NCBI GenBank assembly: GCA_937902925.1
Contig: CALFNN010000102.1
Span: 1 to 64,000 of the forward strand
DNA from: an uncultured Opitutaceae bacterium
GTDB taxonomy: Bacteria; Verrucomicrobiota; Verrucomicrobiia; Opitutales; Opitutaceae
DNA: 64,000 nucleotides
Reading direction: 5' to 3'
Under the pieces are notes generated by a model. That model was not told the origin of the DNA and searched no databases. It saw only the letters and a list, made by a program, of their open reading frames with translations. Below are positions 1 to 64,000 of the stretch, piece by piece. Every line of letters begins with the position of its first letter. The stretch's first letter is position 1. Position numbers and translations under genes: made by a program.

Positions 1-3000
1 CGGATCGAGCTGTTTCACGAAGGCCGCCATGTCGCGCGTCCAGGCCACGCCAGCGGGCGTCCATGATTCGTATTCGTTGCCGAGACTCCAGCCGACGACG
101 CTCGGATGGTTCCACACCATTTCCATCATCTCGCGCATCTCCGTGCGAAAACGCCCGCGCAATTCCTCCGAGGCCAGATCGGCGGCCGGGTAACCCCACG
201 CACCGGCTTCAAGAATCAGCAGCATCCCGTGGCGATCCGCCCACTCGAGCACGTTGCGTCCCGGCGGGGTGTGCTGAAGCCGCGCGAAACGCAGACCCGC
301 GGTTTTCATCATTTCAAGGTCCCGGGCAACCACCTCGTCGGTATCGATGCCACCCGACTTCGGATTGCCGCGCGCGCGGTTTGCGCCCGCGAGATGCACC
401 GGGCGGCCATTGAGGAGAAATTTTCCCTCGCGCATTTCGAGCGAGCGAAAGCCAAAATCCACCACGTCCTCGTGCAACTGCGTGCCGTCGGCCGCCTCGG
501 TGAGCGTCACCCGGCTGCGGTAGAGCTGCGGCGTTTCCAGATCCCAGCGCACAAACGCGGACGCCGGCAGCACGCCACGCAATTCAACCGACTGGGTCGC
601 GCCCGCCGCGAGTTCGACTGGCCTGCTCCACCGCGCCGCGGGCAGGGGGTGATCGTCTTCATCCGCGAGCTGCGCCGTGACGACCGCCCGACGTGGTTGC
701 GCGCTGCCATTCCGGACCATCGCGTCGATCGCGATCTCGGCAGCGCCGTCGCCGCGGAAGTGCGTTTCGATTTTCTGCCGCGCGATCCACACCGGGGCGT
801 GCCCCACAAGTCGCACGCCACCGAGGATCCCACCGTAGTTCAACCACGGAAACTGCCCGTCGCCTGGGGTCGCACCGGAACGCGCCCCCGGAAGGGCGCG
901 CAGCCTGACGCGGTTGTCCACCGCGACCACGAGCAAGTTCTCCCGGCCCGGCTCCAACTGGCTGGCGACGGAAAACTCGAATGGCGTGTAGCCACCCTCG
1001 TGCGCGCCGACGAAGCGACCGTTGAGCCATACGCGGCAACGCTGGAACACCGTGTCGAATTGCAGCCGCCACACCCGCCCGTCCGCGGCGTCGGCGGGCG
1101 CGCGGAACGAACGCCGATACCACGCCACACCGGTGTAGGCGTAACGCGGATCGCTGAGAAAATCGTGCGGCACCTCGACGGCGTCCCAACCCCCGCGCGG
1201 ATAGGGCTTCAGGCCGTCCCAATCCTTGGCTGGCGCGGCCCAACCCAGCGACTCACCGCGATCCAGCGGGTCGAGCGCGAAAGCCCATTCGCCACGGAGA
1301 TCGATTGGGGAAATTTGGGGAGTTTTCGCGGTCGTCGCAGTTGGCGTGAACTCCACTACGGCGCCGTCGCCGGCCTTTAGCGCAAATCCCATCGCGGTGC
1401 CGGCCGTCACGCCGCTCAACGCGCGCCGTTCGAAAGCGGCCGGCTTCGGGCTGGTCAGTTCCACCGCCGAATACGTGCCCGCGCCGAGAAACGAGAGGTC
1501 GAGCGACGGGATGGCGGTCGCGTTTGCGCCATTAAGCACGGCGAGAAACCACCGCGAGCCCGAGCGGCGCGCGAACACGGAGAGTTCTCCGATCCGGCTG
1601 GGCGCCAGGACGCGCGTCTCGTCCCACGTGGTCGGAATCGACTTCAGCACGGCGAGCGCGGGTTGGGTCGCGGGATCGTGCAGGAGCGTTTCCGGGTTTT
1701 CGGCGATGACCTGGAGTGGAGAAGTGAATTGGACGACCGTCGCGAGCTGATGTGCCCACGTCGTCGCGCCGGGTCGCGAGTAGCCGAGCGGCGTGTAGTC
1801 GCCGGGGCCGGCGATGAAGCGGGTGAATGGCAGCGCGGCGTTGTGCGTTGCGGAGATCGGTCCCTCTGCCATCTTGTTCAATTCGAGGCCGCGAATGCCC
1901 TCGCGCGTGATCGCGTTCGGCCAGGTGCGCGCTTCGCCGGTGGGTTTTCCGACGCCGTGAAAGTCGACCATCAGCAGGCGCTCCGCGGCGAGGCGCAACG
2001 CAGTCGTGATGAAATCGACCCGGTCTTTCGACTCCGCGTTGAGGAAATCGATCTTTACGCCAACGACGCCAGCGGTGCGCGCGGTGTCGAGAAACGCGCG
2101 CAGTTGCGCCCAGTTTTTCGCCGGGGCGCTGAGATCCTTGTAGTCTTTCCAAATCAAAACGCCGACGTGGCGTTCGCGCGCATACGCACACAGCGCGGCG
2201 AGTTGCCGCCACGCGTCCGGCCAGGCCTTCCAGCCGTCGTCAACGAGCGTGTATTCGAAGCCGAGTTCCGCCGCGTAGTCCACAAACTGCCGTTCCTCGG
2301 CCGGCGAGCCCGTGCCCCGGCTCCACCAGCGCCACACGGCGCGGCCGGGCTTGATCCAACGGGTGTCGGCAAACAACTCGGGATCGGGAGGGGGGCTGAG
2401 ATTGGTGATGAGGTCGCTGTTGACGAGCGCATCGAGATTGATGGCGACCAGGGTCACCCGCCAAGGCGTCGTCACAGTCCCGTTGACGACAAAGCCGTTG
2501 GCCCCTTCCGTGAAATCCGCCTGCAGCGTGCGATGGCCGATCGCGCGCAGGCGCAGGCCGCTGTAGTTCGCGAGCGCCGCCTCGGTGATCGCGACGAAGC
2601 CGCGGCCGGCCGGCAGCTCGGCGACGAGCGGCGGACATTGGACCGGGCCTTGGGAAGAAATGGTCGGCAGCCGGTCGATGTCCGCCGAGGTGCATTCGCC
2701 CGCGTAGCTCTTGAGCTTCCAGTCCGAGTTGCGTTCGTAGAACCAAACCTTGCTTGCCGCCGGCAGTGTCCAGCCCGACGCCTCGCCGTCTACACGTTGC
2801 GCGCCCTCTCCGGGAACGATCAGCCGCCAGGCGAAACCGTCGTCGTAGGCACGGGCTTCGAGAGTCAACCGGCGTCCGCTCGCGCGGTGCATGATCGGCA
2901 GCGCGAGCGTTCGCGCGCGATCGAGGGCGGTCCGTTTTCCACCGAATACGGGATAGCTCTCGTCGATTTTTCCGAACACCGGCTCGCCGAGCGCCGCGCC

Positions 3001-3210
3001 GGCGCCGAGATCGACCCCGGCGATCGTTATGCCGATCCGCGAGGGCGCGATGACCGTCTTACCGGCACGAGCGACGGAAAACACGAGCGAGCCGGCGGCG
3101 TCGATGCCGACGTCGGCGGTCAGCGCACCACCGGGGCTAGATAAGGTGACGGCTTGGGCGCCAGCCCACGTCAGGAAAAAAAACGATGCGGTTAAAACGA
3201 ATTTCCTCAT
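1..3210 (-). CDS. GH97-GH2 fusion glycoside hydrolase, C-terminus off the left edge
   Basis: The minus-strand frame is open from ATG at 3210 to the window edge (1070 codons seen). Residues 1-20 are a signal peptide. Residues about 20-620 are a GH97 N-terminal and catalytic domain; D388 in GVKIDFL and E437 in TREGIRGLE sit where the nucleophile and acid/base lie in the retaining (alpha-galactosidase) GH97 subgroup, though that subgroup assignment is tentative. From about residue 635 (PIDLRGEWAFALDPLDRG) a GH2 architecture begins: jelly-roll sugar-binding domain, Ig-like domain, then a TIM barrel with the acid/base E1046 in SLGNEYES. The GH2 nucleophile would lie outside the window. The start overlaps the upstream MFS stop (ATGA), so it is translationally coupled as a later gene of the LacI-flanked operon. 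Fusion of a predicted alpha- and a predicted beta-glycosidase suggests exo-cleavage of an alternating or branched glycan. Substrate unknown. Confidence 0.85.
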   Translation of the reverse strand, partial: MRKFVLTASFFFLTWAGAQAVTLSSPGGALTADVGIDAAGSLVFSVARAGKTVIAPSRIGITIAGVDLGAGAALGEPVFGKIDESYPVFGGKRTALDRARTLALPIMHRASGRRLTLEARAYDDGFAWRLIVPGEGAQRVDGEASGWTLPAASKVWFYERNSDWKLKSYAGECTSADIDRLPTISSQGPVQCPPLVAELPAGRGFVAITEAALANYSGLRLRAIGHRTLQADFTEGANGFVVNGTVTTPWRVTLVAINLDALVNSDLITNLSPPPDPELFADTRWIKPGRAVWRWWSRGTGSPAEERQFVDYAAELGFEYTLVDDGWKAWPDAWRQLAALCAYARERHVGVLIWKDYKDLSAPAKNWAQLRAFLDTARTAGVVGVKIDFLNAESKDRVDFITTALRLAAERLLMVDFHGVGKPTGEARTWPNAITREGIRGLELNKMAEGPISATHNAALPFTRFIAGPGDYTPLGYSRPGATTWAHQLATVVQFTSPLQVIAENPETLLHDPATQPALAVLKSIPTTWDETRVLAPSRIGELSVFARRSGSRWFLAVLNGANATAIPSLDLSFLGAGTYSAVELTSPKPAAFERRALSGVTAGTAMGFALKAGDGAVVEFTPTATTAKTPQISPIDLRGEWAFALDPLDRGESLGWAAPAKDWDGLKPYPRGGWDAVEVPHDFLSDPRYAYTGVAWYRRSFRAPADAADGRVWRLQFDTVFQRCRVWLNGRFVGAHEGGYTPFEFSVASQLEPGRENLLVVAVDNRVRLRALPGARSGATPGDGQFPWLNYGGILGGVRLVGHAPVWIARQKIETHFRGDGAAEIAIDAMVRNGSAQPRRAVVTAQLADEDDHPLPAARWSRPVELAAGATQSVELRGVLPASAFVRWDLETPQLYRSRVTLTEAADGTQLHEDVVDFGFRSLEMREGKFLLNGRPVHLAGANRARGNPKSGGIDTDEVVARDLEMMKTAGLRFARLQHTPPGRNVLEWADRHGMLLILEAGAWGYPAADLASEELRGRFRTEMREMMEMVWNHPSVVGWSLGNEYESWTPAGVAWTRDMAAFVKQLDP

Positions 3211-4430
3211 GACGCGGGTTCTCCCTTGCGGCGCAACGGCCAGAGCAAGGCGAGCGCCAGCGGATGCAGGCACGCCATGATGGCAAACGCGGGCGTGTAG
3301 GAAAAATTCGTGACGAGCCGGCCCACGCCCCAGTTCATGGCAATGCCACCGACCGAACTCCCGGCCGCGACGATCCCGAACGTCGTGGCCAGCGAACGTT
3401 GCGGGATCAGATCGAGGACGAGCGCGCTGAGATTGGTCAGCCACGCGAGGTGGGCGAACACCACGACCATGCCGCAGGCGAGCGCGAGCGGCAGCGCGGC
3501 TGCGTGCGGCACCAACACCGAGAGTGGCACGAGGCAGGCGCAGCCCAGCATGATGCGAAGCCGGCTCGCGGCGGGCGCCAGGTTCCTTTGGATGAGCAAT
3601 CCCGAGAACCATCCGCCTCCGAGCGTGCCGAGGTCGGCGGCCAGAAAGATCACCCAGGTCACTGTCAGGGCTGACTGGCTGAGCCCGCGGGCATCGTGGA
3701 GGTATTTGGCGAACCAGAATTGATAAAAATACCACACCGGATCGGTGAGCAGCCGCGCCAGCATCAGCAGCCAGACCTCGCGGCGCGCCAGCACCGTGCG
3801 CCAGCTTTCGGCTTTCGCCGGTGCCGAGATCGTCGGCGTCGTCGCGGGCGGCGAGCGGTAGAGCCAGAGCCACGGCCCGAGCCAGAGGAGCCCGAGCGCG
3901 CCGGTCGCGACGAATGCCGCCTGCCAGCCGCCCCAGCCGGCGAGTTTCACGACCAGAAGCGGGGCGACGGTGGCGCCGAGACTCGCGCCGAGCGTGTAGA
4001 GGCCGATGGCGAATCCGCGCTCGCGCGGGGCGAACCATCCAGCCACCGCCTTGGGCGCGGCCGTCCAGTTGCCCGCCTCGCCGAGCCCGAGCATGAAACG
4101 AAATGCGCCGAGCGATCCGAGCGAGCGGGCGAACGCCGTAAGCACATTGGCGACCGACCACCAGCCAACGAAAAACGCGAAGCTCGCCCGCACCCCCAGC
4201 CGGTCCACGATCCGGCCGGAGAAGAGATAGGAGAGCGTGTAGGCGACGAGGAACAGGTTGACGATAAGCGCGTAGCCCTCGTCGTCCAACTTGAGATTCC
4301 CCTGGATCGTCGGTGCAAGGATGGAAAGCGCCTGCCGGTCGACATAGTTGAGCACCGACGCGCCAAAAATCATCGCGATGATCCACCAGCGCAGACGGGC
4401 GAAGGTGCGGCTTGATGGGGAACTCATCAC
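3207..4430 (-). CDS. MFS transporter, ACS/hexuronate-transporter-like
   Basis: A 407-residue protein with about 12 hydrophobic helices. The N-terminal NYVDRQALSILAP motif is typical of the anion:cation symporter (ACS) branch of the major facilitator superfamily, which includes hexuronate and related sugar-acid importers. A loop with GRIVDRLGVR matches the cytoplasmic loop 2-3 signature. It lies in the inner membrane and probably imports mono- or disaccharides released by the neighbouring hydrolases. It starts 30 nt after the FAD oxidoreductase stop and its own stop overlaps the GH97-GH2 start by 4 nt. A second Met three bases in (4427) is an equally possible start. Confidence 0.85.
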   Translation of the reverse strand: MMSSPSSRTFARLRWWIIAMIFGASVLNYVDRQALSILAPTIQGNLKLDDEGYALIVNLFLVAYTLSYLFSGRIVDRLGVRASFAFFVGWWSVANVLTAFARSLGSLGAFRFMLGLGEAGNWTAAPKAVAGWFAPRERGFAIGLYTLGASLGATVAPLLVVKLAGWGGWQAAFVATGALGLLWLGPWLWLYRSPPATTPTISAPAKAESWRTVLARREVWLLMLARLLTDPVWYFYQFWFAKYLHDARGLSQSALTVTWVIFLAADLGTLGGGWFSGLLIQRNLAPAASRLRIMLGCACLVPLSVLVPHAAALPLALACGMVVVFAHLAWLTNLSALVLDLIPQRSLATTFGIVAAGSSVGGIAMNWGVGRLVTNFSYTPAFAIMACLHPLALALLWPLRRKGEPAS

Positions 4431-4460
4431 GGACGAACGGTGCCGGGAAAACGGCCCGGT

Positions 4461-6251
4461 TCAATAAGCGCGAACCTCGAAGATCCGGGCCTCCGGGGCG
4501 CCGTGCGTCGCGAGCACGCTGACGCGCAGCCGGCCCGCCGCCACCGGCGCGGGCAAACGATGGACGCGTTTGCGCAGGTGATTGTCCAGCACGCTCACGA
4601 CGACGCGATCGTCCAGACGGATTTCGTAGTCGCAGACGAGTTCGGGCTGCGGCCCGCGGATGGTTTTGCGGGTGGTCGAGTCGCTCGCGCTGAGGATGAG
4701 TTCGCGTTGAAAGCCCGAATCGAAGGTCAGGTGAATCTCGGCGATCGGCCGCGGTTCACGCCAGGCCAGTTCGAGCCAGGCCGGAAGCGTTGCCGATTCC
4801 CAGCGATGCGAACCGCCGTCCGCCCAGAGGCCGAGATGGGGAAAAAGTTCGCGGGCGATGCCGTCGACCGCATGCCGGGCCGCGCCGGTCGCGGTTTCGC
4901 CGGAAGCGGTGACCTGCGCCGTGCGGGCAAGATCGGCGGGATCGCTGTTGCGCAACGCGGGCAGAAACGCGTCGTCCTTGAGGAGCTGTTGCTGGAGGCG
5001 GGCGACTTGGGGCGGCTCGAAAATCGCCGCGATGCCCTCGCCGCGCCGCGGGAGCGCGAGCGCCGCGGCCGTGCCGATCGCCTGACCCATGACGGCGCAG
5101 GTCGCCATCACGCGCGTGCTGGCGAAGGCCACATGCGTGGCGCTCACGATGCGGCCGGCGAAGAAAAGATTGGCGACGTTGCGCGAGTGGAGGCTGCGCA
5201 GGGGGATAGTGTAGAGGTGCGGAAAGTGGTGCTGCACGCAGGGCAGCTCGCGGGTCGCGTCGATTCCGCCCGGCGGATGCAGGTCGAGCCACCAGCCGCC
5301 GTAGGCGACTTGGTCGGGAAACACGCGGCCGCCCTCGATGTCCTGCTGCGTGAGCATGTGCGGGCCGAGGAACCGGCGCGATTCGCGCTTGCCCGGGATC
5401 GCGCCGACCCAGTCGAGCGCCCAGTTCGCGGAGTCGGGATGCGCGCCGGAATTCTTGATGTAGTCCCAAATGCCGAGCGTGATGCGCAGCAGCTCGTGGC
5501 GGATTGCGGCGTTGTCCTTGAGCGTGTCGAGCTGGCCGCCCCACTCGCTCCACCAGTAGCCGTATTCGTAACCCTTGATCGGGCGATGGACGAATTCGTT
5601 CTTCTGGAAGCGCCGCACCCAGGCCGGCGCGACGAACCGCTGCGGCGTGTCATGCCGCCGCGCCGTGAACAGAATCGAGCTGCCGAGCGTGTGAGTGTCG
5701 GCGGTGGCGAGCGCGAGCGTCTCGCCGTAGGCGCCCGTCGCCTCGCGACCGGCGGTGAACTCCGCGCCGGCCTCGACGCCGAGCCGGCCGTCGCCCGAGC
5801 AGTCGGCGAAAAATGGCGCGCGAATCGTGAACGCATCCTCGGTCGAGTTGCGGTGCGCTCGCGCGGCGACAATTCTTCGCTGGCCGCCGCTGGCGTCGAC
5901 TTCGCAGCCGACGCAATCGGTGTCGAGCAGCAGCGTGATGTTTGGCTCGGTCACGATTTTTTCGTAGAGGAGCAAGTCCCACTGCGAGTAGGAGCGGTGC
6001 GGATTGCGCGCGGCGTCCTCGAGGCGGAGTTCCTCGATGAGACCCGACTCGCGCGCGCCGGGCCGCGTGCCATGGCAGTCGGCGCCGACGACGTGCATCT
6101 TGACTTCGCTGGAGGCGTTGCCGCCCAGAACGGAGCGATCCTGCACGAGCACGACTTTCGCGCCGTTGCGCGCGGCGGCGAGCGCGGCGCATACGCCGGC
6201 GAGCCCGCCGCCGATCACGACGAAGTCCGCGTCAAGTTCGTGAGGCGTCAT
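4461..6251 (-). CDS. FAD-dependent oxidoreductase with C-terminal discoidin-like domain
   Basis: A 596-residue protein. Residues 8-35 form a Rossmann FAD-binding fold (VVIGGGLAGVCAALAAARNG), followed by GGNASSEVKMHV, a signature of the FAD_oxidored family common in Planctomycetes and Verrucomicrobia carbohydrate loci. The last about 130 residues (from ARELFPHLGLWADGG) look like an F5/8-type or discoidin beta-sandwich, possibly sugar-binding. No signal peptide is evident, so a cytoplasmic location is likely. The reaction is not known; oxidation of a sugar hydroxyl is an inference from the operon. It sits 6 nt after the GH16-like gene. Confidence 0.75.
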   Translation of the reverse strand: MTPHELDADFVVIGGGLAGVCAALAAARNGAKVVLVQDRSVLGGNASSEVKMHVVGADCHGTRPGARESGLIEELRLEDAARNPHRSYSQWDLLLYEKIVTEPNITLLLDTDCVGCEVDASGGQRRIVAARAHRNSTEDAFTIRAPFFADCSGDGRLGVEAGAEFTAGREATGAYGETLALATADTHTLGSSILFTARRHDTPQRFVAPAWVRRFQKNEFVHRPIKGYEYGYWWSEWGGQLDTLKDNAAIRHELLRITLGIWDYIKNSGAHPDSANWALDWVGAIPGKRESRRFLGPHMLTQQDIEGGRVFPDQVAYGGWWLDLHPPGGIDATRELPCVQHHFPHLYTIPLRSLHSRNVANLFFAGRIVSATHVAFASTRVMATCAVMGQAIGTAAALALPRRGEGIAAIFEPPQVARLQQQLLKDDAFLPALRNSDPADLARTAQVTASGETATGAARHAVDGIARELFPHLGLWADGGSHRWESATLPAWLELAWREPRPIAEIHLTFDSGFQRELILSASDSTTRKTIRGPQPELVCDYEIRLDDRVVVSVLDNHLRKRVHRLPAPVAAGRLRVSVLATHGAPEARIFEVRAY

Positions 6252-6257
6252 GAAAAC

Positions 6258-8117
6258 TCACTGGCCGGCGCCGGCGGCGTCGAATTGGGCGGTGCCGCCG
6301 TAGGTGCGCAAGCCCGCTTGACCGGCGGTGGTGATCGCGCTGCCGCTGGTGTCGGTATACTCGAGCACGAGTTCGCCCTGCGCGAGTGCCTGGAGCGTGT
6401 TGCCTCGCAGGAACAGGTGCAGATCGACGAAATTGGCGGTGGGATCGATGGCCGGGTCGAGCGTCACGGTCGCGAGTGTCGTGAACACGCCCGCATTCGA
6501 GCGGAGCAGATCGAGCGTGGCCGGACCGCCGGAGACGCCGGGCGTGAGCCGGAGCAGATAGTGATCGCCGCTGGTGGTTTGGTAGCGGCCGATGAGGCCG
6601 ACGTTTTTCGCGGGGCTGGCGCCCGCGAATTTCACCTGCGCGCGCACGAAGCAGTCGGCCCACGACGCCGCGGTCGAACGCACGAGTTGCGCGAGGCCGG
6701 TGCCGCTCGTGCTGTTTTGCGCCAGCACGCCGCCGGCAACCGCCCAGGTGCCGCCCAGCGAACTCCACCCGGTCAGGCTGCCGCTGAAGTCATCGTAGAA
6801 ATAGTCGAGCTGGCGAAACTGCATCGCCGCGGCGCGGATTCCGAGCACGGGGGACCAGCTCTGCGCAGCGAGTTTTACGTAGCCGGAGCCGGGCGTAAAC
6901 GGATGCACGCCCAGCCAGACCCAGCGCTGGCCGTCGTGGATTTGATCGACCGTGGCCGTGCCGGAGGAGGTGGTGCCATCGCTTACGAAGCTGTAGAGGG
7001 CGTTGTTGGTGGCGGGTGTTGCGCCAAAGTCCGCTTGCAGAAGCGACGTGGGATACATCGAGGGATTCCAGGCGAACACATCGGCGGCGGGCGCGGTGCC
7101 GTTGTAGTCCCAACGCGCGAGGTCGGCGACGGAGTAGTATTGGTCGACGGGATGGGAGGAGTCGCCCGACGCGAGCGGCTTCGACGAACTGCTATCGCCG
7201 GGGCGCGTGGTGTATTTCAACACGCTTGGGCTCGAGTCGAAATCGAAGACCTGATGATCGAACGCGAGCTGACTGTCGGGATAGTGCGCCACGAGATCGG
7301 TGGGCGCGGCGACAATGGTGCTGTCGAGTCGCGTGACGTCGTAGTTTTTGATCCAGTAGCGGACGGACGTGATTTGGAGCTGCGCGCCATCGCCCGGCGC
7401 TCCGCCCGATACGCTGCGAGCCGCGAGCGCGAGCTTCAGGCCGATGGGCGAGTGCGGACCGGGGTAGTTGACGCGGTGCACCTCGGCTCCGTCGAAATAC
7501 CAGATGAGTTCGCGGGGCGTCCACTCGAGGCCATAATAGTGCAACGCCGTTTTCGGCGAGGCCGGACTCGTGCTGGCGGTCGACGTATCGTAGTCGAACG
7601 TGCTGTAGCGATAGGTATTCGTTGGATAGCCGTTGATCGGTTTGTAACTGGAAACGTAACCGCAGCTTTGCGAAATAGTGTAAGTATCGGCCGAGTCGAA
7701 CGAGACGAACTTGAGGCTGTTGCTGGCGCCGCCCGAAGCGGTGAGTGAAGAAATCCAGCCGACGACGGACGGCATCTGCGCGCAAATCTCATAGTAACCG
7801 TAGCCGTAGCGGCGGTTCGTCGTGAGCGACCCGCCGGAGTAGTAGCAGCCCTTGACCGGGACCGTCAGCGTGTGGCCGGCGAGCACGAGGGTGTGGCTGC
7901 CGGTGTCGATCGCGACATTGGCGGGATCGTCGGCGCTGAGACCGGCGGCGGTCTGCGCGGTGATCTTCCACTTGGCGGCGTCGACCGACGTCTCCGTGGA
8001 AAAATCCTCCGAGCGGCTGGCATCGTAGACGAGGCGCGGGTCGGTGTGATTGTAAGGCGTGGGATCGGCGCGCAGGGAAACGCCGAGGGCGAGGAGGAGC
8101 AGGCAAATCGATTTCAT
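6258..8117 (-). CDS. GH16-like protein lacking the catalytic motif
   Basis: A 619-residue exported protein (signal peptide about 1-17). It is colinear with the next gene upstream in the operon: GH16 beta-sandwich (about 30-265), a golvesin-like middle module (FAWNPS, VDQIHDGQRWVWLG) and a C-terminal concanavalin-like domain (YDDFSGSLTGW). At residues about 129-142, where the paralogue has GGGNEIDAPEID, this protein reads GGASNSLKFVSFD, so the ExDxxE catalytic glutamates and aspartate are absent. GH16 hydrolysis is therefore unlikely. A carbohydrate-binding or presentation role is inferred. The fold and the aromatic strand residues (YGYYE, LEWTP, WYFDG) are retained, so the domain is probably stable. 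Confidence 0.75.
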   Translation of the reverse strand: MKSICLLLLALGVSLRADPTPYNHTDPRLVYDASRSEDFSTETSVDAAKWKITAQTAAGLSADDPANVAIDTGSHTLVLAGHTLTVPVKGCYYSGGSLTTNRRYGYGYYEICAQMPSVVGWISSLTASGGASNSLKFVSFDSADTYTISQSCGYVSSYKPINGYPTNTYRYSTFDYDTSTASTSPASPKTALHYYGLEWTPRELIWYFDGAEVHRVNYPGPHSPIGLKLALAARSVSGGAPGDGAQLQITSVRYWIKNYDVTRLDSTIVAAPTDLVAHYPDSQLAFDHQVFDFDSSPSVLKYTTRPGDSSSSKPLASGDSSHPVDQYYSVADLARWDYNGTAPAADVFAWNPSMYPTSLLQADFGATPATNNALYSFVSDGTTSSGTATVDQIHDGQRWVWLGVHPFTPGSGYVKLAAQSWSPVLGIRAAAMQFRQLDYFYDDFSGSLTGWSSLGGTWAVAGGVLAQNSTSGTGLAQLVRSTAASWADCFVRAQVKFAGASPAKNVGLIGRYQTTSGDHYLLRLTPGVSGGPATLDLLRSNAGVFTTLATVTLDPAIDPTANFVDLHLFLRGNTLQALAQGELVLEYTDTSGSAITTAGQAGLRTYGGTAQFDAAGAGQ

Positions 8118-8126
8118 GGCTGGGGT

Positions 8127-9971
8127 TCAGTTGCCGACGCCGAAGTTGTCGAATTGGGCGACGCCCCCGTAGGCCCGCACGCCGGCCTGACCGCCGCCGG
8201 TGTAGGCGGAGCCGGGCGCGTAATCCGTCACGGCGGCGATGGGACGTCCGGCAATGAAGCCGAGCAGATCGACGTCGGCCGTGCCCGAGTTCTTCAGGAC
8301 AAAGACCACATCGAGCGCGGCCGAAAGCGAAATGTCGGACGGGATCGTGACATCGGCGAGCGACACGTAGCTGCCGCTGACTTTCTTGAGGATGCCGAGC
8401 TCGCCCGAGACGTAGTTGATGCGAAGCAGGTAGCAGCCCGTGGCCGTGTAGCGCGCAAGCAAGCCCGCCGAGGTGGCGCCGCCGGTCGCGGGCACGGCAA
8501 GCTGGGTGCGCACCAGGCCGTCGCCGATCGTGACATCGCTGCTCTGGCGGAGCAGCACGCATTCGCCGGTGCCGGAGTTGGCGGCGTAGCCGGCGCTGGC
8601 GCTCCACGAGCCGGAAACGATGCTCCAGGCCGAGCCGAGCGTGCCGGAACTGAAGTCGTCGTAGCGCGTGAGCGGGCGGAAGACCGCCGGCCCGGCGCGC
8701 AGCGTCCAGAGCGGATTCGGCGCCGACCCGGAGGGAACGGCGAGCGTGATCGCGCTGGCGGTTGCGCCCGAGAAGGCCTGCGCGCCGAGGCCGAGCCAGC
8801 TCTGCCCGCCGTAAACCGGATCCGCGGCGATGAGACCGCCGCCGACGGTGTAGCCGACGGACATGCCGCCGGGATTATGGTTGGCGTCCTGCGGCGCGGC
8901 GGAGATGTCGGCCGAAAGCGAACTCGGGGAAAACGTGCTCGGATTCCAAGCGAACACCTCATAGCGGCCGCTCGGCGCGGTCGTGCTCGCGGGAAAATCC
9001 CAATGGGCCGTGCCGCTGAAGTCGTTCGACGCGATCACGTGCGCCGTGCCGCTCGTATAGGGCGCCTGATCGGGATCGACGGCGTTAAGGCTCGCGGAAA
9101 ACGTGCTGTCGCCCGCGGGCAGGGCGACGTTCAGCCCGGCGGTGTTCCAGTCCGCGAAGCCGTAGTTGCGCCGGTAAAACTTGAAGTAGTCCACAAACAT
9201 CGTCGTGGGGGTCTGCACGCCGACGCCGCTGGCGTTGTAGGCGAGCAGCGAGATTTGCACGGTGTTGGTCGCGAAGTGCGGGCCGGGATAGCGCGTTTGC
9301 GCGACGAGCACATTGTCGAGGTAGAAAAAGATGCGCGTGGGCGTCCACTCGAAGCCATAGCGATGGTAGCCGCTGGCAGTGTCCACGCTGGCCGTTTCGT
9401 TCCGGCTCGAATCGCCCGAGCTCGTGTAGTCGAGGCCCCAGCCGATGTGGCTGACCTTCGAGCTGGAAGTGGCCGGGGGCCAGTAGTGGGTGTTGAACAC
9501 CGCGCTGCGGGGCGCCGTCGCCGAGCTGGGGCCGGTGTCGATTTCGGGCGCGTCGATTTCGTTGCCGCCGCCCGCGAGCCAGAACGAGCAGTGCCAGCCG
9601 GTCTCCGGGGGGAGTTTGGCCGAGATCTCGTAGTAGCCGTAGCCGAGGCCGAGCTTGCTGAGCACGCCGCCGCAGGTGAACGGATAGCCATTGGTTGGCT
9701 GGGACTGGCCGGCGATTTTCAGCACGCTCAACGAGCCGTCGGTGCCGAGCGAAAGCGCGGCGGCGGTGTTGTAGCCGACGGCGTTGGCGCCGGTGCGGGC
9801 GTTCCAGTTTTGATCGAAGGTGGTCTGGCTGGAGAAGTCGTCGAAGATGGCGGGGCTCTCGGAAGCCAGCGGGAGATCGGCGCGGAGCGCACCAGCCAGG
9901 GCGAAAAAACCGGCCAAAGCGGCGAACAGTCCGTGTTGGCCGCACACGGAAGCAGAGGAAAGCGGGCGCAT
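8127..9971 (-). CDS. GH16 family glycoside hydrolase with golvesin-like and lectin-like modules
   Basis: A 614-residue exported protein (signal peptide about 1-31). The GH16 domain spans about 35-280 and has E138-I-D140-A-P-E143, matching the ExDxxE active-site pattern of retaining GH16 enzymes that cleave beta-1,3/1,4-glucans or beta-galactans. Downstream are a golvesin-like module (RYEVFAWNPS, VYGGQSWLGLG) and a C-terminal concanavalin-A-like fold (YDDFSSGTLGSAWSIVSG). It follows the TonB-dependent receptor by 7 nt and precedes its degenerate paralogue by 9 nt. It probably cleaves the polymer outside the cell or in the periplasm before import. Confidence 0.85.
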   Translation of the reverse strand: MRPLSSASVCGQHGLFAALAGFFALAGALRADLPLASESPAIFDDFSSQTTFDQNWNARTGANAVGYNTAAALSLGTDGSLSVLKIAGQSQPTNGYPFTCGGVLSKLGLGYGYYEISAKLPPETGWHCSFWLAGGGNEIDAPEIDTGPSSATAPRSAVFNTHYWPPATSSSKVSHIGWGLDYTSSGDSSRNETASVDTASGYHRYGFEWTPTRIFFYLDNVLVAQTRYPGPHFATNTVQISLLAYNASGVGVQTPTTMFVDYFKFYRRNYGFADWNTAGLNVALPAGDSTFSASLNAVDPDQAPYTSGTAHVIASNDFSGTAHWDFPASTTAPSGRYEVFAWNPSTFSPSSLSADISAAPQDANHNPGGMSVGYTVGGGLIAADPVYGGQSWLGLGAQAFSGATASAITLAVPSGSAPNPLWTLRAGPAVFRPLTRYDDFSSGTLGSAWSIVSGSWSASAGYAANSGTGECVLLRQSSDVTIGDGLVRTQLAVPATGGATSAGLLARYTATGCYLLRINYVSGELGILKKVSGSYVSLADVTIPSDISLSAALDVVFVLKNSGTADVDLLGFIAGRPIAAVTDYAPGSAYTGGGQAGVRAYGGVAQFDNFGVGN

Positions 9972-9978
9972 GGCGACC

Positions 9979-12312
9979 TTAGAAGCGGAAGCTGGTGGTG
10001 AACTTCGCCTCGGTGCCCGGCGGATAGAAGAAGCCCGGCGTGAGCACGCGCTGGTCGAAGAGATCCGTGACGTTCAGCATGTAGGTGACGGTCGTTTTTC
10101 CGAAGGGCTGGTGACTGTAAGCGGCCATCGCGCCCCACTGGCTGAGTCCGGGCATGGAGACGTTTACGGCGGTGATCGCGCCGGTGGTGGCGTTGGCGGT
10201 GCCGTAGAAGCGGATGTAAGAGGGGTAATATTGATAGGTGAGACCGAGGCGGAGACCCTTGAGCTTGCCCTGGCTGAAAGCGTAGCGGAGGGCCGCGGCG
10301 CTCGTGCGCACGGGTCCGCCCTGACCGCCGGTCAAGCGCTGGCCAACCAGCGTGGGAGCGGAAACGTTGCGAACGATGCGGGTGTCGGTCCACCCGAGAT
10401 TGCCGAGGAGCGTGAGGTTGGCGCTGAGTTTGCCGCTGAGATAGACGCTCGCACCGCGCGTCTCGGATTCACCGCCGGGGACGAGCGCGGGCTTTGTGAG
10501 ATCGGCCCCGCCGGGGTTGTCGGGATTGCTCGTGGCTTCGTTTTTCTCTCGCGTGCGAAAGACCGACAGACCGTAGGAAATGCGCTGGCCGAACAGCACG
10601 CCCTTGAAGCCGGCTTCGCCGCCGCGCGCGGTCGTGTTGCCGAGGATTTCTCCGGTGTTGGCGTCGACAGTGGGGCTCGGGTTGAACGACGAACCGTAGC
10701 CGACGTAGCCAACGAGTTGATCGCCCACGATGTGGTAGTTGATGCCGGTGCTGAACGTGGTCTTCGTAAGATCGGACGTCGCCTCCTTGAGATTGACCTT
10801 GGTGGACAGCGGCTGCTGGCGCTTGAACGTGGCGAAATCGTCGCGCAGGGCGCCGAAGAGCACGAGGCGGTTGTCGAGCAGCGAAACGGTGTGGCTCAAC
10901 AAACCCCCGGCGTAGGAGCGGTAGAGATTGAAGGTCCCGCTGTCCTGCTCGGGGTAGGTGCCGGGATTGAACGCCGGATCCGGCAGCGACGCGAGCAGGT
11001 CGAGGTTGTAGATGTTCGGCTGCGTCCACGCCGTGAGCGGCGTGCCGGTGGGCAGAATGGCGGTGAGCGCGGCGTTCAGCGCGGCGCCGCTGAGCGTCCA
11101 GGTCTTTTGTTTCGTGTCGTCCTCGAACGCGTCGAACGTGAACAGCGTGCGCTGGTCGACGGCGCCGGTCTTGAAAAGATAGGTGAAGTCGATTTGCGAG
11201 CCGATCTGCCAGTCGTCGATCGTCTGCTCGGACATGGTGCGCGTGCCGCGCCAGTTGCGCGGCGTCGAGGAGGTCGCGACGAGATTCCAGTTGCCCGGCA
11301 CCGTGGGACCGAGACGCTCGAAGCTGCGCTTCGAGTAGCCGCCCGCGGCGCGCATGCTGAGTTGATCGCCGAAGCGGTGCTCGAAGGTGAGATAATAGGA
11401 ATCGTTGCCGCGATCGGTGCGGCGGTTCTTGCCGGCCTGATTGAACTTGAGGAGCCGGGTGGCGAGCGCCGGGTCGGGGATCGACGAGACGAGGCCCTGC
11501 GTGACGCCGGCGGCATCGACCCAGCGCGTGGCGTTGCCAAAATCGTTCATTACGCGATCGGTGTGCTCGAACTCGAAATTGAGCGTCGTGTCCGGCGTGA
11601 ACTTGTAGGTGAAGCTGCCGCTGAGGTTGAACGTGCGGTTATACCAGAAGTCGGTCGGCCGCTTCATGTCGTAGTAGGCGAGATCGAGGCGGTAGAAGAA
11701 TTTGTCGGAGAACAACGGCCCGGTGGCGAACGCATCCGTGCGCTGCGTGTCGTAGGTGCCAACCATGTAGCTGGCGCCGGCCTGGGCCCGCGGCTGCGGT
11801 TTCTTGGAAATGTAGTTGATGACGCCGCCGGGCGAGGTGCGCCCGAAGATGGCGGACGCCGGACCCTCGACGACCTCGACCCGGTCGATGCTGTTGCTGT
11901 CGGGCGCCTGCCGGCGGTAGAAACCGTTGCGAAAATAGGGCACGATGAAGCCGCGGGCCGTCGTGCCGCCGCCGCCGCCCTGGTTTTTGTCGCCGGAAAC
12001 GAAGTTGCTGACGAACGGCACCTGATCGTCGAGGTCGTAGAGCTGAAAGTCGTCGATGAATTCGCTCGTGAGCACCTGCACGGAGAACGGGAGATTGATT
12101 ATTTTCTGCGAGATGCGCGTGGCCGACGTGGTGTCGGTCGCGGTGTAGGTGCCGTCGTTTCGGCCGGTCACGTTGAAGACCGGGAGCGTGATCGTTTCGG
12201 CCGCTTCGTTCGGCGCGGCGGGCGGGGTCGTCTGGGCGGCGAGCGCGGGGGAGAGCTGCCAGGCTGCCAGCAGGGCAGTCGCCAGCATGGGACAGGGAAG
12301 GACAGGCTTCAT
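9979..12312 (-). CDS. TonB-dependent outer-membrane receptor
   Basis: A 777-residue receptor when started at the ATG at 12312, which gives a clean signal peptide ending near LSPALAAQ. An upstream in-frame start would overlap the divergent regulator and add about 76 unlikely residues. After the signal comes ITLPVFNVTGRNDGTYTATD, the TonB-box-like and strand region typical of this lineage. The plug domain follows (INLPFSVQVLTSEFIDDF, VEGPASAIFGRTSPGGVINY), then a 22-stranded-type barrel ending in the aromatic C-terminus FTTSFRF. Sequence style is that of the siderophore-type plug, but the operon of glycosidases suggests oligosaccharide uptake. First gene of the operon, divergent from the LacI regulator. 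Confidence 0.9.
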   Translation of the reverse strand: MKPVLPCPMLATALLAAWQLSPALAAQTTPPAAPNEAAETITLPVFNVTGRNDGTYTATDTTSATRISQKIINLPFSVQVLTSEFIDDFQLYDLDDQVPFVSNFVSGDKNQGGGGGTTARGFIVPYFRNGFYRRQAPDSNSIDRVEVVEGPASAIFGRTSPGGVINYISKKPQPRAQAGASYMVGTYDTQRTDAFATGPLFSDKFFYRLDLAYYDMKRPTDFWYNRTFNLSGSFTYKFTPDTTLNFEFEHTDRVMNDFGNATRWVDAAGVTQGLVSSIPDPALATRLLKFNQAGKNRRTDRGNDSYYLTFEHRFGDQLSMRAAGGYSKRSFERLGPTVPGNWNLVATSSTPRNWRGTRTMSEQTIDDWQIGSQIDFTYLFKTGAVDQRTLFTFDAFEDDTKQKTWTLSGAALNAALTAILPTGTPLTAWTQPNIYNLDLLASLPDPAFNPGTYPEQDSGTFNLYRSYAGGLLSHTVSLLDNRLVLFGALRDDFATFKRQQPLSTKVNLKEATSDLTKTTFSTGINYHIVGDQLVGYVGYGSSFNPSPTVDANTGEILGNTTARGGEAGFKGVLFGQRISYGLSVFRTREKNEATSNPDNPGGADLTKPALVPGGESETRGASVYLSGKLSANLTLLGNLGWTDTRIVRNVSAPTLVGQRLTGGQGGPVRTSAAALRYAFSQGKLKGLRLGLTYQYYPSYIRFYGTANATTGAITAVNVSMPGLSQWGAMAAYSHQPFGKTTVTYMLNVTDLFDQRVLTPGFFYPPGTEAKFTTSFRF

Positions 12313-12436
12313 TCTTTTGGGAGGTTTTTGAGGGTGAGGGGCGCGGCTTGGCAAATCGCCGGCACGGGACCGGGTCAGTCCGGAGCAAGGCGGGCCATGC
12401 AGGGCGAAAATCCTGTTGCGCTCAAATTCCCCCAAA

Positions 12437-12450
12437 GTGAAATCGTTCAC
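12437..12450. promoter_or_regulatory. possible LacI-type operator
   Basis: GTGAAATCGTTCAC is an inverted repeat (GTGAA, 4 nt, TTCAC) ending one base before the LacI ATG, in the 139-nt divergent intergenic region. The half-site length and spacing suit a LacI-family dimer, which would give autoregulation and control of the receptor operon. There is no supporting second copy nearby, so this is tentative. Confidence 0.3.
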
Positions 12451-12451
12451 C

Positions 12452-13516
12452 ATGCCGTCGCAAAAACGAGCCGTCACCCTGAAGGACATTGCGGTGCGCG
12501 CCCGTCTTTCGCTGGCCACGACCTCGTATGCGCTGCGCAACGATCCGAAAATCTCCGAGGGGACCCGCCGCCACGTGCAGGAGACTGCCCGGGGACTCGG
12601 TTATCGGCCGAATCCGCGGATCGCGAGCCTGATGGCCCACATTCGCCGGGCCGGATCACGGCGCGCACACCTCGGCGAGAGCATCGCCTTCGTCTGGGTG
12701 CACACGAGCCGGGACGAGGCGACCAACGATCCTTTTCACCGCAGGGTGTTCGCCGGGGCGCAGCAGCGCGCGGAACAGCTCGGTTTCGGGCTCCAGGAAT
12801 TCTCGACCAACGACCCGGGCATGACGGATCGCCGCCTCCAGCAGATTCTGCAGGCGCGCGGCATCATCGGGGTCGTGCTTTCGCCGGTGACGACCAACGA
12901 GTCCACGCTCGCGTTGGACTGGGATTGGAGTGGGTTTGCCGCCGCGGCGATCGGCAATGTCACGTGGACGCCCGAGCTGCACCACGCGGGCCACCACCAT
13001 TATCTCGGGATGCGGCTCGCACTCCTCGAACTTGCGAAGCTCGGTTGCCGCCGGCCGGCTGCGCTCATCGAGTCGGAGAGCAACGAGCGGGCGAAACGCG
13101 CCTGGGAAGCGGCCTTCCTCACGCACCACCCGGCGCGGCGCCAGGCGCCGGCGCTCGTGCGGGTGCAGGCTCGCGCACAGTCGGGCGAGGTCGCTGCGTG
13201 GCTTCGTGCCAGCCGGGCCGATGCGCTCGTGGTGAGTGCCGCCCGGCTGCTCTCCGCGCCCGGATTGGCGGCGCTGGCCCGGAAACTGGCGGTGGCGCCG
13301 GTGACGCTCGACTGGAACGATGAACGTCCGGGCGTCGCTGGCGTCGACCAGTGCTATGATCGGGTCGCGGCCCATGCCATCGATCTGGTCGCGGCCCAGC
13401 TCAACAGCAACGAGACCGGCGTGCCCGATCTCCCACGCATGATGCTGTTCCCGGGGCGCTGGGTCGCGCCTCACGCGCAGATCCCTCGAATCTTGCGCGC
13501 AGAGCATCGCGCCTGA
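12452..13516 (+). CDS. LacI family transcriptional regulator
   Basis: A 354-residue regulator. The N-terminal helix-turn-helix with hinge reads VTLKDIAVRARLSLATTSYALRNDP and the periplasmic-binding-protein-like sensor domain follows (FVWVHTSRDEATNDPFHRRVF onward). An in-frame ATG 36 nt upstream exists, but the chosen one places the HTH at the usual distance from the terminus. It is transcribed away from the TonB-receptor/GH16/GH97-GH2 operon and probably represses it until the cognate oligosaccharide or its product binds. Its ligand cannot be read from the sequence. Confidence 0.85.
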   Translation: MPSQKRAVTLKDIAVRARLSLATTSYALRNDPKISEGTRRHVQETARGLGYRPNPRIASLMAHIRRAGSRRAHLGESIAFVWVHTSRDEATNDPFHRRVFAGAQQRAEQLGFGLQEFSTNDPGMTDRRLQQILQARGIIGVVLSPVTTNESTLALDWDWSGFAAAAIGNVTWTPELHHAGHHHYLGMRLALLELAKLGCRRPAALIESESNERAKRAWEAAFLTHHPARRQAPALVRVQARAQSGEVAAWLRASRADALVVSAARLLSAPGLAALARKLAVAPVTLDWNDERPGVAGVDQCYDRVAAHAIDLVAAQLNSNETGVPDLPRMMLFPGRWVAPHAQIPRILRAEHRA

Positions 13517-13648
13517 CGTGCCTGCGATCCGCCCGCAATGTTGGACGACGGCAAGACCTGCCCTTGGCTGGCACGCGCTGACGGGAGCCCGGCATTGGCC
13601 GCCACGGCTTGCGACGTCATGCCAATCGCCCGATGCGAATACTCTTGA

Positions 13649-13678
13649 AGGCGAACGGACCGGGAGGTCCGTTCGCCT
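13649..13678. repeat. perfect hairpin in the LacI-ClC intergenic region
   Basis: A 13-nt arm AGGCGAACGGACC, loop GGGA, and the exact reverse complement. It lies about 130 nt after the LacI stop, but no T-run follows on either strand, so intrinsic termination is not convincing. The rest of the 460-nt gap (13517-13976) holds no gene I can support. A minus-strand frame ending PFAFKSIRIGRLA at 13617 could be the tail of a decayed exported beta-sandwich protein. Confidence 0.5.
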
Positions 13679-13976
13679 GCAATGGGTAAAAGCTCAGGGC
13701 GACTGGCATTGGCACGGATACCGGAGCTCCATCGTGGTTTGCAGACGCGTGAAATCTCGTGCGCATGATTCTCCCGCCAGTGCCGGTCGACGCATCGTTT
13801 TCATCGGTCCAATCAGCGCTCGATCGTCGACTGCCCGCTTTCGCTTGAGCAAATACATGGAGAAACACGGCGGCTAAAACGAGGGGCAACTCACCGAGGC
13901 GGTGCGGCGAATAGCGATTTTATCCGGCGCGAAACATTCGCTTGTAAGGTGGACCGGCGGGCCGGTTAAATGGACC

Positions 13977-15314
13977 ATGCATGTTGCGTCTGCACCAGGG
14001 GACTCCGGGCTCGGCACCGGTGAGGTCCGTCGCCGTCACATCGTCTGGAAGGCGGTGGCGGTCGGGGGCGTGGCGGGTCTGCTGGCTTCGGCTTTCCGCG
14101 GCTCGCTCGAGGGAGTGGAACACTTGCGCGAGCACCTGGTGGCCGGCGTCTCGGGTTGGCTGAGCCTGCCGGCGGCACTGCTGCTGGGCGCACTGGGTGG
14201 CGGCACCGGCGTCTGGCTGGTGCGGCGGTTCGCCCCGCATGCGGCGGGCAGTGGCATTCCCCATCTGAAGGCCGTGCTGCTCCGCGAGGCGGAGCCGGAG
14301 TGGAAGCGGTTGCTGCCCGTGAAATTTCTTGGCGGCGTCACCGCGATCGGCGGTGGCATGGCGCTCGGGCGCGAGGGCCCCACCGTTCAGATGGGCAGTG
14401 CCGTGGGTCATTTTATCTCGGATTTGTTTCGCGTGCGCGTGGGCGAGGGCGAACGGCGGGCGCTGATCAGCGCGGGCGCGGGCGCGGGCTTGGCGGCGGC
14501 GTTCAACGCGCCGTTATCGGGACTCGTCTTTGTGCTGGAGGAACTGCACGGGAATTTCACGCCGGTGATGTTCGTGGCGGCGTTCCTCGCGTCGGTCTCG
14601 GGCGATGTCGTGGCGCGGCTGACGCTGGGCGAACTGCCGGTGTTTCACATCACGGGCATGACCGCGCCGGGCGTGGTGACGCTGCCGTGGGCGGCGCTGC
14701 TGGGCGTGGCGGCGGGGGTGTTTGGCGTCCTGTTCAACCGTGGTCTGCTGGCCACGCTCGATCTGCGGGAGCGGTTGATGCGGTGGCCGGCGTTTCCGGT
14801 CGGCGCCGCGGCGGGCGCGTTCGTCGGCTTCGTGGGTTGGACGGTGCCCGGCCTCGCTGGCTCGGGCGGCCCGCTGGTCCAGATGGCGCTGTCCGGGAAG
14901 ATCGCGCTGTCGCTCCTGCCGCTCTTCGTGCTGGCGCGGTTTTCGCTGACGATGGTGAGCTACGGCTCGGGCGCCGCGGGCGGCATTTTCGCCCCGTTGC
15001 TGGTGCTGGGCGCGCTGGGGGGAATCTGGTTCGGGACGGGGCTGCACCTGCTTTTTCAAAGTTCGCATTCGCTGACACCGCAGGTGTTCGCCGTGCTCGG
15101 GATGGGGGCGATGTTCACCGCGATCGTGCGGGCGCCGCTCACGGGCATCGTGCTGCTGATCGAGCTCACAGGCGTCTACGACTTCATGCTGCCGCTGCTG
15201 GTGAGCTGCATGATGGCCTACGGCGTGGCCGAATGGCTGGGCAACGCGCCGATCTACGAGGCGCTGCGCGAACGCGCGCAGCCCGTGCCCGCCGTCGCCA
15301 AAGTTGAGCGTTGA
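13977..15314 (+). CDS. ClC family chloride/proton antiporter
   Basis: A 445-residue inner-membrane protein with all ClC signatures: GSGIP (residues 91-95), GREGP (131-135) with gating glutamate E133, GxFxP as GGIFAPLL, and a late tyrosine in APIYEAL. The proton glutamate position is conserved in FVLEELHG (E188/E189), which points to a Cl-/H+ exchanger rather than a channel. No CBS domains follow, so it is the short form. The chosen start gives a 24-residue cytoplasmic leader before the first helix; an in-frame start 75 nt upstream is possible. Its stop lies 34 nt before the psd ATG. Confidence 0.9.
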   Translation: MHVASAPGDSGLGTGEVRRRHIVWKAVAVGGVAGLLASAFRGSLEGVEHLREHLVAGVSGWLSLPAALLLGALGGGTGVWLVRRFAPHAAGSGIPHLKAVLLREAEPEWKRLLPVKFLGGVTAIGGGMALGREGPTVQMGSAVGHFISDLFRVRVGEGERRALISAGAGAGLAAAFNAPLSGLVFVLEELHGNFTPVMFVAAFLASVSGDVVARLTLGELPVFHITGMTAPGVVTLPWAALLGVAAGVFGVLFNRGLLATLDLRERLMRWPAFPVGAAAGAFVGFVGWTVPGLAGSGGPLVQMALSGKIALSLLPLFVLARFSLTMVSYGSGAAGGIFAPLLVLGALGGIWFGTGLHLLFQSSHSLTPQVFAVLGMGAMFTAIVRAPLTGIVLLIELTGVYDFMLPLLVSCMMAYGVAEWLGNAPIYEALRERAQPVPAVAKVER

Positions 15315-15348
15315 GGAACGCGGGCGGCCGGATTTGCTTGGCCTCTTC

Positions 15349-16248
15349 ATGGCCGCCGAACCCATCCGTTACTACGATCGCTACACCCGCGCGCTCCAGA
15401 CCGAGCGGATTTACGGCGAGAAGTGGCTGCGGTTCGCCTACGAGAATCCGGCGGGGCGGCTGCTGACGTGGCTGCTCGTGCGCCGCGCGATTTTCTCGCA
15501 ATGGTATGGCTGGAAGATGAACAAGACGGCGAGTTCGCTCCAAATCCTGCCGTTCATCACGACCTACGACATCGACGTCGACGAATTCGCCAAGTCCGCC
15601 TTCGACTACAAGACGTTCAACGAGTTTTTCCACCGCGCGCTCAAACCCGAGGCGCGACCCATTGCGGAGGGCGAACGCGTGGCGGTTTTCCCTGCGGACG
15701 GACGGCATCTCGCCATCCCCGACGTCGGGGCGGCCAAGGGATTTTACGTGAAGGGGCAGACGCTTTCGCTCGCCGAGCTGTTCGAGGCGGAAGAGACCGC
15801 CGGGAAATTCGCCGGGGGCAGTATGCTGGTTTCACGGCTGTGCCCGGTGGACTATCATCGATTTCATTTTCCGGTCGCAGGCGTGCCGGGCGAATCGCGC
15901 CGGGTCAACGGCTGGCTCTACTCGGTGAGCCCGGTCGCGCTGCGCCGCAACCTGCGCTACCTCGTCGAAAACAAACGCGAGGTCACGCTGATCGAGTCGC
16001 CGGAGTTCGGCACGGTCGCGATGATCGAGGTGGGCGCGACCAACGTCGGCGGAATCCGGCAGGGGTTTGTGCCCGGGCGCACGATGGCCAAGGGAGCCGA
16101 GAAGGGGTTGTTTGCATTCGGCGGCTCATGCGTGATCACGCTCTTCCAGCGCGGACGCATCCGGTTCGATGCCGACGTGGTCGCGTCGAGCGCCGACCAG
16201 ATCGAATGCTACGCGAAGATGGGCGATCGGTTGGGCGAGGCGCCGTGA
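15349..16248 (+). CDS. psd: phosphatidylserine decarboxylase
   Basis: A 299-residue proenzyme that makes phosphatidylethanolamine. The self-cleavage site is FGGSCVITLF with the pyruvoyl-forming serine at about residue 260, a variant of the LGST/GGSS motif. Upstream are the conserved FPADGR aspartate and the SRLCPVDYHRFHFP histidine region. The ATG at 15349 removes a TTG-started extension that would overlap the ClC stop. The protein is of the longer class that includes an N-terminal region (FNEFFHRALKPEARPI) typical of the PSD-II group. Neighbours do not suggest a phospholipid operon. Confidence 0.88.
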   Translation: MAAEPIRYYDRYTRALQTERIYGEKWLRFAYENPAGRLLTWLLVRRAIFSQWYGWKMNKTASSLQILPFITTYDIDVDEFAKSAFDYKTFNEFFHRALKPEARPIAEGERVAVFPADGRHLAIPDVGAAKGFYVKGQTLSLAELFEAEETAGKFAGGSMLVSRLCPVDYHRFHFPVAGVPGESRRVNGWLYSVSPVALRRNLRYLVENKREVTLIESPEFGTVAMIEVGATNVGGIRQGFVPGRTMAKGAEKGLFAFGGSCVITLFQRGRIRFDADVVASSADQIECYAKMGDRLGEAP

Positions 16249-16260
16249 GTCGTTTCCGCC

Positions 16261-17856
16261 GTGAAATCCGTGAGTAAAGGCCTGGCGCTCGCGATCCTCG
16301 CGGCGGCAGCCGGGTTTTTCGCGGTCTCCATTCGGGCCGCACCACCGCCGGCGTTTCCGTTCGCCGAGGCGACAATCGACGGGCTGCAGGCGCGGATGCG
16401 CGCGGGCAAATTGACGGCGCACGAACTTACGGCGGCCTACCTGGACCGGATCGCGGCCGTCGACAAGGCGGGGCCCGCGATCAACGCGATCATCGAGCTG
16501 AATCCGGACGCCCTCGACATCGCGGACCAACTCGATGCCGAACGGAAGGCGGGTCACGTGCGCGGTCCGCTGCACGGCATTCCAATTCTCATCAAGGACA
16601 ACATCGCGACGCTCGACCGGATGCAGACCACGGCGGGATCCCTGGCGCTCGTCGGGGCGCGGCCAATGCACGACGCGCCGCTGGTGACGCGGTTGCGCGA
16701 GGCCGGGGCAGTGATTCTCGGCAAGACGAATCTGAGCGAGTGGGCCAATTTTCGGTCGACGATCTCGACGAGCGCCTGGAGCGGACGGGGCGGGTTGACG
16801 CGTAATCCCTACGCACTCGACCGCTCGCCCTCGGGCTCGAGTTCCGGCTCGGCGGCGGCGGTCGCGGCGAACCTGTGCGTTGTCGCGATCGGCACCGAGA
16901 CGGACGGATCGATCATGTCGCCCTCGTCGGTCTGCGGCATCGTGGGCGTGAAGCCGACCGTGGGCCTCGTCAGTCGCACGGGAATCATTCCGATCTCCGT
17001 CTCGCAGGACACCGCCGGTCCGATGGCGCGGACGGTGCGCGACGCGGCCATCGTGCTCGGCGTGCTGGCGGGAGTCGATCGACGCGATCCGGCGACCGAC
17101 GCGCGGCCGGCCGATCGGGCGGCGGATTTTTCCGCGGCGCTGACCCCGGGCGCATTGAGAGGGGCGCGGCTCGGGATCGTGCGCGGGCCGTTTCGTTTTC
17201 ATCCGCGGCTTGACGCCGTGCTGGACCGCGCGGTGGCCGGGTTGCGCGCGGCGGGCGCGGAGGTGATCGACCCGATCGAATTGGCGACCGTCACCCAGCT
17301 TGCCGCGCCGGAGATGGAAGTGATGCTCTACGAGTTCAAGGCGGGCATCAACGACTGGTGCCTTTCGCTCGGGGCGAATGCGACCGTGCGGTCGCTCGCC
17401 GATCTCATCGCGTTCGACGATTCGCACCGGGAGTCCGAGATGCGTTATTTCGGCCAGGAGGATTTTCTGCGGGCGCAGGCCAAGGGACCGCTGACCGAGC
17501 GGGCATACCTCGACGCGCTGGCCCGCTGCCGGCAACTCGCACGCGACGACGGCATCGACGCGGCGATGGCGGCCAACCATCTCGATGCCCTCGTTGCGCT
17601 GACGAACGGCCCGGCGATGCTCGCGGATTTGGTCAACGGCGACCGCGGCACCGGGAGCAGTTCGTCGGCCGCGGCGGTCGCAGGCTACCCGAGTGTGACC
17701 GTGCCGGCGGCGTCGGTGATGGGCCTGCCGGTCGGGATCTCGTTTTTCGGGAGCGCGTGGAGCGAGGCGACGCTGCTGGCGTTCGCCGCCGACTTCGAGG
17801 CGCGGACGCACGCGCGACGGGAGCCGCAATTTCTCCCGACGGTCGCGTTGCCCTGA
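16261..17856 (+). CDS. exported amidase-signature family hydrolase
   Basis: A 531-residue protein starting at GTG 12 nt after psd. Residues 1-27 form a signal peptide (LALAILAAAAGFFAVSIRAA). The amidase-signature catalytic triad is visible: K112 in ILIKDNIAT, the cis-serine region at 191-197 (SGSSSGS) and the nucleophile S217 in GTETDGSIMSP. The family hydrolyses amide bonds of varied substrates; the substrate here is unknown. The signal peptide suggests periplasmic action, unlike GatA. Confidence 0.85.
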   Translation: MKSVSKGLALAILAAAAGFFAVSIRAAPPPAFPFAEATIDGLQARMRAGKLTAHELTAAYLDRIAAVDKAGPAINAIIELNPDALDIADQLDAERKAGHVRGPLHGIPILIKDNIATLDRMQTTAGSLALVGARPMHDAPLVTRLREAGAVILGKTNLSEWANFRSTISTSAWSGRGGLTRNPYALDRSPSGSSSGSAAAVAANLCVVAIGTETDGSIMSPSSVCGIVGVKPTVGLVSRTGIIPISVSQDTAGPMARTVRDAAIVLGVLAGVDRRDPATDARPADRAADFSAALTPGALRGARLGIVRGPFRFHPRLDAVLDRAVAGLRAAGAEVIDPIELATVTQLAAPEMEVMLYEFKAGINDWCLSLGANATVRSLADLIAFDDSHRESEMRYFGQEDFLRAQAKGPLTERAYLDALARCRQLARDDGIDAAMAANHLDALVALTNGPAMLADLVNGDRGTGSSSSAAAVAGYPSVTVPAASVMGLPVGISFFGSAWSEATLLAFAADFEARTHARREPQFLPTVALP

Positions 17857-17924
17857 GCGGGCGGCATTTCCCCGCTTGCGTCCCGGAGACGAAAATCGGC
17901 AAGCTCCGGCAGAAACCCAACACC

Positions 17925-18005
17925 GCCCGGGTGGTGGAATGGCATACACGACGGTCTTAGAAGCCGTTGCCGCAAGGCGTGCAGGTTCAAGTCCTGTCCC
18001 GGGCA
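17925..18005 (+). tRNA. tRNA-Leu(UAG)
   Basis: An 81-nt tRNA. The acceptor stem GCCCGGG pairs with CCCGGGC, followed by discriminator A. The anticodon arm ACGGT-CTTAGAA-GCCGT places TAG in the anticodon position. There is a long class II variable arm (TGCCGCAAGGCGT) and a T-arm GCAGG-TTCAAGT-CCTGT. CCA is not encoded. Confidence 0.93.
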
Positions 18006-18018
18006 TTCTTCCCCTCCC

Positions 18019-19320
18019 ATGAACCCCAAGAAACTGTGTCTCGCGTTGTCGCTCGGCGTTGCCGCCCTGGCGCTGCCGTTTCGGGCCGCGGAGCCGGCCC
18101 CCACGGAACCGCCGACGTCGTGGGTCGACCCCGACACCGGTCACCGCGTCATCCGCGTGACGCGCGAGCCCGGCTCGGCGAGCCTGTATTTCAACGACAA
18201 CTCCTGCACCCCCGACGGCCGGAGCATGGTTTACACGGCCGGGGGCGGAATTTCAGTCGTGGACCTCGCAACGTTCCAGACGCGGCCGCTCGTGCCCGCT
18301 CCCGCTCGCGTGATTGTCGTGGGCCACAAGACGCCGACCGTCTACTACACCAGGAATTCCGCGGACCGAGGCGCGTCGTCGCTCTACGCGACGAACATCG
18401 ACACGGGCGAAACGCGGAAGATCGCCGACCTGCCGCGGCGCGCGAGTATTTCCAGCATCAACGCCGACGAAACGCTCGGCGCAGGGACGTTCAACGAGGA
18501 CGACGGTCCCGCGGCACCCCGCGCGGCCGCGCCGATGGCGACCGTCAGCCAGCAGGAGGCGGCGAAGCGCGGGCAGGTGCTGGACGCGGCAGTGAGCAAG
18601 GTGAACATGATGGACGCGCGCCTCGCGGAACGCCGGCCGATGACGATGTTCACGCTCGATCTCCGCACGGGCGCGACAAAGAACATCATGGAGCACAGCA
18701 CGGACTGGTTGAACCATCTCCAGTTTTCCCCGACCGACCCGACGCGGCTGATGTATTGCCACGAGGGCACGTGGTGGAAGGTCGACCGGATCTGGACCAT
18801 TCGCACGGATGGAACGCAGAACACGCTCGTCCACCAACGGACGATGGGCCTGGAGGCGGCCGGCCACGAGTTCTGGAGCCCCGACGGCAAGACCATCTGG
18901 TATGAAATCCGGTTTCCGTGGGGCGTGGACCACTTCACCGGCGGCTACAACGTCGAGACCGGCGAGCGCACGTGGTATCACGTCGACCTCAACGCGTGGT
19001 CGATCCACTACAGCCAGACCGCCGATGGAAAACTTTTCTGCGGCGACGGCGGCTCCGGCACCGTGGTGGAATGGGCCTCGCCGGAGAACGAATGGATTTA
19101 CCTGTTCCGCCCCGAGCTGCTGAACGCGACCGGTTCCCTCGGCGAGCATCTCGTGCGGCCGGGGGTCTTTCACCCGGAGCGGCTCGTGAACCTGCACAAA
19201 AACAAATACACGCTCGAGCCGAACGCGTTTTTCACGCCGGACCAGAAGCACGTGATCTTCCGCTCGAACATGTTCGGCCCGACCTACGTTTTCGCCGTCG
19301 AGGTGGCGAAGGCGCAATGA
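18019..19320 (+). CDS. exported oligogalacturonate lyase (PL22)
   Basis: A 433-residue protein with a signal peptide (about 1-24) and a beta-propeller made of WD40-like TolB-type repeats. Blades read LYFNDNSCTPDGRSMVYT, HLQFSPTDPTRLMYCHEG, HEFWSPDGKTIWYE and FFTPDQKHVIFRS. The conserved HLQFSP and HEG histidines match those that hold Mn2+ and the substrate in PL22. The enzyme beta-eliminates unsaturated digalacturonate and short oligogalacturonates. It fits the GH28 and rhamnogalacturonan esterase nearby. It starts 13 nt after the tRNA. Confidence 0.85.
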   Translation: MNPKKLCLALSLGVAALALPFRAAEPAPTEPPTSWVDPDTGHRVIRVTREPGSASLYFNDNSCTPDGRSMVYTAGGGISVVDLATFQTRPLVPAPARVIVVGHKTPTVYYTRNSADRGASSLYATNIDTGETRKIADLPRRASISSINADETLGAGTFNEDDGPAAPRAAAPMATVSQQEAAKRGQVLDAAVSKVNMMDARLAERRPMTMFTLDLRTGATKNIMEHSTDWLNHLQFSPTDPTRLMYCHEGTWWKVDRIWTIRTDGTQNTLVHQRTMGLEAAGHEFWSPDGKTIWYEIRFPWGVDHFTGGYNVETGERTWYHVDLNAWSIHYSQTADGKLFCGDGGSGTVVEWASPENEWIYLFRPELLNATGSLGEHLVRPGVFHPERLVNLHKNKYTLEPNAFFTPDQKHVIFRSNMFGPTYVFAVEVAKAQ

Positions 19321-19330
19321 CGGGCGCCGC

Positions 19331-20368
19331 TTACCGCGACGGCTTCGCGGAGCGCAGCGTCGGACCGTCGACCCAGCGCGCCGGGATCGTGGTGGTCGAG
19401 GGCCACTCGGGGATGCCGGTCTCGTTGCGCTGGAGCTGGGCGATGAGGAGCTCCGTGCTGCGCGCGCCAAGAATCCGCGGCTGCAGGTCGAGGCCGGCGC
19501 ACGGACGGGTTTTCATCAGCACGTTGAGGCAGACAAAACCGTGGCTCGCCGGCACGTCGGCACCGCAGCTCTCCATCCAATCGAGCGCCTCGGTGTTGTG
19601 GGCCAGCACGACATCGGGTTTGAACTTGCGGAACCAGCGCACGAAATCCTCCCGCGTGTAGGTGTCGACGATCAACGGCGGCACGGCGCGGATAGCGGGG
19701 TGGCTCTCCTGGAACGCGCGGAAAGCCGCGCCCCAGCGGTATTGCAGCCGCTCGTCCTGGTGCTTGTGAAGAAACAGCGCCGGGCGGCGGTAGCCGAGCG
19801 CCGCGAGGCGTTGCAGCGCCGCAAGCAGCGAGCGGTAGTGATCCGAGCAGACCGAATGCAGCGCGGGCCGCTCGATGATGTAGTCGGTGTAGATGCCGGC
19901 GTAGAGCGTCCAGTCGAGGTTGGAGAGATCCGGCTCGTCCCACGCGGGCAGCAGGATGACCCCGTGGATGCCGCGCGACTGGAGGATCGAATCGAGCCGC
20001 TGGACGGAGACGCCCGCGTGGCCGACGGAGAACCGCTCGACCTTGAAACCGAGCTCGGTGGCGCGGATCTCGGCGCCGGCCACGAGCTCACGATGAAAGC
20101 GGGCGGCGTCGTCGGGCCGGTCGGGCTCGTTGAAGTCGACCGCGGCGAGCACGCCGCGAAATGCCGTGCCGCGTGAGCGCCGGAGCTCGGACATGAGCGC
20201 GCCCGCGAGCGGATTGCGCCGGTAACCGGCCTCGCGCGCCGCCTTGCGGACGCGGGCGGCGGTGCCCGGGTCGACGCGCGGCGAACCGCGCAGCGCATCC
20301 GACACGGTGGTGCGTGACAAGCCGAGCACGCGGGCGAGGGAACGGAGGGTGGGAGCGGAGGAGGCCAT
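19331..20368 (-). CDS. LacI family transcriptional regulator
   Basis: A 345-residue regulator. The HTH reads PTLRSLARVLGLSRTTVSDALRGSP and the ligand-binding domain runs to the C-terminal TTIPARWVDGPTL, the same terminal style as the regulator at 12452. Started at ATG 20368; the longer frame would run into the divergent promoter region. It is convergent with the PL22 gene and divergent from the sodium symporter, so control of pectin-derived sugar uptake is likely. Repeated GCAACCG half-sites lie between it and the symporter. Confidence 0.87.
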   Translation of the reverse strand: MASSAPTLRSLARVLGLSRTTVSDALRGSPRVDPGTAARVRKAAREAGYRRNPLAGALMSELRRSRGTAFRGVLAAVDFNEPDRPDDAARFHRELVAGAEIRATELGFKVERFSVGHAGVSVQRLDSILQSRGIHGVILLPAWDEPDLSNLDWTLYAGIYTDYIIERPALHSVCSDHYRSLLAALQRLAALGYRRPALFLHKHQDERLQYRWGAAFRAFQESHPAIRAVPPLIVDTYTREDFVRWFRKFKPDVVLAHNTEALDWMESCGADVPASHGFVCLNVLMKTRPCAGLDLQPRILGARSTELLIAQLQRNETGIPEWPSTTTIPARWVDGPTLRSAKPSR

Positions 20369-20395
20369 CTCGGACTGTCCGACTTTCCGCCGGTC

Positions 20396-20441
20396 GCAAC
20401 CGAAAGCAACCGTTTTCATGCACGCGGCATGCGCCGGTTGC
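20396..20441. promoter_or_regulatory. candidate LacI operator cluster
   Basis: GCAACCG occurs at 20396 and 20406 as a 10-bp tandem (GCAACCGAAA GCAACCGTTT), and inverted as CGGTTGC at 20435. Embedded in it is the near-palindrome GAAAGCAACCGTTTTC (20403-20418, one mismatch), plus CATGC/GCATG arms at 20417-20431. It sits between the divergent LacI and symporter genes, where an operator for both would be expected. Confidence 0.45.
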
Positions 20442-20562
20442 CTTCTTGGCCGGCGTGGAACAGTCCCGCTGCGGGTTGGGCCGGGAGAGGACCGCGGCGG
20501 ATAAGTTTGCTCGCCGTGGCTCCGGTCGCGGCTCAGTTTTTTTCTCAACCCCCAACCCCGTC

Positions 20563-22587
20563 ATGACCATCGGCAGCCTGAACATCATCGATCTCGCCAT
20601 CATCGTCGCCTACCTCGCGGCGGTCGTCTACATCGGGAAGCGGGCGGCGAAGGGCACGAAGAGTGAGGACGGCTTCTTCCTCGCCGGCCGGAAACTCGGG
20701 AAGCTCTACCAGTTCTTCCTGAATTTCGGCAACGCCACCGAGCCGCAGGGTGCCGTGAGCACGGCGAGCTTCGTCTACCAGCAGGGGGCGCCCGGCTCGT
20801 GGCTGTCGTTCCAGACGGTTTTCATGAACCCGTATTTCTGGTTCATGAACGTCTGGTTCCGCCGCGTGCGACTCACGACGCTCGCGGATTTGTTCGAAGA
20901 CCGGTTTGCGAGCCGCGGGCTCAGCATGTTTTACGCGCTCTTCCAGATTCTCGTCGCCTGCGTGTTCCTCGGCTTCGGCAATGTCACGGCCTACAAGATC
21001 GCCTCGTCGCTCGTCGTGAAACCCGAGGCGGCCTGGACCGGGGATGAACGTGCCGCGGTCGAGGGTTACCGCGAGCTCAAGGTTTTGGAGAAGCAAAACT
21101 CGACCGCGGCGCTCGTCGACGGGGAAAAGGCGCGGCTCGAGCTGCTGCGTGAACGCAATGCCCGCGGCGAGTTGCACAGCTACATCACGCTGCTCAACGA
21201 GGCCGCCTTCTACATCGTGTTTGGAATCGTGGTCGGCACCTACATCGTGATGGGTGGCATGTCCGCCGCGGCGGTGAACGAGGGCCTGCAAAGCGTGCTG
21301 ATCATCGTGTTTTCGCTGCTGTTGATTCCGACAGGCCTGCACGCGATCGGCGGCTGGAGCGCGCTGGCGAAAAAGGTGCCGACGCGCATGCTCGACCTGT
21401 TCGGGGCCAGCGGCTCGGACCAGTATTCGGTCGTGGCGCTGGGCGCGATTCTGCTCGTGAGCATCGTCCAGAACGCGGGCCTCAGCCATAACATGGGCAT
21501 CTGCGGCTCGGCGAAGAACGAGTTTGCCGCGCGCAGCGGCGTGTCGGGCAATTACCTGAAACGGCTCATGATCATCATGTGGGCGTTTGCCGGCCTGATC
21601 GCCATCGCGCTGTTCGGCGTCGGCGGGCTCTCCGATCCCGACGCGACGTGGGGCGCCATGTCCAACAAGCTGCTCGGACCGGGCCTGATCGGCCTGATGC
21701 TCGCCGGCGTGCTCGCCGGGACGATGTCGACCCTTGCCGCCAAGGCCCTCGCCATCTCGTCGCTGTTTGTGCGCAACGTCTACCGGCAGATCTGGCCGGA
21801 TATCACGCAGGAACGGGGCGTGTTTTTTGCGCGCTGCACGATTATCGCGGTGCTGATGCTCGGCACGATCTCGGCGCTGCTGATGGGCAGTTTTTATTCG
21901 ATCGTGAACCTCGTGCTCACGGTCAACATCCCGTTCGGCGCCGCCGTGCTGCTGACGTTCTGGTGGCGGCGCGTCACCGCCCCGGCGGTCTGGAGCTGTG
22001 TCTTGCTTTCGACGCTCACCATCATCGTGGTGCCAAAGGTCGCACAATACATCCCGGCGCTCGCCCAGAACCAGTCGCTCGCGGCGATGAGCACGAAGCC
22101 CGGGACCGGCGTCTATTTCGACTCGGTCGTCCATCAGAGCGAGAAGGACCTGACGACGCCGTTGATCGGCAGCGGGCGGTTCAATCTCGAGGCGTGGACG
22201 CTCGGCCACCTCGGCCTCGATGTCCGCGCGCTTTCCCCGAACCAGCGGGGGATCACGCTGCAGTTCTTCTTCGACGGCCTCTTTCCGTTTGCGGTGCTGA
22301 TCATCGTCAGCCTGCTGACGAAACATCCCGATCTCGTGCGCGTCGCGGTATTCTATGGGAAGATGAAAACCCCCGTCGGCGACACGCCGGAGCTGGAGGC
22401 CGCCGGCATGGCGGAGTCGAGGCGCAACCCGGCGCGCTTTGATCACACGAAGCTGCTGCCCTGGTCGAGTTGGGAATTCTGCAAGTGGGACCGGGTCGAC
22501 ACGATCGGCTTCATCATTTGCAGTGCGCTTTCGGGAGTCATCGTGCTGGTGTTCCTCGGGCTGCTCCGGCTCGCCGCGCCTGCCTAG
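20563..22587 (+). CDS. sodium:solute symporter family protein
   Basis: A 674-residue inner-membrane protein of the SSS family with about 14 helices. The first reads NIIDLAIIVAYLAAVVYIGK, followed by the GFFLAGRKLGK loop typical of the family and a TEPQGAVSTASF region near the Na+ site. ATG at 20563 is preferred because upstream in-frame codons translate to Arg-rich non-membrane sequence. It diverges from a LacI regulator and lies in the pectin locus, so uptake of galacturonate, rhamnose or a disaccharide is inferred. A hydrophilic insert around residues 148-200 is longer than in many members. Confidence 0.85.
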   Translation: MTIGSLNIIDLAIIVAYLAAVVYIGKRAAKGTKSEDGFFLAGRKLGKLYQFFLNFGNATEPQGAVSTASFVYQQGAPGSWLSFQTVFMNPYFWFMNVWFRRVRLTTLADLFEDRFASRGLSMFYALFQILVACVFLGFGNVTAYKIASSLVVKPEAAWTGDERAAVEGYRELKVLEKQNSTAALVDGEKARLELLRERNARGELHSYITLLNEAAFYIVFGIVVGTYIVMGGMSAAAVNEGLQSVLIIVFSLLLIPTGLHAIGGWSALAKKVPTRMLDLFGASGSDQYSVVALGAILLVSIVQNAGLSHNMGICGSAKNEFAARSGVSGNYLKRLMIIMWAFAGLIAIALFGVGGLSDPDATWGAMSNKLLGPGLIGLMLAGVLAGTMSTLAAKALAISSLFVRNVYRQIWPDITQERGVFFARCTIIAVLMLGTISALLMGSFYSIVNLVLTVNIPFGAAVLLTFWWRRVTAPAVWSCVLLSTLTIIVVPKVAQYIPALAQNQSLAAMSTKPGTGVYFDSVVHQSEKDLTTPLIGSGRFNLEAWTLGHLGLDVRALSPNQRGITLQFFFDGLFPFAVLIIVSLLTKHPDLVRVAVFYGKMKTPVGDTPELEAAGMAESRRNPARFDHTKLLPWSSWEFCKWDRVDTIGFIICSALSGVIVLVFLGLLRLAAPA

Positions 22588-22607
22588 GCCCGGCAGGCTC
22601 GGCGTGA

Positions 22608-22652
22608 AAATCCCGCCGGCGGTGGCTGGCCGCGGCGGCGGGATTTGCTTTT
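22608..22652 (+). terminator. rho-independent-type terminator after the symporter
   Basis: Perfect 11-bp arms AAATCCCGCCG and CGGCGGGATTT (22608-22618, 22636-22646) with a GC-rich loop, followed by GCTTTT. It starts 20 nt after the symporter stop. The T-run is short. Confidence 0.6.
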
Positions 22653-22691
22653 GCGGTTGTAGCCTTGCCTGCCCGGGGCCGTCTTGCTGGC

Positions 22692-24524
22692 ATGCGTCGC
22701 GCGATCGTGCAGCCATTCTCCCCATCCTTTCGCCGGAGCCGCTTCCTGGCGGTCGTGCTGGCCGGTGCGGCTGGAGTCCTGGCCCTTGCGGCGGGGGAAC
22801 CACCTCCAGCCGGACCCGTGGTCGAGCTCCCCAAGTTCGTGGTCACGGACACCCGCGACCTGCCGCCGCCCGAGGCGTGGCGCTACGGCGAGATTCCCGG
22901 CTTCGAGATTTTGTCCAACGCCTCCGACAAGGCGACGACGCGGCTGATCGACGATTTTTCCATGTTCAAGCAGGCGCTCGGCTATGTCTGGCCGGTGCCG
23001 AACCGGGCCTCGGTTCCGACCGCGCTGATCGTCTGCGGCCGGGGCGGCAAGTTCGATGCCTTCGTGCCCGCCGGCAAGACCAGCGCCGAGGGCGTGCTCG
23101 CCAGTATTTTCCTGAAGGACCGCGACCAGACGGCGATCGTGATCGACCTGGAGGCATCCACGCTGAACATCTCGGGCGGTGACACGACCGACGACGCCGC
23201 CACGGGCACCGATTCCACGCAAATCGCGGTCGACCACAACAAGCAGCTCTATCGGGAATATGTCCACTATCTGCTGAGCAAGAGCGAGCCGCGCACGCCG
23301 GCCTGGTTCGAGGAAGGCATGGCGCAGATCATCATGGCGATGAAGTTCGACTCGACGTCGATCGTCTTCGGCAAGCTCGAGGACCCCAACACCATCTCCG
23401 CGGCGGCCGGGATGATCCAGCAGCTCAATGCCGCGGCGACGGCCGACGATCCCGATGCGGACCTGCTGCCCGGCGCGCCCGTCGAGGATCGCGATTTCAA
23501 CGCCGCCCTGCAGCACAAGGCGCTGGTGCCGCTGGACAAGTTTTTCGCGGTCCAGCACGACTCGCCGGAGGCGCTCAATCCGCTCGGCAACAACCGCTGG
23601 GCGAAGCAGGCCTACGCCTTCGTGCACCTGTGCCTCTACGGGGAGGGCGGGCGTTTCCAGAAGGGATTCGCGCAGTTCCTCGTGCGCTCGGCGAAGGAGC
23701 CGGTCACCGAGGCGATGTTCAAGGAGTGCTTCGGCATGACCTACAAGTCGATGCTGCTCCAGCTGCGCGGCTACATCGACGTGTCGTCCTACAAGTCGAT
23801 CGAGTTTAGCGTGAAGAAGGGCCAGAAAATTCCGCAGCCGCCGGGCCTCGTGCTGCGCGAGGCGACGCCGGCCGAGGTCGGCCGGATCAAGGGCGGGGCG
23901 CTGGAGCTGGCCGGCCACAAGGAGCAGGCGCACACCGAGCTCATCGCGCCCTATGTCCGTGGGGAGCGCGATCCGCGGCTCCTCGCGGCGCTCGGGCTCG
24001 ACGAACACGCCGCCGGCCACGACGACCGCGCCCGCAAGTTTCTCGAGGCCGCCGTCGCGGCCAAGGTCGGGTGGCCGCGCGCCTACCTCGAGCTGGCGCG
24101 TTTCCGCTACGCCGATGCGCTCGCGCAGCCCGCGGCGCCGGACCAGCGTTTTTCCCCGGCGCAGTCCGATGCAGTCGTCGACCTCCTGATGGCCGCCCGG
24201 TCGCAGCCTCCATCGCTGCCGGAGGTTTACGAGTTGATCGCCGACACCTGGGTGCGCAGCGCAACCCCGCCCGGGCGCGACCGGGTCGGTCTCGTGGTCG
24301 AGGGGGCGCGCTTGTTTCCCGGCCACTTGAAACTTGTCTATCAGGCCGCCGCGCTCTGCGCGCAGGCGGGCGTGGTGGACGTCGCCCATCGGCTCGCGGA
24401 TTACGGGCTCGAGGTCGCGCCCGATGCGACGTCGAAGGCGCATTTTCAAGAACTGAAAGCGGGGCTGCCGCCGCTGCCGCCGTCGGAAAAATCCCCGGCG
24501 GGTTCCGCCGCGCCAAAATCTTGA
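22692..24524 (+). CDS. exported DUF1570-like protein with degenerate metallopeptidase motif
   Basis: A 610-residue protein with a signal peptide (about 1-36). Mature residues 43-53 read [11 protein letters not shown], resembling the receptor N-terminus of this genome. Then comes [16 protein letters not shown] and a peptidase-like domain. The zinc-site region is YREYVHYLL (187-195) with [11 protein letters not shown] (203-213). The usual HExxH has Arg188 in place of the first His, while Glu189, His192 and the distal Glu are kept. The C-terminal third looks helical and TPR-like. Peptidase activity is doubtful. Function unknown; it stands alone between the symporter and rhaM. Confidence 0.65.
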
Positions 24525-24603
24525 TTCCGCCCGGGCGCCGGCCAGCGTGCCCGGATCGAAATCGACTGCCCGGCCGCCGTCGCACCCGTCAATCCCGACT
24601 ACC

Positions 24604-24918
24604 ATGATCCGAAAATCGTTCGTGATGAGTGTTAATGCCGGTTGCGAGGCCGAGTATGCCCGCCGCCACCAGCCCATCTGGGCCGAACTCGAGGCCGTGC
24701 TCACGGCGCACGGTGCGCACAACTACTCAATCTTCCTGCATCCGGAAACGCGCCAGCTTTTCGGCTACGTCGAGATCGAGGACGAGGCCCGCTGGGCCGC
24801 GGTCGCGCAGACCGACGTCTGCCAGCGCTGGTGGAAACACATGGGCGACGTCATGCCGAGCAACCCGGACCACAGCCCCGTCGCGCGCGACCTGAAGGAA
24901 GTGTTTCACATCGATTGA
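24604..24918 (+). CDS. rhaM: L-rhamnose mutarotase
   Basis: A 104-residue protein, the normal length for RhaM. It interconverts alpha and beta anomers of L-rhamnose. The family pattern is visible: a ferredoxin-like alpha/beta fold with [12 protein letters not shown] (catalytic His region), [21 protein letters not shown] and [19 protein letters not shown] at 24604 yields the standard MIRKSF start. No rhamnose isomerase or kinase genes are adjacent, but rhamnogalacturonan-degrading genes follow on the other strand. Confidence 0.9.
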
Positions 24919-25026
24919 GGCGCGGCGGGCGGTTTGCGGCCCGGGCATCGCGCTGACGGGCGCGGGCAGGATGCGGTCAACGTGCACGCCCGGCCGCGGA
25001 CCGTAGAGTGAAGATGGGCGGCCGCA

Positions 25027-26331
25027 TCACGGCGTCATCGTCACCGTCACCTTCGCCGCGGCCGTGGAGAGCTTGTTCACGCCGTCGGGCGTCGTGATCG
25101 TGCAATTTTCGAAGCGGACGTTTTCGGCGTTGTAGATACCGAAGGGGAGGTCGGCGATGATGGCGACGTTTTGGAATAAGATGTTGCTCGCAGGCGCTTC
25201 CGGCAGGCCCCAGATCAGGCCGGCGCGGCGGCCCTTCGCGGCGGTGGCGGTGATGTTGCGAAAGGTGAAGTTGCGATAGACGGGCGTGAGCTTGGCGAGC
25301 GGCGCGGCGGGATAACGCGCGGCGATTTCGGGCGTGAGCTTGTTGAGGTCGCGAAACTCGCGCTCCTTCGCCATGTAGGCGCCGTAGATCAGGATCGGTT
25401 CCGCGACGTCGGTCATCTTGAGGTCCTCGTAAACGAGGTTTTCCACGATGCCGCCGCGGTCGCGGTCGGACTTGATGCGTATGCCGCAGTCGGTGCCGGT
25501 GAACGTGCAGTCGCGGACGGTGATGTTGGAGACGCCGTTGCGCGCGTAGCTGCCGATGGAGACACCGTGGCCGTTGCCGTAGGTGTTGTGCTGGATGAGC
25601 ACATCGTGGGTGTCGCCGCCGCAGGTGTAGTCGTCGTCACCGACGCTGATGTCGCAGTGCTCGACGAGGATGGTGCGGCCGGAAACGTCGCAGGCGTCGG
25701 TATTGTGGCTCGGCGTCACCGGGTCGGTGGAGGCGGGGGCGCGAACGGTCACGCCGCGCACGGTGACGTGCGACATGCCGCTGAACGCGATGTGAAACAT
25801 CGGCGAGTTTTTCAGCGTAACGCCTTCGACGAGGACGCGTTCGCACTTGCTGAGCTTGAACATGCGCGGGCGGCGCGCGCCGGGCGTTTTCGCGAACGGC
25901 CACCATGGCTCGCCCTGGCCGTCGATCGTGCCTGCGCCGGTGAGCGCGACGTCGTGGAGGTCGGAGCCGCTGAGAAAATCTTCGCCGCGTTCGGTGCCGC
26001 CGGGATATTTGCCGAGCGGGAGCATGGTGAGCGTGGCGCCGCTCGCGACGTGGAGGTTGAGGTTGCTCGCGAGCTGGAGCGGGCCGCTGAGATAGTCGCC
26101 GGCGGGGACCTCGACGATGCCGCCGCCGGCCGTGCGCGCCGCGTCGATTGTCGCCTGCAGCGCGGCCGTGTCGTCGGTGACGCCGTCGCCCTTGGCGCCG
26201 TGATCACGAATGCTGAAAGTGCGGTCGGGGATTTTCGGGAGGTCGGGCTTGATGTCGGCGGCGTGCGAGAGGGAGATCAGGCCGGCCGAAAAAAGGCCGG
26301 CCGTCGCGAGGAGCGTCCGGAGGAGTTTCAT
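25027..26331 (-). CDS. exported GH28 polygalacturonase-like hydrolase
   Basis: A 434-residue protein with a signal peptide (about 1-24) and a right-handed parallel beta-helix. GH28 active-site motifs are present in order: HNTDACD (NTDxxD), GDDDYTCGG (DD pair), GNGHGVSIGS (GHG) and GIRIKSDRDRGG (RIK). It opens with the pectate-lyase-like FSIRDHGAKGDGVTDDT. It hydrolyses galacturonan or rhamnogalacturonan backbones; the exact linkage cannot be told. It lies just downstream of a rhamnogalacturonan acetylesterase, with 61 nt between the genes. Confidence 0.9.
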   Translation of the reverse strand: MKLLRTLLATAGLFSAGLISLSHAADIKPDLPKIPDRTFSIRDHGAKGDGVTDDTAALQATIDAARTAGGGIVEVPAGDYLSGPLQLASNLNLHVASGATLTMLPLGKYPGGTERGEDFLSGSDLHDVALTGAGTIDGQGEPWWPFAKTPGARRPRMFKLSKCERVLVEGVTLKNSPMFHIAFSGMSHVTVRGVTVRAPASTDPVTPSHNTDACDVSGRTILVEHCDISVGDDDYTCGGDTHDVLIQHNTYGNGHGVSIGSYARNGVSNITVRDCTFTGTDCGIRIKSDRDRGGIVENLVYEDLKMTDVAEPILIYGAYMAKEREFRDLNKLTPEIAARYPAAPLAKLTPVYRNFTFRNITATAAKGRRAGLIWGLPEAPASNILFQNVAIIADLPFGIYNAENVRFENCTITTPDGVNKLSTAAAKVTVTMTP

Positions 26332-26392
26332 GGCCGGAAGCCTATCGGGCCGAATACGCTTTGGGGAGAAAAACCGCCGGGCGCCGGCACAC

Positions 26393-27136
26393 TCACTTCA
26401 ACCACTTCGCGAGCGGGAGGTTCAGCTCGCGAATTTCGGCGGCGGCGAGCCCGGCCACTTTGACCGCGCCGGCCTCGACGAAGTGCGTGTCGTCCTGGCG
26501 GCCTTGCGGATATTTCGGGTGCTCGCCGGGCTTGAGCCACATGAAGAATTTTTTTGACGGCTCGTCGCCGGTTTCCTGCAGCCATTGCGAGGTTGCGGCC
26601 TCGAGATCGAGCAGCGGGACTTTCTCCTCTGCCGCCACGGCGCGGATGGCATCAGGATACGCACCGTGTGTCGGCACGAGTTTGCCGTCCTTGCCGAATT
26701 TCCGGCGGGCCACGGGCGTCGCGAGAATCGGCGTCGCCTGCTTCGCGCGGGTTTCGCGGATGAAGCGACGGAGGTTGTCGCGGAACTCCGTGGCGGGATT
26801 CGTGCCCACGGCACGGTTCTCCACTTTCTCGTCGTTGTGGCCGAACTGGATGATCACGTAGTCGCCGGGTTGCAGCGCGGCGACGAGCCGCGCCCAGCGG
26901 CCTTCGGTGATGAAGCTCTTGGTGCTGCGGCCGTTGACGGCGTGGTTCTGGACCATCGCGGGATCCTTGAAGAGTCCGTTCAGCGCCATGCCCCAGCCGC
27001 GCTCGGGGATGTCGAGTTCCTTGATCGCCATCGTCGAGTCGCCGGCGAGATAGACGAGCGGCGCGGCGTCGGCGGCGTGGAGCGCGGCGGCCGGGGCGAG
27101 GGCAAGGAGGAGGACGGGGAGGGGGGGCAGGCGCAT
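26393..27136 (-). CDS. rhamnogalacturonan acetylesterase (SGNH, CE12-like)
   Basis: A 247-residue exported SGNH hydrolase. The signal peptide runs to about AAALHAADA. Block I is LAGDSTM (Ser nucleophile), block II GWGMAL, block III FGHNDEK, and block V DDTHFVEAG (Asp/His). It removes acetyl groups from galacturonate in rhamnogalacturonan I. ATG at 27136 is 7 nt after the stop of the threonine-dehydratase-like gene, so these share a transcript. The neighbouring GH28 is the likely functional partner. Confidence 0.85.
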   Translation of the reverse strand: MRLPPLPVLLLALAPAAALHAADAAPLVYLAGDSTMAIKELDIPERGWGMALNGLFKDPAMVQNHAVNGRSTKSFITEGRWARLVAALQPGDYVIIQFGHNDEKVENRAVGTNPATEFRDNLRRFIRETRAKQATPILATPVARRKFGKDGKLVPTHGAYPDAIRAVAAEEKVPLLDLEAATSQWLQETGDEPSKKFFMWLKPGEHPKYPQGRQDDTHFVEAGAVKVAGLAAAEIRELNLPLAKWLK

Positions 27137-27143
27137 GGGAAAA

Positions 27144-28094
27144 TTATTTTTGGAGCCACGGCAGCGCTTCGAGATCGACGTTGCCGCCGGTGAGAATGAT
27201 TCCGACACGCCGGCCGGCGACGTCAACCCGGCGTTCCATGATCGCGGCGTAGGGCACGGCGGCCGACGGTTCGATGACGACCTTTACGGCTTCCCAGATG
27301 ATTCGCATCGCGGCGACGATGGCGGCCTCGCTGACAGTGACGATGTCCGCGACATCGCGCTGGATGATTGCGAAGTTCGGCGCGCCAACGTTGGTGCGCA
27401 GCCCGTCGGCGATCGTCTCGGCGCGGGTGAAAGGGATAAGCTTGCCGGCACGAAACGACTGCGCGGCGTCGCCGGCGCCGGCGGGTTCGACGGCCACGAC
27501 CGCGATCGATGGCCGCAGCGCCTTCGCGGCGACAGCCGTGCCGCTCAACAACCCGCCGCCGCCGACCGGGCACAGGATGAGGTCGAGCTCGGGTTGGTCC
27601 TCGATCAACTCCACGACCGCGGTGCCCTGGCCGGCCATCACGCGCTCGTCCTCGAACGGGTGGATCAGGACGGCGCCCGTCTCGGCGATCACGCGGGCGC
27701 AGGTTTTTTCCCGCGCGGCCTGCGTCGGCTCGCAGAACACGATGCGGCCGCCGTAGCCCTCGACCGAGCGGACCTTGGTCTTGGCCGAGTTGGAGGGCAT
27801 GACGATATGGGCGCGGATGCCGCGCAGCTTCGCGGCGCGGGCGAGCGCGGCGGCGTGGTTGCCCGAGGAATGGGTCGCGACGCCATGCGCGGCCTCGGCG
27901 TCGGTGAGCGAGAAGACAGCGTTCGTAGCGCCACGGGCCTTGAAGGCGCCGACCTTCTGAAGATTTTCACACTTGAAGAACAGTTTTCCACCGCTCGCGG
28001 CGTCGAGCCTGGCGTTGGTCAAGACGGGCGTTCGTGTGATGTGCGGGCGGATCCGGGCGTGGGCGGCGCGGATGGCGGCGAGGTCGAGCGGCAT
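27144..28094 (-). CDS. threonine dehydratase / serine racemase-like PLP enzyme
   Basis: A 316-residue fold-type II PLP enzyme. The Schiff-base lysine is in FKARGATNAVF within LQKVGAFKARGA, and the phosphate-binding glycine loop is PVGGGGLLSG. It lacks the C-terminal ACT-like regulatory domains of biosynthetic IlvA, so it matches the catabolic threonine/serine dehydratase or serine racemase group. It begins a three-gene minus-strand run with the acetylesterase and GH28, and is divergent from a VOC protein with a 46-nt gap. Confidence 0.85.
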   Translation of the reverse strand: MPLDLAAIRAAHARIRPHITRTPVLTNARLDAASGGKLFFKCENLQKVGAFKARGATNAVFSLTDAEAAHGVATHSSGNHAAALARAAKLRGIRAHIVMPSNSAKTKVRSVEGYGGRIVFCEPTQAAREKTCARVIAETGAVLIHPFEDERVMAGQGTAVVELIEDQPELDLILCPVGGGGLLSGTAVAAKALRPSIAVVAVEPAGAGDAAQSFRAGKLIPFTRAETIADGLRTNVGAPNFAIIQRDVADIVTVSEAAIVAAMRIIWEAVKVVIEPSAAVPYAAIMERRVDVAGRRVGIILTGGNVDLEALPWLQK

Positions 28095-28140
28095 GGTGCG
28101 GACAGCTTGCGCCGCGGCACGCCGGCATGCAAACTCGCGC

Positions 28141-28521
28141 ATGGTCAAAAAACTTCTCCACACCCGGATGCGCGTGAACGACATCGAGCGCACGGCGAAA
28201 TTCTACGAGCAGGCGCTGGGGCTCAAGGTCGCCCGCCGCAGCGTCTCCCCGCGCGGGGCGCAGATCGTGTTTCTCGCGACGCCGAACAGCGACGAGGAAA
28301 TCGAGATCTGCCAGCTCCCGAACAGCCCGTCCGTGCAGGTGCAGCCCGACCTGATGCACCTGGCGTTCGAGGTGGAGGACCTCGCCGCGTTCACCGCCGG
28401 ACTGGAGAAACGCGGGTTCAAGCTCAGCGACGGTCCGACGCCGACGGGCAGCGGTTCGACGATCGCGTTCATCGACGCGCCCGAGGGCTACGAGGTGGAG
28501 TTGATCCAGCGGGCGAAATGA
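28141..28521 (+). CDS. VOC family protein, lactoylglutathione lyase-like
   Basis: A 126-residue single VOC-domain pair. It starts LLHTRMRVNDIERTAKFYEQALGLKV, the classic glyoxalase I N-terminus with metal-ligand His, and closes with IDAPEGYEVELIQ carrying the distal Glu ligand. The middle LMHLAFEVEDLAAF supplies the second His. Detoxification of methylglyoxal is plausible, but small VOC proteins vary in substrate. It is followed 1 nt later by the DUF6498 gene. Confidence 0.82.
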   Translation: MVKKLLHTRMRVNDIERTAKFYEQALGLKVARRSVSPRGAQIVFLATPNSDEEIEICQLPNSPSVQVQPDLMHLAFEVEDLAAFTAGLEKRGFKLSDGPTPTGSGSTIAFIDAPEGYEVELIQRAK

Positions 28522-28522
28522 C

Positions 28523-29257
28523 GTGAACGCCCCGGCCGCAGCCGCGAAGAATCGCTGGGACGGGGCGTGGCTCGATCTGGTGGCGTTCGCGGGCGGGCTC
28601 GCGCTGGCGTGGTTTGCGGGCTGGCAGACGACCGACCTCGTCTGGAGCCTGTGGCTGTCGAGTTTCGCGGTCGGCTACGCGCTCGTCGTGTGGAACGTGA
28701 GCGCGCCGTTGCGCGACCTGCTCGGCGGGCTGGCGCGCGACTCCGGGGCCGTGGATGTGGGAGTCGGCGCGAAGGCCGGGGCGATCGGTCTTTTCGGCGT
28801 CGGCACGCTCTTCGGCCTCGCGTTTTTCACGGTGCATTTCGGCGGGTTCCATTTCGTGCACTCGGTGTTTCTCAATGTGTTTTTTCCGATCGCGGATGCG
28901 CATGGCTTTCCGGGCTGGTCGACCTATGCCGAGGTCCTGCGGCGCTACTGGATATTCCTGCCGCTGGCGTTTCTCGCGGAACGGGCGGCGTTCAAGCAGG
29001 TGGACGCCTCCGGCCCGCCGGACACCGCGGTGACGCCGGAGGCGATCGCGCGCCGCAAGGCGCAGGCCGCCAACTCCGGCATGATGGCGCCCTACAAGGG
29101 CGTCATCCGGATGCACCTGCTGATCTTCTTCTTTTTCTTCGCGCACGTCGTGCGCCTCGAAAACTTCGCCGTCTACGCCGTGGTCTATGCCGTCTATTTT
29201 TTCCCGTGGCGGGTGCTGCGTGCTCCGGCCGTGGCGAACGTGCCGCGGGTCACGTGA
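28523..29257 (+). CDS. DUF6498-like integral membrane protein
   Basis: A 244-residue protein starting at GTG directly after the VOC gene. About six hydrophobic helices are visible, including WLDLVAFAGGLALAWFAGW, LLIFFFFFAHVV and FAVYAVVYAVYFFPW. The histidine- and phenylalanine-rich helix FFTVHFGGFHFVHSVFLNVFF is characteristic of the DUF6498 family. No function is known. It converges with the OGG gene, with which it overlaps by 8 nt. Confidence 0.65.
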   Translation: MNAPAAAAKNRWDGAWLDLVAFAGGLALAWFAGWQTTDLVWSLWLSSFAVGYALVVWNVSAPLRDLLGGLARDSGAVDVGVGAKAGAIGLFGVGTLFGLAFFTVHFGGFHFVHSVFLNVFFPIADAHGFPGWSTYAEVLRRYWIFLPLAFLAERAAFKQVDASGPPDTAVTPEAIARRKAQAANSGMMAPYKGVIRMHLLIFFFFFAHVVRLENFAVYAVVYAVYFFPWRVLRAPAVANVPRVT

Positions 29258-30167
29258 CCGCCGCGGCCTTCGCCGCGCGGCGCTCGTAGGCGAACAGGTA
29301 TTGCTGCGCGAGACCGGCGAACGGGCCGAAATGCGCGCGGCCGAACCGGGCGACCTGTGCGGGCTTCCACCCGTCGAGCCCGTAGCGGCGCGCCATTGCG
29401 TTGAGGATCCAGGTGTCGACGGGAAACGCCTCGAGCCGGCCGGCGCCGAAGAGCAGCACGCAATCGGCGATCTTTTCGCCGACGCCGGGCAGTGAAATCA
29501 GCCGCTCTTTGGCCGCGAGATAAGGCAGGGCCTCCGCCTCCTCGAGCCAGCCGGGATGCGCCGCGAGAAATTGCGCCGTTTGCGAAATGTGCCGCGCGCG
29601 AAAGCCGAGCAGGCAGGCGCGGAGCTCCGGCTCGGAAATCGCGGCGAGTTCCGGCCACGTGGGGAGGCGGTTGACCGGCGTGGAATCGATCGCCCCGATC
29701 GCGGTGCCATGGCGCGCGGCGAGCAGCGCGAGCATCTGCTTGATTTGCACGATTTGCTTCGTCGCGCTGCAGAGAAAGCCGAGGAGCGTCTCGCCGAAGG
29801 GTTGTTTCAGGACACGGAGCCCCCGAAACTCGGCCAGGCATTTTTCAAGATGGGCGTCGCTCCGCCACGGCAGAGAGTCGATGGCGTTCGGGTGGTCGCG
29901 GCCGGTGCCGAAATATCCAGGCAGACCACCGCCGGCGCGCGCAACGAGCGCTGAGGGTGCGGACCATTCAAGGGTTCCGTCGGGCGCGAGGCGAATGCGG
30001 ACGATGCAGCCGGACCACACCCCCAACCACCCGCCGTCTCCATCGCGATTCCAACGAAACGCCTGGCCGCCATCGAGCAGTTCGGCGAGCACCCCGGCGG
30101 ATAGCGGCCCGACGTCCGCCAGCGGTTGCCAGTCGGACCAACCGGCGCCGCGGGCCGCGCGGTTCAC
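29250..30167 (-). CDS. OGG1-type 8-oxoguanine DNA glycosylase
   Basis: A 305-residue HhH-GPD glycosylase. The N-terminal domain has LLDGGQAFRWNRDGDGGW, typical of OGG. The helix-hairpin-helix is LISLPGVGEKIADCVLLF with the catalytic lysine in EKIADC, and the catalytic aspartate is in FPVDTWI. It removes 8-oxoguanine from DNA in the cytoplasm. GTG at 30167 overlaps the upstream stop (GTGA), so it is coupled to the small exported protein. Bacteria more often use MutM for this lesion. Confidence 0.88.
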   Translation of the reverse strand: MNRAARGAGWSDWQPLADVGPLSAGVLAELLDGGQAFRWNRDGDGGWLGVWSGCIVRIRLAPDGTLEWSAPSALVARAGGGLPGYFGTGRDHPNAIDSLPWRSDAHLEKCLAEFRGLRVLKQPFGETLLGFLCSATKQIVQIKQMLALLAARHGTAIGAIDSTPVNRLPTWPELAAISEPELRACLLGFRARHISQTAQFLAAHPGWLEEAEALPYLAAKERLISLPGVGEKIADCVLLFGAGRLEAFPVDTWILNAMARRYGLDGWKPAQVARFGRAHFGPFAGLAQQYLFAYERRAAKAAAVT

Positions 30168-30634
30168 TTCGAGGGTTTTTCCCACAGAAAGCTTTTTTCC
30201 TCCGCGAGCGTGCGGCCGGCGGTGTCGGTCAACGTCAGCTTCCACGCGACGGGATGCGCCTGTTCGCCGCCGGGCCAGTCGGCGCCGGTCAGGCCGAGCT
30301 GAAACACCGTGGCGCCCGCGTGCGCCTCGGCCAGAAACGTGAATGTCCTGGCCTCGGGCGCATCGGGCCGGATGATGTCGACAGTGAACCGCGCGCCGCC
30401 GAGCGCGGCGGCATCGTTGACGCGAACGAGAAAATAATAGCCGGCGCGGGCGTCGTCGTGGGTGCGGCGGACGATCTGCCGGCCATGATTTTCGCCGCCC
30501 CCGAAATATTCGCTGATCCGGTCGAAGGACTCGGCTGAGTGCCATTGCGGCCAGACGCGGATGAACTCGACGCCGGTGGCGCGGGCGACGACGAACGTCG
30601 AAACGAGAACGGCAAGGGCGAAGGCGGCGCGCAT
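30164..30634 (-). CDS. small exported protein of unknown function
   Basis: A 156-residue protein with a signal peptide (MRAAFALAVLVSTFVVARA) and a beta-rich mature part with VWPQWHSAESFDRISEYF and a repeated strand pattern ending SFLWEKPSK. I do not recognise the family. Its stop overlaps the OGG start, which argues it is expressed. A REP-like hairpin lies about 115 nt upstream. Confidence 0.6.
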   Translation of the reverse strand: MRAAFALAVLVSTFVVARATGVEFIRVWPQWHSAESFDRISEYFGGGENHGRQIVRRTHDDARAGYYFLVRVNDAAALGGARFTVDIIRPDAPEARTFTFLAEAHAGATVFQLGLTGADWPGGEQAHPVAWKLTLTDTAGRTLAEEKSFLWEKPSK

Positions 30635-30747
30635 CGGGGCAAGTTGACCAGGTTCGCGATTCAGCGCAAGGGGCGCGGGGACGGGGGAGGAGGAAGCCGA
30701 TGCGGGATCGGGCGCCGCAACCATTTGCGGATGAAACCAGAAACCCA

Positions 30748-30768
30748 GGGCGGTTCGGAGAGCCGCCC
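30748..30768. repeat. short REP-like hairpin after the peptide-binding protein
   Basis: GGGCGGTTCGGAGAGCCGCCC is an imperfect inverted repeat 14 nt beyond the stop of the minus-strand lipoprotein gene. Read on the minus strand with flanks it is GTAGGGGCGGCTCTCCGAACC, which resembles the 29-nt arms at 48161-48239. The two look like members of one repeat family. Confidence 0.5.
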
Positions 30769-30781
30769 CTACCAAAATCGC

Positions 30782-32416
30782 TCAGGGTTGCAGGTCGACC
30801 AACTGGAAGCGGTGCAGGCCGAGCGGGGCGGGCGCCCAGTTTTTCACGGCCGGATTGATGAGGTAAGTGCGCGCGCGGTAGACGAGCGGGGCGACGGGCG
30901 CGGCGTCGAGGAGCAGCGCCTCCGCCTTCTGCATAAGCTCGAGGCGCGCGGCCGGGTCGGCGGTGTTGGCGGCCTGATCGAGCAGATGGTCGTAGTCGGC
31001 ATTGCCCCAGCCGGTCCAGTTGTTGCCGTTGCCGGTGCGGAAGATGTCGAGGAACGTGACCGGGTCGGCGAAGTCCGCCGTCCAGCCCAGGACGCCGAGC
31101 GTGTGCGTCATCGTCTGCTGGTTTTGCAGCCAGGTCTTCTGCTCGTAGGGTTCGATCGTGACGCGGATCCCGAGTTCGCGCTGCCACATCGCCTGGATCG
31201 CCTCCATCATCTTGGGCTGGTTCTCGTCGTTGAGCACTTGCACGGGAACGACCGGGAAACCCTGGCCGCCGGGAAAACCGGCCGCGGCAAGCAGCCGTCG
31301 CGCCTCGGCGAAATCATCGGGCATGGTCGCCCGCGCCGTGTAGCCGCCGCAGTTCGGCGGCGTGATCGAATGCGCCGCGGGATAGGCGCCGTTGAGGACG
31401 GTGCGCGAAATCGCCTCGCGATCGATCGCGAGCCCGAGCGCGCGGCGCACCCGGGCGTCGGTGAACGGCGGCTTCGTGACGTTGAAGTTCAGGTAGGTGA
31501 TGTTCAGGAGCGGATCGATGCGCAGCGGCGACGGCTTCTCGGCGGCGTAAACGGGGATCTTCGTCTTCGGCACGTCGAACGTGATGTGCAACTGGCCGGC
31601 GCGAAAATCGTGGTCCTCGGTGTCGGGCTTTTCGATCGGGAAAAAAATCACCCGCTCGAGCTTCGTGTGGGCGGCATCCCAATAGTTCGGGTTTTTGCTA
31701 ACAACGACTCGCGCGTTGGGCGTCCACTCCGTGAGCAGGAACGGACCGTTGCTGACCATGTTGCCGGGACGCGTCCACGGATTGCCGCGGTCGTCGACGC
31801 GGCCGAATTTCTCGATGGTGGCGCGATGCACGGGCATCCATGTCTGGTGCGTGGCGAGCGCGGGGAGGTAGGGCACGGGACGCTCGAGCCGGATGCGGAG
31901 CGTGTGGTCGTCGACCACCTCGACGCCGACGGCGGAGAAATCCTTGAGCGTGCCCTTGTTGAAGGCCTCGGCGTTCTTGATCGGCCAGAGCATGTAGGAA
32001 TACGTCGCGCCGAACGCCGGCGTGAGGATGCGCTGGAACGAAAACGCGAAATCGCCGGCCGTGACCGGATCGCCGTTCGACCAGCGCGCGGTCGGCCGCA
32101 GGTGAAACGTGTAGACGAGGCCGTCGGGCGACACGTCCCATTTTTCCGCGACGCCGGGCAGGCCCTGGCTGGTCTTTTCGTCGAGGACGGTGAGGCCCTC
32201 GAACAGCGCGACGAGGACGATCTGGTCGGTGAGCGAGTCGACGACGTCGGGGTCGAGGCTGGCGGGCTCGTTCTGGTTGCCGATGAGCAGCGTGTGCGTG
32301 CGGATGCCCTCCGCGGCGGCGGTTTCGCGCCGGGCGCAGCCGGCCGCGCCGACTGCGAGGCAGGCGAGGACGGCGATCATTGGCAGCCACGACGAAACCG
32401 GGCGGTAGGAACGCAT
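30782..32416 (-). CDS. oligopeptide ABC transporter substrate-binding lipoprotein (SBP_bac_5)
   Basis: A 544-residue protein. The N-terminus ends in the lipobox VGAAGC, giving a lipid-anchored Cys at about residue 27. The OppA/DppA family pattern follows: IGNQNEPASLDPDVVDSL, LAEKW-type GVAEKWDVSPDGLVYTFHL, and RWSNGDPVTAGDFAFSFQRI. It captures oligopeptides in the periplasm for an Opp-type importer, but no permease or ATPase genes are adjacent. It is divergent from the ECF sigma gene (85 nt between starts). Confidence 0.88.
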   Translation of the reverse strand: MRSYRPVSSWLPMIAVLACLAVGAAGCARRETAAAEGIRTHTLLIGNQNEPASLDPDVVDSLTDQIVLVALFEGLTVLDEKTSQGLPGVAEKWDVSPDGLVYTFHLRPTARWSNGDPVTAGDFAFSFQRILTPAFGATYSYMLWPIKNAEAFNKGTLKDFSAVGVEVVDDHTLRIRLERPVPYLPALATHQTWMPVHRATIEKFGRVDDRGNPWTRPGNMVSNGPFLLTEWTPNARVVVSKNPNYWDAAHTKLERVIFFPIEKPDTEDHDFRAGQLHITFDVPKTKIPVYAAEKPSPLRIDPLLNITYLNFNVTKPPFTDARVRRALGLAIDREAISRTVLNGAYPAAHSITPPNCGGYTARATMPDDFAEARRLLAAAGFPGGQGFPVVPVQVLNDENQPKMMEAIQAMWQRELGIRVTIEPYEQKTWLQNQQTMTHTLGVLGWTADFADPVTFLDIFRTGNGNNWTGWGNADYDHLLDQAANTADPAARLELMQKAEALLLDAAPVAPLVYRARTYLINPAVKNWAPAPLGLHRFQLVDLQP

Positions 32417-32501
32417 GTCCCCACGCAAAGCCCGGCTCGCCCCCGAGGCAAAAATCTTTTCTAAGAAAGCACGCGGCGGCGCGTTAAACTGGAGAACCCT
32501 C

Positions 32502-33110
32502 ATGTCCCACGACCTCCCGGCCTCCCGGGTCCAGCCACATGATGACTCCGGTTACCCGCTCCACTCCGCACCCCCGTCCAACGAGGGTGGCCGCCCGGCC
32601 GCCGTGGCGGCGCCACCCGATTTTCTCGAGCGCACCTTCGCCGCGCAGCAGGCGCCGCTCACCCGCTACGCCGCCCGCCTGCTCGGCGATCCCGAGCGCG
32701 CGCGCGACGTCGTGCAGGACACGTTTGTCAAACTCATGGCGCAGCCGGTGGAGGCGGTCAACGGCCACGCGGTGGAATGGCTGTTCACGGTCTGCCGGCA
32801 TCGCGCGCTCGACGTGCTGCGCAAGGAGGGCCGGATGAAACGTTTTGCGGAGGGCGAGGCCGAGCGACTGACCGCCGCCGAGCCGCGACCGGGCCGGGCG
32901 CTGGAGCAGGCCGAGACGCACGCCGCGCTGCTGCGGCTGATCGGCCACCTGCCGCCGAACCAGCAGGAGGTCGTGCGGCTCAAGTTTCAAAATGGATTCA
33001 GCTACAAGGAAATCTCCCGGATCACCGAACTCTCGGTGAGCAACGTGGGCTTTCTGATTCATACCGCCGTCGCGCGCCTGCGCACGGAATTCGCCGCCCA
33101 GCGGCCGTAA
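32502..33110 (+). CDS. ECF-type RNA polymerase sigma factor
   Basis: A 202-residue soluble sigma factor. After an about 45-residue unstructured leader, sigma-2 is ARLLGDPERARDVVQDTFVKLM and sigma-4 is LPPNQQEVVRLKFQNGFSYKEI. It has no membrane extension, unlike the six later in the window. GGAGAACCC precedes the ATG as a ribosome site. It is 12 nt ahead of an anti-sigma/VWA gene, the usual sigma then anti-sigma order, so that protein probably controls it. Confidence 0.9.
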   Translation: MSHDLPASRVQPHDDSGYPLHSAPPSNEGGRPAAVAAPPDFLERTFAAQQAPLTRYAARLLGDPERARDVVQDTFVKLMAQPVEAVNGHAVEWLFTVCRHRALDVLRKEGRMKRFAEGEAERLTAAEPRPGRALEQAETHAALLRLIGHLPPNQQEVVRLKFQNGFSYKEISRITELSVSNVGFLIHTAVARLRTEFAAQRP

Positions 33111-33122
33111 GGAGACAGCACG

Positions 33123-35729
33123 ATGAACGACTCGAAGATTTTGCCCGACGACCCGAAACTCACCGCCTACGCGCTCGGCGAACTCGAGGGCGAGGAACGC
33201 GCCGCCGTGGAGGTGGCGCTGGAGCTCAATCCGGCGCTGCGGGTGACCGTCGACGAGATCCGCGCGATGAGCGCGCAACTCGAGACGGCGCTGGCCGTGG
33301 AGCCGGTCGAGCCGCCGGCGGCGGAACCGGCGGGGGCGTTGCAGCGCGCGGCGATCGTTCCCGGTCGCGACCACAGTAAGCTCGATGGGGGAGACTACTG
33401 GTCGCCGCGGGACCGGTCACCGTGGAAAATCGTCCGGTTGCCGCAGGCTTACTTCGTCATCGCGGGGCTCGCGGCGGCGTGTTTCGCGGTGTTCGTGGCG
33501 CTGCGCACTCCGCCGCCCCGACGCCCCGCGCTGGCGCAGAAAGTTTATACGCAGATCGATCTCACGCCGCCGCTGCCGACAGCGGAGCCACCGGCCGTCG
33601 AAGCGGAACCGTTGGCGAAGGCGGACGCCGCGCCGGTGGTCGCTCCGGCGGTGACGCCGCTGGCTCCCCGCCCCGAGATGCCGGCCAGTCTTCCCGTCGC
33701 GGACGCGAAGCTTTCGCTGCTCGATCAAGTGAAGAAAGAGGCGGGGGAGAAGAGAATCGCGGCGCCGCCGGCGGCGGCCGTGTCGCCCAAGGTCGGCCTC
33801 CTGTCCATGGGAAGCCAGAATACCGGGACGCCGGCGCCTGCGACCGTGACGGGCCGATCGTTTTACACGGGTGAGTTGAAAAGTGTGGCACTGCCCGCCA
33901 CCGGTCTGCCGCCGCCGGCGCCACCGCCACAGGCGAAGGACGATCAGGTGGTGCAACTGTCGGCCTTCTCGGTCGCGAGTTCGAACGATGCGCGCTACAC
34001 GATCGACGGCACGCTCCCGGGCTCGCGCATTCACCCGAGCAACGCGACCGCAACGACGCCCAAGTCGGTCGCGCGGTCCGCGCCACGCCAGGTGGCGATG
34101 GTCGCGGAAAAACTGGACCGCGGCCCCCAGCCCCTGCCCATGCCACCCACGCCCGGCGGGCCCGCAACCATGCCGTGGGCTCCAAGTCCGGCACCGGGCG
34201 CACCTGATGTCATGCCGTGGGTTTCGGGGCCCGCGCCGGCGCCCGCCAACAACGAGAGCTATGCCGACTTCGCCGACAACGCGTTCCTCGGCGCCGCGCA
34301 GAACCCGCTTTCGACCTTCGCGATCGACGTCGACACCGCCGGTTACTCGAACGTCCGGCGTTTCCTCGCGGCCGGCCGGCTTCCGCCGCGCGATGCGGTG
34401 CGGATCGAGGAGCTGGTTAATTATTTTCCCTACCGGTATCCCGCGCCCGTCACGCCGCCGCCCGGTGCGGTCAGCGAGCGCACGGACGGCCCGGTCGCGC
34501 CGTTCGCGGCGTCGCTCGAGGTCGCCGACGCACCCTGGGCGCCGACGCACCGATTGGTGCGCATCGGGCTCAAGGGGCGTGAGGTCGCAGCGGACGCGCG
34601 TCCGGCGGCCAACCTCGTGTTTCTCCTCGATGTGTCGGGCTCGATGAGCCAGCAGAACAAACTACCGCTGGTGAAGGAGTCGATGCGGCTGCTGGTCGGC
34701 AAGCTGCGCCCCGACGATCGCGTCGCGATTGTCACCTACGCGGGCCAGTCGGGCCTCGCGCTGCCCTCGACGCCGGTCGCGAAGTCCCGCGAGATCCTCG
34801 ATGCGCTCGATGCCCTCACGGCCGGCGGCTCGACCAACGGCGGAATGGGCCTCCAACTCGCCTACGACATCGCGAAGGCGAACCTCGTGGCCGGTGGCGT
34901 CAACCGCGTGATCCTCTGCACCGACGGCGATTTCAACGTCGGCGTGACCGGCGAGGGCGAACTCGAGCGGCTCGTCGCGGAGAAGGCGAAGTCGGGCGTG
35001 GCGCTCACCGCGCTCGGATTCGGCATGGGCAATCTCAAGGACCGCACGCTCGAGAAAATCGCCGACCACGGCAACGGGAACTACGGCTACATCGACACGC
35101 GCCGCGAGGCGGAGAAACTGCTCGTCGAGCAGGTGGACGGCACGCTGATGACGATCGCGAAGGACGTGAAAATCCAGGTCGAGTTCAACCCGGCGAAGGT
35201 CGCGAGCTACCGGCTCATCGGCTACGAGAACCGGACGCTGAAAAAGGAGGATTTTAACGACGACCGGGTCGACGGCGGCGAGATCGGTGCGGGCCACACC
35301 GTGACGGCGCTGTATGAGATCGTGCCGGTTGGCGCGGCGGACAATCCCGCCGGAGAGGCGCCGGCGGTCGACGAACTCAAATATGGGAAGGCGAACGGAC
35401 CGGCCCGGGGCGACAATCCGCCGTCGGGCGAACTGCTCACGGTCAAGCTGCGCTACAAGGAACCGGCCGGCGATGTGAGCCGGAAGCTCGATTTCCCGCT
35501 CACCGACGCGGGTGGGCGGTTCGAAAACGCGAGCGCCGATTTCAAGTTCGCGGCGGCGGTGGCGGCGTTCGGGATGATCTTGCGCGAGTCGCCACACAAG
35601 GGCACTGCGACCATGGGCGACGTGCTCGCGTGGGCGGCGGCCGGCGCGGCGCGCGCGGGGAGCGACGCGGGAGGCTACCGTGGCGAGTTCATCGATCTCG
35701 CGCGCAAGGCGCAGGCGCTGCTGCGCTGA
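33123..35729 (+). CDS. anti-sigma-like N-terminus fused to a YfbK-type VWA protein
   Basis: An 868-residue protein. Residues 1-70 (KLTAYALGELEGEERAAVE) match the start of anti-sigma factors partnered with ECF genes. A transmembrane helix follows at about 107-128 (FVIAGLAAACFAVFVALR), so the rest is periplasmic. A Pro-rich linker contains VVQLSAFSVASSNDARYT near residue 275, resembling receptor N-termini. A VWF_A N-domain (PLSTFAIDVDTAGYSNVRRFL), a VWA domain with MIDAS D503-V-S-G-S-M, and a C-terminal DUF3520-like region complete it. Sequestration of the adjacent sigma factor with VWA-based sensing is inferred. Confidence 0.85.
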   Translation: MNDSKILPDDPKLTAYALGELEGEERAAVEVALELNPALRVTVDEIRAMSAQLETALAVEPVEPPAAEPAGALQRAAIVPGRDHSKLDGGDYWSPRDRSPWKIVRLPQAYFVIAGLAAACFAVFVALRTPPPRRPALAQKVYTQIDLTPPLPTAEPPAVEAEPLAKADAAPVVAPAVTPLAPRPEMPASLPVADAKLSLLDQVKKEAGEKRIAAPPAAAVSPKVGLLSMGSQNTGTPAPATVTGRSFYTGELKSVALPATGLPPPAPPPQAKDDQVVQLSAFSVASSNDARYTIDGTLPGSRIHPSNATATTPKSVARSAPRQVAMVAEKLDRGPQPLPMPPTPGGPATMPWAPSPAPGAPDVMPWVSGPAPAPANNESYADFADNAFLGAAQNPLSTFAIDVDTAGYSNVRRFLAAGRLPPRDAVRIEELVNYFPYRYPAPVTPPPGAVSERTDGPVAPFAASLEVADAPWAPTHRLVRIGLKGREVAADARPAANLVFLLDVSGSMSQQNKLPLVKESMRLLVGKLRPDDRVAIVTYAGQSGLALPSTPVAKSREILDALDALTAGGSTNGGMGLQLAYDIAKANLVAGGVNRVILCTDGDFNVGVTGEGELERLVAEKAKSGVALTALGFGMGNLKDRTLEKIADHGNGNYGYIDTRREAEKLLVEQVDGTLMTIAKDVKIQVEFNPAKVASYRLIGYENRTLKKEDFNDDRVDGGEIGAGHTVTALYEIVPVGAADNPAGEAPAVDELKYGKANGPARGDNPPSGELLTVKLRYKEPAGDVSRKLDFPLTDAGGRFENASADFKFAAAVAAFGMILRESPHKGTATMGDVLAWAAAGAARAGSDAGGYRGEFIDLARKAQALLR

Positions 35730-35797
35730 GCGGAGAAGCACCCGCGCGAGGACGGTGAGTTTCGGACCGCGGGCACGATGCCCGTGCCACTTGCAGC

Positions 35798-35861
35798 AAA
35801 AAGCCCGTCTCCCGGTTGGGAAACGAGCTTGTCGGTTTGCGCCGCGGACCCGAGACGGGCC
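35798..35861 (-). terminator. rho-independent terminator of the small Cys/Asp-rich protein gene
   Basis: On the minus strand GCCCGTCTC (35860-35852) pairs with GAGACGGGC (35811-35803), followed by TTTTT (35802-35798). It starts directly at the TAA stop of the 35862-36089 gene. It also lies downstream of the VWA gene on the other strand and could act in both directions. A separate palindrome (GGGCACGATGCCC) lies at about 35770. Confidence 0.65.
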
Positions 35862-36089
35862 TTATTTCTTGGCGACAGTCTTGGCTGGGTCGGACTTCTT
35901 GGCGTTCGCGTTGGCGTCGGGCGCTTTCGCGTCCTTCGTGTCGACCGCCTTGGGTTCATCGCAGCAGCTGTCGTCGTCGCACTTGGCGTCGGATTTGGGT
36001 TTTTCGGCGGGCGCCTTGGTATCGGCGGCGAAAGTGATCGGTCCGGTGGCGAGCGTCGCGAGGGCGAGGATGAGAACGAATTTTTTCAC
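35862..36089 (-). CDS. small exported Lys/Asp/Cys-rich protein
   Basis: A 75-residue protein starting at GTG, with AAGG about 8 nt upstream. The signal peptide reads KKFVLILALATLATGPITFAA. The mature peptide is Lys/Ala/Asp-rich with one cluster CDDDSCCDEP, a plausible metal-binding or redox site. No homologous family is recognised. It is monocistronic, with its own terminator. Confidence 0.55.
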   Translation of the reverse strand: MKKFVLILALATLATGPITFAADTKAPAEKPKSDAKCDDDSCCDEPKAVDTKDAKAPDANANAKKSDPAKTVAKK

Positions 36090-36183
36090 GGGGAACCTTC
36101 CGCAATGAATGCCGGAAAGGGCCGGCGCGCAAGAAGAGAGTGGCGCCCCGCCCGCCTCCAATGCAACCGGACGCCGGCCCGGC

Positions 36184-36564
36184 CTAGGCGATCTTGGTGC
36201 CGTCGGCGCGGTGGTCGCTCCAGACCGCAAGTTCCAGCCCGGCCGGATCGGCGAAGTGAAACCGCCGGCCGCCGGGAAAATCGAACGTCCGCTTCGTGAT
36301 TTCGCCGCCGGATTTGGTCACGCGCGCGGCGGCGTTCTCGAGATCGGCCGCATAGATCACGACCAGCGGATTCGTCTTGGCCGGGGTGTCCGCGCTGGCG
36401 AAGAATCCGCCGGAGAGCCGGCCATCGCTGAAGCTGGTGTAGTCGGGGCCGTAGTCGGTGAACTGCCAGCCGAAGGCGGCGTGATAGAATATTTTCACCG
36501 CCGCGACGTCGCGCGTGGCGAACTCGACATAGTCGAGACGCAGGTTGGGGGATGAAGTGCTCAT
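36184..36564 (-). CDS. VOC family protein
   Basis: A 126-residue glyoxalase/bleomycin-resistance-fold protein. It begins LDYVEFATRDVAAVKIFYHAAFGWQF and ends FHFADPAGLELAVWSDH, with the FADPAG-E motif common to the group. The first metal-ligand position is Glu (VEF) rather than His, so it may not be a classical glyoxalase. Substrate unknown. Confidence 0.78.
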   Translation of the reverse strand: MSTSSPNLRLDYVEFATRDVAAVKIFYHAAFGWQFTDYGPDYTSFSDGRLSGGFFASADTPAKTNPLVVIYAADLENAAARVTKSGGEITKRTFDFPGGRRFHFADPAGLELAVWSDHRADGTKIA

Positions 36565-36688
36565 GGAACGAGGACAGCCTAGCCTTCATCGCTGACAGCG
36601 GTATGTCAGGATGGTTCGTTCCGGCGAAAGACGTCCGTCGCGATTGACGCAAGCCGGCGCGCGGCCCGGATTCATGAGTGCGCCGTCC

Positions 36689-37225
36689 TTAAGGCGATTT
36701 CGCGGCCAGATGCTTTTCAAGCTGGGTCGTGAAATCCTTTTGCGTGGCGTCGAGGCCGATGAACCACTTGGCCACGGCGCGAAACATGGGCGGGTTGATG
36801 AAACCGTCCTCCGTCAATGTGAGGCGCGTGCCCCCGCCGGGCGAATCCGCCAGCTCGAAGGTCCATGTGCCGCCGAACGGCAGGTCGTCCCGGGCGATGA
36901 TCCGGACGAGCTTTTCGTTCACGCGCGACTCGCCCGTGCGAAACGGGATTTCCCGGCCGTGGTCATCCTTGTTCCACGTGAGTTCGGTGCCGTCGGCGAG
37001 TTTTTCGGTGCGGACGCCTTTCACGGCGGGCCACCACGAGGACATCGCGGCGTAGTCCGTGATCGCCGCCCACACGGCGGCGCGACTGGCGCGGAGGGTC
37101 ACGCTGACGACCGACCGGTGTTCACGCGGCATCCGGGAGCCGGCGAGGTAAAACACGAGCGCGACCAATGCGAGCAGCGTCCCGAGGCCGAGGAGGATGA
37201 ACAGCGCGAGCTTCATCTCCGGCAC
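36689..37225 (-). CDS. membrane-anchored SRPBCC/polyketide-cyclase-like protein
   Basis: A 178-residue protein. An N-terminal transmembrane helix (LALFILLGLGTLLALVALVFYLAG) is followed by a START-like SRPBCC domain (VSVTLRASRAAVWAAITDYAAMSSWWP, GGTRLTLTEDGFINPPMFRAVAKWFIG). The fold binds hydrophobic ligands; the role is unknown. An alternative ATG lies three codons in. It diverges from ligA with a 117-nt gap. Confidence 0.75.
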   Translation of the reverse strand: MPEMKLALFILLGLGTLLALVALVFYLAGSRMPREHRSVVSVTLRASRAAVWAAITDYAAMSSWWPAVKGVRTEKLADGTELTWNKDDHGREIPFRTGESRVNEKLVRIIARDDLPFGGTWTFELADSPGGGTRLTLTEDGFINPPMFRAVAKWFIGLDATQKDFTTQLEKHLAAKSP

Positions 37226-37342
37226 GATGCCGTGAAGCGGTCGGCGAGTGAAGCGCGAATCCGGATTGCAGCTCGACTCCGCGTGCGCCGACGCTCATCG
37301 TCCGGCGCCCCGGATCGATTCCAGCGAGACCGGGTGCCGGCT

Positions 37343-39562
37343 ATGCAACCTCCACCCCTGACTGTTGAACGTCACGGTCGCCAGACCGCGTTACTGGGTT
37401 TGCTTGTTGCCTGCTGGTTGCTGGCACTGCTCGCGGCGAGCCTGGATGCCCAGCCAGCCAGGCTGGCCCCCGAGGTTGCGGGCAACACCGACGCACGCGT
37501 CCTCGCTCCCGCCGAGGCACGCCACGCCATCGAGGCGTTGCGGACTGAGATCGCGCACCACGACGCGCTCTATCACCAGAAAGCTGCGCCGGAGATCAGC
37601 GATTACGATTACGACCAGTTGAAAATCCGACTGCGGGCGCTGGAGCGGTCTTATCCCGACGCCGCGGCCGCCGTCGCGCCGGTGCCGGAGATCGGCGACG
37701 ATCGCTCGGGATTGTTCCAGACTTACCGGCACCGGGAACGGATGCGGAGCCTCGACAAGACCTATGCCGAGGCCGACGTGCATGCGTTTCACGCGCGGCT
37801 TGCGCGGCAGCTTGGTCGCGAGGATCTCGAGTATGTCGTGGAGCCGAAGTTCGACGGCTTCGCGGTCAGCGTCACCTTCGAGCGGGGCCGGCTCGTCCGT
37901 GCCGTGACCCGCGGCAACGGTGCCGAGGGCGACGACATCACGGCGAACGTGCTCATGATCCGGCAACTGCCGCGGGTGCTGCGCCCGGCCGCGGCCGACG
38001 GCACGGCGAACCCGATCCCGGACGTCGTCGAGTTGCGCGGAGAAATCTACGTGTCGTTCGCCGAATTTCAGCGGATCAACTCGGAACGCGAAGCGGCGGG
38101 CGAGGCGGTGTTCGCGAATCCGCGCAATCTCGCCACCGGCACCATCCGGCAGCTCGATCCGGCCGTGGTGGCGCGGCGCAATCTCACGGTCGTGTTTTAC
38201 GGCATCGGTGCCTGCGAACCGGAGGCGGCGCGGCCGGCGACGCAGCACGGTCTCCACGAGCGGCTGCGCGCGTGGGGCCTGCCCGGGGTCGAGAAATACT
38301 GGACCGCCCGCGGCGGCGCCGAACTGTGGGCCGCGGTGCAGGCGCTCGGCCGCGTGCGGCCGGGATATGCGTTTCCCACCGACGGCGCCGTGGCCAAGCT
38401 CGATTCGGTGGCGCAGCAACGGGAAGTCGGCGACACCGATAGCGCGCCGCGCTGGGCGATCGCCTATAAGTTTGCCCCCGAGCGTATGGCGACGCGGGTC
38501 AACGCGATCACCGTGCAGGTTGGCCGCACCGGCGTGCTCACGCCCGTCGCCGAGCTGGCGCCGGTGTTGCTGGGCGGCTCGAGCGTGGCGCGCGCCACGT
38601 TGCACAACCGCGACGAGATCGCGCGGCGCGACATCCGCGTGGGCGATTTCGTCTACGTGGAAAAAGCGGGCGAGATCATCCCGGCCGTGATCGGCGTCGA
38701 TCTGGCGCGACGGCCGGCGACGGCGGAGTCATTCGTGTTTCCCGCGGTATGCCCGGCGTGCGGGGTTGCCGTCGCCCAGCGGCCGGATGAGGTCGCGGTG
38801 CGATGCGTGAACCCGGACTGCCCGGCCCAACTGCGCCGGCGGCTGGAGCATTTCGCATCGGTGGACTGCGTGGCCATCGACGGCCTCGGGAGCGCGATAA
38901 TCGATACGCTGGTGGAGCGCGGATGGGTGAAGGACATTCCGGATCTCTACCGGCTGCGGCGGGCGGACCTGCTGACCCTCGGGCGCAATGTCGGCACTTC
39001 GACCGACCGGCTGCTCGCCGCCATCGAGACGAGCAAGCGGGCTGAACTGTGGCGTTTCGTTTACGGACTCAGCCTGCCGCAGGTCGGCGCGACGGCGGCG
39101 AAGGAGCTGGCGCGTCGGTATCGGAGCCTCGACGCCGTGGCGGCGCTTGGCAGCGCCGGCGTTTCGGGCGTCGCGCCCGGCGATTCCGCCGGCCGCGCCG
39201 CGGCGGGATTTTTTGCGGAGCCGCGGCACCGGGCGCTCGTCGCCGGTCTCCTCGAAACTGGCGTGCAACCGGTGCCACCGCCCGCGGCTGGCGACCGGCT
39301 CGCCGGCAAGACCTTCGTGCTGACCGGCACATTGCCCACGCTGACGCGCGCGCAGGCCACCGCGCAAATCGAGGCCGCCGGTGGCAGGGTCGTCAGTGCC
39401 GTGAGTCGCAACACGCACTATGTCGTGGCCGGCGCCGAGCCCGGCGCGAAACTCGACCAGGCGCGCAAACTCGGCGTGACCGTCGTCGACGAAGCGGCAC
39501 TGCGCGATTTGCTGGCCGGCGATCCCGCGGAGGAATCCGCCGCGTCCCCATCCCAGCGGTAG
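37343..39562 (+). CDS. ligA: NAD-dependent DNA ligase with N-terminal export-type sequence
   Basis: A 739-residue ligase. The adenylation domain has K169 in VEPKFDGFAV, plus RGNGAEGDDIT and FANPRNLATGTIRQLD. The OB fold, the Cys4 zinc finger (CPACG...CVNPDC), HhH repeats and the BRCT domain (FVLTGTLPTLTRAQ) all follow in order. Unusually, residues 15-37 (TALLGLLVACWLLALLAASLDAQ) form a signal peptide or membrane anchor in frame with the ligase. No nearer in-frame Met exists before residue 134, so the hydrophobic leader seems part of the protein. It is about 70 residues longer than standard LigA. It may be a second, exported or membrane-bound ligase. Confidence 0.85.
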   Translation: MQPPPLTVERHGRQTALLGLLVACWLLALLAASLDAQPARLAPEVAGNTDARVLAPAEARHAIEALRTEIAHHDALYHQKAAPEISDYDYDQLKIRLRALERSYPDAAAAVAPVPEIGDDRSGLFQTYRHRERMRSLDKTYAEADVHAFHARLARQLGREDLEYVVEPKFDGFAVSVTFERGRLVRAVTRGNGAEGDDITANVLMIRQLPRVLRPAAADGTANPIPDVVELRGEIYVSFAEFQRINSEREAAGEAVFANPRNLATGTIRQLDPAVVARRNLTVVFYGIGACEPEAARPATQHGLHERLRAWGLPGVEKYWTARGGAELWAAVQALGRVRPGYAFPTDGAVAKLDSVAQQREVGDTDSAPRWAIAYKFAPERMATRVNAITVQVGRTGVLTPVAELAPVLLGGSSVARATLHNRDEIARRDIRVGDFVYVEKAGEIIPAVIGVDLARRPATAESFVFPAVCPACGVAVAQRPDEVAVRCVNPDCPAQLRRRLEHFASVDCVAIDGLGSAIIDTLVERGWVKDIPDLYRLRRADLLTLGRNVGTSTDRLLAAIETSKRAELWRFVYGLSLPQVGATAAKELARRYRSLDAVAALGSAGVSGVAPGDSAGRAAAGFFAEPRHRALVAGLLETGVQPVPPPAAGDRLAGKTFVLTGTLPTLTRAQATAQIEAAGGRVVSAVSRNTHYVVAGAEPGAKLDQARKLGVTVVDEAALRDLLAGDPAEESAASPSQR

Positions 39563-39659
39563 GCGCCACGCCGGTCGGAATTGCGGGATGGAGGCGGATG
39601 CGCTGCGCAACGGCTGGAAACTGAGCCGGGCGAAACGGCGCCAAATGGAAAAAATTCCC

Positions 39660-39690
39660 TGTTCGGTTTCCATGACGGCGGCTGTTAGGG
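39660..39690 (+). promoter_or_regulatory. shared two-box promoter motif, copy 1
   Basis: TGTTCGGTTTC, 14 nt, TTAGGG. It ends 11 nt before the ATG of the first membrane sigma gene, overlapping the ribosome site GGGAGGAAAT. The weakest -10-like box of the set. Confidence 0.5.
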
Positions 39691-39701
39691 AGGAAATCAC
39701 G

Positions 39702-41129
39702 ATGAGCGATGATGCCGAACTGCTCCGCCGCTACGCCGACACGCGCGACGAAACGGCATTCGCCGAACTCGTGCGCCAGCACCTCGGGCTCGTTTACCAT
39801 GCGGCGCTGCGACAGTGCGGCGGCGATGCACACCGGGCGGAGGACGTGGCGCAAATGGTGTTCGCTGATCTCGCGCGGAAGTCGGAGAAACTGTCGCGCC
39901 GACCGGTGCTCGCCGGCTGGCTCTACACCAGCACGCGCTACGCCGCCGCGCAGGCCGTGCGAACCGAGGCGCGAAGGCAGGCGCGCGAGCGGGAGGTTCA
40001 TGCGATGAACCAACTTCTGTCGGAAAACAATTCCGAGCCCGCCTCCGAGTGGGAGCGGCTGCGGCCGGTCATCGATGATGCGCTGCATGCGCTCGGTGAA
40101 CGCGACCGCGAGGCGGTGTTGTTGCGGTTCTTTGAAGCTCGGGGGTTCGCGGAGGTGGGCCGCAGGCTGGCCGTGAGCGAGGACGCCGCCCGGATGCGCG
40201 TGGAGCGGGCGCTCGAAAAGATGCGGACCACCCTCAGCCGGCGCGGTGTGATTTCGACGACGACGGCTTTAGCCGTTGCACTCACAAGTCAAACCGGTGC
40301 CGCCGTGCCCGCGGGTATCGCGGCGAGCGTCACGGTCGCCGCCTTGGCGAGTGTTGTGCCTGTCACCGTTGCGGCCGCGACGGTGGGCGTCTTGAGTTTC
40401 ATGAGCACCACAAAATTCATCGCCGGGACGGCCGGTCTCATCGCGCTCGTCGCGGCAGGGACGGCCATCTCCGGGCTTCGGGCCACGCGCAGCGCCACTC
40501 TCATGGCGGCATCATTGCGCAGTGAACACGAGGCGATGCGCACCCAGCTTTCGGAACTAAGAAGCCGGCTGCGACAGATTGAGGAAAGCCTCGCAGCAAC
40601 GCAAAAAGGGACGGCGGGGGCACGCGTGGAGTGGGCCGACACAAACAGCGCACTCCCGCGGCCTGCCGAAGCCCCGAATCCTCCTCCGGCGTCAGAGGGC
40701 GGTCCGGCTGCAATCGAATCGGCCAAGGGCGCGCTGGCCCACATCGGCAACCTCGGGCCCAATCCGCGCGTCGAAAACAGCGGACTCGATGCAGCCGCCG
40801 TCGCCGCGATTCGAGAGTGGATGAAACGGGACCCGAAAGCTGCACTCCAGTGGGTCGCATCGGTTCCGGCCGAGCGCAACCAGCAGCTGCACACGATCGA
40901 AGCTTTCATCGCCATCGAGGAGGACGGCGACCCCGAACTCGCCTTCCTGCTGGCGAACAGCATCGGTCTCGAGACTTCGCGCGTGGCGCGGCTCGTGGAT
41001 GTCCTGAAAGTGTGGGCGCCGCGTGATCCGGCCGCCGCCGGCGCCGCGGTGCAGACGGCCGACGTTTCCGAGGAGAAGCGCGCGTTCCTCCTCAAGAAAG
41101 TGGAAATCGAGTCGCGGCCGCGGCGATAG
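39702..41129 (+). CDS. membrane sigma factor 1 with C-terminal helical repeats
   Basis: A 475-residue protein, chosen start with GGGAGG 11 nt upstream. Sigma-2 (DAELLRRYADTRDETAFAELV onward) and sigma-4 (ERDREAVLLRFFEARGFAEVG) form an ECF-like core of about 180 residues. Then comes a conserved Ala-rich stretch with SQTGAAVPAGIAASVT, SFMSTTK and a transmembrane helix (FIAGTAGLIALVAAGTAISG). A coiled coil and an Ala/Pro linker lead to helical repeats with RDPKAALQW and RDPAAAGAA, a pattern common in Verrucomicrobia. It has no dedicated membrane partner gene. Transcription control from a membrane-bound state is inferred. Confidence 0.8.
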   Translation: MSDDAELLRRYADTRDETAFAELVRQHLGLVYHAALRQCGGDAHRAEDVAQMVFADLARKSEKLSRRPVLAGWLYTSTRYAAAQAVRTEARRQAREREVHAMNQLLSENNSEPASEWERLRPVIDDALHALGERDREAVLLRFFEARGFAEVGRRLAVSEDAARMRVERALEKMRTTLSRRGVISTTTALAVALTSQTGAAVPAGIAASVTVAALASVVPVTVAAATVGVLSFMSTTKFIAGTAGLIALVAAGTAISGLRATRSATLMAASLRSEHEAMRTQLSELRSRLRQIEESLAATQKGTAGARVEWADTNSALPRPAEAPNPPPASEGGPAAIESAKGALAHIGNLGPNPRVENSGLDAAAVAAIREWMKRDPKAALQWVASVPAERNQQLHTIEAFIAIEEDGDPELAFLLANSIGLETSRVARLVDVLKVWAPRDPAAAGAAVQTADVSEEKRAFLLKKVEIESRPRR

Positions 41130-41182
41130 CTGGGTTTCCGACCACCGCCGGTCCGGGCGGCGATGGATTCCGCGCGATTGTT

Positions 41183-41213
41183 TGTTCGGTTTCGGCCTCG
41201 GTGCCTGCTATCG
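41183..41213 (+). promoter_or_regulatory. shared two-box promoter motif, copy 2
   Basis: TGTTCGGTTTC, 14 nt, CTATCG, ending 7 nt before the ATG of membrane sigma 2. The short leader leaves little room for a separate ribosome site; GGGTGA is the only candidate. Confidence 0.55.
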
Positions 41214-41220
41214 GGTGAAC

Positions 41221-42588
41221 ATGCCGACCGATGCCGAGTTGCTCCGCGCTTACGCCGACGAGAAGTCCGAGTCGGCGTTCGGCGAACTCGTCCGCCGACA
41301 CGTGAATCTTGTTTACTCGGTCGCGCTGCGCCAGTGCGGTGGCGACGCGCACCTCGCCGAGGATGTCACGCAGCACGTGTTCACCGATCTCGCGCGCAAG
41401 GCGCGGTCGCTTTCCGGCCACGCGGTGCTCGGCGGCTGGCTTTTCCGCAGCGCGCAATTTGCCGCGAGCGACGTCGTGCGCGCCGAGCGCCGGCGTCGCG
41501 TCCGCGAACAGGAGGCCTCAGCCATGCAGGAACTGTCCCGACCCGCGGGCGATGCCGACTGGCAAAAGCTCGCTCCCGTGCTCGACCGGGCGATCGGTGA
41601 ACTCGCCGCGCCCGACCGCGACGCCGTCGTGTTGCGGTTTTTCGAGGGCCGGCCGTTTGCCGAAATCGGCGCGACGCTGCGACTGACCGAGGACGCGGCC
41701 CGAATGCGCGTGGAGCGGGCGCTCGACAAACTGCGGGTGGCCCTCGGGCGGCAGGGCATCATGTCGACGGCGGCGGCGCTGGGCGTCGCGCTGGCAAACC
41801 AGGCTGTCGCGACCGCGCCGGCGGGGATAGCCGCGAGCGTCACCGGCGCGGCGATGGCTGGCATTGCTGCCGGCGGAGGAATCGCCGCGGCGGCAACTTT
41901 CATGAGCATCACCAAAATGCAGCTTGGCATGACCGGCGTGCTCGTTGCTGCCATGGTTGCCGGATTGACTGTTCAACAGCGCGCCAACGCGCGATTGCGG
42001 GAAGAAATCGACTTGCTGCACAAAGAATTTCCGCCGGTTGCCCAAGTCTTGGCCGACAACGAGGCTCTGACACGGGCCGTCGCGGACGTTGCTCTGCTGT
42101 GGAAGTCGTCCGCAGAACTGGCGAGTTTGCGTCGATCCAAGGAATCGATGGAAAATTCGCTTCGAGATTTGGAGGTCATGGATGCGAGGAACGAACGCAT
42201 CCGAAAATCGCTGGAGGATCTTGCGAGCCGACCCTTGCAGGGAGCGGTATTTGATGAATCCGCAGTGGATCGACCGCCGAAGCCTGCGTTTCAGTTTCAG
42301 CCGATTGTGCCGCGGGAGTTATATCGGGCAGGGGTCGACGTGGAGGTCGTGCTTCAAATGACGATCGATACCGACGGGAGCGTGCGGAGCGTGTCCACCT
42401 TGCGCGCCACGCCCGAGGAATTTGGCCCCGTAGTCGCTGCGCAGGCGAGGCGATGGGAGTTTGCACCGGCGCAGAAGGACGGGCAGGCGGTCAACGCCCG
42501 GATCGTGGTGCCAGTCCGAATTCCGATGGGCCGGCGCGATGGCGCACTCACGACGCCGAGGCGACCGGAGAAACTCAACTGGTTCTGA
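41221..42588 (+). CDS. membrane sigma factor 2 with TonB C-terminal domain
   Basis: A 455-residue protein. The ECF-type sigma-2/sigma-4 core (DAELLRAYADEKSESAFGELV; LAAPDRDAVVLRFFEGRPFAEIG) is followed by ANQAVATAPAGIAASVT, TFMSITK and a transmembrane helix. A coiled coil (ARLREEIDLLHKEF to SLEDLASRP) separates it from a C-terminal TonB-type domain of about 90 residues: PRELYRAGVDVEVVLQMTI, DTDGSVRSVS and AAQARRWEFAPAQKDGQAV. The coiled-coil and TonB part is visibly AT-richer than the sigma part. The partner gene starts 4 nt after the stop. If the C-terminus is periplasmic, it could contact TonB-dependent receptors directly. Confidence 0.8.
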   Translation: MPTDAELLRAYADEKSESAFGELVRRHVNLVYSVALRQCGGDAHLAEDVTQHVFTDLARKARSLSGHAVLGGWLFRSAQFAASDVVRAERRRRVREQEASAMQELSRPAGDADWQKLAPVLDRAIGELAAPDRDAVVLRFFEGRPFAEIGATLRLTEDAARMRVERALDKLRVALGRQGIMSTAAALGVALANQAVATAPAGIAASVTGAAMAGIAAGGGIAAAATFMSITKMQLGMTGVLVAAMVAGLTVQQRANARLREEIDLLHKEFPPVAQVLADNEALTRAVADVALLWKSSAELASLRRSKESMENSLRDLEVMDARNERIRKSLEDLASRPLQGAVFDESAVDRPPKPAFQFQPIVPRELYRAGVDVEVVLQMTIDTDGSVRSVSTLRATPEEFGPVVAAQARRWEFAPAQKDGQAVNARIVVPVRIPMGRRDGALTTPRRPEKLNWF

Positions 42589-42592
42589 CTCC

Positions 42593-43360
42593 ATGCGGCA
42601 TATCACCGGCCAACTACTTTTGGTTTGGATCGTCGTGGCGGCGGTTGGGCTGGCGGCGCTCGCGGTGCAAAGGCTGACCAATGTTGCGTTGCAACGAGAG
42701 GTTGTCCGTTTGCGCGAATCGAATCGGGAATTGGTTCAACCGCTCGCCGAGAACCGCCGGCTCAAAGCCCTGCAGATTTCCGATTCGCAACGGAAGACTT
42801 TGAGCGCCGATCAGGCCGAAGTTGAGCGGCTGCGGGCCGAGGTCGCGAATATTTACGCGACCATTCAGGCCAGAATGACAAGTCGCCTCGTGAGCCAGGC
42901 ATTGACCGCCCGCGGCTGGAGAAACATCGGGACTGCGACGCCGGGCGCTGCCGTGGAAACGATTCTTTGGGCGGCTGCCGGCGGCGATGTCGATTTGCTG
43001 ACGGAACTTATGGACTACTCGCCGGAAGCCCGGGCGGAAGCCGAGGGACTCTATGCGGATTTGCCCGAAGCGGTCCGGGCGAAATATGCCTCGCCTGAGC
43101 AGCTCATTGCCAGCCTCACCGCGAAGGATGTGCCGCTCACCGCGGTGAACTTCACGGGCGGCAACGGCAACGGTGAGAAGATGTCAGTGCAGATACATTT
43201 TTTTAATGACGATGGCGCCCCGACGTTGAACGAGATATCGTTGAGCATGGTTCGTTCGCCCGGTGGATGGCGACTGATGGTGCCGCCGAGCGCCGTTGTG
43301 AAATACCGTGCGATGTTGAAAGGGGCGCCAGCGGGCGTGGAAAATAAGATCGCAAGGTAG
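42593..43360 (+). CDS. membrane-anchored coiled-coil partner protein 1
   Basis: A 255-residue protein. One N-terminal helix (LLLVWIVVAAVGLAALAVQ), then a long heptad region (LQREVVRLRESNRELVQPLAENRR, DQAEVERLRAEVANIY). The C-terminal domain carries WRNIGTATPGAAVETILWAA, GDVDLL, LPEAVRAKYASPEQLIASL and ends GGWRLMVPPS. The same domain is fused to membrane sigma 3 and found in two other proteins here. It is translated right after sigma 2, so a sensor or regulatory partner is likely. Visibly lower GC than its surroundings. Confidence 0.7.
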   Translation: MRHITGQLLLVWIVVAAVGLAALAVQRLTNVALQREVVRLRESNRELVQPLAENRRLKALQISDSQRKTLSADQAEVERLRAEVANIYATIQARMTSRLVSQALTARGWRNIGTATPGAAVETILWAAAGGDVDLLTELMDYSPEARAEAEGLYADLPEAVRAKYASPEQLIASLTAKDVPLTAVNFTGGNGNGEKMSVQIHFFNDDGAPTLNEISLSMVRSPGGWRLMVPPSAVVKYRAMLKGAPAGVENKIAR

Positions 43361-43397
43361 CGCGGGCGATAGGCCACCATGGGCTTGGCCGCTTTTT

Positions 43398-43428
43398 TGT
43401 GCGGTTTCGGCGGTGGCGACTGCCATAG
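43398..43428 (+). promoter_or_regulatory. shared two-box promoter motif, copy 3
   Basis: TTTTTTGTGCGGTTTC, 14 nt, CCATAG, ending 12 nt before the ATG of membrane sigma 3. A T-run precedes the first box, as in copies 4, 6 and 7. Confidence 0.6.
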
Positions 43429-43440
43429 TGCATCGCCTCC

Positions 43441-44934
43441 ATGCAGGAAGATGCCGAACTCCTCCGTCGTTACGCCGACGAAAAATCGGAGGAGGCGTTT
43501 GCCGAGCTCGTGCGGCGGCACCTCAACCTCGTCTATTCGGTGGCGCTACGGCAGGTCGCGGGCGATACGCACCTGGCCGAGGATGTCGCGCAACGGGTTT
43601 TTACCGCGCTCGCCCGCAAGGCCACGGCGCTGGTGGAGCGGCCGGCGCTCAGCGGATGGCTTTACCGGAGCGCGCATTTTGCCGCCAGCGACGTCGTCCG
43701 CGTCGAGCGGCGGCGTCGCGCCCGCGAACAGGAAATGCACGCCATGAATTCACTGCTGACCGATTCCGCACCGCCGGCCGACTGGGAGAAAGTGCGTCCG
43801 GTGCTCGACATCGCGATCGCGGAGCTCGACGAACGCGACCGCGACGCCGTCGCGCTGCGCTTTCTCGAGGGCCGGTCGTTTGCCGAAGTCGGAGGACGGT
43901 TGCGGCTCACCGAAAACGCCGCGCGGATGCGGGTGGAGCGGGCGCTCGACAAGCTGCACGCGGCGCTCGCCGGACGCGGGATCACGTCGACCGCTGCGGC
44001 GCTCGGCGTCGCGCTCGCGAACCAGGCCGCCGCGACCGCGCCGGCCGGCGTCGCGGCCAGCGTGACGGGCGCGGCACTCGCGGGTGCCGCTGCGAGCGGA
44101 AGCGTAGGCGCGTGGCTGGCTTTTGTTACCATGAGTAAAATCAACGTTGGAATCGCGGGTGCAATCGTCGTGGCCTTGCTGGTGACTGGCGTCTGGCAGC
44201 TGCGGGCTGATCGGGAGTTGCGCACGGAGCTGGGGACGTTGCGCGCCGGCGGCGACGATTTAGGGCGACTGCAAACGAAAAGCAGGGACTTGAATGCGGC
44301 GCTCGGCAAACTGGGAGTGAAGAATCCCGAGGCTGACGACCTCGCGCGCTTGCGCAGCCGTGCCGCGATTCTCACCGCCCGGCCGCCGGGAGTCGTCGAC
44401 GCGGAGCTGAAGCCCGCCACGACCTGGCAGAATGTCGGACGCGCGACACCGGAGGCGGCGGTCGAGACGTTTCACTGGGCGCTGGTCCACGGTGACCTCG
44501 ATGCGGCGGCGCAGTTCGTCGTTTTCAGCGACGACACGAAGGAAAATCGCGAGGCATTCATGGCGCATTTCGGCGAGGCGGTGCGGGCGAAATACCGGAC
44601 ACCGGAGCGTTTGGTGGCGGCGGCGGTCTTCGGTGCGGGCGAGAACACGGTGGCATTCGCCGGCTGGCGTCCGGACGACGCCTTTCAGGTGCTGGGCACG
44701 GATGACCATGTCGGCGGCGACGGTGTCAGGTTTGGCCAGGTCAGGGTGAGGCTGTGGTATCGCACCGCGAGCGGCGAGCGTGAGAGCGACAGCCGGTGGC
44801 AATCCTCGCCGGGAGGTTGGGCCATGGGGGCGTTCTATCTGAGCTCGGGAGCCCGCCGGAGTGACGACGCCTTGGCGGCGGTGCTGAGCCAGATCGATCC
44901 CGCGAGCGGCGAACGTCGGGCGGTCAAGAAATAA
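43441..44934 (+). CDS. membrane sigma factor 3 fused to the partner-type C-terminal domain
   Basis: A 497-residue protein. Sigma-2 about 5-95, sigma-4 about 115-177 (LDERDRDAVALRFLEGRSFAEV). The Ala-rich segment ANQAAATAPAGVAASVTG (193-210), FVTMSK (228-233) and a transmembrane helix (INVGIAGAIVVALLVTGVW) follow. After a coiled coil, residues 325-480 hold the domain TWQNVGRATPEAAVETFHWA, GDLDAAAQF, and FGEAVRAKYRTPERLVAAA. The same module appears without a sigma core in the adjacent genes, which marks a recombining domain set. A separate partner gene follows 26 nt later. Confidence 0.82.
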   Translation: MQEDAELLRRYADEKSEEAFAELVRRHLNLVYSVALRQVAGDTHLAEDVAQRVFTALARKATALVERPALSGWLYRSAHFAASDVVRVERRRRAREQEMHAMNSLLTDSAPPADWEKVRPVLDIAIAELDERDRDAVALRFLEGRSFAEVGGRLRLTENAARMRVERALDKLHAALAGRGITSTAAALGVALANQAAATAPAGVAASVTGAALAGAAASGSVGAWLAFVTMSKINVGIAGAIVVALLVTGVWQLRADRELRTELGTLRAGGDDLGRLQTKSRDLNAALGKLGVKNPEADDLARLRSRAAILTARPPGVVDAELKPATTWQNVGRATPEAAVETFHWALVHGDLDAAAQFVVFSDDTKENREAFMAHFGEAVRAKYRTPERLVAAAVFGAGENTVAFAGWRPDDAFQVLGTDDHVGGDGVRFGQVRVRLWYRTASGERESDSRWQSSPGGWAMGAFYLSSGARRSDDALAAVLSQIDPASGERRAVKK

Positions 44935-44960
44935 GCGGTGATGCCCAACGCCGAGGAAAC

Positions 44961-45755
44961 ATGATCCGGAAATCGATGAAGATTGCCGCGGTGGGATTGA
45001 TGCTCGCCGGCGGGATGGCGGGCACGGTGCTCTTGCAGCTGGACAACCGCCGGCTGCGGCAGCGAATCGCGGAAGCCCGCGGGCAAAAGGAGCGGAGTGA
45101 TCGGCTGCGCGATGCCAACCGGCAGGCGCAAGAGCTGCTCGACCGGGCACGCACCGATGGCGATGACGGCAAGAGGGCGATTCATGCGGACGTCGTGCGA
45201 TTGCGAGAGGAGGTGGCCGGGTTGGAAAAACGCGCGGAGGAGACGAGCGCCAAACTGCGGGCGCAACACCAGGCCGACGTGGAAGCGCTCGCCAGCAACC
45301 GCGATCCACAGCGGGGACTCGTGCGCCTGGAGAATTTTCAAGCAGCCGGACGGAGCACCCCGGCGGCGACGTTCCAGACCTTCGTGTGGGCGGCCATGAA
45401 GGGCGAGGACGGGACGCTCGCCGGGATGATCGCGCTGCCCGACGCCGCACAGGAGAGAGCCGAGGCGGTCGTGGCGGCGTTGCCGGAGGCGGTGCGGACA
45501 AAATATTCCACGCCGGAAAAACTGGCGGCGCTGTTCTTCGCCGACGCGTTGACGGGCAAAACGGCCGCACAGATCGTCGGCGTGACGTCGCCCGATGCGC
45601 AGCATGCCATCGTGACGGTTCACGGACTGGCCGACCAGGAGCAGAACGTGCCGATGCAGTTGGGGGCGGAGGGCTGGCAAATCGTCGTGTCGGAAGGAAT
45701 GGTGGACAAGCTGGCGAGTTGGGCGCGGGGCGGGCCGCCGCCGGCGGGGAAATAG
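44961..45755 (+). CDS. membrane-anchored coiled-coil partner protein 2
   Basis: A 264-residue protein with an N-terminal helix (IAAVGLMLAGGMAGTVLLQ), a coiled coil (NRRLRQRIAEARGQKERSDR, VVRLREEVAGLEKRAEETS) and the shared domain: AAGRSTPAATFQTFVWAA, ALPEAVRTKYSTPEKLAALF, then a beta-rich end with GAEGWQIVVSEG. It is homologous to the proteins at 42593 and 49751 and to the C-terminal half of membrane sigma 3. A role in signalling with sigma 3 is inferred from position only. Confidence 0.7.
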   Translation: MIRKSMKIAAVGLMLAGGMAGTVLLQLDNRRLRQRIAEARGQKERSDRLRDANRQAQELLDRARTDGDDGKRAIHADVVRLREEVAGLEKRAEETSAKLRAQHQADVEALASNRDPQRGLVRLENFQAAGRSTPAATFQTFVWAAMKGEDGTLAGMIALPDAAQERAEAVVAALPEAVRTKYSTPEKLAALFFADALTGKTAAQIVGVTSPDAQHAIVTVHGLADQEQNVPMQLGAEGWQIVVSEGMVDKLASWARGGPPPAGK

Positions 45756-45765
45756 CTCGTTTTTT

Positions 45766-45796
45766 TGTGCGGTTTTCGGATCAGTGCCAGCTATAG
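45766..45796 (+). promoter_or_regulatory. shared two-box promoter motif, copy 4
   Basis: TTTTTTTGTGCGGTTTTC, 13 nt, CTATAG, ending 6 nt before the ATG of membrane sigma 4. The clearest copy of both boxes. Confidence 0.62.
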
Positions 45797-45802
45797 GGGT
45801 GC

Positions 45803-47548
45803 ATGGCCCTGCTGGAAGACACGGAGTTGCTCCGACGCTACAAGGATGAGAAATCGGAGGACGCGTTTGGCGAACTCGTGCGCCGGCACGTCGGTCCGGT
45901 GTATGCGTTTTCGCTGCGGCGGGTCGGCGGAGATGCGCATCTCGCGGAGGATGTCACGCAGGTCGTCTTCGCCACGCTGGCGCGAAAGGCGGCGTTGCTC
46001 GCGGAGCGGCCCGTCCTTGGCGGCTGGCTTTGTCGGACGGCGCATTTCGCCGCCCGGGATGTCGTGCGGACCGAACGTCGGCGCCGGGCGCGCGAACAGG
46101 AGGCCCAAACCATGCTCGAATCCTCAACCGACGAAGCCGCGGCAAGCATCGACTGGGAAAAAGTCCACCCAGTGCTCAACGAGACGCTGGGCGAACTAAA
46201 CGACGACGATCGCGACGCGGTGTGGCTGCGTTTCTTTGAGGGCCGTTCCTTCGCGCAAGTGGGAGAGCGGCTGCGGCTGAACGAAAACGCCGCGCGGATG
46301 CGCGTGGAGCGGGCGCTCGACAAGTTGCATGCCGCGCTGGCCCGGCGGGGCGTGACATCGACGGCGGCGGCGTTGGGGCTCGCGCTGCCAAACCAGGCGG
46401 CGGCTACCGCGCCGGCCGGACTCGCGGCCGGTGTGACAGGTGCGGCGCTGGCGGGAGCGGGCGGCGTTGGTGTCGCGACGGGGATTTTGACTTTCATGAG
46501 CACAACCAAAGTTGTTTCCGGAGTGGCCGCCGCGGTCGCCTTGCTGGCGATTTTCTCGGCCGTTCGCGAATCGCAAAGCGCCGACAATTCGGTCGCGGCA
46601 CTGAAGGCTGTCACCGCCCAGCGCGACGAGCTGCAGGGGCGCGTGCAAGTGTTGGAAAAGCGGGCCAGGGAATCCGGCGACGTCGCGGACTCGGCCCAGC
46701 GCGAGCTGGCGGCGCTGCGCGTTGTGGCGGCAACGCCGGGCGAGAACGCGGCCGCGCGCGCCGCTGCATGGCAGACGACAAGTCCGGTCAACTTTGCGCT
46801 CGATCATCCGGAGGCGCGCGCGGCGTTTGTCGCGCAGGAGATGGCGCGGGCGCGGGCGAAGTTCGACCGGTTCTTCCGGCAGGCCGGGCTTTCGGCCGGG
46901 GAGCAGGACAGGTTTCTCGACGTGCTGAAGAATTTCGCGGAGGCGAAGCTCGACCTGACGGCATCGGTCCGGGCGCAGGGTTACGGGCCCTACAATGTGC
47001 CGCAAGACCCGGAAGCGTTGCGGGCGTTGTTCAAGGTGGATTCCGAGGTGGACGGGGAATTCATGGGCAACTTGCGCACGCTGCTCGGCGACGAGCGCTT
47101 CCGGCAGTTCACCGCCTATCGAAAGAGTATTCCGGAGATCAATGCGGCGGACCAGCTCGCGGGGCTGCTTTACGCTGGCGATACGCCGCTCACGCCGGCT
47201 CAGGCGCGGCAACTGGTCCAGGTATTGCAGGAAAATCGATTCGACAAACGAGCCACACCGTCGCCGACAAACATGTTCAACGGCGCCTTCATCCCCGACT
47301 CGGCGAACCAGGTGGCGATGGTGCAATCGAACCTGATGTTCGGTGACATCATGATGCCGGGGATCGACTGGCGCGCGCCGGTGACCGACGCGGCCGTCGC
47401 GCGAGCGGCCTCGATCCTCGCGCCCGCACAAATCTCCGCCCTGCGGCAGATGCAGGCGCAGCAGGCGGCGCAAATGTTGCTCGCCCCGCCGCCGCCGAGG
47501 CAGGCGGACGCCTCGGCGTCCCGGACCAAGCCGGCCGGTGGCGGGTAG
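45803..47548 (+). CDS. membrane sigma factor 4 with unrecognised helical C-terminal domain
   Basis: A 581-residue protein. The ECF-type core (DTELLRRYKDEKSEDAFGELV; LNDDDRDAVWLRFFEGRSFAQVG) is followed by PNQAAATAPAGLAAGVTG, TFMSTTK and a transmembrane helix (VVSGVAAAVALLAIFSAV), then a coiled coil. The C-terminal about 250 residues are mainly helical (QEMARARAKFDRFFRQAGLS, RTLLGDERFRQFTAYRKSI, TPLTPAQARQLVQVL). This resembles generic metal- or heat-shock-type helical sensors but is not assignable. The next gene, 62 nt on, is a small TonB-domain protein. Confidence 0.78.
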   Translation: MALLEDTELLRRYKDEKSEDAFGELVRRHVGPVYAFSLRRVGGDAHLAEDVTQVVFATLARKAALLAERPVLGGWLCRTAHFAARDVVRTERRRRAREQEAQTMLESSTDEAAASIDWEKVHPVLNETLGELNDDDRDAVWLRFFEGRSFAQVGERLRLNENAARMRVERALDKLHAALARRGVTSTAAALGLALPNQAAATAPAGLAAGVTGAALAGAGGVGVATGILTFMSTTKVVSGVAAAVALLAIFSAVRESQSADNSVAALKAVTAQRDELQGRVQVLEKRARESGDVADSAQRELAALRVVAATPGENAAARAAAWQTTSPVNFALDHPEARAAFVAQEMARARAKFDRFFRQAGLSAGEQDRFLDVLKNFAEAKLDLTASVRAQGYGPYNVPQDPEALRALFKVDSEVDGEFMGNLRTLLGDERFRQFTAYRKSIPEINAADQLAGLLYAGDTPLTPAQARQLVQVLQENRFDKRATPSPTNMFNGAFIPDSANQVAMVQSNLMFGDIMMPGIDWRAPVTDAAVARAASILAPAQISALRQMQAQQAAQMLLAPPPPRQADASASRTKPAGGG

Positions 47549-47571
47549 ATGGGGCCGGTGAAACGATTTTT

Positions 47572-47602
47572 CGTGCGATTTCGAGGATGGCGGGTGCTGG
47601 TG
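47572..47602 (+). promoter_or_regulatory. shared two-box promoter motif, copy 5, at a non-sigma gene
   Basis: TTTTTCGTGCGATTTC, 14 nt, CTGGTG, ending 8 nt before the ATG of the small TonB-domain protein. Less perfect, but the same layout outside a sigma gene suggests a small regulon. Confidence 0.45.
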
Positions 47603-47610
47603 TGGTGAAG

Positions 47611-48165
47611 ATGTGGCGGATTCGACTGCTGTTTCGTTTCGCGCTGATCGGCGGGCTGGAGGCAGCCTGTCGGCATGTGGCGTCCTCGCGGACGCCCGAG
47701 GGCACGAGTTCGATCAAGTTCGTCCAGCCGCCGTCGCCGCCGCCGGCCAAGAACAAGGGGACGGCAACGCGGATGGAATCGCCGGAGGAGGCCGTCAACG
47801 CGGAGCCGATCCTGCCGCTGGCGACACCGGTTTGTCCGCCGGCGGCGCTGGCAGCGCATGCGGGAACCGCGATCGTCGGCGTGCGGATCACGGTCGGCAC
47901 GGACGGACGGGTATCGGACGTGGGGACGAGTCTTGCGAGTCTCTCCACGCCGACACCGTTTGCCGCGGCGTTTCGCGACGCGGTGGAAGTGGCGGTGGCG
48001 CAGTGGCGATTCAAACCGGGTGAAGTCCTGCATCTCGAAACCGTGCATGACCCCGGCGGCGACTACCGGCGCGTGGCGAGCCGGGAAAAGGTCGGGTGGA
48101 CGTTCGACGTTGAATTTACGTTCAACGCCACCGGTGACGTGGTGGCAGGGCTGCCGAAGATGTAG
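47611..48165 (+). CDS. small TonB C-terminal-domain protein
   Basis: A 184-residue protein. A short hydrophobic N-terminus (IRLLFRFALIGGLEAAC) and a Pro-rich stretch (FVQPPSPPPAKNKG) precede a TonB-like domain: AHAGTAIVGVRITVGTDGRV, AFRDAVEVAVAQWRFKPGE. This matches the energy-transducer TonB layout in miniature. An in-frame start at 47587 exists, but would place the promoter-like motif inside the gene. The stop codon lies inside the 29-bp inverted repeat that follows. Confidence 0.7.
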   Translation: MWRIRLLFRFALIGGLEAACRHVASSRTPEGTSSIKFVQPPSPPPAKNKGTATRMESPEEAVNAEPILPLATPVCPPAALAAHAGTAIVGVRITVGTDGRVSDVGTSLASLSTPTPFAAAFRDAVEVAVAQWRFKPGEVLHLETVHDPGGDYRRVASREKVGWTFDVEFTFNATGDVVAGLPKM

Positions 48166-48239
48166 GGCGGGGTCGCCGAACCCCGCCGTCTGGGAAACGT
48201 TCGCGCCGTCACGGCGGGGTTCGGCGACCCCGCCCTACA
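48161..48239. repeat. 29-bp perfect inverted repeat, REP-like
   Basis: The arm 48161-48189 (TGTAGGGCGGGGTCGCCGAA, then CCCCGCCGT) is matched exactly by its reverse complement at 48211-48239, with a 21-nt spacer. The first arm contains the stop codon of the preceding gene. There is no T-run, so it may act as an mRNA-stabilising or REP-type element, or a bidirectional terminator. The hairpin at 30748-30768 shares its GGCGG..TC.CCGAACC core. Confidence 0.85.
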
Positions 48240-48259
48240 AGATGCGGCCAAAGATTTTT

Positions 48260-48290
48260 TGTGCGATCTTTCCGGCGGCGGGTGCTAGGG
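48260..48290 (+). promoter_or_regulatory. shared two-box promoter motif, copy 6
   Basis: TTTTTTGTGCGATCTTTC, 12 nt, CTAGGG, ending 11 nt before the ATG of membrane sigma 5. It begins 20 nt after the large inverted repeat. Confidence 0.5.
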
Positions 48291-48301
48291 GTTGGAACGC
48301 C

Positions 48302-49741
48302 ATGATGGACGACACCGAACTGCTCCGCCGCTACGCCGCGAATCGCGTGGAGGATGATTTTGCGGAGCTTGTCCGCCGGCACCTGAATCTCGTTTACTCG
48401 GCGGCGTTGCGGCAGTTGAACGGCGACGCGCATCTCGCGCAGGATGTCACGCAGCTCGTGTTCGCCGATCTCGCGCGGAAGGCCGCGACGGTGGCGAATC
48501 ATCGCGTGCTGGCGGGATGGCTATTCACGAGCACGCGATTCGCCGCGGCGAAGGCCGTGCGCGGCGAACAGCGCCGGCGCGCGCGCGAGGCGGAGGCCCA
48601 GCTTATGGAGGAACTTATCTCTCCCGATGATCCGGCGGCCCGGCTTGACTGGGCGCGCGTGCGCCCGGTGCTCGATGAAGTCCTGGGCGAACTCGGAGAC
48701 GCGGATCGCGAGGCGATCCTGCTGCGCTTCTTCGAGGGCCGGGATTTTGCGAGCGTCGGCGCGAAACTCAGCGTCAACGACAACACCGCGCGGATGCGCG
48801 TGGAGCGCGCGCTCGACAAACTGCGGACGCAACTCGCGCGGCGGGGCGTCACGTCGACCAGCGCGGCGCTGGCCGCGGCGCTGGCGAACCAGGCCGTGGT
48901 GGCAGCGCCGGTGGGACTGGCGGCGGCGGTGACGGGGGCTGCGATCGCCGGGGGCGGAACCGCGACGGCGACGACCGCGGCGGGCGGCGGGCTGGTGGCG
49001 ACTTTTATGAGCATGTCGAAATTACACGTCGGGATCACCAGCGCGCTCGCCGTGGCGGGCGCGACGGGTTTGGTGGTGCAGGCGCAGTCGAACTCGGCGC
49101 TGCGCGACGAGGTTGCAGGTCTTCGCCAGCAAAACGCCGCCATGGCGACGGTGCAGGCGGAAAATCAACGGCTCGCGCGCACGGCGGCGGAAGTGGCGGA
49201 GATGCGCGGCGACGACGCCGAACTCGCGCGACTCGGCGACGAGGCCGCGGCCCTGAAAATGCGGATGCAGGAGGTTGCAAAAGTGGAGGCCGCGCGCCGG
49301 GCGGCGGCCGAGACCAACGCTGAGCGTGTCGACGTTACAAAGCTCGACCAGCAGCCGGTTCCGAAATTCCAGGTCCGGCCACAATATCCGCCGGAGCTGA
49401 AGGCCGCGGGAATCACTGGCAAGGTGATGGTGGAGTTTATTGTCGATCAGAATGGTAATGTGCAAAACGTAACGGTGGCGAGAACGCCAAGATCCGAGGG
49501 TGAAACCGTGGTGATGTCCGATTTTACGATTGCAACCGATGCCGGCGGGCGGAGTGGTTCGGCAGACGCGGAGGCGCAGCGCGCGTTCGAGGCGGCGGCC
49601 ATTGAAGCCGTGAGCAAATGGAAATTTGAAGCCGGGAGGAAAAGGGGCCGCCAAGTGCCTACGCATATGCAAACGCCGATTATATTTTCTTTAAAAGAAG
49701 ATGGCGCGCCGAGGCCGGCACCGGATTCGTCCGCGCCGTAA
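48302..49741 (+). CDS. membrane sigma factor 5 with TonB C-terminal domain
   Basis: A 479-residue protein; ATG at 48302 or the next codon. Sigma-2 about 5-95 and sigma-4 about 118-180 (GDADREAILLRFFEGRDFASVG). Ala-rich ANQAVVAAPVGLAAAVTG (195-212), TFMSMSK (234-240), transmembrane helix 241-260, coiled coil 262-340. The TonB domain spans about 354-465 and is textbook: RPQYPPELKAAGITGKVMVE, VDQNGNVQNVTVARTP, AAAIEAVSKWKFEAGRKRGR. The DNA of the TonB part is clearly AT-richer than the sigma part. A partner gene follows 9 nt later. This is the strongest case of a sigma-TonB fusion. Confidence 0.85.
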   Translation: MMDDTELLRRYAANRVEDDFAELVRRHLNLVYSAALRQLNGDAHLAQDVTQLVFADLARKAATVANHRVLAGWLFTSTRFAAAKAVRGEQRRRAREAEAQLMEELISPDDPAARLDWARVRPVLDEVLGELGDADREAILLRFFEGRDFASVGAKLSVNDNTARMRVERALDKLRTQLARRGVTSTSAALAAALANQAVVAAPVGLAAAVTGAAIAGGGTATATTAAGGGLVATFMSMSKLHVGITSALAVAGATGLVVQAQSNSALRDEVAGLRQQNAAMATVQAENQRLARTAAEVAEMRGDDAELARLGDEAAALKMRMQEVAKVEAARRAAAETNAERVDVTKLDQQPVPKFQVRPQYPPELKAAGITGKVMVEFIVDQNGNVQNVTVARTPRSEGETVVMSDFTIATDAGGRSGSADAEAQRAFEAAAIEAVSKWKFEAGRKRGRQVPTHMQTPIIFSLKEDGAPRPAPDSSAP

Positions 49742-49750
49742 CACGGACTC

Positions 49751-50554
49751 ATGCCCGCGCTCCGCTGGTTGTCCGCCCTGCTGCTCGTGCTGGCCCTTGC
49801 GGCTGGCGCGGCGGTGTGGTTGCAGCGGCAGGAGGCGGCGCGCATGCGCACGGAGATGGCTTCGCTGCGCGACGACAGCCGCGAGCTCGCAAAACTGCGC
49901 GCCGAAAACCAACGCCTCGCCGCGGCGCAGCCGTCCGAGACGGAACTGGCGCGTCTGCGCGCCGATCATGCGGCGGTGCTGCGGATGCGGGGCGAAATCG
50001 AGAGTCTCGCCGCGCGCACGCCAAAAATCGCGGGAGCGGGGACTGCGACCGAGGCGCGACCGGACGCGGCCGATCCCATGGTTAATGCCGGCAAGGCGGC
50101 ACCGGCGGCGGCCGCGAAAACCGTGCGCTGGGCGATCAACGGCGGCGCCCCGGACGTGCTGGCCGCGACGCTGGCGGTCGCGCCCGGCGGTCGCGAGATG
50201 CTGCAAACTGCGTTCGACGGATTGCCGCCGGAACGACGGGCGCGATACGGGACGCCGGAGCGGATGCTGGCCGAGTTGTTGTGCGCCACGACGCAGAATT
50301 CGGGCAGCGACCAAGTGCTCGTCCGCGAGGAGTTGCCGGGCGTGCAGGGCGGCGGATTTGAATCGATGCCGGCGGATGGCGCGGACTTCCGGACGATTCA
50401 CACGCGCACGCAGGGCGCGGACGGTCGCGTGCGGGACAGTTACCAGGTTTTCCAATCGACCCCCGACGGCTGGCGCTGGGTGGTGTCGCCGGGGCTCGTT
50501 TTGAAGCGACTGGTGGAGACCGGCCTCAGGCCGGCGCCCTCGGCGGCGAAGTGA
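49751..50554 (+). CDS. membrane-anchored coiled-coil partner protein 3
   Basis: A 267-residue protein. An N-terminal helix (LRWLSALLLVLALAAGAAVWL), a coiled coil (QEAARMRTEMASLRDDSREL, KLRAENQRLA) and the shared domain: AAAKTVRWAINGGAPDVLAA, LPPERRARYGTPERMLAELL, ending TPDGWRWVVSPGLVLKRL. It follows membrane sigma 5 by 9 nt, presumably in one transcript. The three partner proteins diverge strongly from one another outside these motifs. Confidence 0.7.
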   Translation: MPALRWLSALLLVLALAAGAAVWLQRQEAARMRTEMASLRDDSRELAKLRAENQRLAAAQPSETELARLRADHAAVLRMRGEIESLAARTPKIAGAGTATEARPDAADPMVNAGKAAPAAAAKTVRWAINGGAPDVLAATLAVAPGGREMLQTAFDGLPPERRARYGTPERMLAELLCATTQNSGSDQVLVREELPGVQGGGFESMPADGADFRTIHTRTQGADGRVRDSYQVFQSTPDGWRWVVSPGLVLKRLVETGLRPAPSAAK

Positions 50555-50610
50555 GCGAAGCACAGATGCGCGGGCCCGGCTGGCGAGGATTCCGCCACGC
50601 CGCGTTTTTT

Positions 50611-50642
50611 TGTGCGGTTTTCCTGCGGCCGGCTACCTATAG
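50611..50642 (+). promoter_or_regulatory. shared two-box promoter motif, copy 7
   Basis: TTTTTTTGTGCGGTTTTC, 14 nt, CTATAG, ending 13 nt before the ATG of membrane sigma 6. Nearly identical in both boxes to copy 4. Confidence 0.62.
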
Positions 50643-50655
50643 TTGGAAGACCGCC

Positions 50656-52359
50656 ATGACCGAAGACGCCGAACTGCTCCGCCGCTATGCCGAGGAAAAA
50701 TCCGAGCGGGCGTTTGCCGAGCTGGTGGAGCGGCATCTCAATTTTGTCTACGGCGGCGCGCTGCGCCGGTTGGGAGGGGATGCGCAGCTGGCGGAGGATG
50801 TCACGCAGCAGGTGTTCACCGCGCTTGCGCGCGCCGCGGCGGCGCTTTCCCGCCGGCCGGTCCTGACCGGCTGGCTTTACACCACGACACGTTTTGCGTC
50901 GGCGCAGGCCGTCCGCACCGAGCGGCGGCGGCGAACCCGCGAACAGGAGGCCCACACCATGAACGAGCTTTCCGCCGATTCCCCACCGCCGGCCGACTGG
51001 GAACGCCTGCGTCCGGTGCTCGACGACACGATGGACGAGTTGGACGAACGCGACCGCGAGGCGGTGTTGCTGCGGTTCTTCGAGGAGCGGTCGTTTGCCG
51101 ACATCGGGGCGAAGCTGGAGTTGAACGAAAACGCCGCGCGGATGCGGGTGGAACGGGCCCTCGACAAGATGCACGCGCTGCTGGCGCGGCGTGGCATCAC
51201 GTCGACCATCGCGGCGCTCGCGCTCGCGCTGGCGAGTCAAGCGGGTGTCGCGGCGCCGGCGGGGCTGGGGGCTACCGTGACCGGTTCGGCGCTGGCCACT
51301 GCGGCAGCGGGCTCGGGCGCGGCGGCGGGTCTGGCCTATTTGACTTTTATGAGCACCACCAAGATCGCAGTCGGCACCGCTGTCGGCGTCATCGCCCTGG
51401 CCATCGGCGGGGCGATTTATCAGGCGAACGAAAATCGCGCGAGCCGCGCGGCGTTGGCCGCCGCCGAGCAGGAACGGGACGAGGCCCGCGGGCAGATCCG
51501 GAAACTGCAGGGCGAACTGGAGGCGCAGATTGCCCGCGTGCGGGCGGCCGACGACGACAATGCGCGGTTACTGGCGGCAATCCGGACGACCGCCCCGACG
51601 CGGGCCGCGCAGGTGGCGCAGGCGGCGGAGGCGAACGCGCCGGTCACGCAAGACGCCGTCCAGACGCGTTACAACAAGGCGAAGGAGCTGGCGCGCAGCG
51701 GGGATTGGGCAGCGGCGCTGTCGGAGTTTCTGTGGTGCTACGACGAGGGAATGGTTCGCGTGCAGAGTTTCGTTGGCGTTCGCGGCAGCTTTTTATTGAG
51801 CGACATCGGTCGGATGGCGAAGAATTATCCGCCGGCGCTGGCAGCGCTGCAGGAACGCCGTGACCGGGCCGAGCAGAGAATGCTGGCCAGCCCGACCGAT
51901 CGCGACGCCACGCGGGACTATGCCTCGATCAACGCGGCGCTGGGCGAGGACGCGCAGACCCTGAAGGTGTTCGACCAGTTGTCCGCCGACGATCCGCGCC
52001 GCACCGCGCTCGGCTCGCTCCTGAGCGTTTACGATTTGCTGGTGGACGCGCAGCGCTATGGCGACGCGGCCCGGGCCGTGCCGTATGACCGGGCGCTGTC
52101 ACTTTTCACGTCACTGTCGCGCACACCGCAAACGGCCAGTCTGCCCGAGTCGGCCACGGCCAGCCTGCGACGCAGCGTGGTCGACCGTGCGTCGAAGAAC
52201 GTCGAAGTGCTCGCCGGCAGCGGCGACGTGACCCATGCCGGTGCGCTGGTGGAAAAGGTGCTTGCCTACGACAGCTCGGATGCGACGAAGGCGGTGTTGC
52301 AGCAGCATCTCATCCGCGCCGGCCATCCGGAGTTGATGTCGGTTCAGCCAAAGCCGTAG
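50656..52359 (+). CDS. membrane sigma factor 6 with TPR-like C-terminal region
   Basis: A 567-residue protein, GGAAG about 8 nt upstream of ATG. The ECF core (DAELLRRYAEEKSERAFAELV; LDERDREAVLLRFFEERSFADIG) is followed by ASQAGVAAPAGLGATVTG, TFMSTTK and a transmembrane helix (IAVGTAVGVIALAIGGAIY). A coiled coil (ALAAAEQERDEARGQIRKLQ) leads to a helical region with RYNKAKELARSGDWAAALSE and further helix pairs, likely TPR-like. It has no intact partner gene downstream. Confidence 0.8.
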   Translation: MTEDAELLRRYAEEKSERAFAELVERHLNFVYGGALRRLGGDAQLAEDVTQQVFTALARAAAALSRRPVLTGWLYTTTRFASAQAVRTERRRRTREQEAHTMNELSADSPPPADWERLRPVLDDTMDELDERDREAVLLRFFEERSFADIGAKLELNENAARMRVERALDKMHALLARRGITSTIAALALALASQAGVAAPAGLGATVTGSALATAAAGSGAAAGLAYLTFMSTTKIAVGTAVGVIALAIGGAIYQANENRASRAALAAAEQERDEARGQIRKLQGELEAQIARVRAADDDNARLLAAIRTTAPTRAAQVAQAAEANAPVTQDAVQTRYNKAKELARSGDWAAALSEFLWCYDEGMVRVQSFVGVRGSFLLSDIGRMAKNYPPALAALQERRDRAEQRMLASPTDRDATRDYASINAALGEDAQTLKVFDQLSADDPRRTALGSLLSVYDLLVDAQRYGDAARAVPYDRALSLFTSLSRTPQTASLPESATASLRRSVVDRASKNVEVLAGSGDVTHAGALVEKVLAYDSSDATKAVLQQHLIRAGHPELMSVQPKP

Positions 52360-52368
52360 TGTCACCGG

Positions 52369-52458
52369 ATGGCGCCTCGCTGGAGCCGGTTTGCGTTTAT
52401 CCTGCTTTCGTGGCCGGTCCTCGGACAGGTGCCGCTGGCACCCGCGCCGAAGCCCTGA
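52369..52458 (+). CDS. 29-residue signal-peptide-like ORF, possibly a gene remnant
   Basis: ATG 9 nt after the sigma 6 stop encodes a peptide with a hydrophobic core (FAFILLSWPVLGQ) and a Pro/Ala tail, ending at TGA 52456-52458. It occupies the place where the other sigma genes have a membrane-anchored partner. It could be the stub of a lost partner or a chance ORF. The rest of 52459-52627 holds no recognised feature. Confidence 0.25.
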   Translation: MAPRWSRFAFILLSWPVLGQVPLAPAPKP

Positions 52459-52627
52459 CGGACTCTGGGAAAATCGAGTCTTTGCTCCCGGCAGAATCAT
52501 CATGGCGGGGCGAAGCCGAAATCGATCGGGCCGCACCACCCGAAAAGAATCGCGTCCGGAGCCTTCCCATCCCGGATTTCATACGTCTCGCATGCACTGA
52601 GTTTTCCTTGCCCCGACCTACGCCCGC

Positions 52628-53647
52628 ATGAATGCATCCCCGGTTCCCGCCACGCCCGTTCCCGTCGAAGCCGACATCGAGCGGCTCCGCGAAATTCCGA
52701 CGCTCTATGCGCGGCTGCAAAGCGAGCTCGGCAAGCGCGTGGTCGGCCAGGAGGCGATCATCCGCGACTTGTTCATCGCGCTGCTCGCCCAGGGCCACTG
52801 CCTGATGGTCGGCGTGCCGGGGCTCGCGAAAACGCTGCTCGTCAAGTCGCTCGCCGAGGCCAGCGACCTCACGTTCCGGCGGATCCAGTTCACGCCCGAC
52901 CTGATGCCGAGCGACATCACGGGTTCGGAAATCCTCGAGGAATCCGAGGACCGGCGCCGGGCCTTCCGCTTCACGTCGGGGCCGGTCTTCACGCAGCTCC
53001 TGCTCGCGGACGAGATCAACCGCGCGCCGGCCAAAACCCAGTCGGCACTGCTCGAGGCGATGGAGGAGCGGCGCGTCACGACCGCCGGCACCACGCGCGA
53101 CCTGCCGCGCCCGTTCTTCGTCCTCGCGACACAAAATCCCATCGAGCAGGAGGGCACCTACCCGTTGCCCGAGGCCCAGCTCGACCGGTTCATCTTCTCG
53201 CTGCAGCTTGGTTATCCGAGCGCGGCGACCGAGACGCAGATCCTGCACGCGACCACGGGCGCCCCCGCGGCGCCGCTCGAAAAAATTTGCACAGCGCAAA
53301 CCCTGCTGGACCTGCAGCAGATGGTGCGACGGGTCCACGTGCCTGCGAGCGCCGCGGAGTTTGCCGTGAAGCTCGTGCAGTCGACGCGTCCCGACGGCGG
53401 CTCCGCGGCCGCCGTCGTCAAGCGCTGCGTGCAATGGGGCGCGGGACCGCGCGCGACGCAGTCGCTCGCGCTCGGCGCCAAGGTGGCCGCCGCGCTCGAC
53501 GGCCGTTTCAATTGCTCCGCCGCCGACATTGCCTCCGTGGCCAAGGTCGTCCTCCGGCACCGGCTCGTGCTCAACTATCGGGCCGAGGCCGACCAGATGA
53601 ACGCCGACCGGCTGATCGACGAATTGCTGCAAGGGATGAAACGCTGA
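52628..53647 (+). CDS. MoxR family AAA+ ATPase
   Basis: A 339-residue ATPase. Walker A is GVPGLAKTLLVKSL, Walker B LLLADEINRAPAKTQSALLE, sensor 1 FFVLATQNPIEQEGTYPLPE. The C-terminal helical lid ends RLIDELLQGMKR. MoxR proteins act as chaperones for assembly or activation of VWA-containing partners, which are encoded downstream here. First gene of the Bat-like operon. No promoter could be assigned in the preceding gap. Confidence 0.93.
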   Translation: MNASPVPATPVPVEADIERLREIPTLYARLQSELGKRVVGQEAIIRDLFIALLAQGHCLMVGVPGLAKTLLVKSLAEASDLTFRRIQFTPDLMPSDITGSEILEESEDRRRAFRFTSGPVFTQLLLADEINRAPAKTQSALLEAMEERRVTTAGTTRDLPRPFFVLATQNPIEQEGTYPLPEAQLDRFIFSLQLGYPSAATETQILHATTGAPAAPLEKICTAQTLLDLQQMVRRVHVPASAAEFAVKLVQSTRPDGGSAAAVVKRCVQWGAGPRATQSLALGAKVAAALDGRFNCSAADIASVAKVVLRHRLVLNYRAEADQMNADRLIDELLQGMKR

Positions 53648-53715
53648 TCCGGCATCATCCCCCGGTGCCGCCCGCCGTGACCCCGACCGTCCCCACTGCC
53701 CACGCTCCGCTGGAC

Positions 53716-54588
53716 ATGGCGGAACTGTCGGCGCTGACCTCGCTGCCGTTGCGGGCGCGCTGCCTCGCGGATGCGGTCGGGGCGGGCCGGCACCGCAGCC
53801 GCCGCCGCGGCGCGAGCGTCGAGTTCGCGGACTATCGCGACTATTATCCCGGCGACGACCTGCGGCGCGTCGACTGGCGGCTGCTGGCCCGCACCGACCG
53901 CGCGCACATCCGCGAGGCGCACGAGGAAACGCCGATGCGCGTCCTGCTGCTGCTCGATGTCTCGGCCTCGATGAACTACGCCAGCGGGCCGGGCCGGCTG
54001 ACGAAACTCGATTTCGCGCGGTGCCTGCTGGGCGCGCTCGCGCTGATCACGCGCCGCCAGCGGGACGCCTGCGGCATCGGGCTGCTCGCGGCGGAACTCG
54101 ACGGTTATCTCGCGCCGAGCACGTCGCCCGGGCGCCAGCGCTCGGTCTGGGCGGCGCTGGAAGCCCCGGCCCTTGCCGGCCAGACGCCGCTCGGCCGCAC
54201 GCTCTGGCAGGCGGCGGACGCGGCGCCGCGTTCGTGCCTGTTCGTGATCGCCAGCGATTTTTACGAGGAGACGGACGAGATCGCCGCGTTCGTCCGCCGG
54301 CTGCGTTTCGAGGGACATGACGCGATGGCGCTGCACGTTGCCGATCCGCAGGAGGAGGACTTCAACTTCACCGACGCCTCGCAGTTTCAGGACGCCGAAA
54401 CCGCCAGCGAACTCGCGCTCGATCCGCCGGTGATCGCGGCGGCGTATCGCGCGGCCTTCAACGCGCATCGGACGAAGCTGCACGAGATTTTCCTCGAAAG
54501 CGGCTTCGCGCATCTGTCGCTCCGCACCGACGCCCCGCCGCTCGCCGCGCTCGGCGCCTATCTCGCCCGTCGCGCGGGCAAAGCCTGA
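53716..54588 (+). CDS. DUF58 domain protein
   Basis: A 290-residue protein from ATG 53716; a GTG at 53665 would extend it by 17 residues. The DUF58 core is VEFADYRDYYPGDDLRRVDW, followed by a VWA-like fold with LLLLDVSASMNY (DxSxS) near residue 80. In MoxR operons this is the direct partner of the ATPase. It is probably cytoplasmic, since no membrane segment is visible. Confidence 0.88.
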   Translation: MAELSALTSLPLRARCLADAVGAGRHRSRRRGASVEFADYRDYYPGDDLRRVDWRLLARTDRAHIREAHEETPMRVLLLLDVSASMNYASGPGRLTKLDFARCLLGALALITRRQRDACGIGLLAAELDGYLAPSTSPGRQRSVWAALEAPALAGQTPLGRTLWQAADAAPRSCLFVIASDFYEETDEIAAFVRRLRFEGHDAMALHVADPQEEDFNFTDASQFQDAETASELALDPPVIAAAYRAAFNAHRTKLHEIFLESGFAHLSLRTDAPPLAALGAYLARRAGKA

Positions 54589-54603
54589 GCGGCGCGCCAA
54601 CCG

Positions 54604-56568
54604 ATGAACTGGCTTTTCCCCGGATTCCTCGCCGGCGCCCTCGCGGTGGGGTTGCCCTTCGCGCTCCATCTGCTCCGCCGCTGGCCGCGCCGCCCGGTCG
54701 TGTTTCCTTCGCTGCGGTTCCTCGCGCCGAGCAGCAGGAAAACCGAGAACTGGTGGCAGCGGATCCGCCGCTGGCTCGTGCTGGCGCTGCGCGGCGCGAT
54801 CTTCGCGATCCTCGCGGTGGCGTTTGCCCGACCGTTCCACGGCGGCGATCTCACGCGGCCCAATCGGGCGGTCGTGATCGTGATCGACAATTCGTTCAGC
54901 CTGCAAGCTGGCGGCCGCTGGACGGAACTCCGCAGTTGGGCGCGCGAAAAGGCCGGCACCTTCGAGGGCAGCGACAGGTTCGGCGTGATGCTGATGGCGC
55001 CGCAGCCGACCTGGCTCGTCGCCCCGACGACCGAGACCGGCCGCGCGTGGCAGGCGTTCGCGGCGGCCAAGCCGGGTTGGTTGACCGCCCGGGCCGAGCC
55101 GGCGCTGCGGATGGCGGGCGATGCGCTGGCCGCGATCGCCGCCGACCACCGCGAGATCATCGTGCTGAGTGACCAGCAACGGTTGAACTGGTCGGGCGCG
55201 GAGTTTTCGCAGCCGCTGCCGCCGGGGGTCGCGATCGAGTTCCCGGAAATACCGGCGCCAGTCGACCGGCAGGCGGCGGTGCTGGCGCCAACGTTGACGC
55301 CGACGGAGCAGGGCCTGCGGGCCTCGGTGCCGGTCCACAATTTCACCGATGCGCAAAAACGCGTGCTGCGCGTCTACCGCGACGGCGGGGTCACGCCGAT
55401 TCGCGAGGAGAATCTCGAGCTCGTCCGCCAGGAAATGCGGTCGTTCGACATCAACCTGCCGGGTCCGTCGGATCGCGCGGCCTATTTTCGATTCAGCCTC
55501 GATGACGACGAGCTGCCGGCCGACGACTCCGCCTACGCCATCTGGCAGCCGACCGAGGATGGGGCGTTGCTGCTCGATCGCGAGCCGGCGGGAACCGAGG
55601 CGGACTTCGTGGCCATCGCGCTGGACGCCGCGGCGAACTTGAAGCCGAAGCTGAAGATTTCGTCCCCGCCCGCGGGCGAATGGCCGGTGCGCGCCGTGGC
55701 GGTGCTGCGCAACGACGCGTCGTTCGCCGGCGCGACGGCGGCCCAGCTCGACGCGTTTCTCGCCGCGGGCGGATCCGCCCTCGTCTTTGCGCGGGGCGGC
55801 ACGGCGGAACAGGCGTGGCTGGCGGCGCACGGCGCCGTGCTTTCCCCGCTGCCGGAGCAAGGCGAATCGTGGCAGGTGCACGACTGGGCGCTCGATCATC
55901 CGCTGGTGGCGGCGTTGAGCCAGCGGCGGCTCGAGGTTCTGCTCGGCTGGGAGTTCAAGGGTGGGTGGTCACTGCCGGCGACGACGGTCGACCCCATCGC
56001 GCACTGGTCCGACGAGACCGCGGCGATCGGCGAGATTCGCGTCGGTGCCGGCCGGGTTTTGTTCTGCGGATTTTCTCCCGACCGTCACGCGGGCGACTGG
56101 CCGGTGATGCCTTCGTTCGTTCCGTTCCTGCACCAGTCCGCCGCCTATCTGATGCGCGCCCAACAATCCGCCATCGTCGTCGGGCAGGCGGGACAAACGC
56201 TCTCGCTGGCCGGGGGATCGGGTCAGTGGCGCGCGATCGAAGGTCCGGCCGCCGGCGGCCCGGCGGTGGATGTGGCGGGCTCCGTGGTGCCGATGGCGCC
56301 CGGTGTTTATGAACTGGTTCAAGGCCGGGATCGGAAACTTTTCGCGATCGGGGTGCCGCCGGAGGAAAGCGATCTCGCGCCGTGGGACGTGGGCGCGCCG
56401 TGGATGAAACTCGTCTCCACCAAACCCGCTCCCGAATCCAAGGTGCCCCGGGCGGAGGTCGCGGCCGTCGATGCCGAACAACGGGCGCCGCTCTGGTGGT
56501 GGGCGGTCGCGCTGGTGGCCGTCCTCCTGCTCGCGGAACTCGGCCTCGCCAACCGCACCGTCCGATGA
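54604..56568 (+). CDS. BatA-like membrane VWA protein
   Basis: A 654-residue protein. The BatA N-terminal region (LFPGFLAGALAVGLPFALHLLRR) and a second helix (WLVLALRGAIFAILAVAFARPF) anchor it. The VWA-like domain contains VIVIDNSFSLQ (DxSxS-type). A C-terminal helix (WWWAVALVAVLLLAELGL) closes it. A GATase-like segment (FLAAGGSALVFARGG) lies in between. It overlaps the next gene by ATGA, so translation is coupled. Confidence 0.85.
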   Translation: MNWLFPGFLAGALAVGLPFALHLLRRWPRRPVVFPSLRFLAPSSRKTENWWQRIRRWLVLALRGAIFAILAVAFARPFHGGDLTRPNRAVVIVIDNSFSLQAGGRWTELRSWAREKAGTFEGSDRFGVMLMAPQPTWLVAPTTETGRAWQAFAAAKPGWLTARAEPALRMAGDALAAIAADHREIIVLSDQQRLNWSGAEFSQPLPPGVAIEFPEIPAPVDRQAAVLAPTLTPTEQGLRASVPVHNFTDAQKRVLRVYRDGGVTPIREENLELVRQEMRSFDINLPGPSDRAAYFRFSLDDDELPADDSAYAIWQPTEDGALLLDREPAGTEADFVAIALDAAANLKPKLKISSPPAGEWPVRAVAVLRNDASFAGATAAQLDAFLAAGGSALVFARGGTAEQAWLAAHGAVLSPLPEQGESWQVHDWALDHPLVAALSQRRLEVLLGWEFKGGWSLPATTVDPIAHWSDETAAIGEIRVGAGRVLFCGFSPDRHAGDWPVMPSFVPFLHQSAAYLMRAQQSAIVVGQAGQTLSLAGGSGQWRAIEGPAAGGPAVDVAGSVVPMAPGVYELVQGRDRKLFAIGVPPEESDLAPWDVGAPWMKLVSTKPAPESKVPRAEVAAVDAEQRAPLWWWAVALVAVLLLAELGLANRTVR

Positions 56569-59500
56569 AGCCCGGCTCGACCACCGACATTTTTCTGCGG
56601 CGGCAGCGACGCCGGGCGCGCGGGACGTTGCTGGCGTGGTCCGTGGCCGTGGCGGTTTTTGCGCGGGCCTGGAGCGGGGCGGTCGAGCTCGGCTGGCTCA
56701 AGGCGAGCGGTTTTTGGGGACTGGTGCCGGCGGCAGTCGCGGGCTGGCTCCTGGTCCGCTGGGTGCGGCGCGTGTGGCGGTTGAACACGCTGGCCGTGGC
56801 GCGCGAGGTTGATGCGCGGTGGGAACTCGGGGCGCGGCTGGAATCGGCCGTGGAACTCTCGGGCGACGACTCCGCGGTCGCCGTGGCGCAGCGGACCGAC
56901 GCCGCGCAACAGCTCGCGACGAAAAAACCGGCGGGAACGATGGCGTGGGTCGCCGGGATCGCGGCCGCGCTGATCTGTGCCGGCGTGGTCGCCGTCGAAT
57001 ATCTCGAGCTGGATCGGCGCGCGCATCTGCCGCGCCCGGTGGCGCTGCCGGTCGTCGCGCAACCGAGGCCGAAAGCGCCGCCGGCCCCGCCGCCGCCGCC
57101 GCCCGAACCGCTGCGGGCCGCGCTTAGCTGGAAGTCTCCCGAACACCAGATCACGGCGAAGCCCGCCGCGGAAATTCCACTGGTCGCCCACGCGGACTCG
57201 AACAAGGGCTTTCGCTCGATGGTCCTCGCGGTCGCGGTCAATGGGACGCCCACCAATTCGACGCCGGTCGCCGCGGCGGCCCTGGGGACGCTGGGCCAGC
57301 CGGGGGAAGGCGACGTGAAGCTTTCCCTCTTTCTGGACGAAACGGGTGCGAAGCCCTGCGATATCGTCTCGTATTACCTGCAAGCCGCGGCGAACGTGCC
57401 GCCGGATTTTCCCGCAGTGGTGTCGCCATTGCAGTTTATCGAGGTGACGCCGGTGGACGCGCCGCCCGGCGGCGACGAGCGTTTCGGCGCCGACGCGCGG
57501 GAATTACTGCGGCGGATCAAGGAGCTAAAGCAAAGCGAAGTGGAGTTGATCGAAAAAAATTTCAACTTCGCCCATGCCGCGCCCGCGGGGCCGGTCATCG
57601 ATGTCACTCCGGAGCACGCCGCGGCCGCGACGGCGCAAGCGCAGCTCGCGCCACCGACCGATGAAGCCCGGGCGCTGGCGGGCCGGATCAAGGCGCCGGA
57701 CCTCGTGATCGCCGATCTCGCGCAGGCCGCGCCGGCGATGATCCAGGCTGGGGAGCGCATCGGCGCCCGCGATCACGCCGCGGCGGCACCGTTGCAGGCG
57801 CGGGCGCTGGCGGCGATCGCCGATGCCGAGCGGGTGTTTCGTCAGGCGCTGGAAACGCAGATGGCGACGGCGAAGCCGGACGCGGTGGCGGTTGCCGCGA
57901 CGGCCGCCTCGATTGGCGAACTTCCGCCCCGCGATCAGACGCCCGCGGGCCGGCTGGAGCAACTCGCGCGGCGGCAGGGCGAGAACAACCGGCGGCTGCA
58001 GCAACTGGCGTTTTCCGTCGGCCTGCCGGCGATCGCCGCCGAGCAGGCGGCCATCGCGCGTGCGCTGGAAAAACTCGCCGGCGAACGCGCGCTGGTGACG
58101 TCCGTGCAGAAAACCGTCGACAACGCGCTGAAGGCGACCGCCGAGGCCGCGCGCCAGCTTGGGCTCAACGACGCCCAGGCCGCACGCCTTCCCGCCGCCG
58201 AGGCGCAGGCGCTCCTGCAGCACGCCGTCGAGGCCCAGGAAAGCGAGGGTCGCAGGGCGGCGTCGGAATTGCTGGAGCAGGTCCGGCAGGAGTTGAACGA
58301 CGCCGAGCGTCTCTCCGCCCGCGCCGAACAGCAGGCGAGGCAGGAGCAAATCCAGCGGCAGGTGAACACCGAGGCGCAGCGCCAGCAGCGGCAGGGATCC
58401 ACGGAGGCGGCACGCAAGCTGGACGCATTGGCCCAGAAACTGAAAGCGGCGCCGGCGGGCTCACCATCCCCGCCACCCGAAAAAAAACCTGACCAGGGAG
58501 AAAAGCCGACACCAGCGAAGGACCCGCCAGCGCCCGCGAACGGCCAGGTGGCCAAGGGCCAGCCGGGCGGCGGCAAAGAGTCCGCCGTTTATGTCGCGGA
58601 GTTGCGCCCGCTGGCGAGCGCGGCGTCCAAGGGATCGGGCCGCGCGACGATCACGCTCAAGGCCGACCAATCGATCGCGAAGCTCGACGTGACGCTGACC
58701 GGGCTGGGTTCGAGGCAGACGCATGCCTTTCTCGCCGTCGGTGGCACAGGTGCGCAGGGCACCGCGGTGCTGCCGCTCGAGTCCGGCTCGATCGCCGGCA
58801 AATACTGGCGCTTCGAACCGGCCGGCGGTTTCTCGCGCGAAGCCCTCGTGGCTGCGCTCGAGTCCGGCAACCTTTACCTTCAGGTCGACACGACGGCTCT
58901 GCCGGAGGGCGAATTGGGCGGACAGTTCCTCGTTCCACCGAAGACCGAGGGAGGAAATCCAGATCAGCCGCCGCCGCCGCGTGAACCGCAACCGACGGAT
59001 TATGATGCCGACCTTTGGCCCCTGCCCGGTGCGAGCGTCACGACGGCGACCGGCAACGCGGGAATCCGGCTCAGCGAAAACAAGGCGTTGGCGACGATCA
59101 ATGTCCTCTTCAGTCACCTGAGCTCGGCCGAGACCGGCGCCTACCTGAAGGTCGGGGGCGCCGGTGACGACGGCGCGCCGGTGTTTACGGTCGGGCTCGG
59201 TCATTTTACCGGCAAATCGTGGCGGTTCGATCCGGTGGGAACTTACACGCGGGCAGATCTGGTGACAGCGCTCGAGTCGGGGAAACTCTATCTCGAAATC
59301 GACACCGCGAATTTTCCGAAGGGTGAACTCGGCGGACAATTCACCCGCAAGGCTGGTGATGGGGCGGGGTCGGGCAGCGGCGGCGGTGGCGGGCCGTCGA
59401 CCGGCGGCGGCAGCCGGGACCGGTCGCAAGCGGCCGGGGTGTCCATGCCGACGCTCGGCGCGGACGCCGGTGTCGCGAGCGCACTGGTGGCCGCGGCTGT

Positions 59501-59930
59501 CACGGCGGCGGAGAGCCAGGTGGCGCTCGCACCCGACAATTCCCTCGCGCAGACCATCCGGCAGCTCAAGGCCGCGACGAACAAACTGGCCGGGGGCACC
59601 GGCCGCGACTCGAGTCTGTCGCTGCTCGAGACCGCCGCGCAAAAGGCGCAACTGCTGGCCACCGACCCGCGGCTCGCCGGCGTCGCCCGCGAGATTGCGC
59701 AAGCGGCCGGCGGCCAGGTCGACGGCAAGGAACCGCTCGACGCGGCCGCGTTGCAGACGCTGGCGGATCACGCCGATGAATTGGTCAAGGCGCTGGAGGA
59801 AGCAGACCGGCCGGGAACCAAGCGCGACGAGTGGGTGCGGCGCTACGCCCCCGAGGAAATCGACCCGGACTACCGGAAGCCGGTGGAGGATTACTTCGAG
59901 CGTCTCTCGCGCGAGGGCGCCGCCCGATGA
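56565..59930 (+). CDS. large membrane-anchored coiled-coil protein with two CHRD domains
   Basis: A 1121-residue protein in the position of the DUF4175-like large protein of MoxR/Bat operons. Two N-terminal helices (LLAWSVAVAVFARAW; WVAGIAAALICAGVVAVEYL), a Pro-rich linker (PPAPPPPPPEP), beta-rich segments and long Ala/Gln/Glu coiled coils. About residues 678-788 and 815-932 are two CHRD domains (ITLKADQSIAKLDVTLTGL; YLQVDTTALPEGELGGQF and LYLEIDTANFPKGELGGQF). A Gly/Ser-rich linker and a helical end with RRYAPEEIDPDYRKPVEDYF follow. It overlaps both neighbours by ATGA. CHRD inserts in this setting are unusual. Confidence 0.78.
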   Translation: MKPGSTTDIFLRRQRRRARGTLLAWSVAVAVFARAWSGAVELGWLKASGFWGLVPAAVAGWLLVRWVRRVWRLNTLAVAREVDARWELGARLESAVELSGDDSAVAVAQRTDAAQQLATKKPAGTMAWVAGIAAALICAGVVAVEYLELDRRAHLPRPVALPVVAQPRPKAPPAPPPPPPEPLRAALSWKSPEHQITAKPAAEIPLVAHADSNKGFRSMVLAVAVNGTPTNSTPVAAAALGTLGQPGEGDVKLSLFLDETGAKPCDIVSYYLQAAANVPPDFPAVVSPLQFIEVTPVDAPPGGDERFGADARELLRRIKELKQSEVELIEKNFNFAHAAPAGPVIDVTPEHAAAATAQAQLAPPTDEARALAGRIKAPDLVIADLAQAAPAMIQAGERIGARDHAAAAPLQARALAAIADAERVFRQALETQMATAKPDAVAVAATAASIGELPPRDQTPAGRLEQLARRQGENNRRLQQLAFSVGLPAIAAEQAAIARALEKLAGERALVTSVQKTVDNALKATAEAARQLGLNDAQAARLPAAEAQALLQHAVEAQESEGRRAASELLEQVRQELNDAERLSARAEQQARQEQIQRQVNTEAQRQQRQGSTEAARKLDALAQKLKAAPAGSPSPPPEKKPDQGEKPTPAKDPPAPANGQVAKGQPGGGKESAVYVAELRPLASAASKGSGRATITLKADQSIAKLDVTLTGLGSRQTHAFLAVGGTGAQGTAVLPLESGSIAGKYWRFEPAGGFSREALVAALESGNLYLQVDTTALPEGELGGQFLVPPKTEGGNPDQPPPPREPQPTDYDADLWPLPGASVTTATGNAGIRLSENKALATINVLFSHLSSAETGAYLKVGGAGDDGAPVFTVGLGHFTGKSWRFDPVGTYTRADLVTALESGKLYLEIDTANFPKGELGGQFTRKAGDGAGSGSGGGGGPSTGGGSRDRSQAAGVSMPTLGADAGVASALVAAAVTAAESQVALAPDNSLAQTIRQLKAATNKLAGGTGRDSSLSLLETAAQKAQLLATDPRLAGVAREIAQAAGGQVDGKEPLDAAALQTLADHADELVKALEEADRPGTKRDEWVRRYAPEEIDPDYRKPVEDYFERLSREGAAR

Positions 59931-62206
59931 CGACGCTGCCCACGGAGGAAATTACCTGGCTGGGTGCCGGCTGGCTGGGGGACCGCCCTGTGGACGAGGC
60001 CTGGAGGATCCTCGCCGCCGGCGTCGGTGTCGGCCTCGTCGTCATCGTGGTGAGCTACTGCTTCACGCTGGTCCGGATCGCGCCGTGGCGGCGGGCCGTG
60101 CTCTGCCTGCTGCGCTTCGCCTTGTGGCTCGCGCTCCTGCTCATCCTCGCCGCGCCGACGCGCATCGAGCGCACTTACGATCATCCCACGCTGACCACGC
60201 GGCCGCTGGCCGTGCTCGTGGATCGCTCCGACAGCATGACCGCGCTGGACAACCGCCAGCAGCGGCGGCTCGACGAGGCGCTCGTGAAGTGGCGTCGCCT
60301 GGAACCCGCGGCCGCCAAGGCATTCAGCGCCGTGAAGTCGTTCACGTTTGCGCAGGGCATCGTGCCGGTCGCGAACCCGGCCGAGGCGGGCCTCGTGCCC
60401 ACGGGGCGCACCGATCTTTTCGCGTCGTTGCAGGACGTGCTGGCCAAGGCGCCACCGGAGGGGTGGGGCGGGGTCGTCGTCCTCACCGATGGGCTCGATA
60501 CCAGCGGCGTTGAGGTGGCGGAGGCGCGGCGGGTGACGGCGCGGGCGGCGCTCACGTCGGGCACGCCGTTGTTTTTCGTCGTCGGCCACAACCGTGCGAT
60601 CGAACCGGAATTCTTCCGCCTCCGGGAATTCAATGTGCCGCCGAAGACCGTGCCGCACTCGGTGGTGCGGTTGAACGCGATCTTCGAGAGCTACCAGACC
60701 GCGGCGTCGACGGTTCCGGTGCGGCTCGGCGTCAGTGGCCGCGAGCGACCCGCGGCGTCGGTGCGACTCGAGGCCGGCCGGCATCTCGCGACCTGGTCGG
60801 CGGAGGGGCGGGTCGAGGCGCCCGGGACGCTCGAGTTCGAGTTGCGCGCCGGCACCCAGGTGGCGCGGGCCGAGGTGAAGGTCGAGGAGCCGCCGTCGAA
60901 CCGGGTGCTCTACGACGAGGGGTCGCTCGACTGGGGCTACCGGTTTCTCGCGGACATCCTCCGGCGGAACGACACGTTCAAGGTCACGCCGGTCTTCGAT
61001 TTTCCCAACCCCGGCATCGCCCTGCCGCCGGGGGCGATCGCGCAGTTGCCGCTCCCGGCGATCCTGCACGACTTTGGCTACATCGTGCTCGAGAATATCG
61101 CCGTCGCGCAGATGCCGCCCGCGCAGCAGGTGGCGTTGACGGAATGGGTGAACGCCGGAGGCATCCTGCTTTTCCTGACACCCGACGATGCCGCGGCTGA
61201 CGGATTTGCCGGGAGCGAGCTGGAGAAAATTCTTCCGGTCGTCTTCGGGGCGCGCGGTCGGAGCGCCGCCGGCGAATCCCCCGCGCCGGCCCCGCGGCAG
61301 CCCATTCGCACCGGGACCGGCAGCCCGTCCACGCCGGTGCCGCCCGTCATCCCGGTCACGCCGGCTGCGTTGAGGTCGTTTGCGTGGGAGGACACGCCGC
61401 GGGTCCGGGAGATTTTTGCGCAGACGCCGGAGGCCGGCATCGCCGACCAGACGCCGCGATTCCTGAACTACGCGCGCGTCGATCGCGCCAAGCCGGGCGC
61501 GGAAATCCTCGCGCGGCATCCGGCGGAGCGGGGCCCCGACGGCAAGGGCGCGATCCTCCTCGCCGTCCAGCGCTATGGCCGGGGGAAGAGCGTGGCCTTC
61601 ACCACCGACGCGCTGTGGCGGTGGCGACTGGGCCAGCCGAGCAAGAGCCGGGGCGCGGAGCTGTTCTGGGAGAATTTTTTCGCGTGGCTCGGACGCGACC
61701 GCAATACCGGTTTCTATTTCGATCATCCGACCGCCCGGGCACCGGTCGACCAGGATGTCACGCTGCACCTGACCGGCGCCGAGCAGAAAACGCTGCACGT
61801 GGAGGCGGGCCTTGGGGAGCAAAAGATCGCGGTGACCGAGCTGCCGGCCGACGAGGGGTCGCGCCTGTTTCGCTGGCGCCCGCCATCGCCCGGGCTGTGG
61901 CAGATCGAGGCGAGGAACGACGAGACCGGCGAGCGGGCGAGAGCCTGGCTGTCGGCGGATCAGACCCCGAAGGCGGGTGAGTTGCCGGCGGCGGCGCCGG
62001 ACGAGGCGCTGCTCCGTTCGCTCGCGGAGCAGACGAGCGGCGCGATCCTCGACGACGTGCCAACGTCGTGGCGGCGGAAACCGCCGCCGGCGCAGCTACT
62101 GAGCGAGCGCCGCCAGCCGTTGTGGCACGAGCCGTGGTTTTTTGCCGTCTTGCTCGGGGTCTATGGCCTTGAGATGCTCCTGCGGCGGAAATGGCAGCTC
62201 CTCTGA
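59927..62206 (+). CDS. membrane VWA protein with glutamine-amidotransferase-like domain
   Basis: A 759-residue protein. Two N-terminal helices (AAGVGVGLVVIVVSYCFTLV; LCLLRFALWLALLLILAAP), then a VWA domain with VLVDRSDSMTA (DxSxS) at about residues 94-104. A GATase-1-like fold follows (YIVLENIAVAQM, EWVNAGGILLFLTPDDAAA) without an evident catalytic Cys. A C-terminal helix (WFFAVLLGVYGLEMLLRR) ends it. Such proteins are recurrent in Planctomycetes/Verrucomicrobia Bat operons. Function unknown. Confidence 0.8.
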   Translation: MTTLPTEEITWLGAGWLGDRPVDEAWRILAAGVGVGLVVIVVSYCFTLVRIAPWRRAVLCLLRFALWLALLLILAAPTRIERTYDHPTLTTRPLAVLVDRSDSMTALDNRQQRRLDEALVKWRRLEPAAAKAFSAVKSFTFAQGIVPVANPAEAGLVPTGRTDLFASLQDVLAKAPPEGWGGVVVLTDGLDTSGVEVAEARRVTARAALTSGTPLFFVVGHNRAIEPEFFRLREFNVPPKTVPHSVVRLNAIFESYQTAASTVPVRLGVSGRERPAASVRLEAGRHLATWSAEGRVEAPGTLEFELRAGTQVARAEVKVEEPPSNRVLYDEGSLDWGYRFLADILRRNDTFKVTPVFDFPNPGIALPPGAIAQLPLPAILHDFGYIVLENIAVAQMPPAQQVALTEWVNAGGILLFLTPDDAAADGFAGSELEKILPVVFGARGRSAAGESPAPAPRQPIRTGTGSPSTPVPPVIPVTPAALRSFAWEDTPRVREIFAQTPEAGIADQTPRFLNYARVDRAKPGAEILARHPAERGPDGKGAILLAVQRYGRGKSVAFTTDALWRWRLGQPSKSRGAELFWENFFAWLGRDRNTGFYFDHPTARAPVDQDVTLHLTGAEQKTLHVEAGLGEQKIAVTELPADEGSRLFRWRPPSPGLWQIEARNDETGERARAWLSADQTPKAGELPAAAPDEALLRSLAEQTSGAILDDVPTSWRRKPPPAQLLSERRQPLWHEPWFFAVLLGVYGLEMLLRRKWQLL

Positions 62207-62213
62207 TTTCCCC

Positions 62214-62960
62214 ATGTGCCACCTTTGTCGATTTCCCACCCCGCCCGTCGAAACGCGCCGCGGCTTTTTCCGCCAGCTCGCCGGGGCGGCCGTCTCGGCC
62301 GGCCTGGTCGGGACGGGGCGCGCGGCACGCGCCGCCAATGCCGGCGATCCGCCGCCGGCGGTCGCCAGTTCGGGTTGGGGCCGCATCCTCACGCCGCATC
62401 CGGAGTGGGACTTTCACAACGACCGCGAGGCGCAGGTCGTCGACTTCATCCGGGAGGACCGGTCGCTCGGTGCCAACATGAGGCACGGCGTCGCGGACCC
62501 CAGGAACCTGGCGAGCCTCTGCCAATATCCGTTTCTCTTTAGTTTCGACCTGACGGATATCCGGGACGCCCGGGAATGGGCGAATCTCCGCGAATACATC
62601 TACCGCGGCGGGTTCCTCTACCTCGACAATTGCGTGCACGTCTCGCCCAACATCACGGCCTACCGGACGGATCACCTGACGCGGCTGACGCGGCTGCTCC
62701 CGGCCTCCGAGTGGCGGCGCTTATCCGACGATCATCCGATTTACCGGACCCGCTACCCAATCAAGCCCTCGCAGCTTCCCGACGACGCCCACACGCCCGA
62801 CGACCAACTCCGCGCGCTCTATGGGGTCTTCGACGACGACCGGATGGTGGCGCTCGTCAGCATGGCCCACCTCTTCTGCGGCTGGCCGGAACGTCCCTCC
62901 TACGTCGAGGCGGACAAGAAACAGATGGTGAACATCTACGCCTACGCGCGGGCGCACTGA
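62214..62960 (+). CDS. twin-arginine DUF4159 protein 1
   Basis: A 248-residue protein. It starts MCHLC, then a Tat-type signal ETRRGFFRQLAGAAVSAGL. The mature part has the DUF4159 features: REYIYRGGFLYLDNCVH, HPIYRTRYPI and VALVSMAHLFCGW. The family is found after VWA proteins in this operon type; its activity is not known. Export in a folded state is suggested by the twin arginines. Confidence 0.82.
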   Translation: MCHLCRFPTPPVETRRGFFRQLAGAAVSAGLVGTGRAARAANAGDPPPAVASSGWGRILTPHPEWDFHNDREAQVVDFIREDRSLGANMRHGVADPRNLASLCQYPFLFSFDLTDIRDAREWANLREYIYRGGFLYLDNCVHVSPNITAYRTDHLTRLTRLLPASEWRRLSDDHPIYRTRYPIKPSQLPDDAHTPDDQLRALYGVFDDDRMVALVSMAHLFCGWPERPSYVEADKKQMVNIYAYARAH

Positions 62961-62974
62961 CCGGAGTTTTCCCC

Positions 62975-63736
62975 GTGTGTTATCTTTGCCAGACTCCAGG
63001 ACCGCGAATTGAGACCCGCCGGGATTTTCTCGGCAAATTGCTCAGCGGCGTCGCCGTTTCCGCCGGGATCGCGGGCGCGCGCAGCGCCCGGGCGCAGGTG
63101 GCCGCGACGCCGGCGAGCCGGAGCGGCGGGTGGGCGCGGCTCGTCACGGCCAGTCCCTTCTGGTCGTTGCACGCGGAACAGGATGCCACCGTGGCGGACT
63201 TCCTCCGTCGGGAGGCCCGGCTCAAGCTCGACGCGACCGGCTATGCCGTGAATCCCGCCAGCATGGACGAACTGGCGACGTTTCCCTTCATCTTCACGAA
63301 CTCGCTGACGGCCGTGACCGATCCGGTGCAGGTGGAGAACCTCCGCGAGTATCTGCAGCGCGGGGGATTTTTCTTCATCGAGGGCTGCCTCGATCATCGC
63401 GTCAACCGCAGCTTCACGGCCTTCATGGGGAATCATCTCCGGCTCTTTGAAAAGCTGGCACCCGGCACGCAGGCGCGGCGGTTCACGCCGACGCATCCGA
63501 TCTTCCGCGCGTATTTTCCGGTGGACGAAAGCAAGCTCGCCCCGATCGAGCCCACCGCCGACGACCTGCGGTGGCAGGGCGCGCCGCAGGCGTTCTACGG
63601 CCTCTACCAGCAGGACCGCCTGATCTCGCTGATCAGCCTGCATCACCTGCAGTGCGAATGGTTCACCAAGCCCGGGAAGATCCCCGTCTGCCTGCAGCAG
63701 ATCGCCAACATCTACGTCTACGCGATGACGCGGTGA
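62975..63736 (+). CDS. twin-arginine DUF4159 protein 2
   Basis: A 253-residue paralogue of the previous gene, starting at GTG 14 nt after its stop. It has the same CYLC start, a Tat-like signal ETRRDFLGKLLSGVAVSAGI and the DUF4159 core LREYLQRGGFFFIEGCLDH, HPIFRAYFPVDES, LISLHHLQCEW. The tandem pair probably arose by duplication and may form a heterodimer. Both end in a NIYxYA(M/R) pattern. Confidence 0.82.
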   Translation: MCYLCQTPGPRIETRRDFLGKLLSGVAVSAGIAGARSARAQVAATPASRSGGWARLVTASPFWSLHAEQDATVADFLRREARLKLDATGYAVNPASMDELATFPFIFTNSLTAVTDPVQVENLREYLQRGGFFFIEGCLDHRVNRSFTAFMGNHLRLFEKLAPGTQARRFTPTHPIFRAYFPVDESKLAPIEPTADDLRWQGAPQAFYGLYQQDRLISLISLHHLQCEWFTKPGKIPVCLQQIANIYVYAMTR

Positions 63737-63784
63737 CTTTTCGCCCCTCCGATGACGGATAGTCTGCGCCCAAACCGCACCGCA

Positions 63785-64000
63785 ATGAACAGAATGAGAT
63801 TCGCGCTGGTTTCGTCCGCCGTCCTATCACGCTCGCGTGCGTCTGCGATCGGAATCCCTTGGGCGGCGGGATTGCTTTGGCCGTGTTTGCTGCTGCTGGG
63901 TCCGGCAGCGCCGGCGCGGGCGCAGGTCCCGCCGCTGGTCGCACCGGCGCCCATGACGGCGACGCCCGTCGACACCCGCCCGATGCCCGTCAACGAGCGA
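63785..64000 (+). CDS. partial exported protein at the right edge
   Basis: An open frame of 72 codons from ATG to the end of the window. The N-terminus has a long basic region, then a hydrophobic core (AAGLLWPCLLLLGPAAPARA) followed by a Pro-rich mature start (QVPPLVAPAPMT). Alternative starts at 63752 and 63794 are in frame. It is 48 nt after the DUF4159 pair and so probably belongs to the same operon. Product unknown. Confidence 0.5.
   Translation, partial: MNRMRFALVSSAVLSRSRASAIGIPWAAGLLWPCLLLLGPAAPARAQVPPLVAPAPMTATPVDTRPMPVNER

Follow-up and report, generated by a model that had tools for sequence, protein, structure and literature searches.

Sigma factor-TonB_C fusions of an Opitutaceae bacterium form one branch of a modular family of apparently membrane-tethered ECF sigma factors

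The window (the whole 64,000-nucleotide stretch analyzed, from an uncultured Opitutaceae bacterium) encodes two proteins in which an ECF sigma factor, a predicted membrane segment, a coiled coil (CC) and a TonB C-terminal domain (TonB_C) are joined in a single chain. Judged by sequence, both fusions are one branch of a large, modular family, with about 24 proteins in this genome, in which a constant sigma-linker-membrane cassette carries differing C-terminal domains; its members are apparently self-activating membrane-tethered sigma factors. We favor, at a probability of roughly 0.55, a single model in which the fusions are tethered ECF sigma factors with a periplasmic TonB_C domain that would act with a separately encoded partner, be released by proteolysis and amplify their own expression.

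Domain architecture of the fusions

The initial annotation had described both genes as sigma-TonB fusions, and its coordinates and domain calls agree with the Pfam and TIGRFAM matches and with the same one-frame architecture in relatives. The features of the two proteins are:

41221..42588, + strand: fusion 1 (ECF2), ECF sigma factor, Ala-rich linker, membrane segment, CC, TonB_C and C-terminal Trp-Phe
41287..41736, + strand: fusion 1 sigma regions 2 (41287-41496) and 4 (41590-41736) (Pfam)
41917..41973, + strand: fusion 1 predicted membrane segment, with a conserved Lys before it (hydropathy, alignment)
42310..42519, + strand: fusion 1 TonB_C domain, diverged (Pfam)
42580..42585, + strand: fusion 1 C-terminal Trp-Phe
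48302..49741, + strand: fusion 2 (ECF5), ECF sigma factor, linker, membrane segment, CC and TonB_C with a loop insertion
48368..48826, + strand: fusion 2 sigma regions 2 (48368-48577) and 4 (48680-48826) (Pfam)
48848..49018, + strand: fusion 2 uncharged Ala-rich linker with conserved Pro203 and Gly205, a linker present family-wide
49022..49318, + strand: fusion 2 membrane segment (residues 241-259) leading into a CC up to about residue 339 (hydropathy, alignment, AlphaFold)
49376..49696, + strand: fusion 2 TonB_C domain (Pfam, structure match)

Both proteins contain sigma regions 2 and 4 and lack region 3, as is typical of ECF sigma factors, with PF04542, PF04545/PF08281 and TIGR02937 above cut-off. 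The Sigma70_r2 and Sigma70_r4 scores are 36.4 and 36.6 bits for fusion 1 (455 aa), and 31.7 and 31.9 bits for fusion 2 (479 aa). TIGR02937 supports both fusions and TIGR01352 supports fusion 2, while among the matches listed no NCBIfam subfamily exceeded its own cut-off for either. Against the TonB_C gathering cut-off of 24.6 bits (PF03544), fusion 1 scored 35.8 bits over residues 364-433, and the profile search that the initial annotation had proposed for the C-terminus of fusion 2 returned 61.8 bits in two stretches, residues 359-395 and the remainder past a loop of about 30 residues. When the C-terminal parts of both fusions were compared with solved structures, essentially TonB was matched. 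The AlphaFold model of fusion 2 resembles the TonB of the FoxA-TonB complex (6i97_D, TMt 0.76) as well as ECF sigma factors, and in it residues 245-339 form a single unbroken helix. No SxxxH-type motif was seen by eye in the membrane segments, and a Pfam scan of the fusions gave no match to the FecR domain (PF04773).

A modular family with exchanged C-terminal domains

The C-terminal domains of the family include TonB_C, the ExbD periplasmic domain, SLBB and NTF2-like domains. Four paralogs, and a small gene, accompany the fusions in the window:

39702..41129, + strand: paralog ECF1, same cassette with another C-terminal domain; promoter-like motif at about 39659-39687
43441..44934, + strand: paralog ECF3, cassette with an NTF2-like C-terminal domain resembling that of the partners (see below); motif at 43397
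45803..47548, + strand: paralog ECF4, another C-terminal domain; motif at 45765
50656..52359, + strand: paralog ECF6, another C-terminal domain; motif at 50610
47611..48165, + strand: small gene with sub-threshold TonB_C similarity (Pfam 14.4 bits, TIGR01352 E 0.0012)

The last of these had been annotated as a stand-alone TonB-domain gene; a weak similarity is indeed detected with TIGR01352, but the Pfam score is below cut-off. Among seven related loci, only L084 has a counterpart of it next to the fusion. The wider family with swappable domains, the downstream partner, the promoter motif and the C-terminal Trp-Phe were absent from the initial annotation.

A shared promoter-like motif

The motif TTGTKCGRTTT-N14-GCTA is found just upstream of the start of nearly every family gene, with the following instances at the fusions:

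41182..41211, + strand: TTGTTCGGTTT-N14-GCTAT, 9 nt upstream of the fusion 1 start codon
48259..48287, + strand: TTGTGCGATCT-N14-GCTA, 14 nt upstream of fusion 2; 26.7 bits

Using a matrix trained on other genomes, we detected the motif at 16 bits or more upstream of 20 of the 23 family genes of this genome; most members score 22-36 bits, against a null best of 13.5. The -35 part occurs four times within the window versus 0.14 expected by chance, and 15 of its 19 exact matches genome-wide lie upstream of family genes (a reversed-pattern control gave 9 matches). The other four exact matches (C16, C36, C90 and C102:101169) were considered as sites and taken as chance, having no -10 or convincing gene start. 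The presence of the same motif before nearly every family gene points to autoregulation, as far as can be read from sequence, although the motif could also be read by another sigma factor.

A conserved downstream partner gene

A membrane-anchored CC/NTF2-like protein is encoded immediately 3' of each fusion, and a gene of the same type follows ECF3:

42593..43360, + strand: partner 1, N-terminal membrane anchor, CC and NTF2-like (DUF4878-like) domain, 4 nt past fusion 1
49751..50554, + strand: partner 2, membrane anchor, CC and NTF2-like domain, immediately 3' of fusion 2
44961..45755, + strand: partner-type gene behind ECF3, anchor, CC and NTF2-like domain

Just as for the two window fusions, the partner is the next gene in all 17 outside loci examined, and is intact in 15 of them. 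The partner proteins contain the same NTF2-like domain that in ECF3 lies behind the membrane helix and CC. Distances between partners track those of the sigma (r ~0.5) and linker/membrane parts (r ~0.7) of the fusions, a correlation that shared ancestry alone could cause. No such agreement with the partner distances is seen for the TonB_C domain (r 0.04-0.10 over all 17 pairs; 0.35 without fusion 1), and a tight TonB_C-partner contact is thus not indicated; coupled change of the two, which we had considered, was not seen over all pairs.

A model for signal transmission

ECF sigma factors usually receive their signals via a separate anti-sigma protein. In the model we favor, sigma regions 2 and 4 would be cytoplasmic and anchored to the inner membrane by one helix, from which a CC of about 80 residues would project the TonB_C domain into the periplasm as a sensor or docking domain. 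The fusion would act jointly with the downstream-encoded partner, probably via their related CCs. A signal, or the loss of a protecting contact, may then expose it to a periplasmic carboxy-terminal protease, for which the C-terminal Trp-Phe, where present, is likely to be a PDZ-type ligand. Subsequent action of a site-2 protease would set the sigma factor free to bind the motif at its own gene and at other family genes, amplifying its own operon. The topology, partner contact, proteolytic release and autoregulation in this model are what we infer. The Trp-Phe end is found in 15 of 27 fusions and in none of 54 other family members; fusion 2 and the proteins closely related to it lack this end, which counts against the tethered-sigma model, as does the fact that no anti-sigma domain was recognized in the fusions, so that the tethered sigma factor may be active. 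Both S41 and M50 proteases are present in the genome; as these are nearly universal, their presence tells little. Release by Prc and RseP is a mark of regulators of the IutY/FecR type, and may apply to the fusions.

Proteolytic release of a sigma-membrane-periplasmic protein is established for IutY of Pseudomonas putida (PMC9249621), which is the closest precedent for the fusions. IutY (ECF243), a combined sigma/anti-sigma protein of cell-surface signaling, has an N-terminal ECF sigma factor, one membrane segment and a C-terminal periplasmic domain in a single chain (PMC9249621, PMC8999054), an organization with which the architecture of the fusions is compatible, the number of crossings being predicted from homology and hydropathy. 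The periplasmic domain of IutY is FecR-like and acts with the receptor IutA; the fusions instead have TonB_C, a CC and a separate NTF2-like partner gene, and neither a FecR match nor a receptor neighbor. The proposal that the fusions are a one-protein counterpart of the FecA-FecR-FecI relay is hence not a new idea, as IutY already combines sigma, membrane and FecR parts in one protein (PMC9249621, PMC8999054). The fusions resemble FecI-FecR-FecA and FoxI-FoxR-FoxA in that a signal from the periplasm may be passed on to an ECF sigma factor, but those systems use three proteins with FecR and STN domains, neither of which occurs in the fusions or their immediate neighborhood. In cell-surface signaling, a receptor domain that confers protection from proteolysis is a usable model (PMC11637429).

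ECF48, ECF52 and ECF53 of Actinobacteria (e.g. SCO4117) have membrane-spanning C-terminal extensions with an extracytoplasmic domain (PMC8999054), and like the fusions join a sigma factor to membrane segment(s) and an outer domain. However, they belong to a different phylum, contain a zinc-finger anti-sigma region and differ in their outer domains, with no TonB_C described. ECF57-type groups carry WD40-type repeats, unlike the fusions. ECF57 and further ECF groups found in Planctomycetes probably contain membrane segments. These groups, from a related superphylum, have an ECF sigma factor with a long C-terminal extension (PMC8999054). With TonB itself the fusions share the TonB_C fold and, probably, a single membrane helix and the N-in/C-out orientation, but the sigma factor replaces the short cytoplasmic tail and the CC replaces the proline-rich stretch. 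Energy transfer, TonB-box binding and ExbB/ExbD coupling by the fusions are putative at most. In the literature searched, a partial collection, we found no description of a sigma-TonB_C fusion.

What the TonB_C domain might sense

That TonB_C senses something other than receptors, most likely the partner or the cell wall/envelope, with the sigma factor reporting envelope state, is a serious contender, if somewhat short of even odds. The strict pairing of fusion and partner genes favors it, as do the SLBB, ExbD and NTF2-like sensors found elsewhere in the family, which likewise suggest the envelope, whereas the uncorrelated TonB_C and partner distances speak against it.

In the reading of the initial annotation, TonB_C would contact the TonB boxes of receptors in the outer membrane and couple receptor state directly to the sigma factor. 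This is rather unlikely, even though the core motifs PxYP, G-V and W-F-P-G are retained in the fusions, the top TonB structural match is the receptor-bound form, the modeled helix of about 95 residues would extend far into the periplasm, and the genome has 71 Plug-domain loci. Sequence clustering of the 17 outside loci recovered no conserved TonB receptor neighbor, a receptor adjoining the fusion in just one (L159, a sequence match to the window receptor). Further, the upstream regions of 60 receptor genes of this genome lack the family motif (best 16.2 bits, versus mostly 22-36 in the family), and we rejected these genes as promoter targets. Sister proteins with the same cassette bear other domains, and TonB_C is found in many other protein types of the genome. 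The receptor at 9979, which had been suggested for structure prediction with fusion 2, lies 29 kb away and has no detectable STN domain; no cognate STN-domain TonB-dependent receptor was found near the fusions. The genome has two ordinary STN-receptor and FecR loci, and its five FecR matches are all away from the fusions. With neither a conserved nearby receptor nor the motif at receptors, receptor coupling through TonB_C is possible but unsupported here. A composite version, in which a constant self-activating sigma-membrane cassette exchanges periplasmic sensors, the TonB_C branch reads the TonB boxes of loaded receptors and the NTF2-like partner is a co-regulator, is improbable.

Reading of receptor state by the TonB_C branch, if real, would open a new path that leads from uptake at the outer membrane to transcription; otherwise, the fusions would show TonB_C in a more general periplasmic role, for sensing or docking. 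About 24 genes of one genome are devoted to sigma factors that seemingly bring their own membrane anchor and an exchangeable outer domain, and the shared motif makes their regulation and targets directly testable.

Membrane topology

Hydropathy alone is compatible with one or two membrane crossings. In hydrophobicity the Ala-rich linker comes close to the membrane segment (hydropathy maxima 1.3-2.0 versus 1.75-2.2), and in fusion 2 exceeds it (2.01 versus 1.75). A second crossing by the linker, if real, would place TonB_C in the cytoplasm, where it would regulate the sigma factor intramolecularly. This is quite improbable, as the linker has a Pro and a Gly that are conserved along with polar Asn, Gln, Ser and Thr residues, AlphaFold gives it two short low-confidence helices, and the types of C-terminal domain and the partner homology favor the periplasm. 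The ExbD periplasmic domain, SLBB and TonB_C are known periplasmic domains. The only strong hydrophobic stretch of the partners is their N-terminal anchor, preceded by K/R and few acidic residues, which fits N-in/C-out. About 80% of the paralogs keep the Lys ahead of the membrane segment, and among the aligned fusions it does not vary. From homology and hydropathy together, TonB_C is most likely periplasmic.

Conservation and origin

A survey of sigma plus TonB_C architectures, as suggested earlier, found the fusion to be recurrent: about 23 of 100 genomes from the same family have it, and a phylum-wide sample showed it nowhere outside that family. The relatives in other genomes have the same architecture in a single reading frame, indicating no frameshift or assembly artefact. 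Thus, while sigma and TonB_C domains are each common in the genome, a functionless chance or assembly fusion has a negligible probability, being ruled out by conservation across genomes together with the promoter motif and partner gene. A single origin of the TonB_C branch was also rejected: its members do not form one clade in the sigma-domain tree, whose well-supported branches force at least three changes.

Sigma factors joined to a TonB C-terminal domain

The following genes of the window form the core of this analysis:

41221-42588 (+): fusion 1, ECF sigma factor with a TonB_C domain
42593-43360: partner gene following fusion 1
47611-48165: small gene between the fusions
48302-49741 (+): fusion 2, ECF sigma factor with a TonB_C domain
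49751-50554: partner gene following fusion 2

The initial annotation had proposed the two fusions, and Pfam searches confirmed both their coordinates and their domain joins. TonB_C is matched at 35.8 bits in fusion 1 (residues 364-433) and at 61.8 bits in fusion 2, where a loop insertion splits the match into two stretches (cut-off 24.6 bits). NCBIfam concurs for the sigma part of the fusions and for the TonB_C of fusion 2, and the C-terminal parts of both retrieve TonB in a sequence search of solved structures. An AlphaFold model of fusion 2, usable for local folds only given its mean pLDDT of 66 and pTM of 0.28, displays in order the sigma part, an Ala-rich linker with two short helices of low confidence, a single unbroken helix (245-339) and a TonB_C fold. 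When searched with Foldseek, this model matched ECF sigma factors and TonB, the top TonB chain coming from a FoxA-TonB complex. The stand-alone TonB-domain gene noted between the fusions is present, but its TonB_C similarity is sub-threshold; a homolog sits upstream of the fusion in another locus, L084.

This architecture appears new among sigma factors having membrane-spanning C-terminal regulators; a partial literature search found no published description of it, and an earlier mention may exist. Close relatives of the fusions are found in MAGs of Opitutaceae and other Verrucomicrobia. Hit lists combined with domain checks place a sigma-TonB_C fusion in about 23 of 100 Opitutaceae genomes, and in a phylum-wide sample of 289 genomes (E up to 1e-50) matches reaching the TonB_C end were confined to Opitutaceae, with the sigma-membrane cassette itself extending to other families.

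A cassette with exchangeable C-terminal domains

Using a profile built from the window's six long sigma proteins, we detected about 24 family members in the organism's own genome (G000; 6.0 Mb, with 58 Sigma70_r2 and 36 TonB_C matches), six of them in the window between ligA and a moxR-type gene. Members have roughly the first 260 residues in common: the sigma regions, an Ala-rich, uncharged linker in which a Pro and a Gly are conserved, then a Lys and a membrane segment. The C-terminal domains vary, including TonB_C (twice), ExbD periplasmic, SLBB, DUF4878/NTF2-like and further domains without assignment:

L076:1887-3101 (-), contig C80 of G000: ExbD/TolR periplasmic domain on the sigma-membrane cassette (32.6 bits, cut-off 25.4)
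L071:13212-14501 (+), contig C102 of G000: SLBB domain on the cassette
L063 and others: DUF4878/NTF2-like C-terminal domain
L075:1448-2824 (-): several hydrophobic segments beyond the cassette and a Gly/His-rich stretch, without Pfam match

SLBB is familiar from polysaccharide export proteins, and the L075 protein is possibly NfeD-like. In a tree of the sigma domains the TonB_C bearers fall in more than one clade, with at least three changes forced by supported branches. In L086:2216-3865 (+) the sigma part shares 87% identity with that of fusion 1, yet the C-terminal domain is NTF2-like, apparently a sign of recent domain exchange. The simplest reading is that cassettes and C-terminal domains were exchanged by swapping or gene conversion.

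A promoter-like motif and a conserved partner gene

The motif TTGTKCGRTTT-N14-GCTA(T/G) precedes nearly all family genes in G000 and other genomes (window positions 41182, 43397, 45765, 48259 and 50610). Its -10-like GCTA end lies about 10-15 nt ahead of the ATG in most of them, predicting transcripts with very short leaders. The window contains 4 exact -35 copies against 0.14 expected, and G000 contains 19 (reversed control, 9), 15 of them ahead of family genes; the other four look like chance occurrences. A matrix trained on other genomes gave at least 16 bits for 20 of the 23 own family genes. These observations suggest that family sigma factors activate their own genes. Self-activation is common among ECF sigma factors.

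At 17 fusion loci outside the window the next gene always belongs to the family of the two partner genes; it is intact in 15, L167 and L168 retaining just a shortened or shifted frame. In the encoded protein an N-terminal membrane anchor is combined with a coiled coil, patterned like the one in the fusion, and with an alpha/beta domain; the model of this domain comes nearest, though weakly, to NTF2-like proteins (best E 8.8e-3). Partner distances track those of the fusion's sigma part (r 0.5) and linker/membrane part (r 0.7), and over all pairs do not track TonB_C distances. Since shared ancestry can give such correlations, they lend weak support to contact.

Proposed mechanisms: tethered sigma factor or receptor coupling

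In the best-supported account, an ECF sigma factor would be tethered to the membrane with its periplasmic domain as sensor and a dedicated membrane-anchored partner acting alongside; proteolysis would free the sigma factor, which would amplify itself. In IutY the periplasmic part is removed by Prc, and RseP makes an in-membrane cut (PMC9249621, PMC8999054), a precedent indicating that a sigma factor, membrane segment and periplasmic part can work as one design. S41 and M50 proteases are encoded in G000. Shielding of a regulator from proteolysis by a receptor domain is known from the Fox system (PMC11637429).

The main weak point of the tethered-sigma account is topology. The sigma part would be cytoplasmic and TonB_C probably periplasmic, because swapped-in domains of known location are periplasmic and the NTF2-like domain of the partners follows a single N-terminal anchor. 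A second membrane crossing by the linker is possible, as its hydropathy allows one.

It had also been proposed that TonB_C contacts the TonB box of outer-membrane receptors, passing receptor state to the sigma factor. The TonB_C fold is the sole positive evidence for this possible coupling: the fusions have no conserved receptor neighbour, and the window receptor at 9979 has a Plug match but no STN match. No receptor bore the family motif in the upstream regions scanned (60 of 71 Plug loci; maximum 16.2 bits, control chunks 13.5), and the scan gives no support to receptors as targets. Predicted ordinary cell-surface signalling systems coexist with the fusions in G000, where FecR genes adjoin Plug receptors with weak STN matches at C20:33328 and C42:28712.

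A Trp-Phe C-terminal end typifies 15 of 27 fusions against 0 of 54 other family members, and is absent from all other genes among the 265 in the compared regions. This end is present in fusion 1 but missing from fusion 2 and from most close relatives of fusion 2. It probably serves as the ligand of a protease or partner of the PDZ type.

Elsewhere in G000, at C47:22881-40666, lie clustered genes whose proteins carry as many as four TonB_C repeats, along with a 681-aa frame that has an STN-like as well as a TonB_C match.
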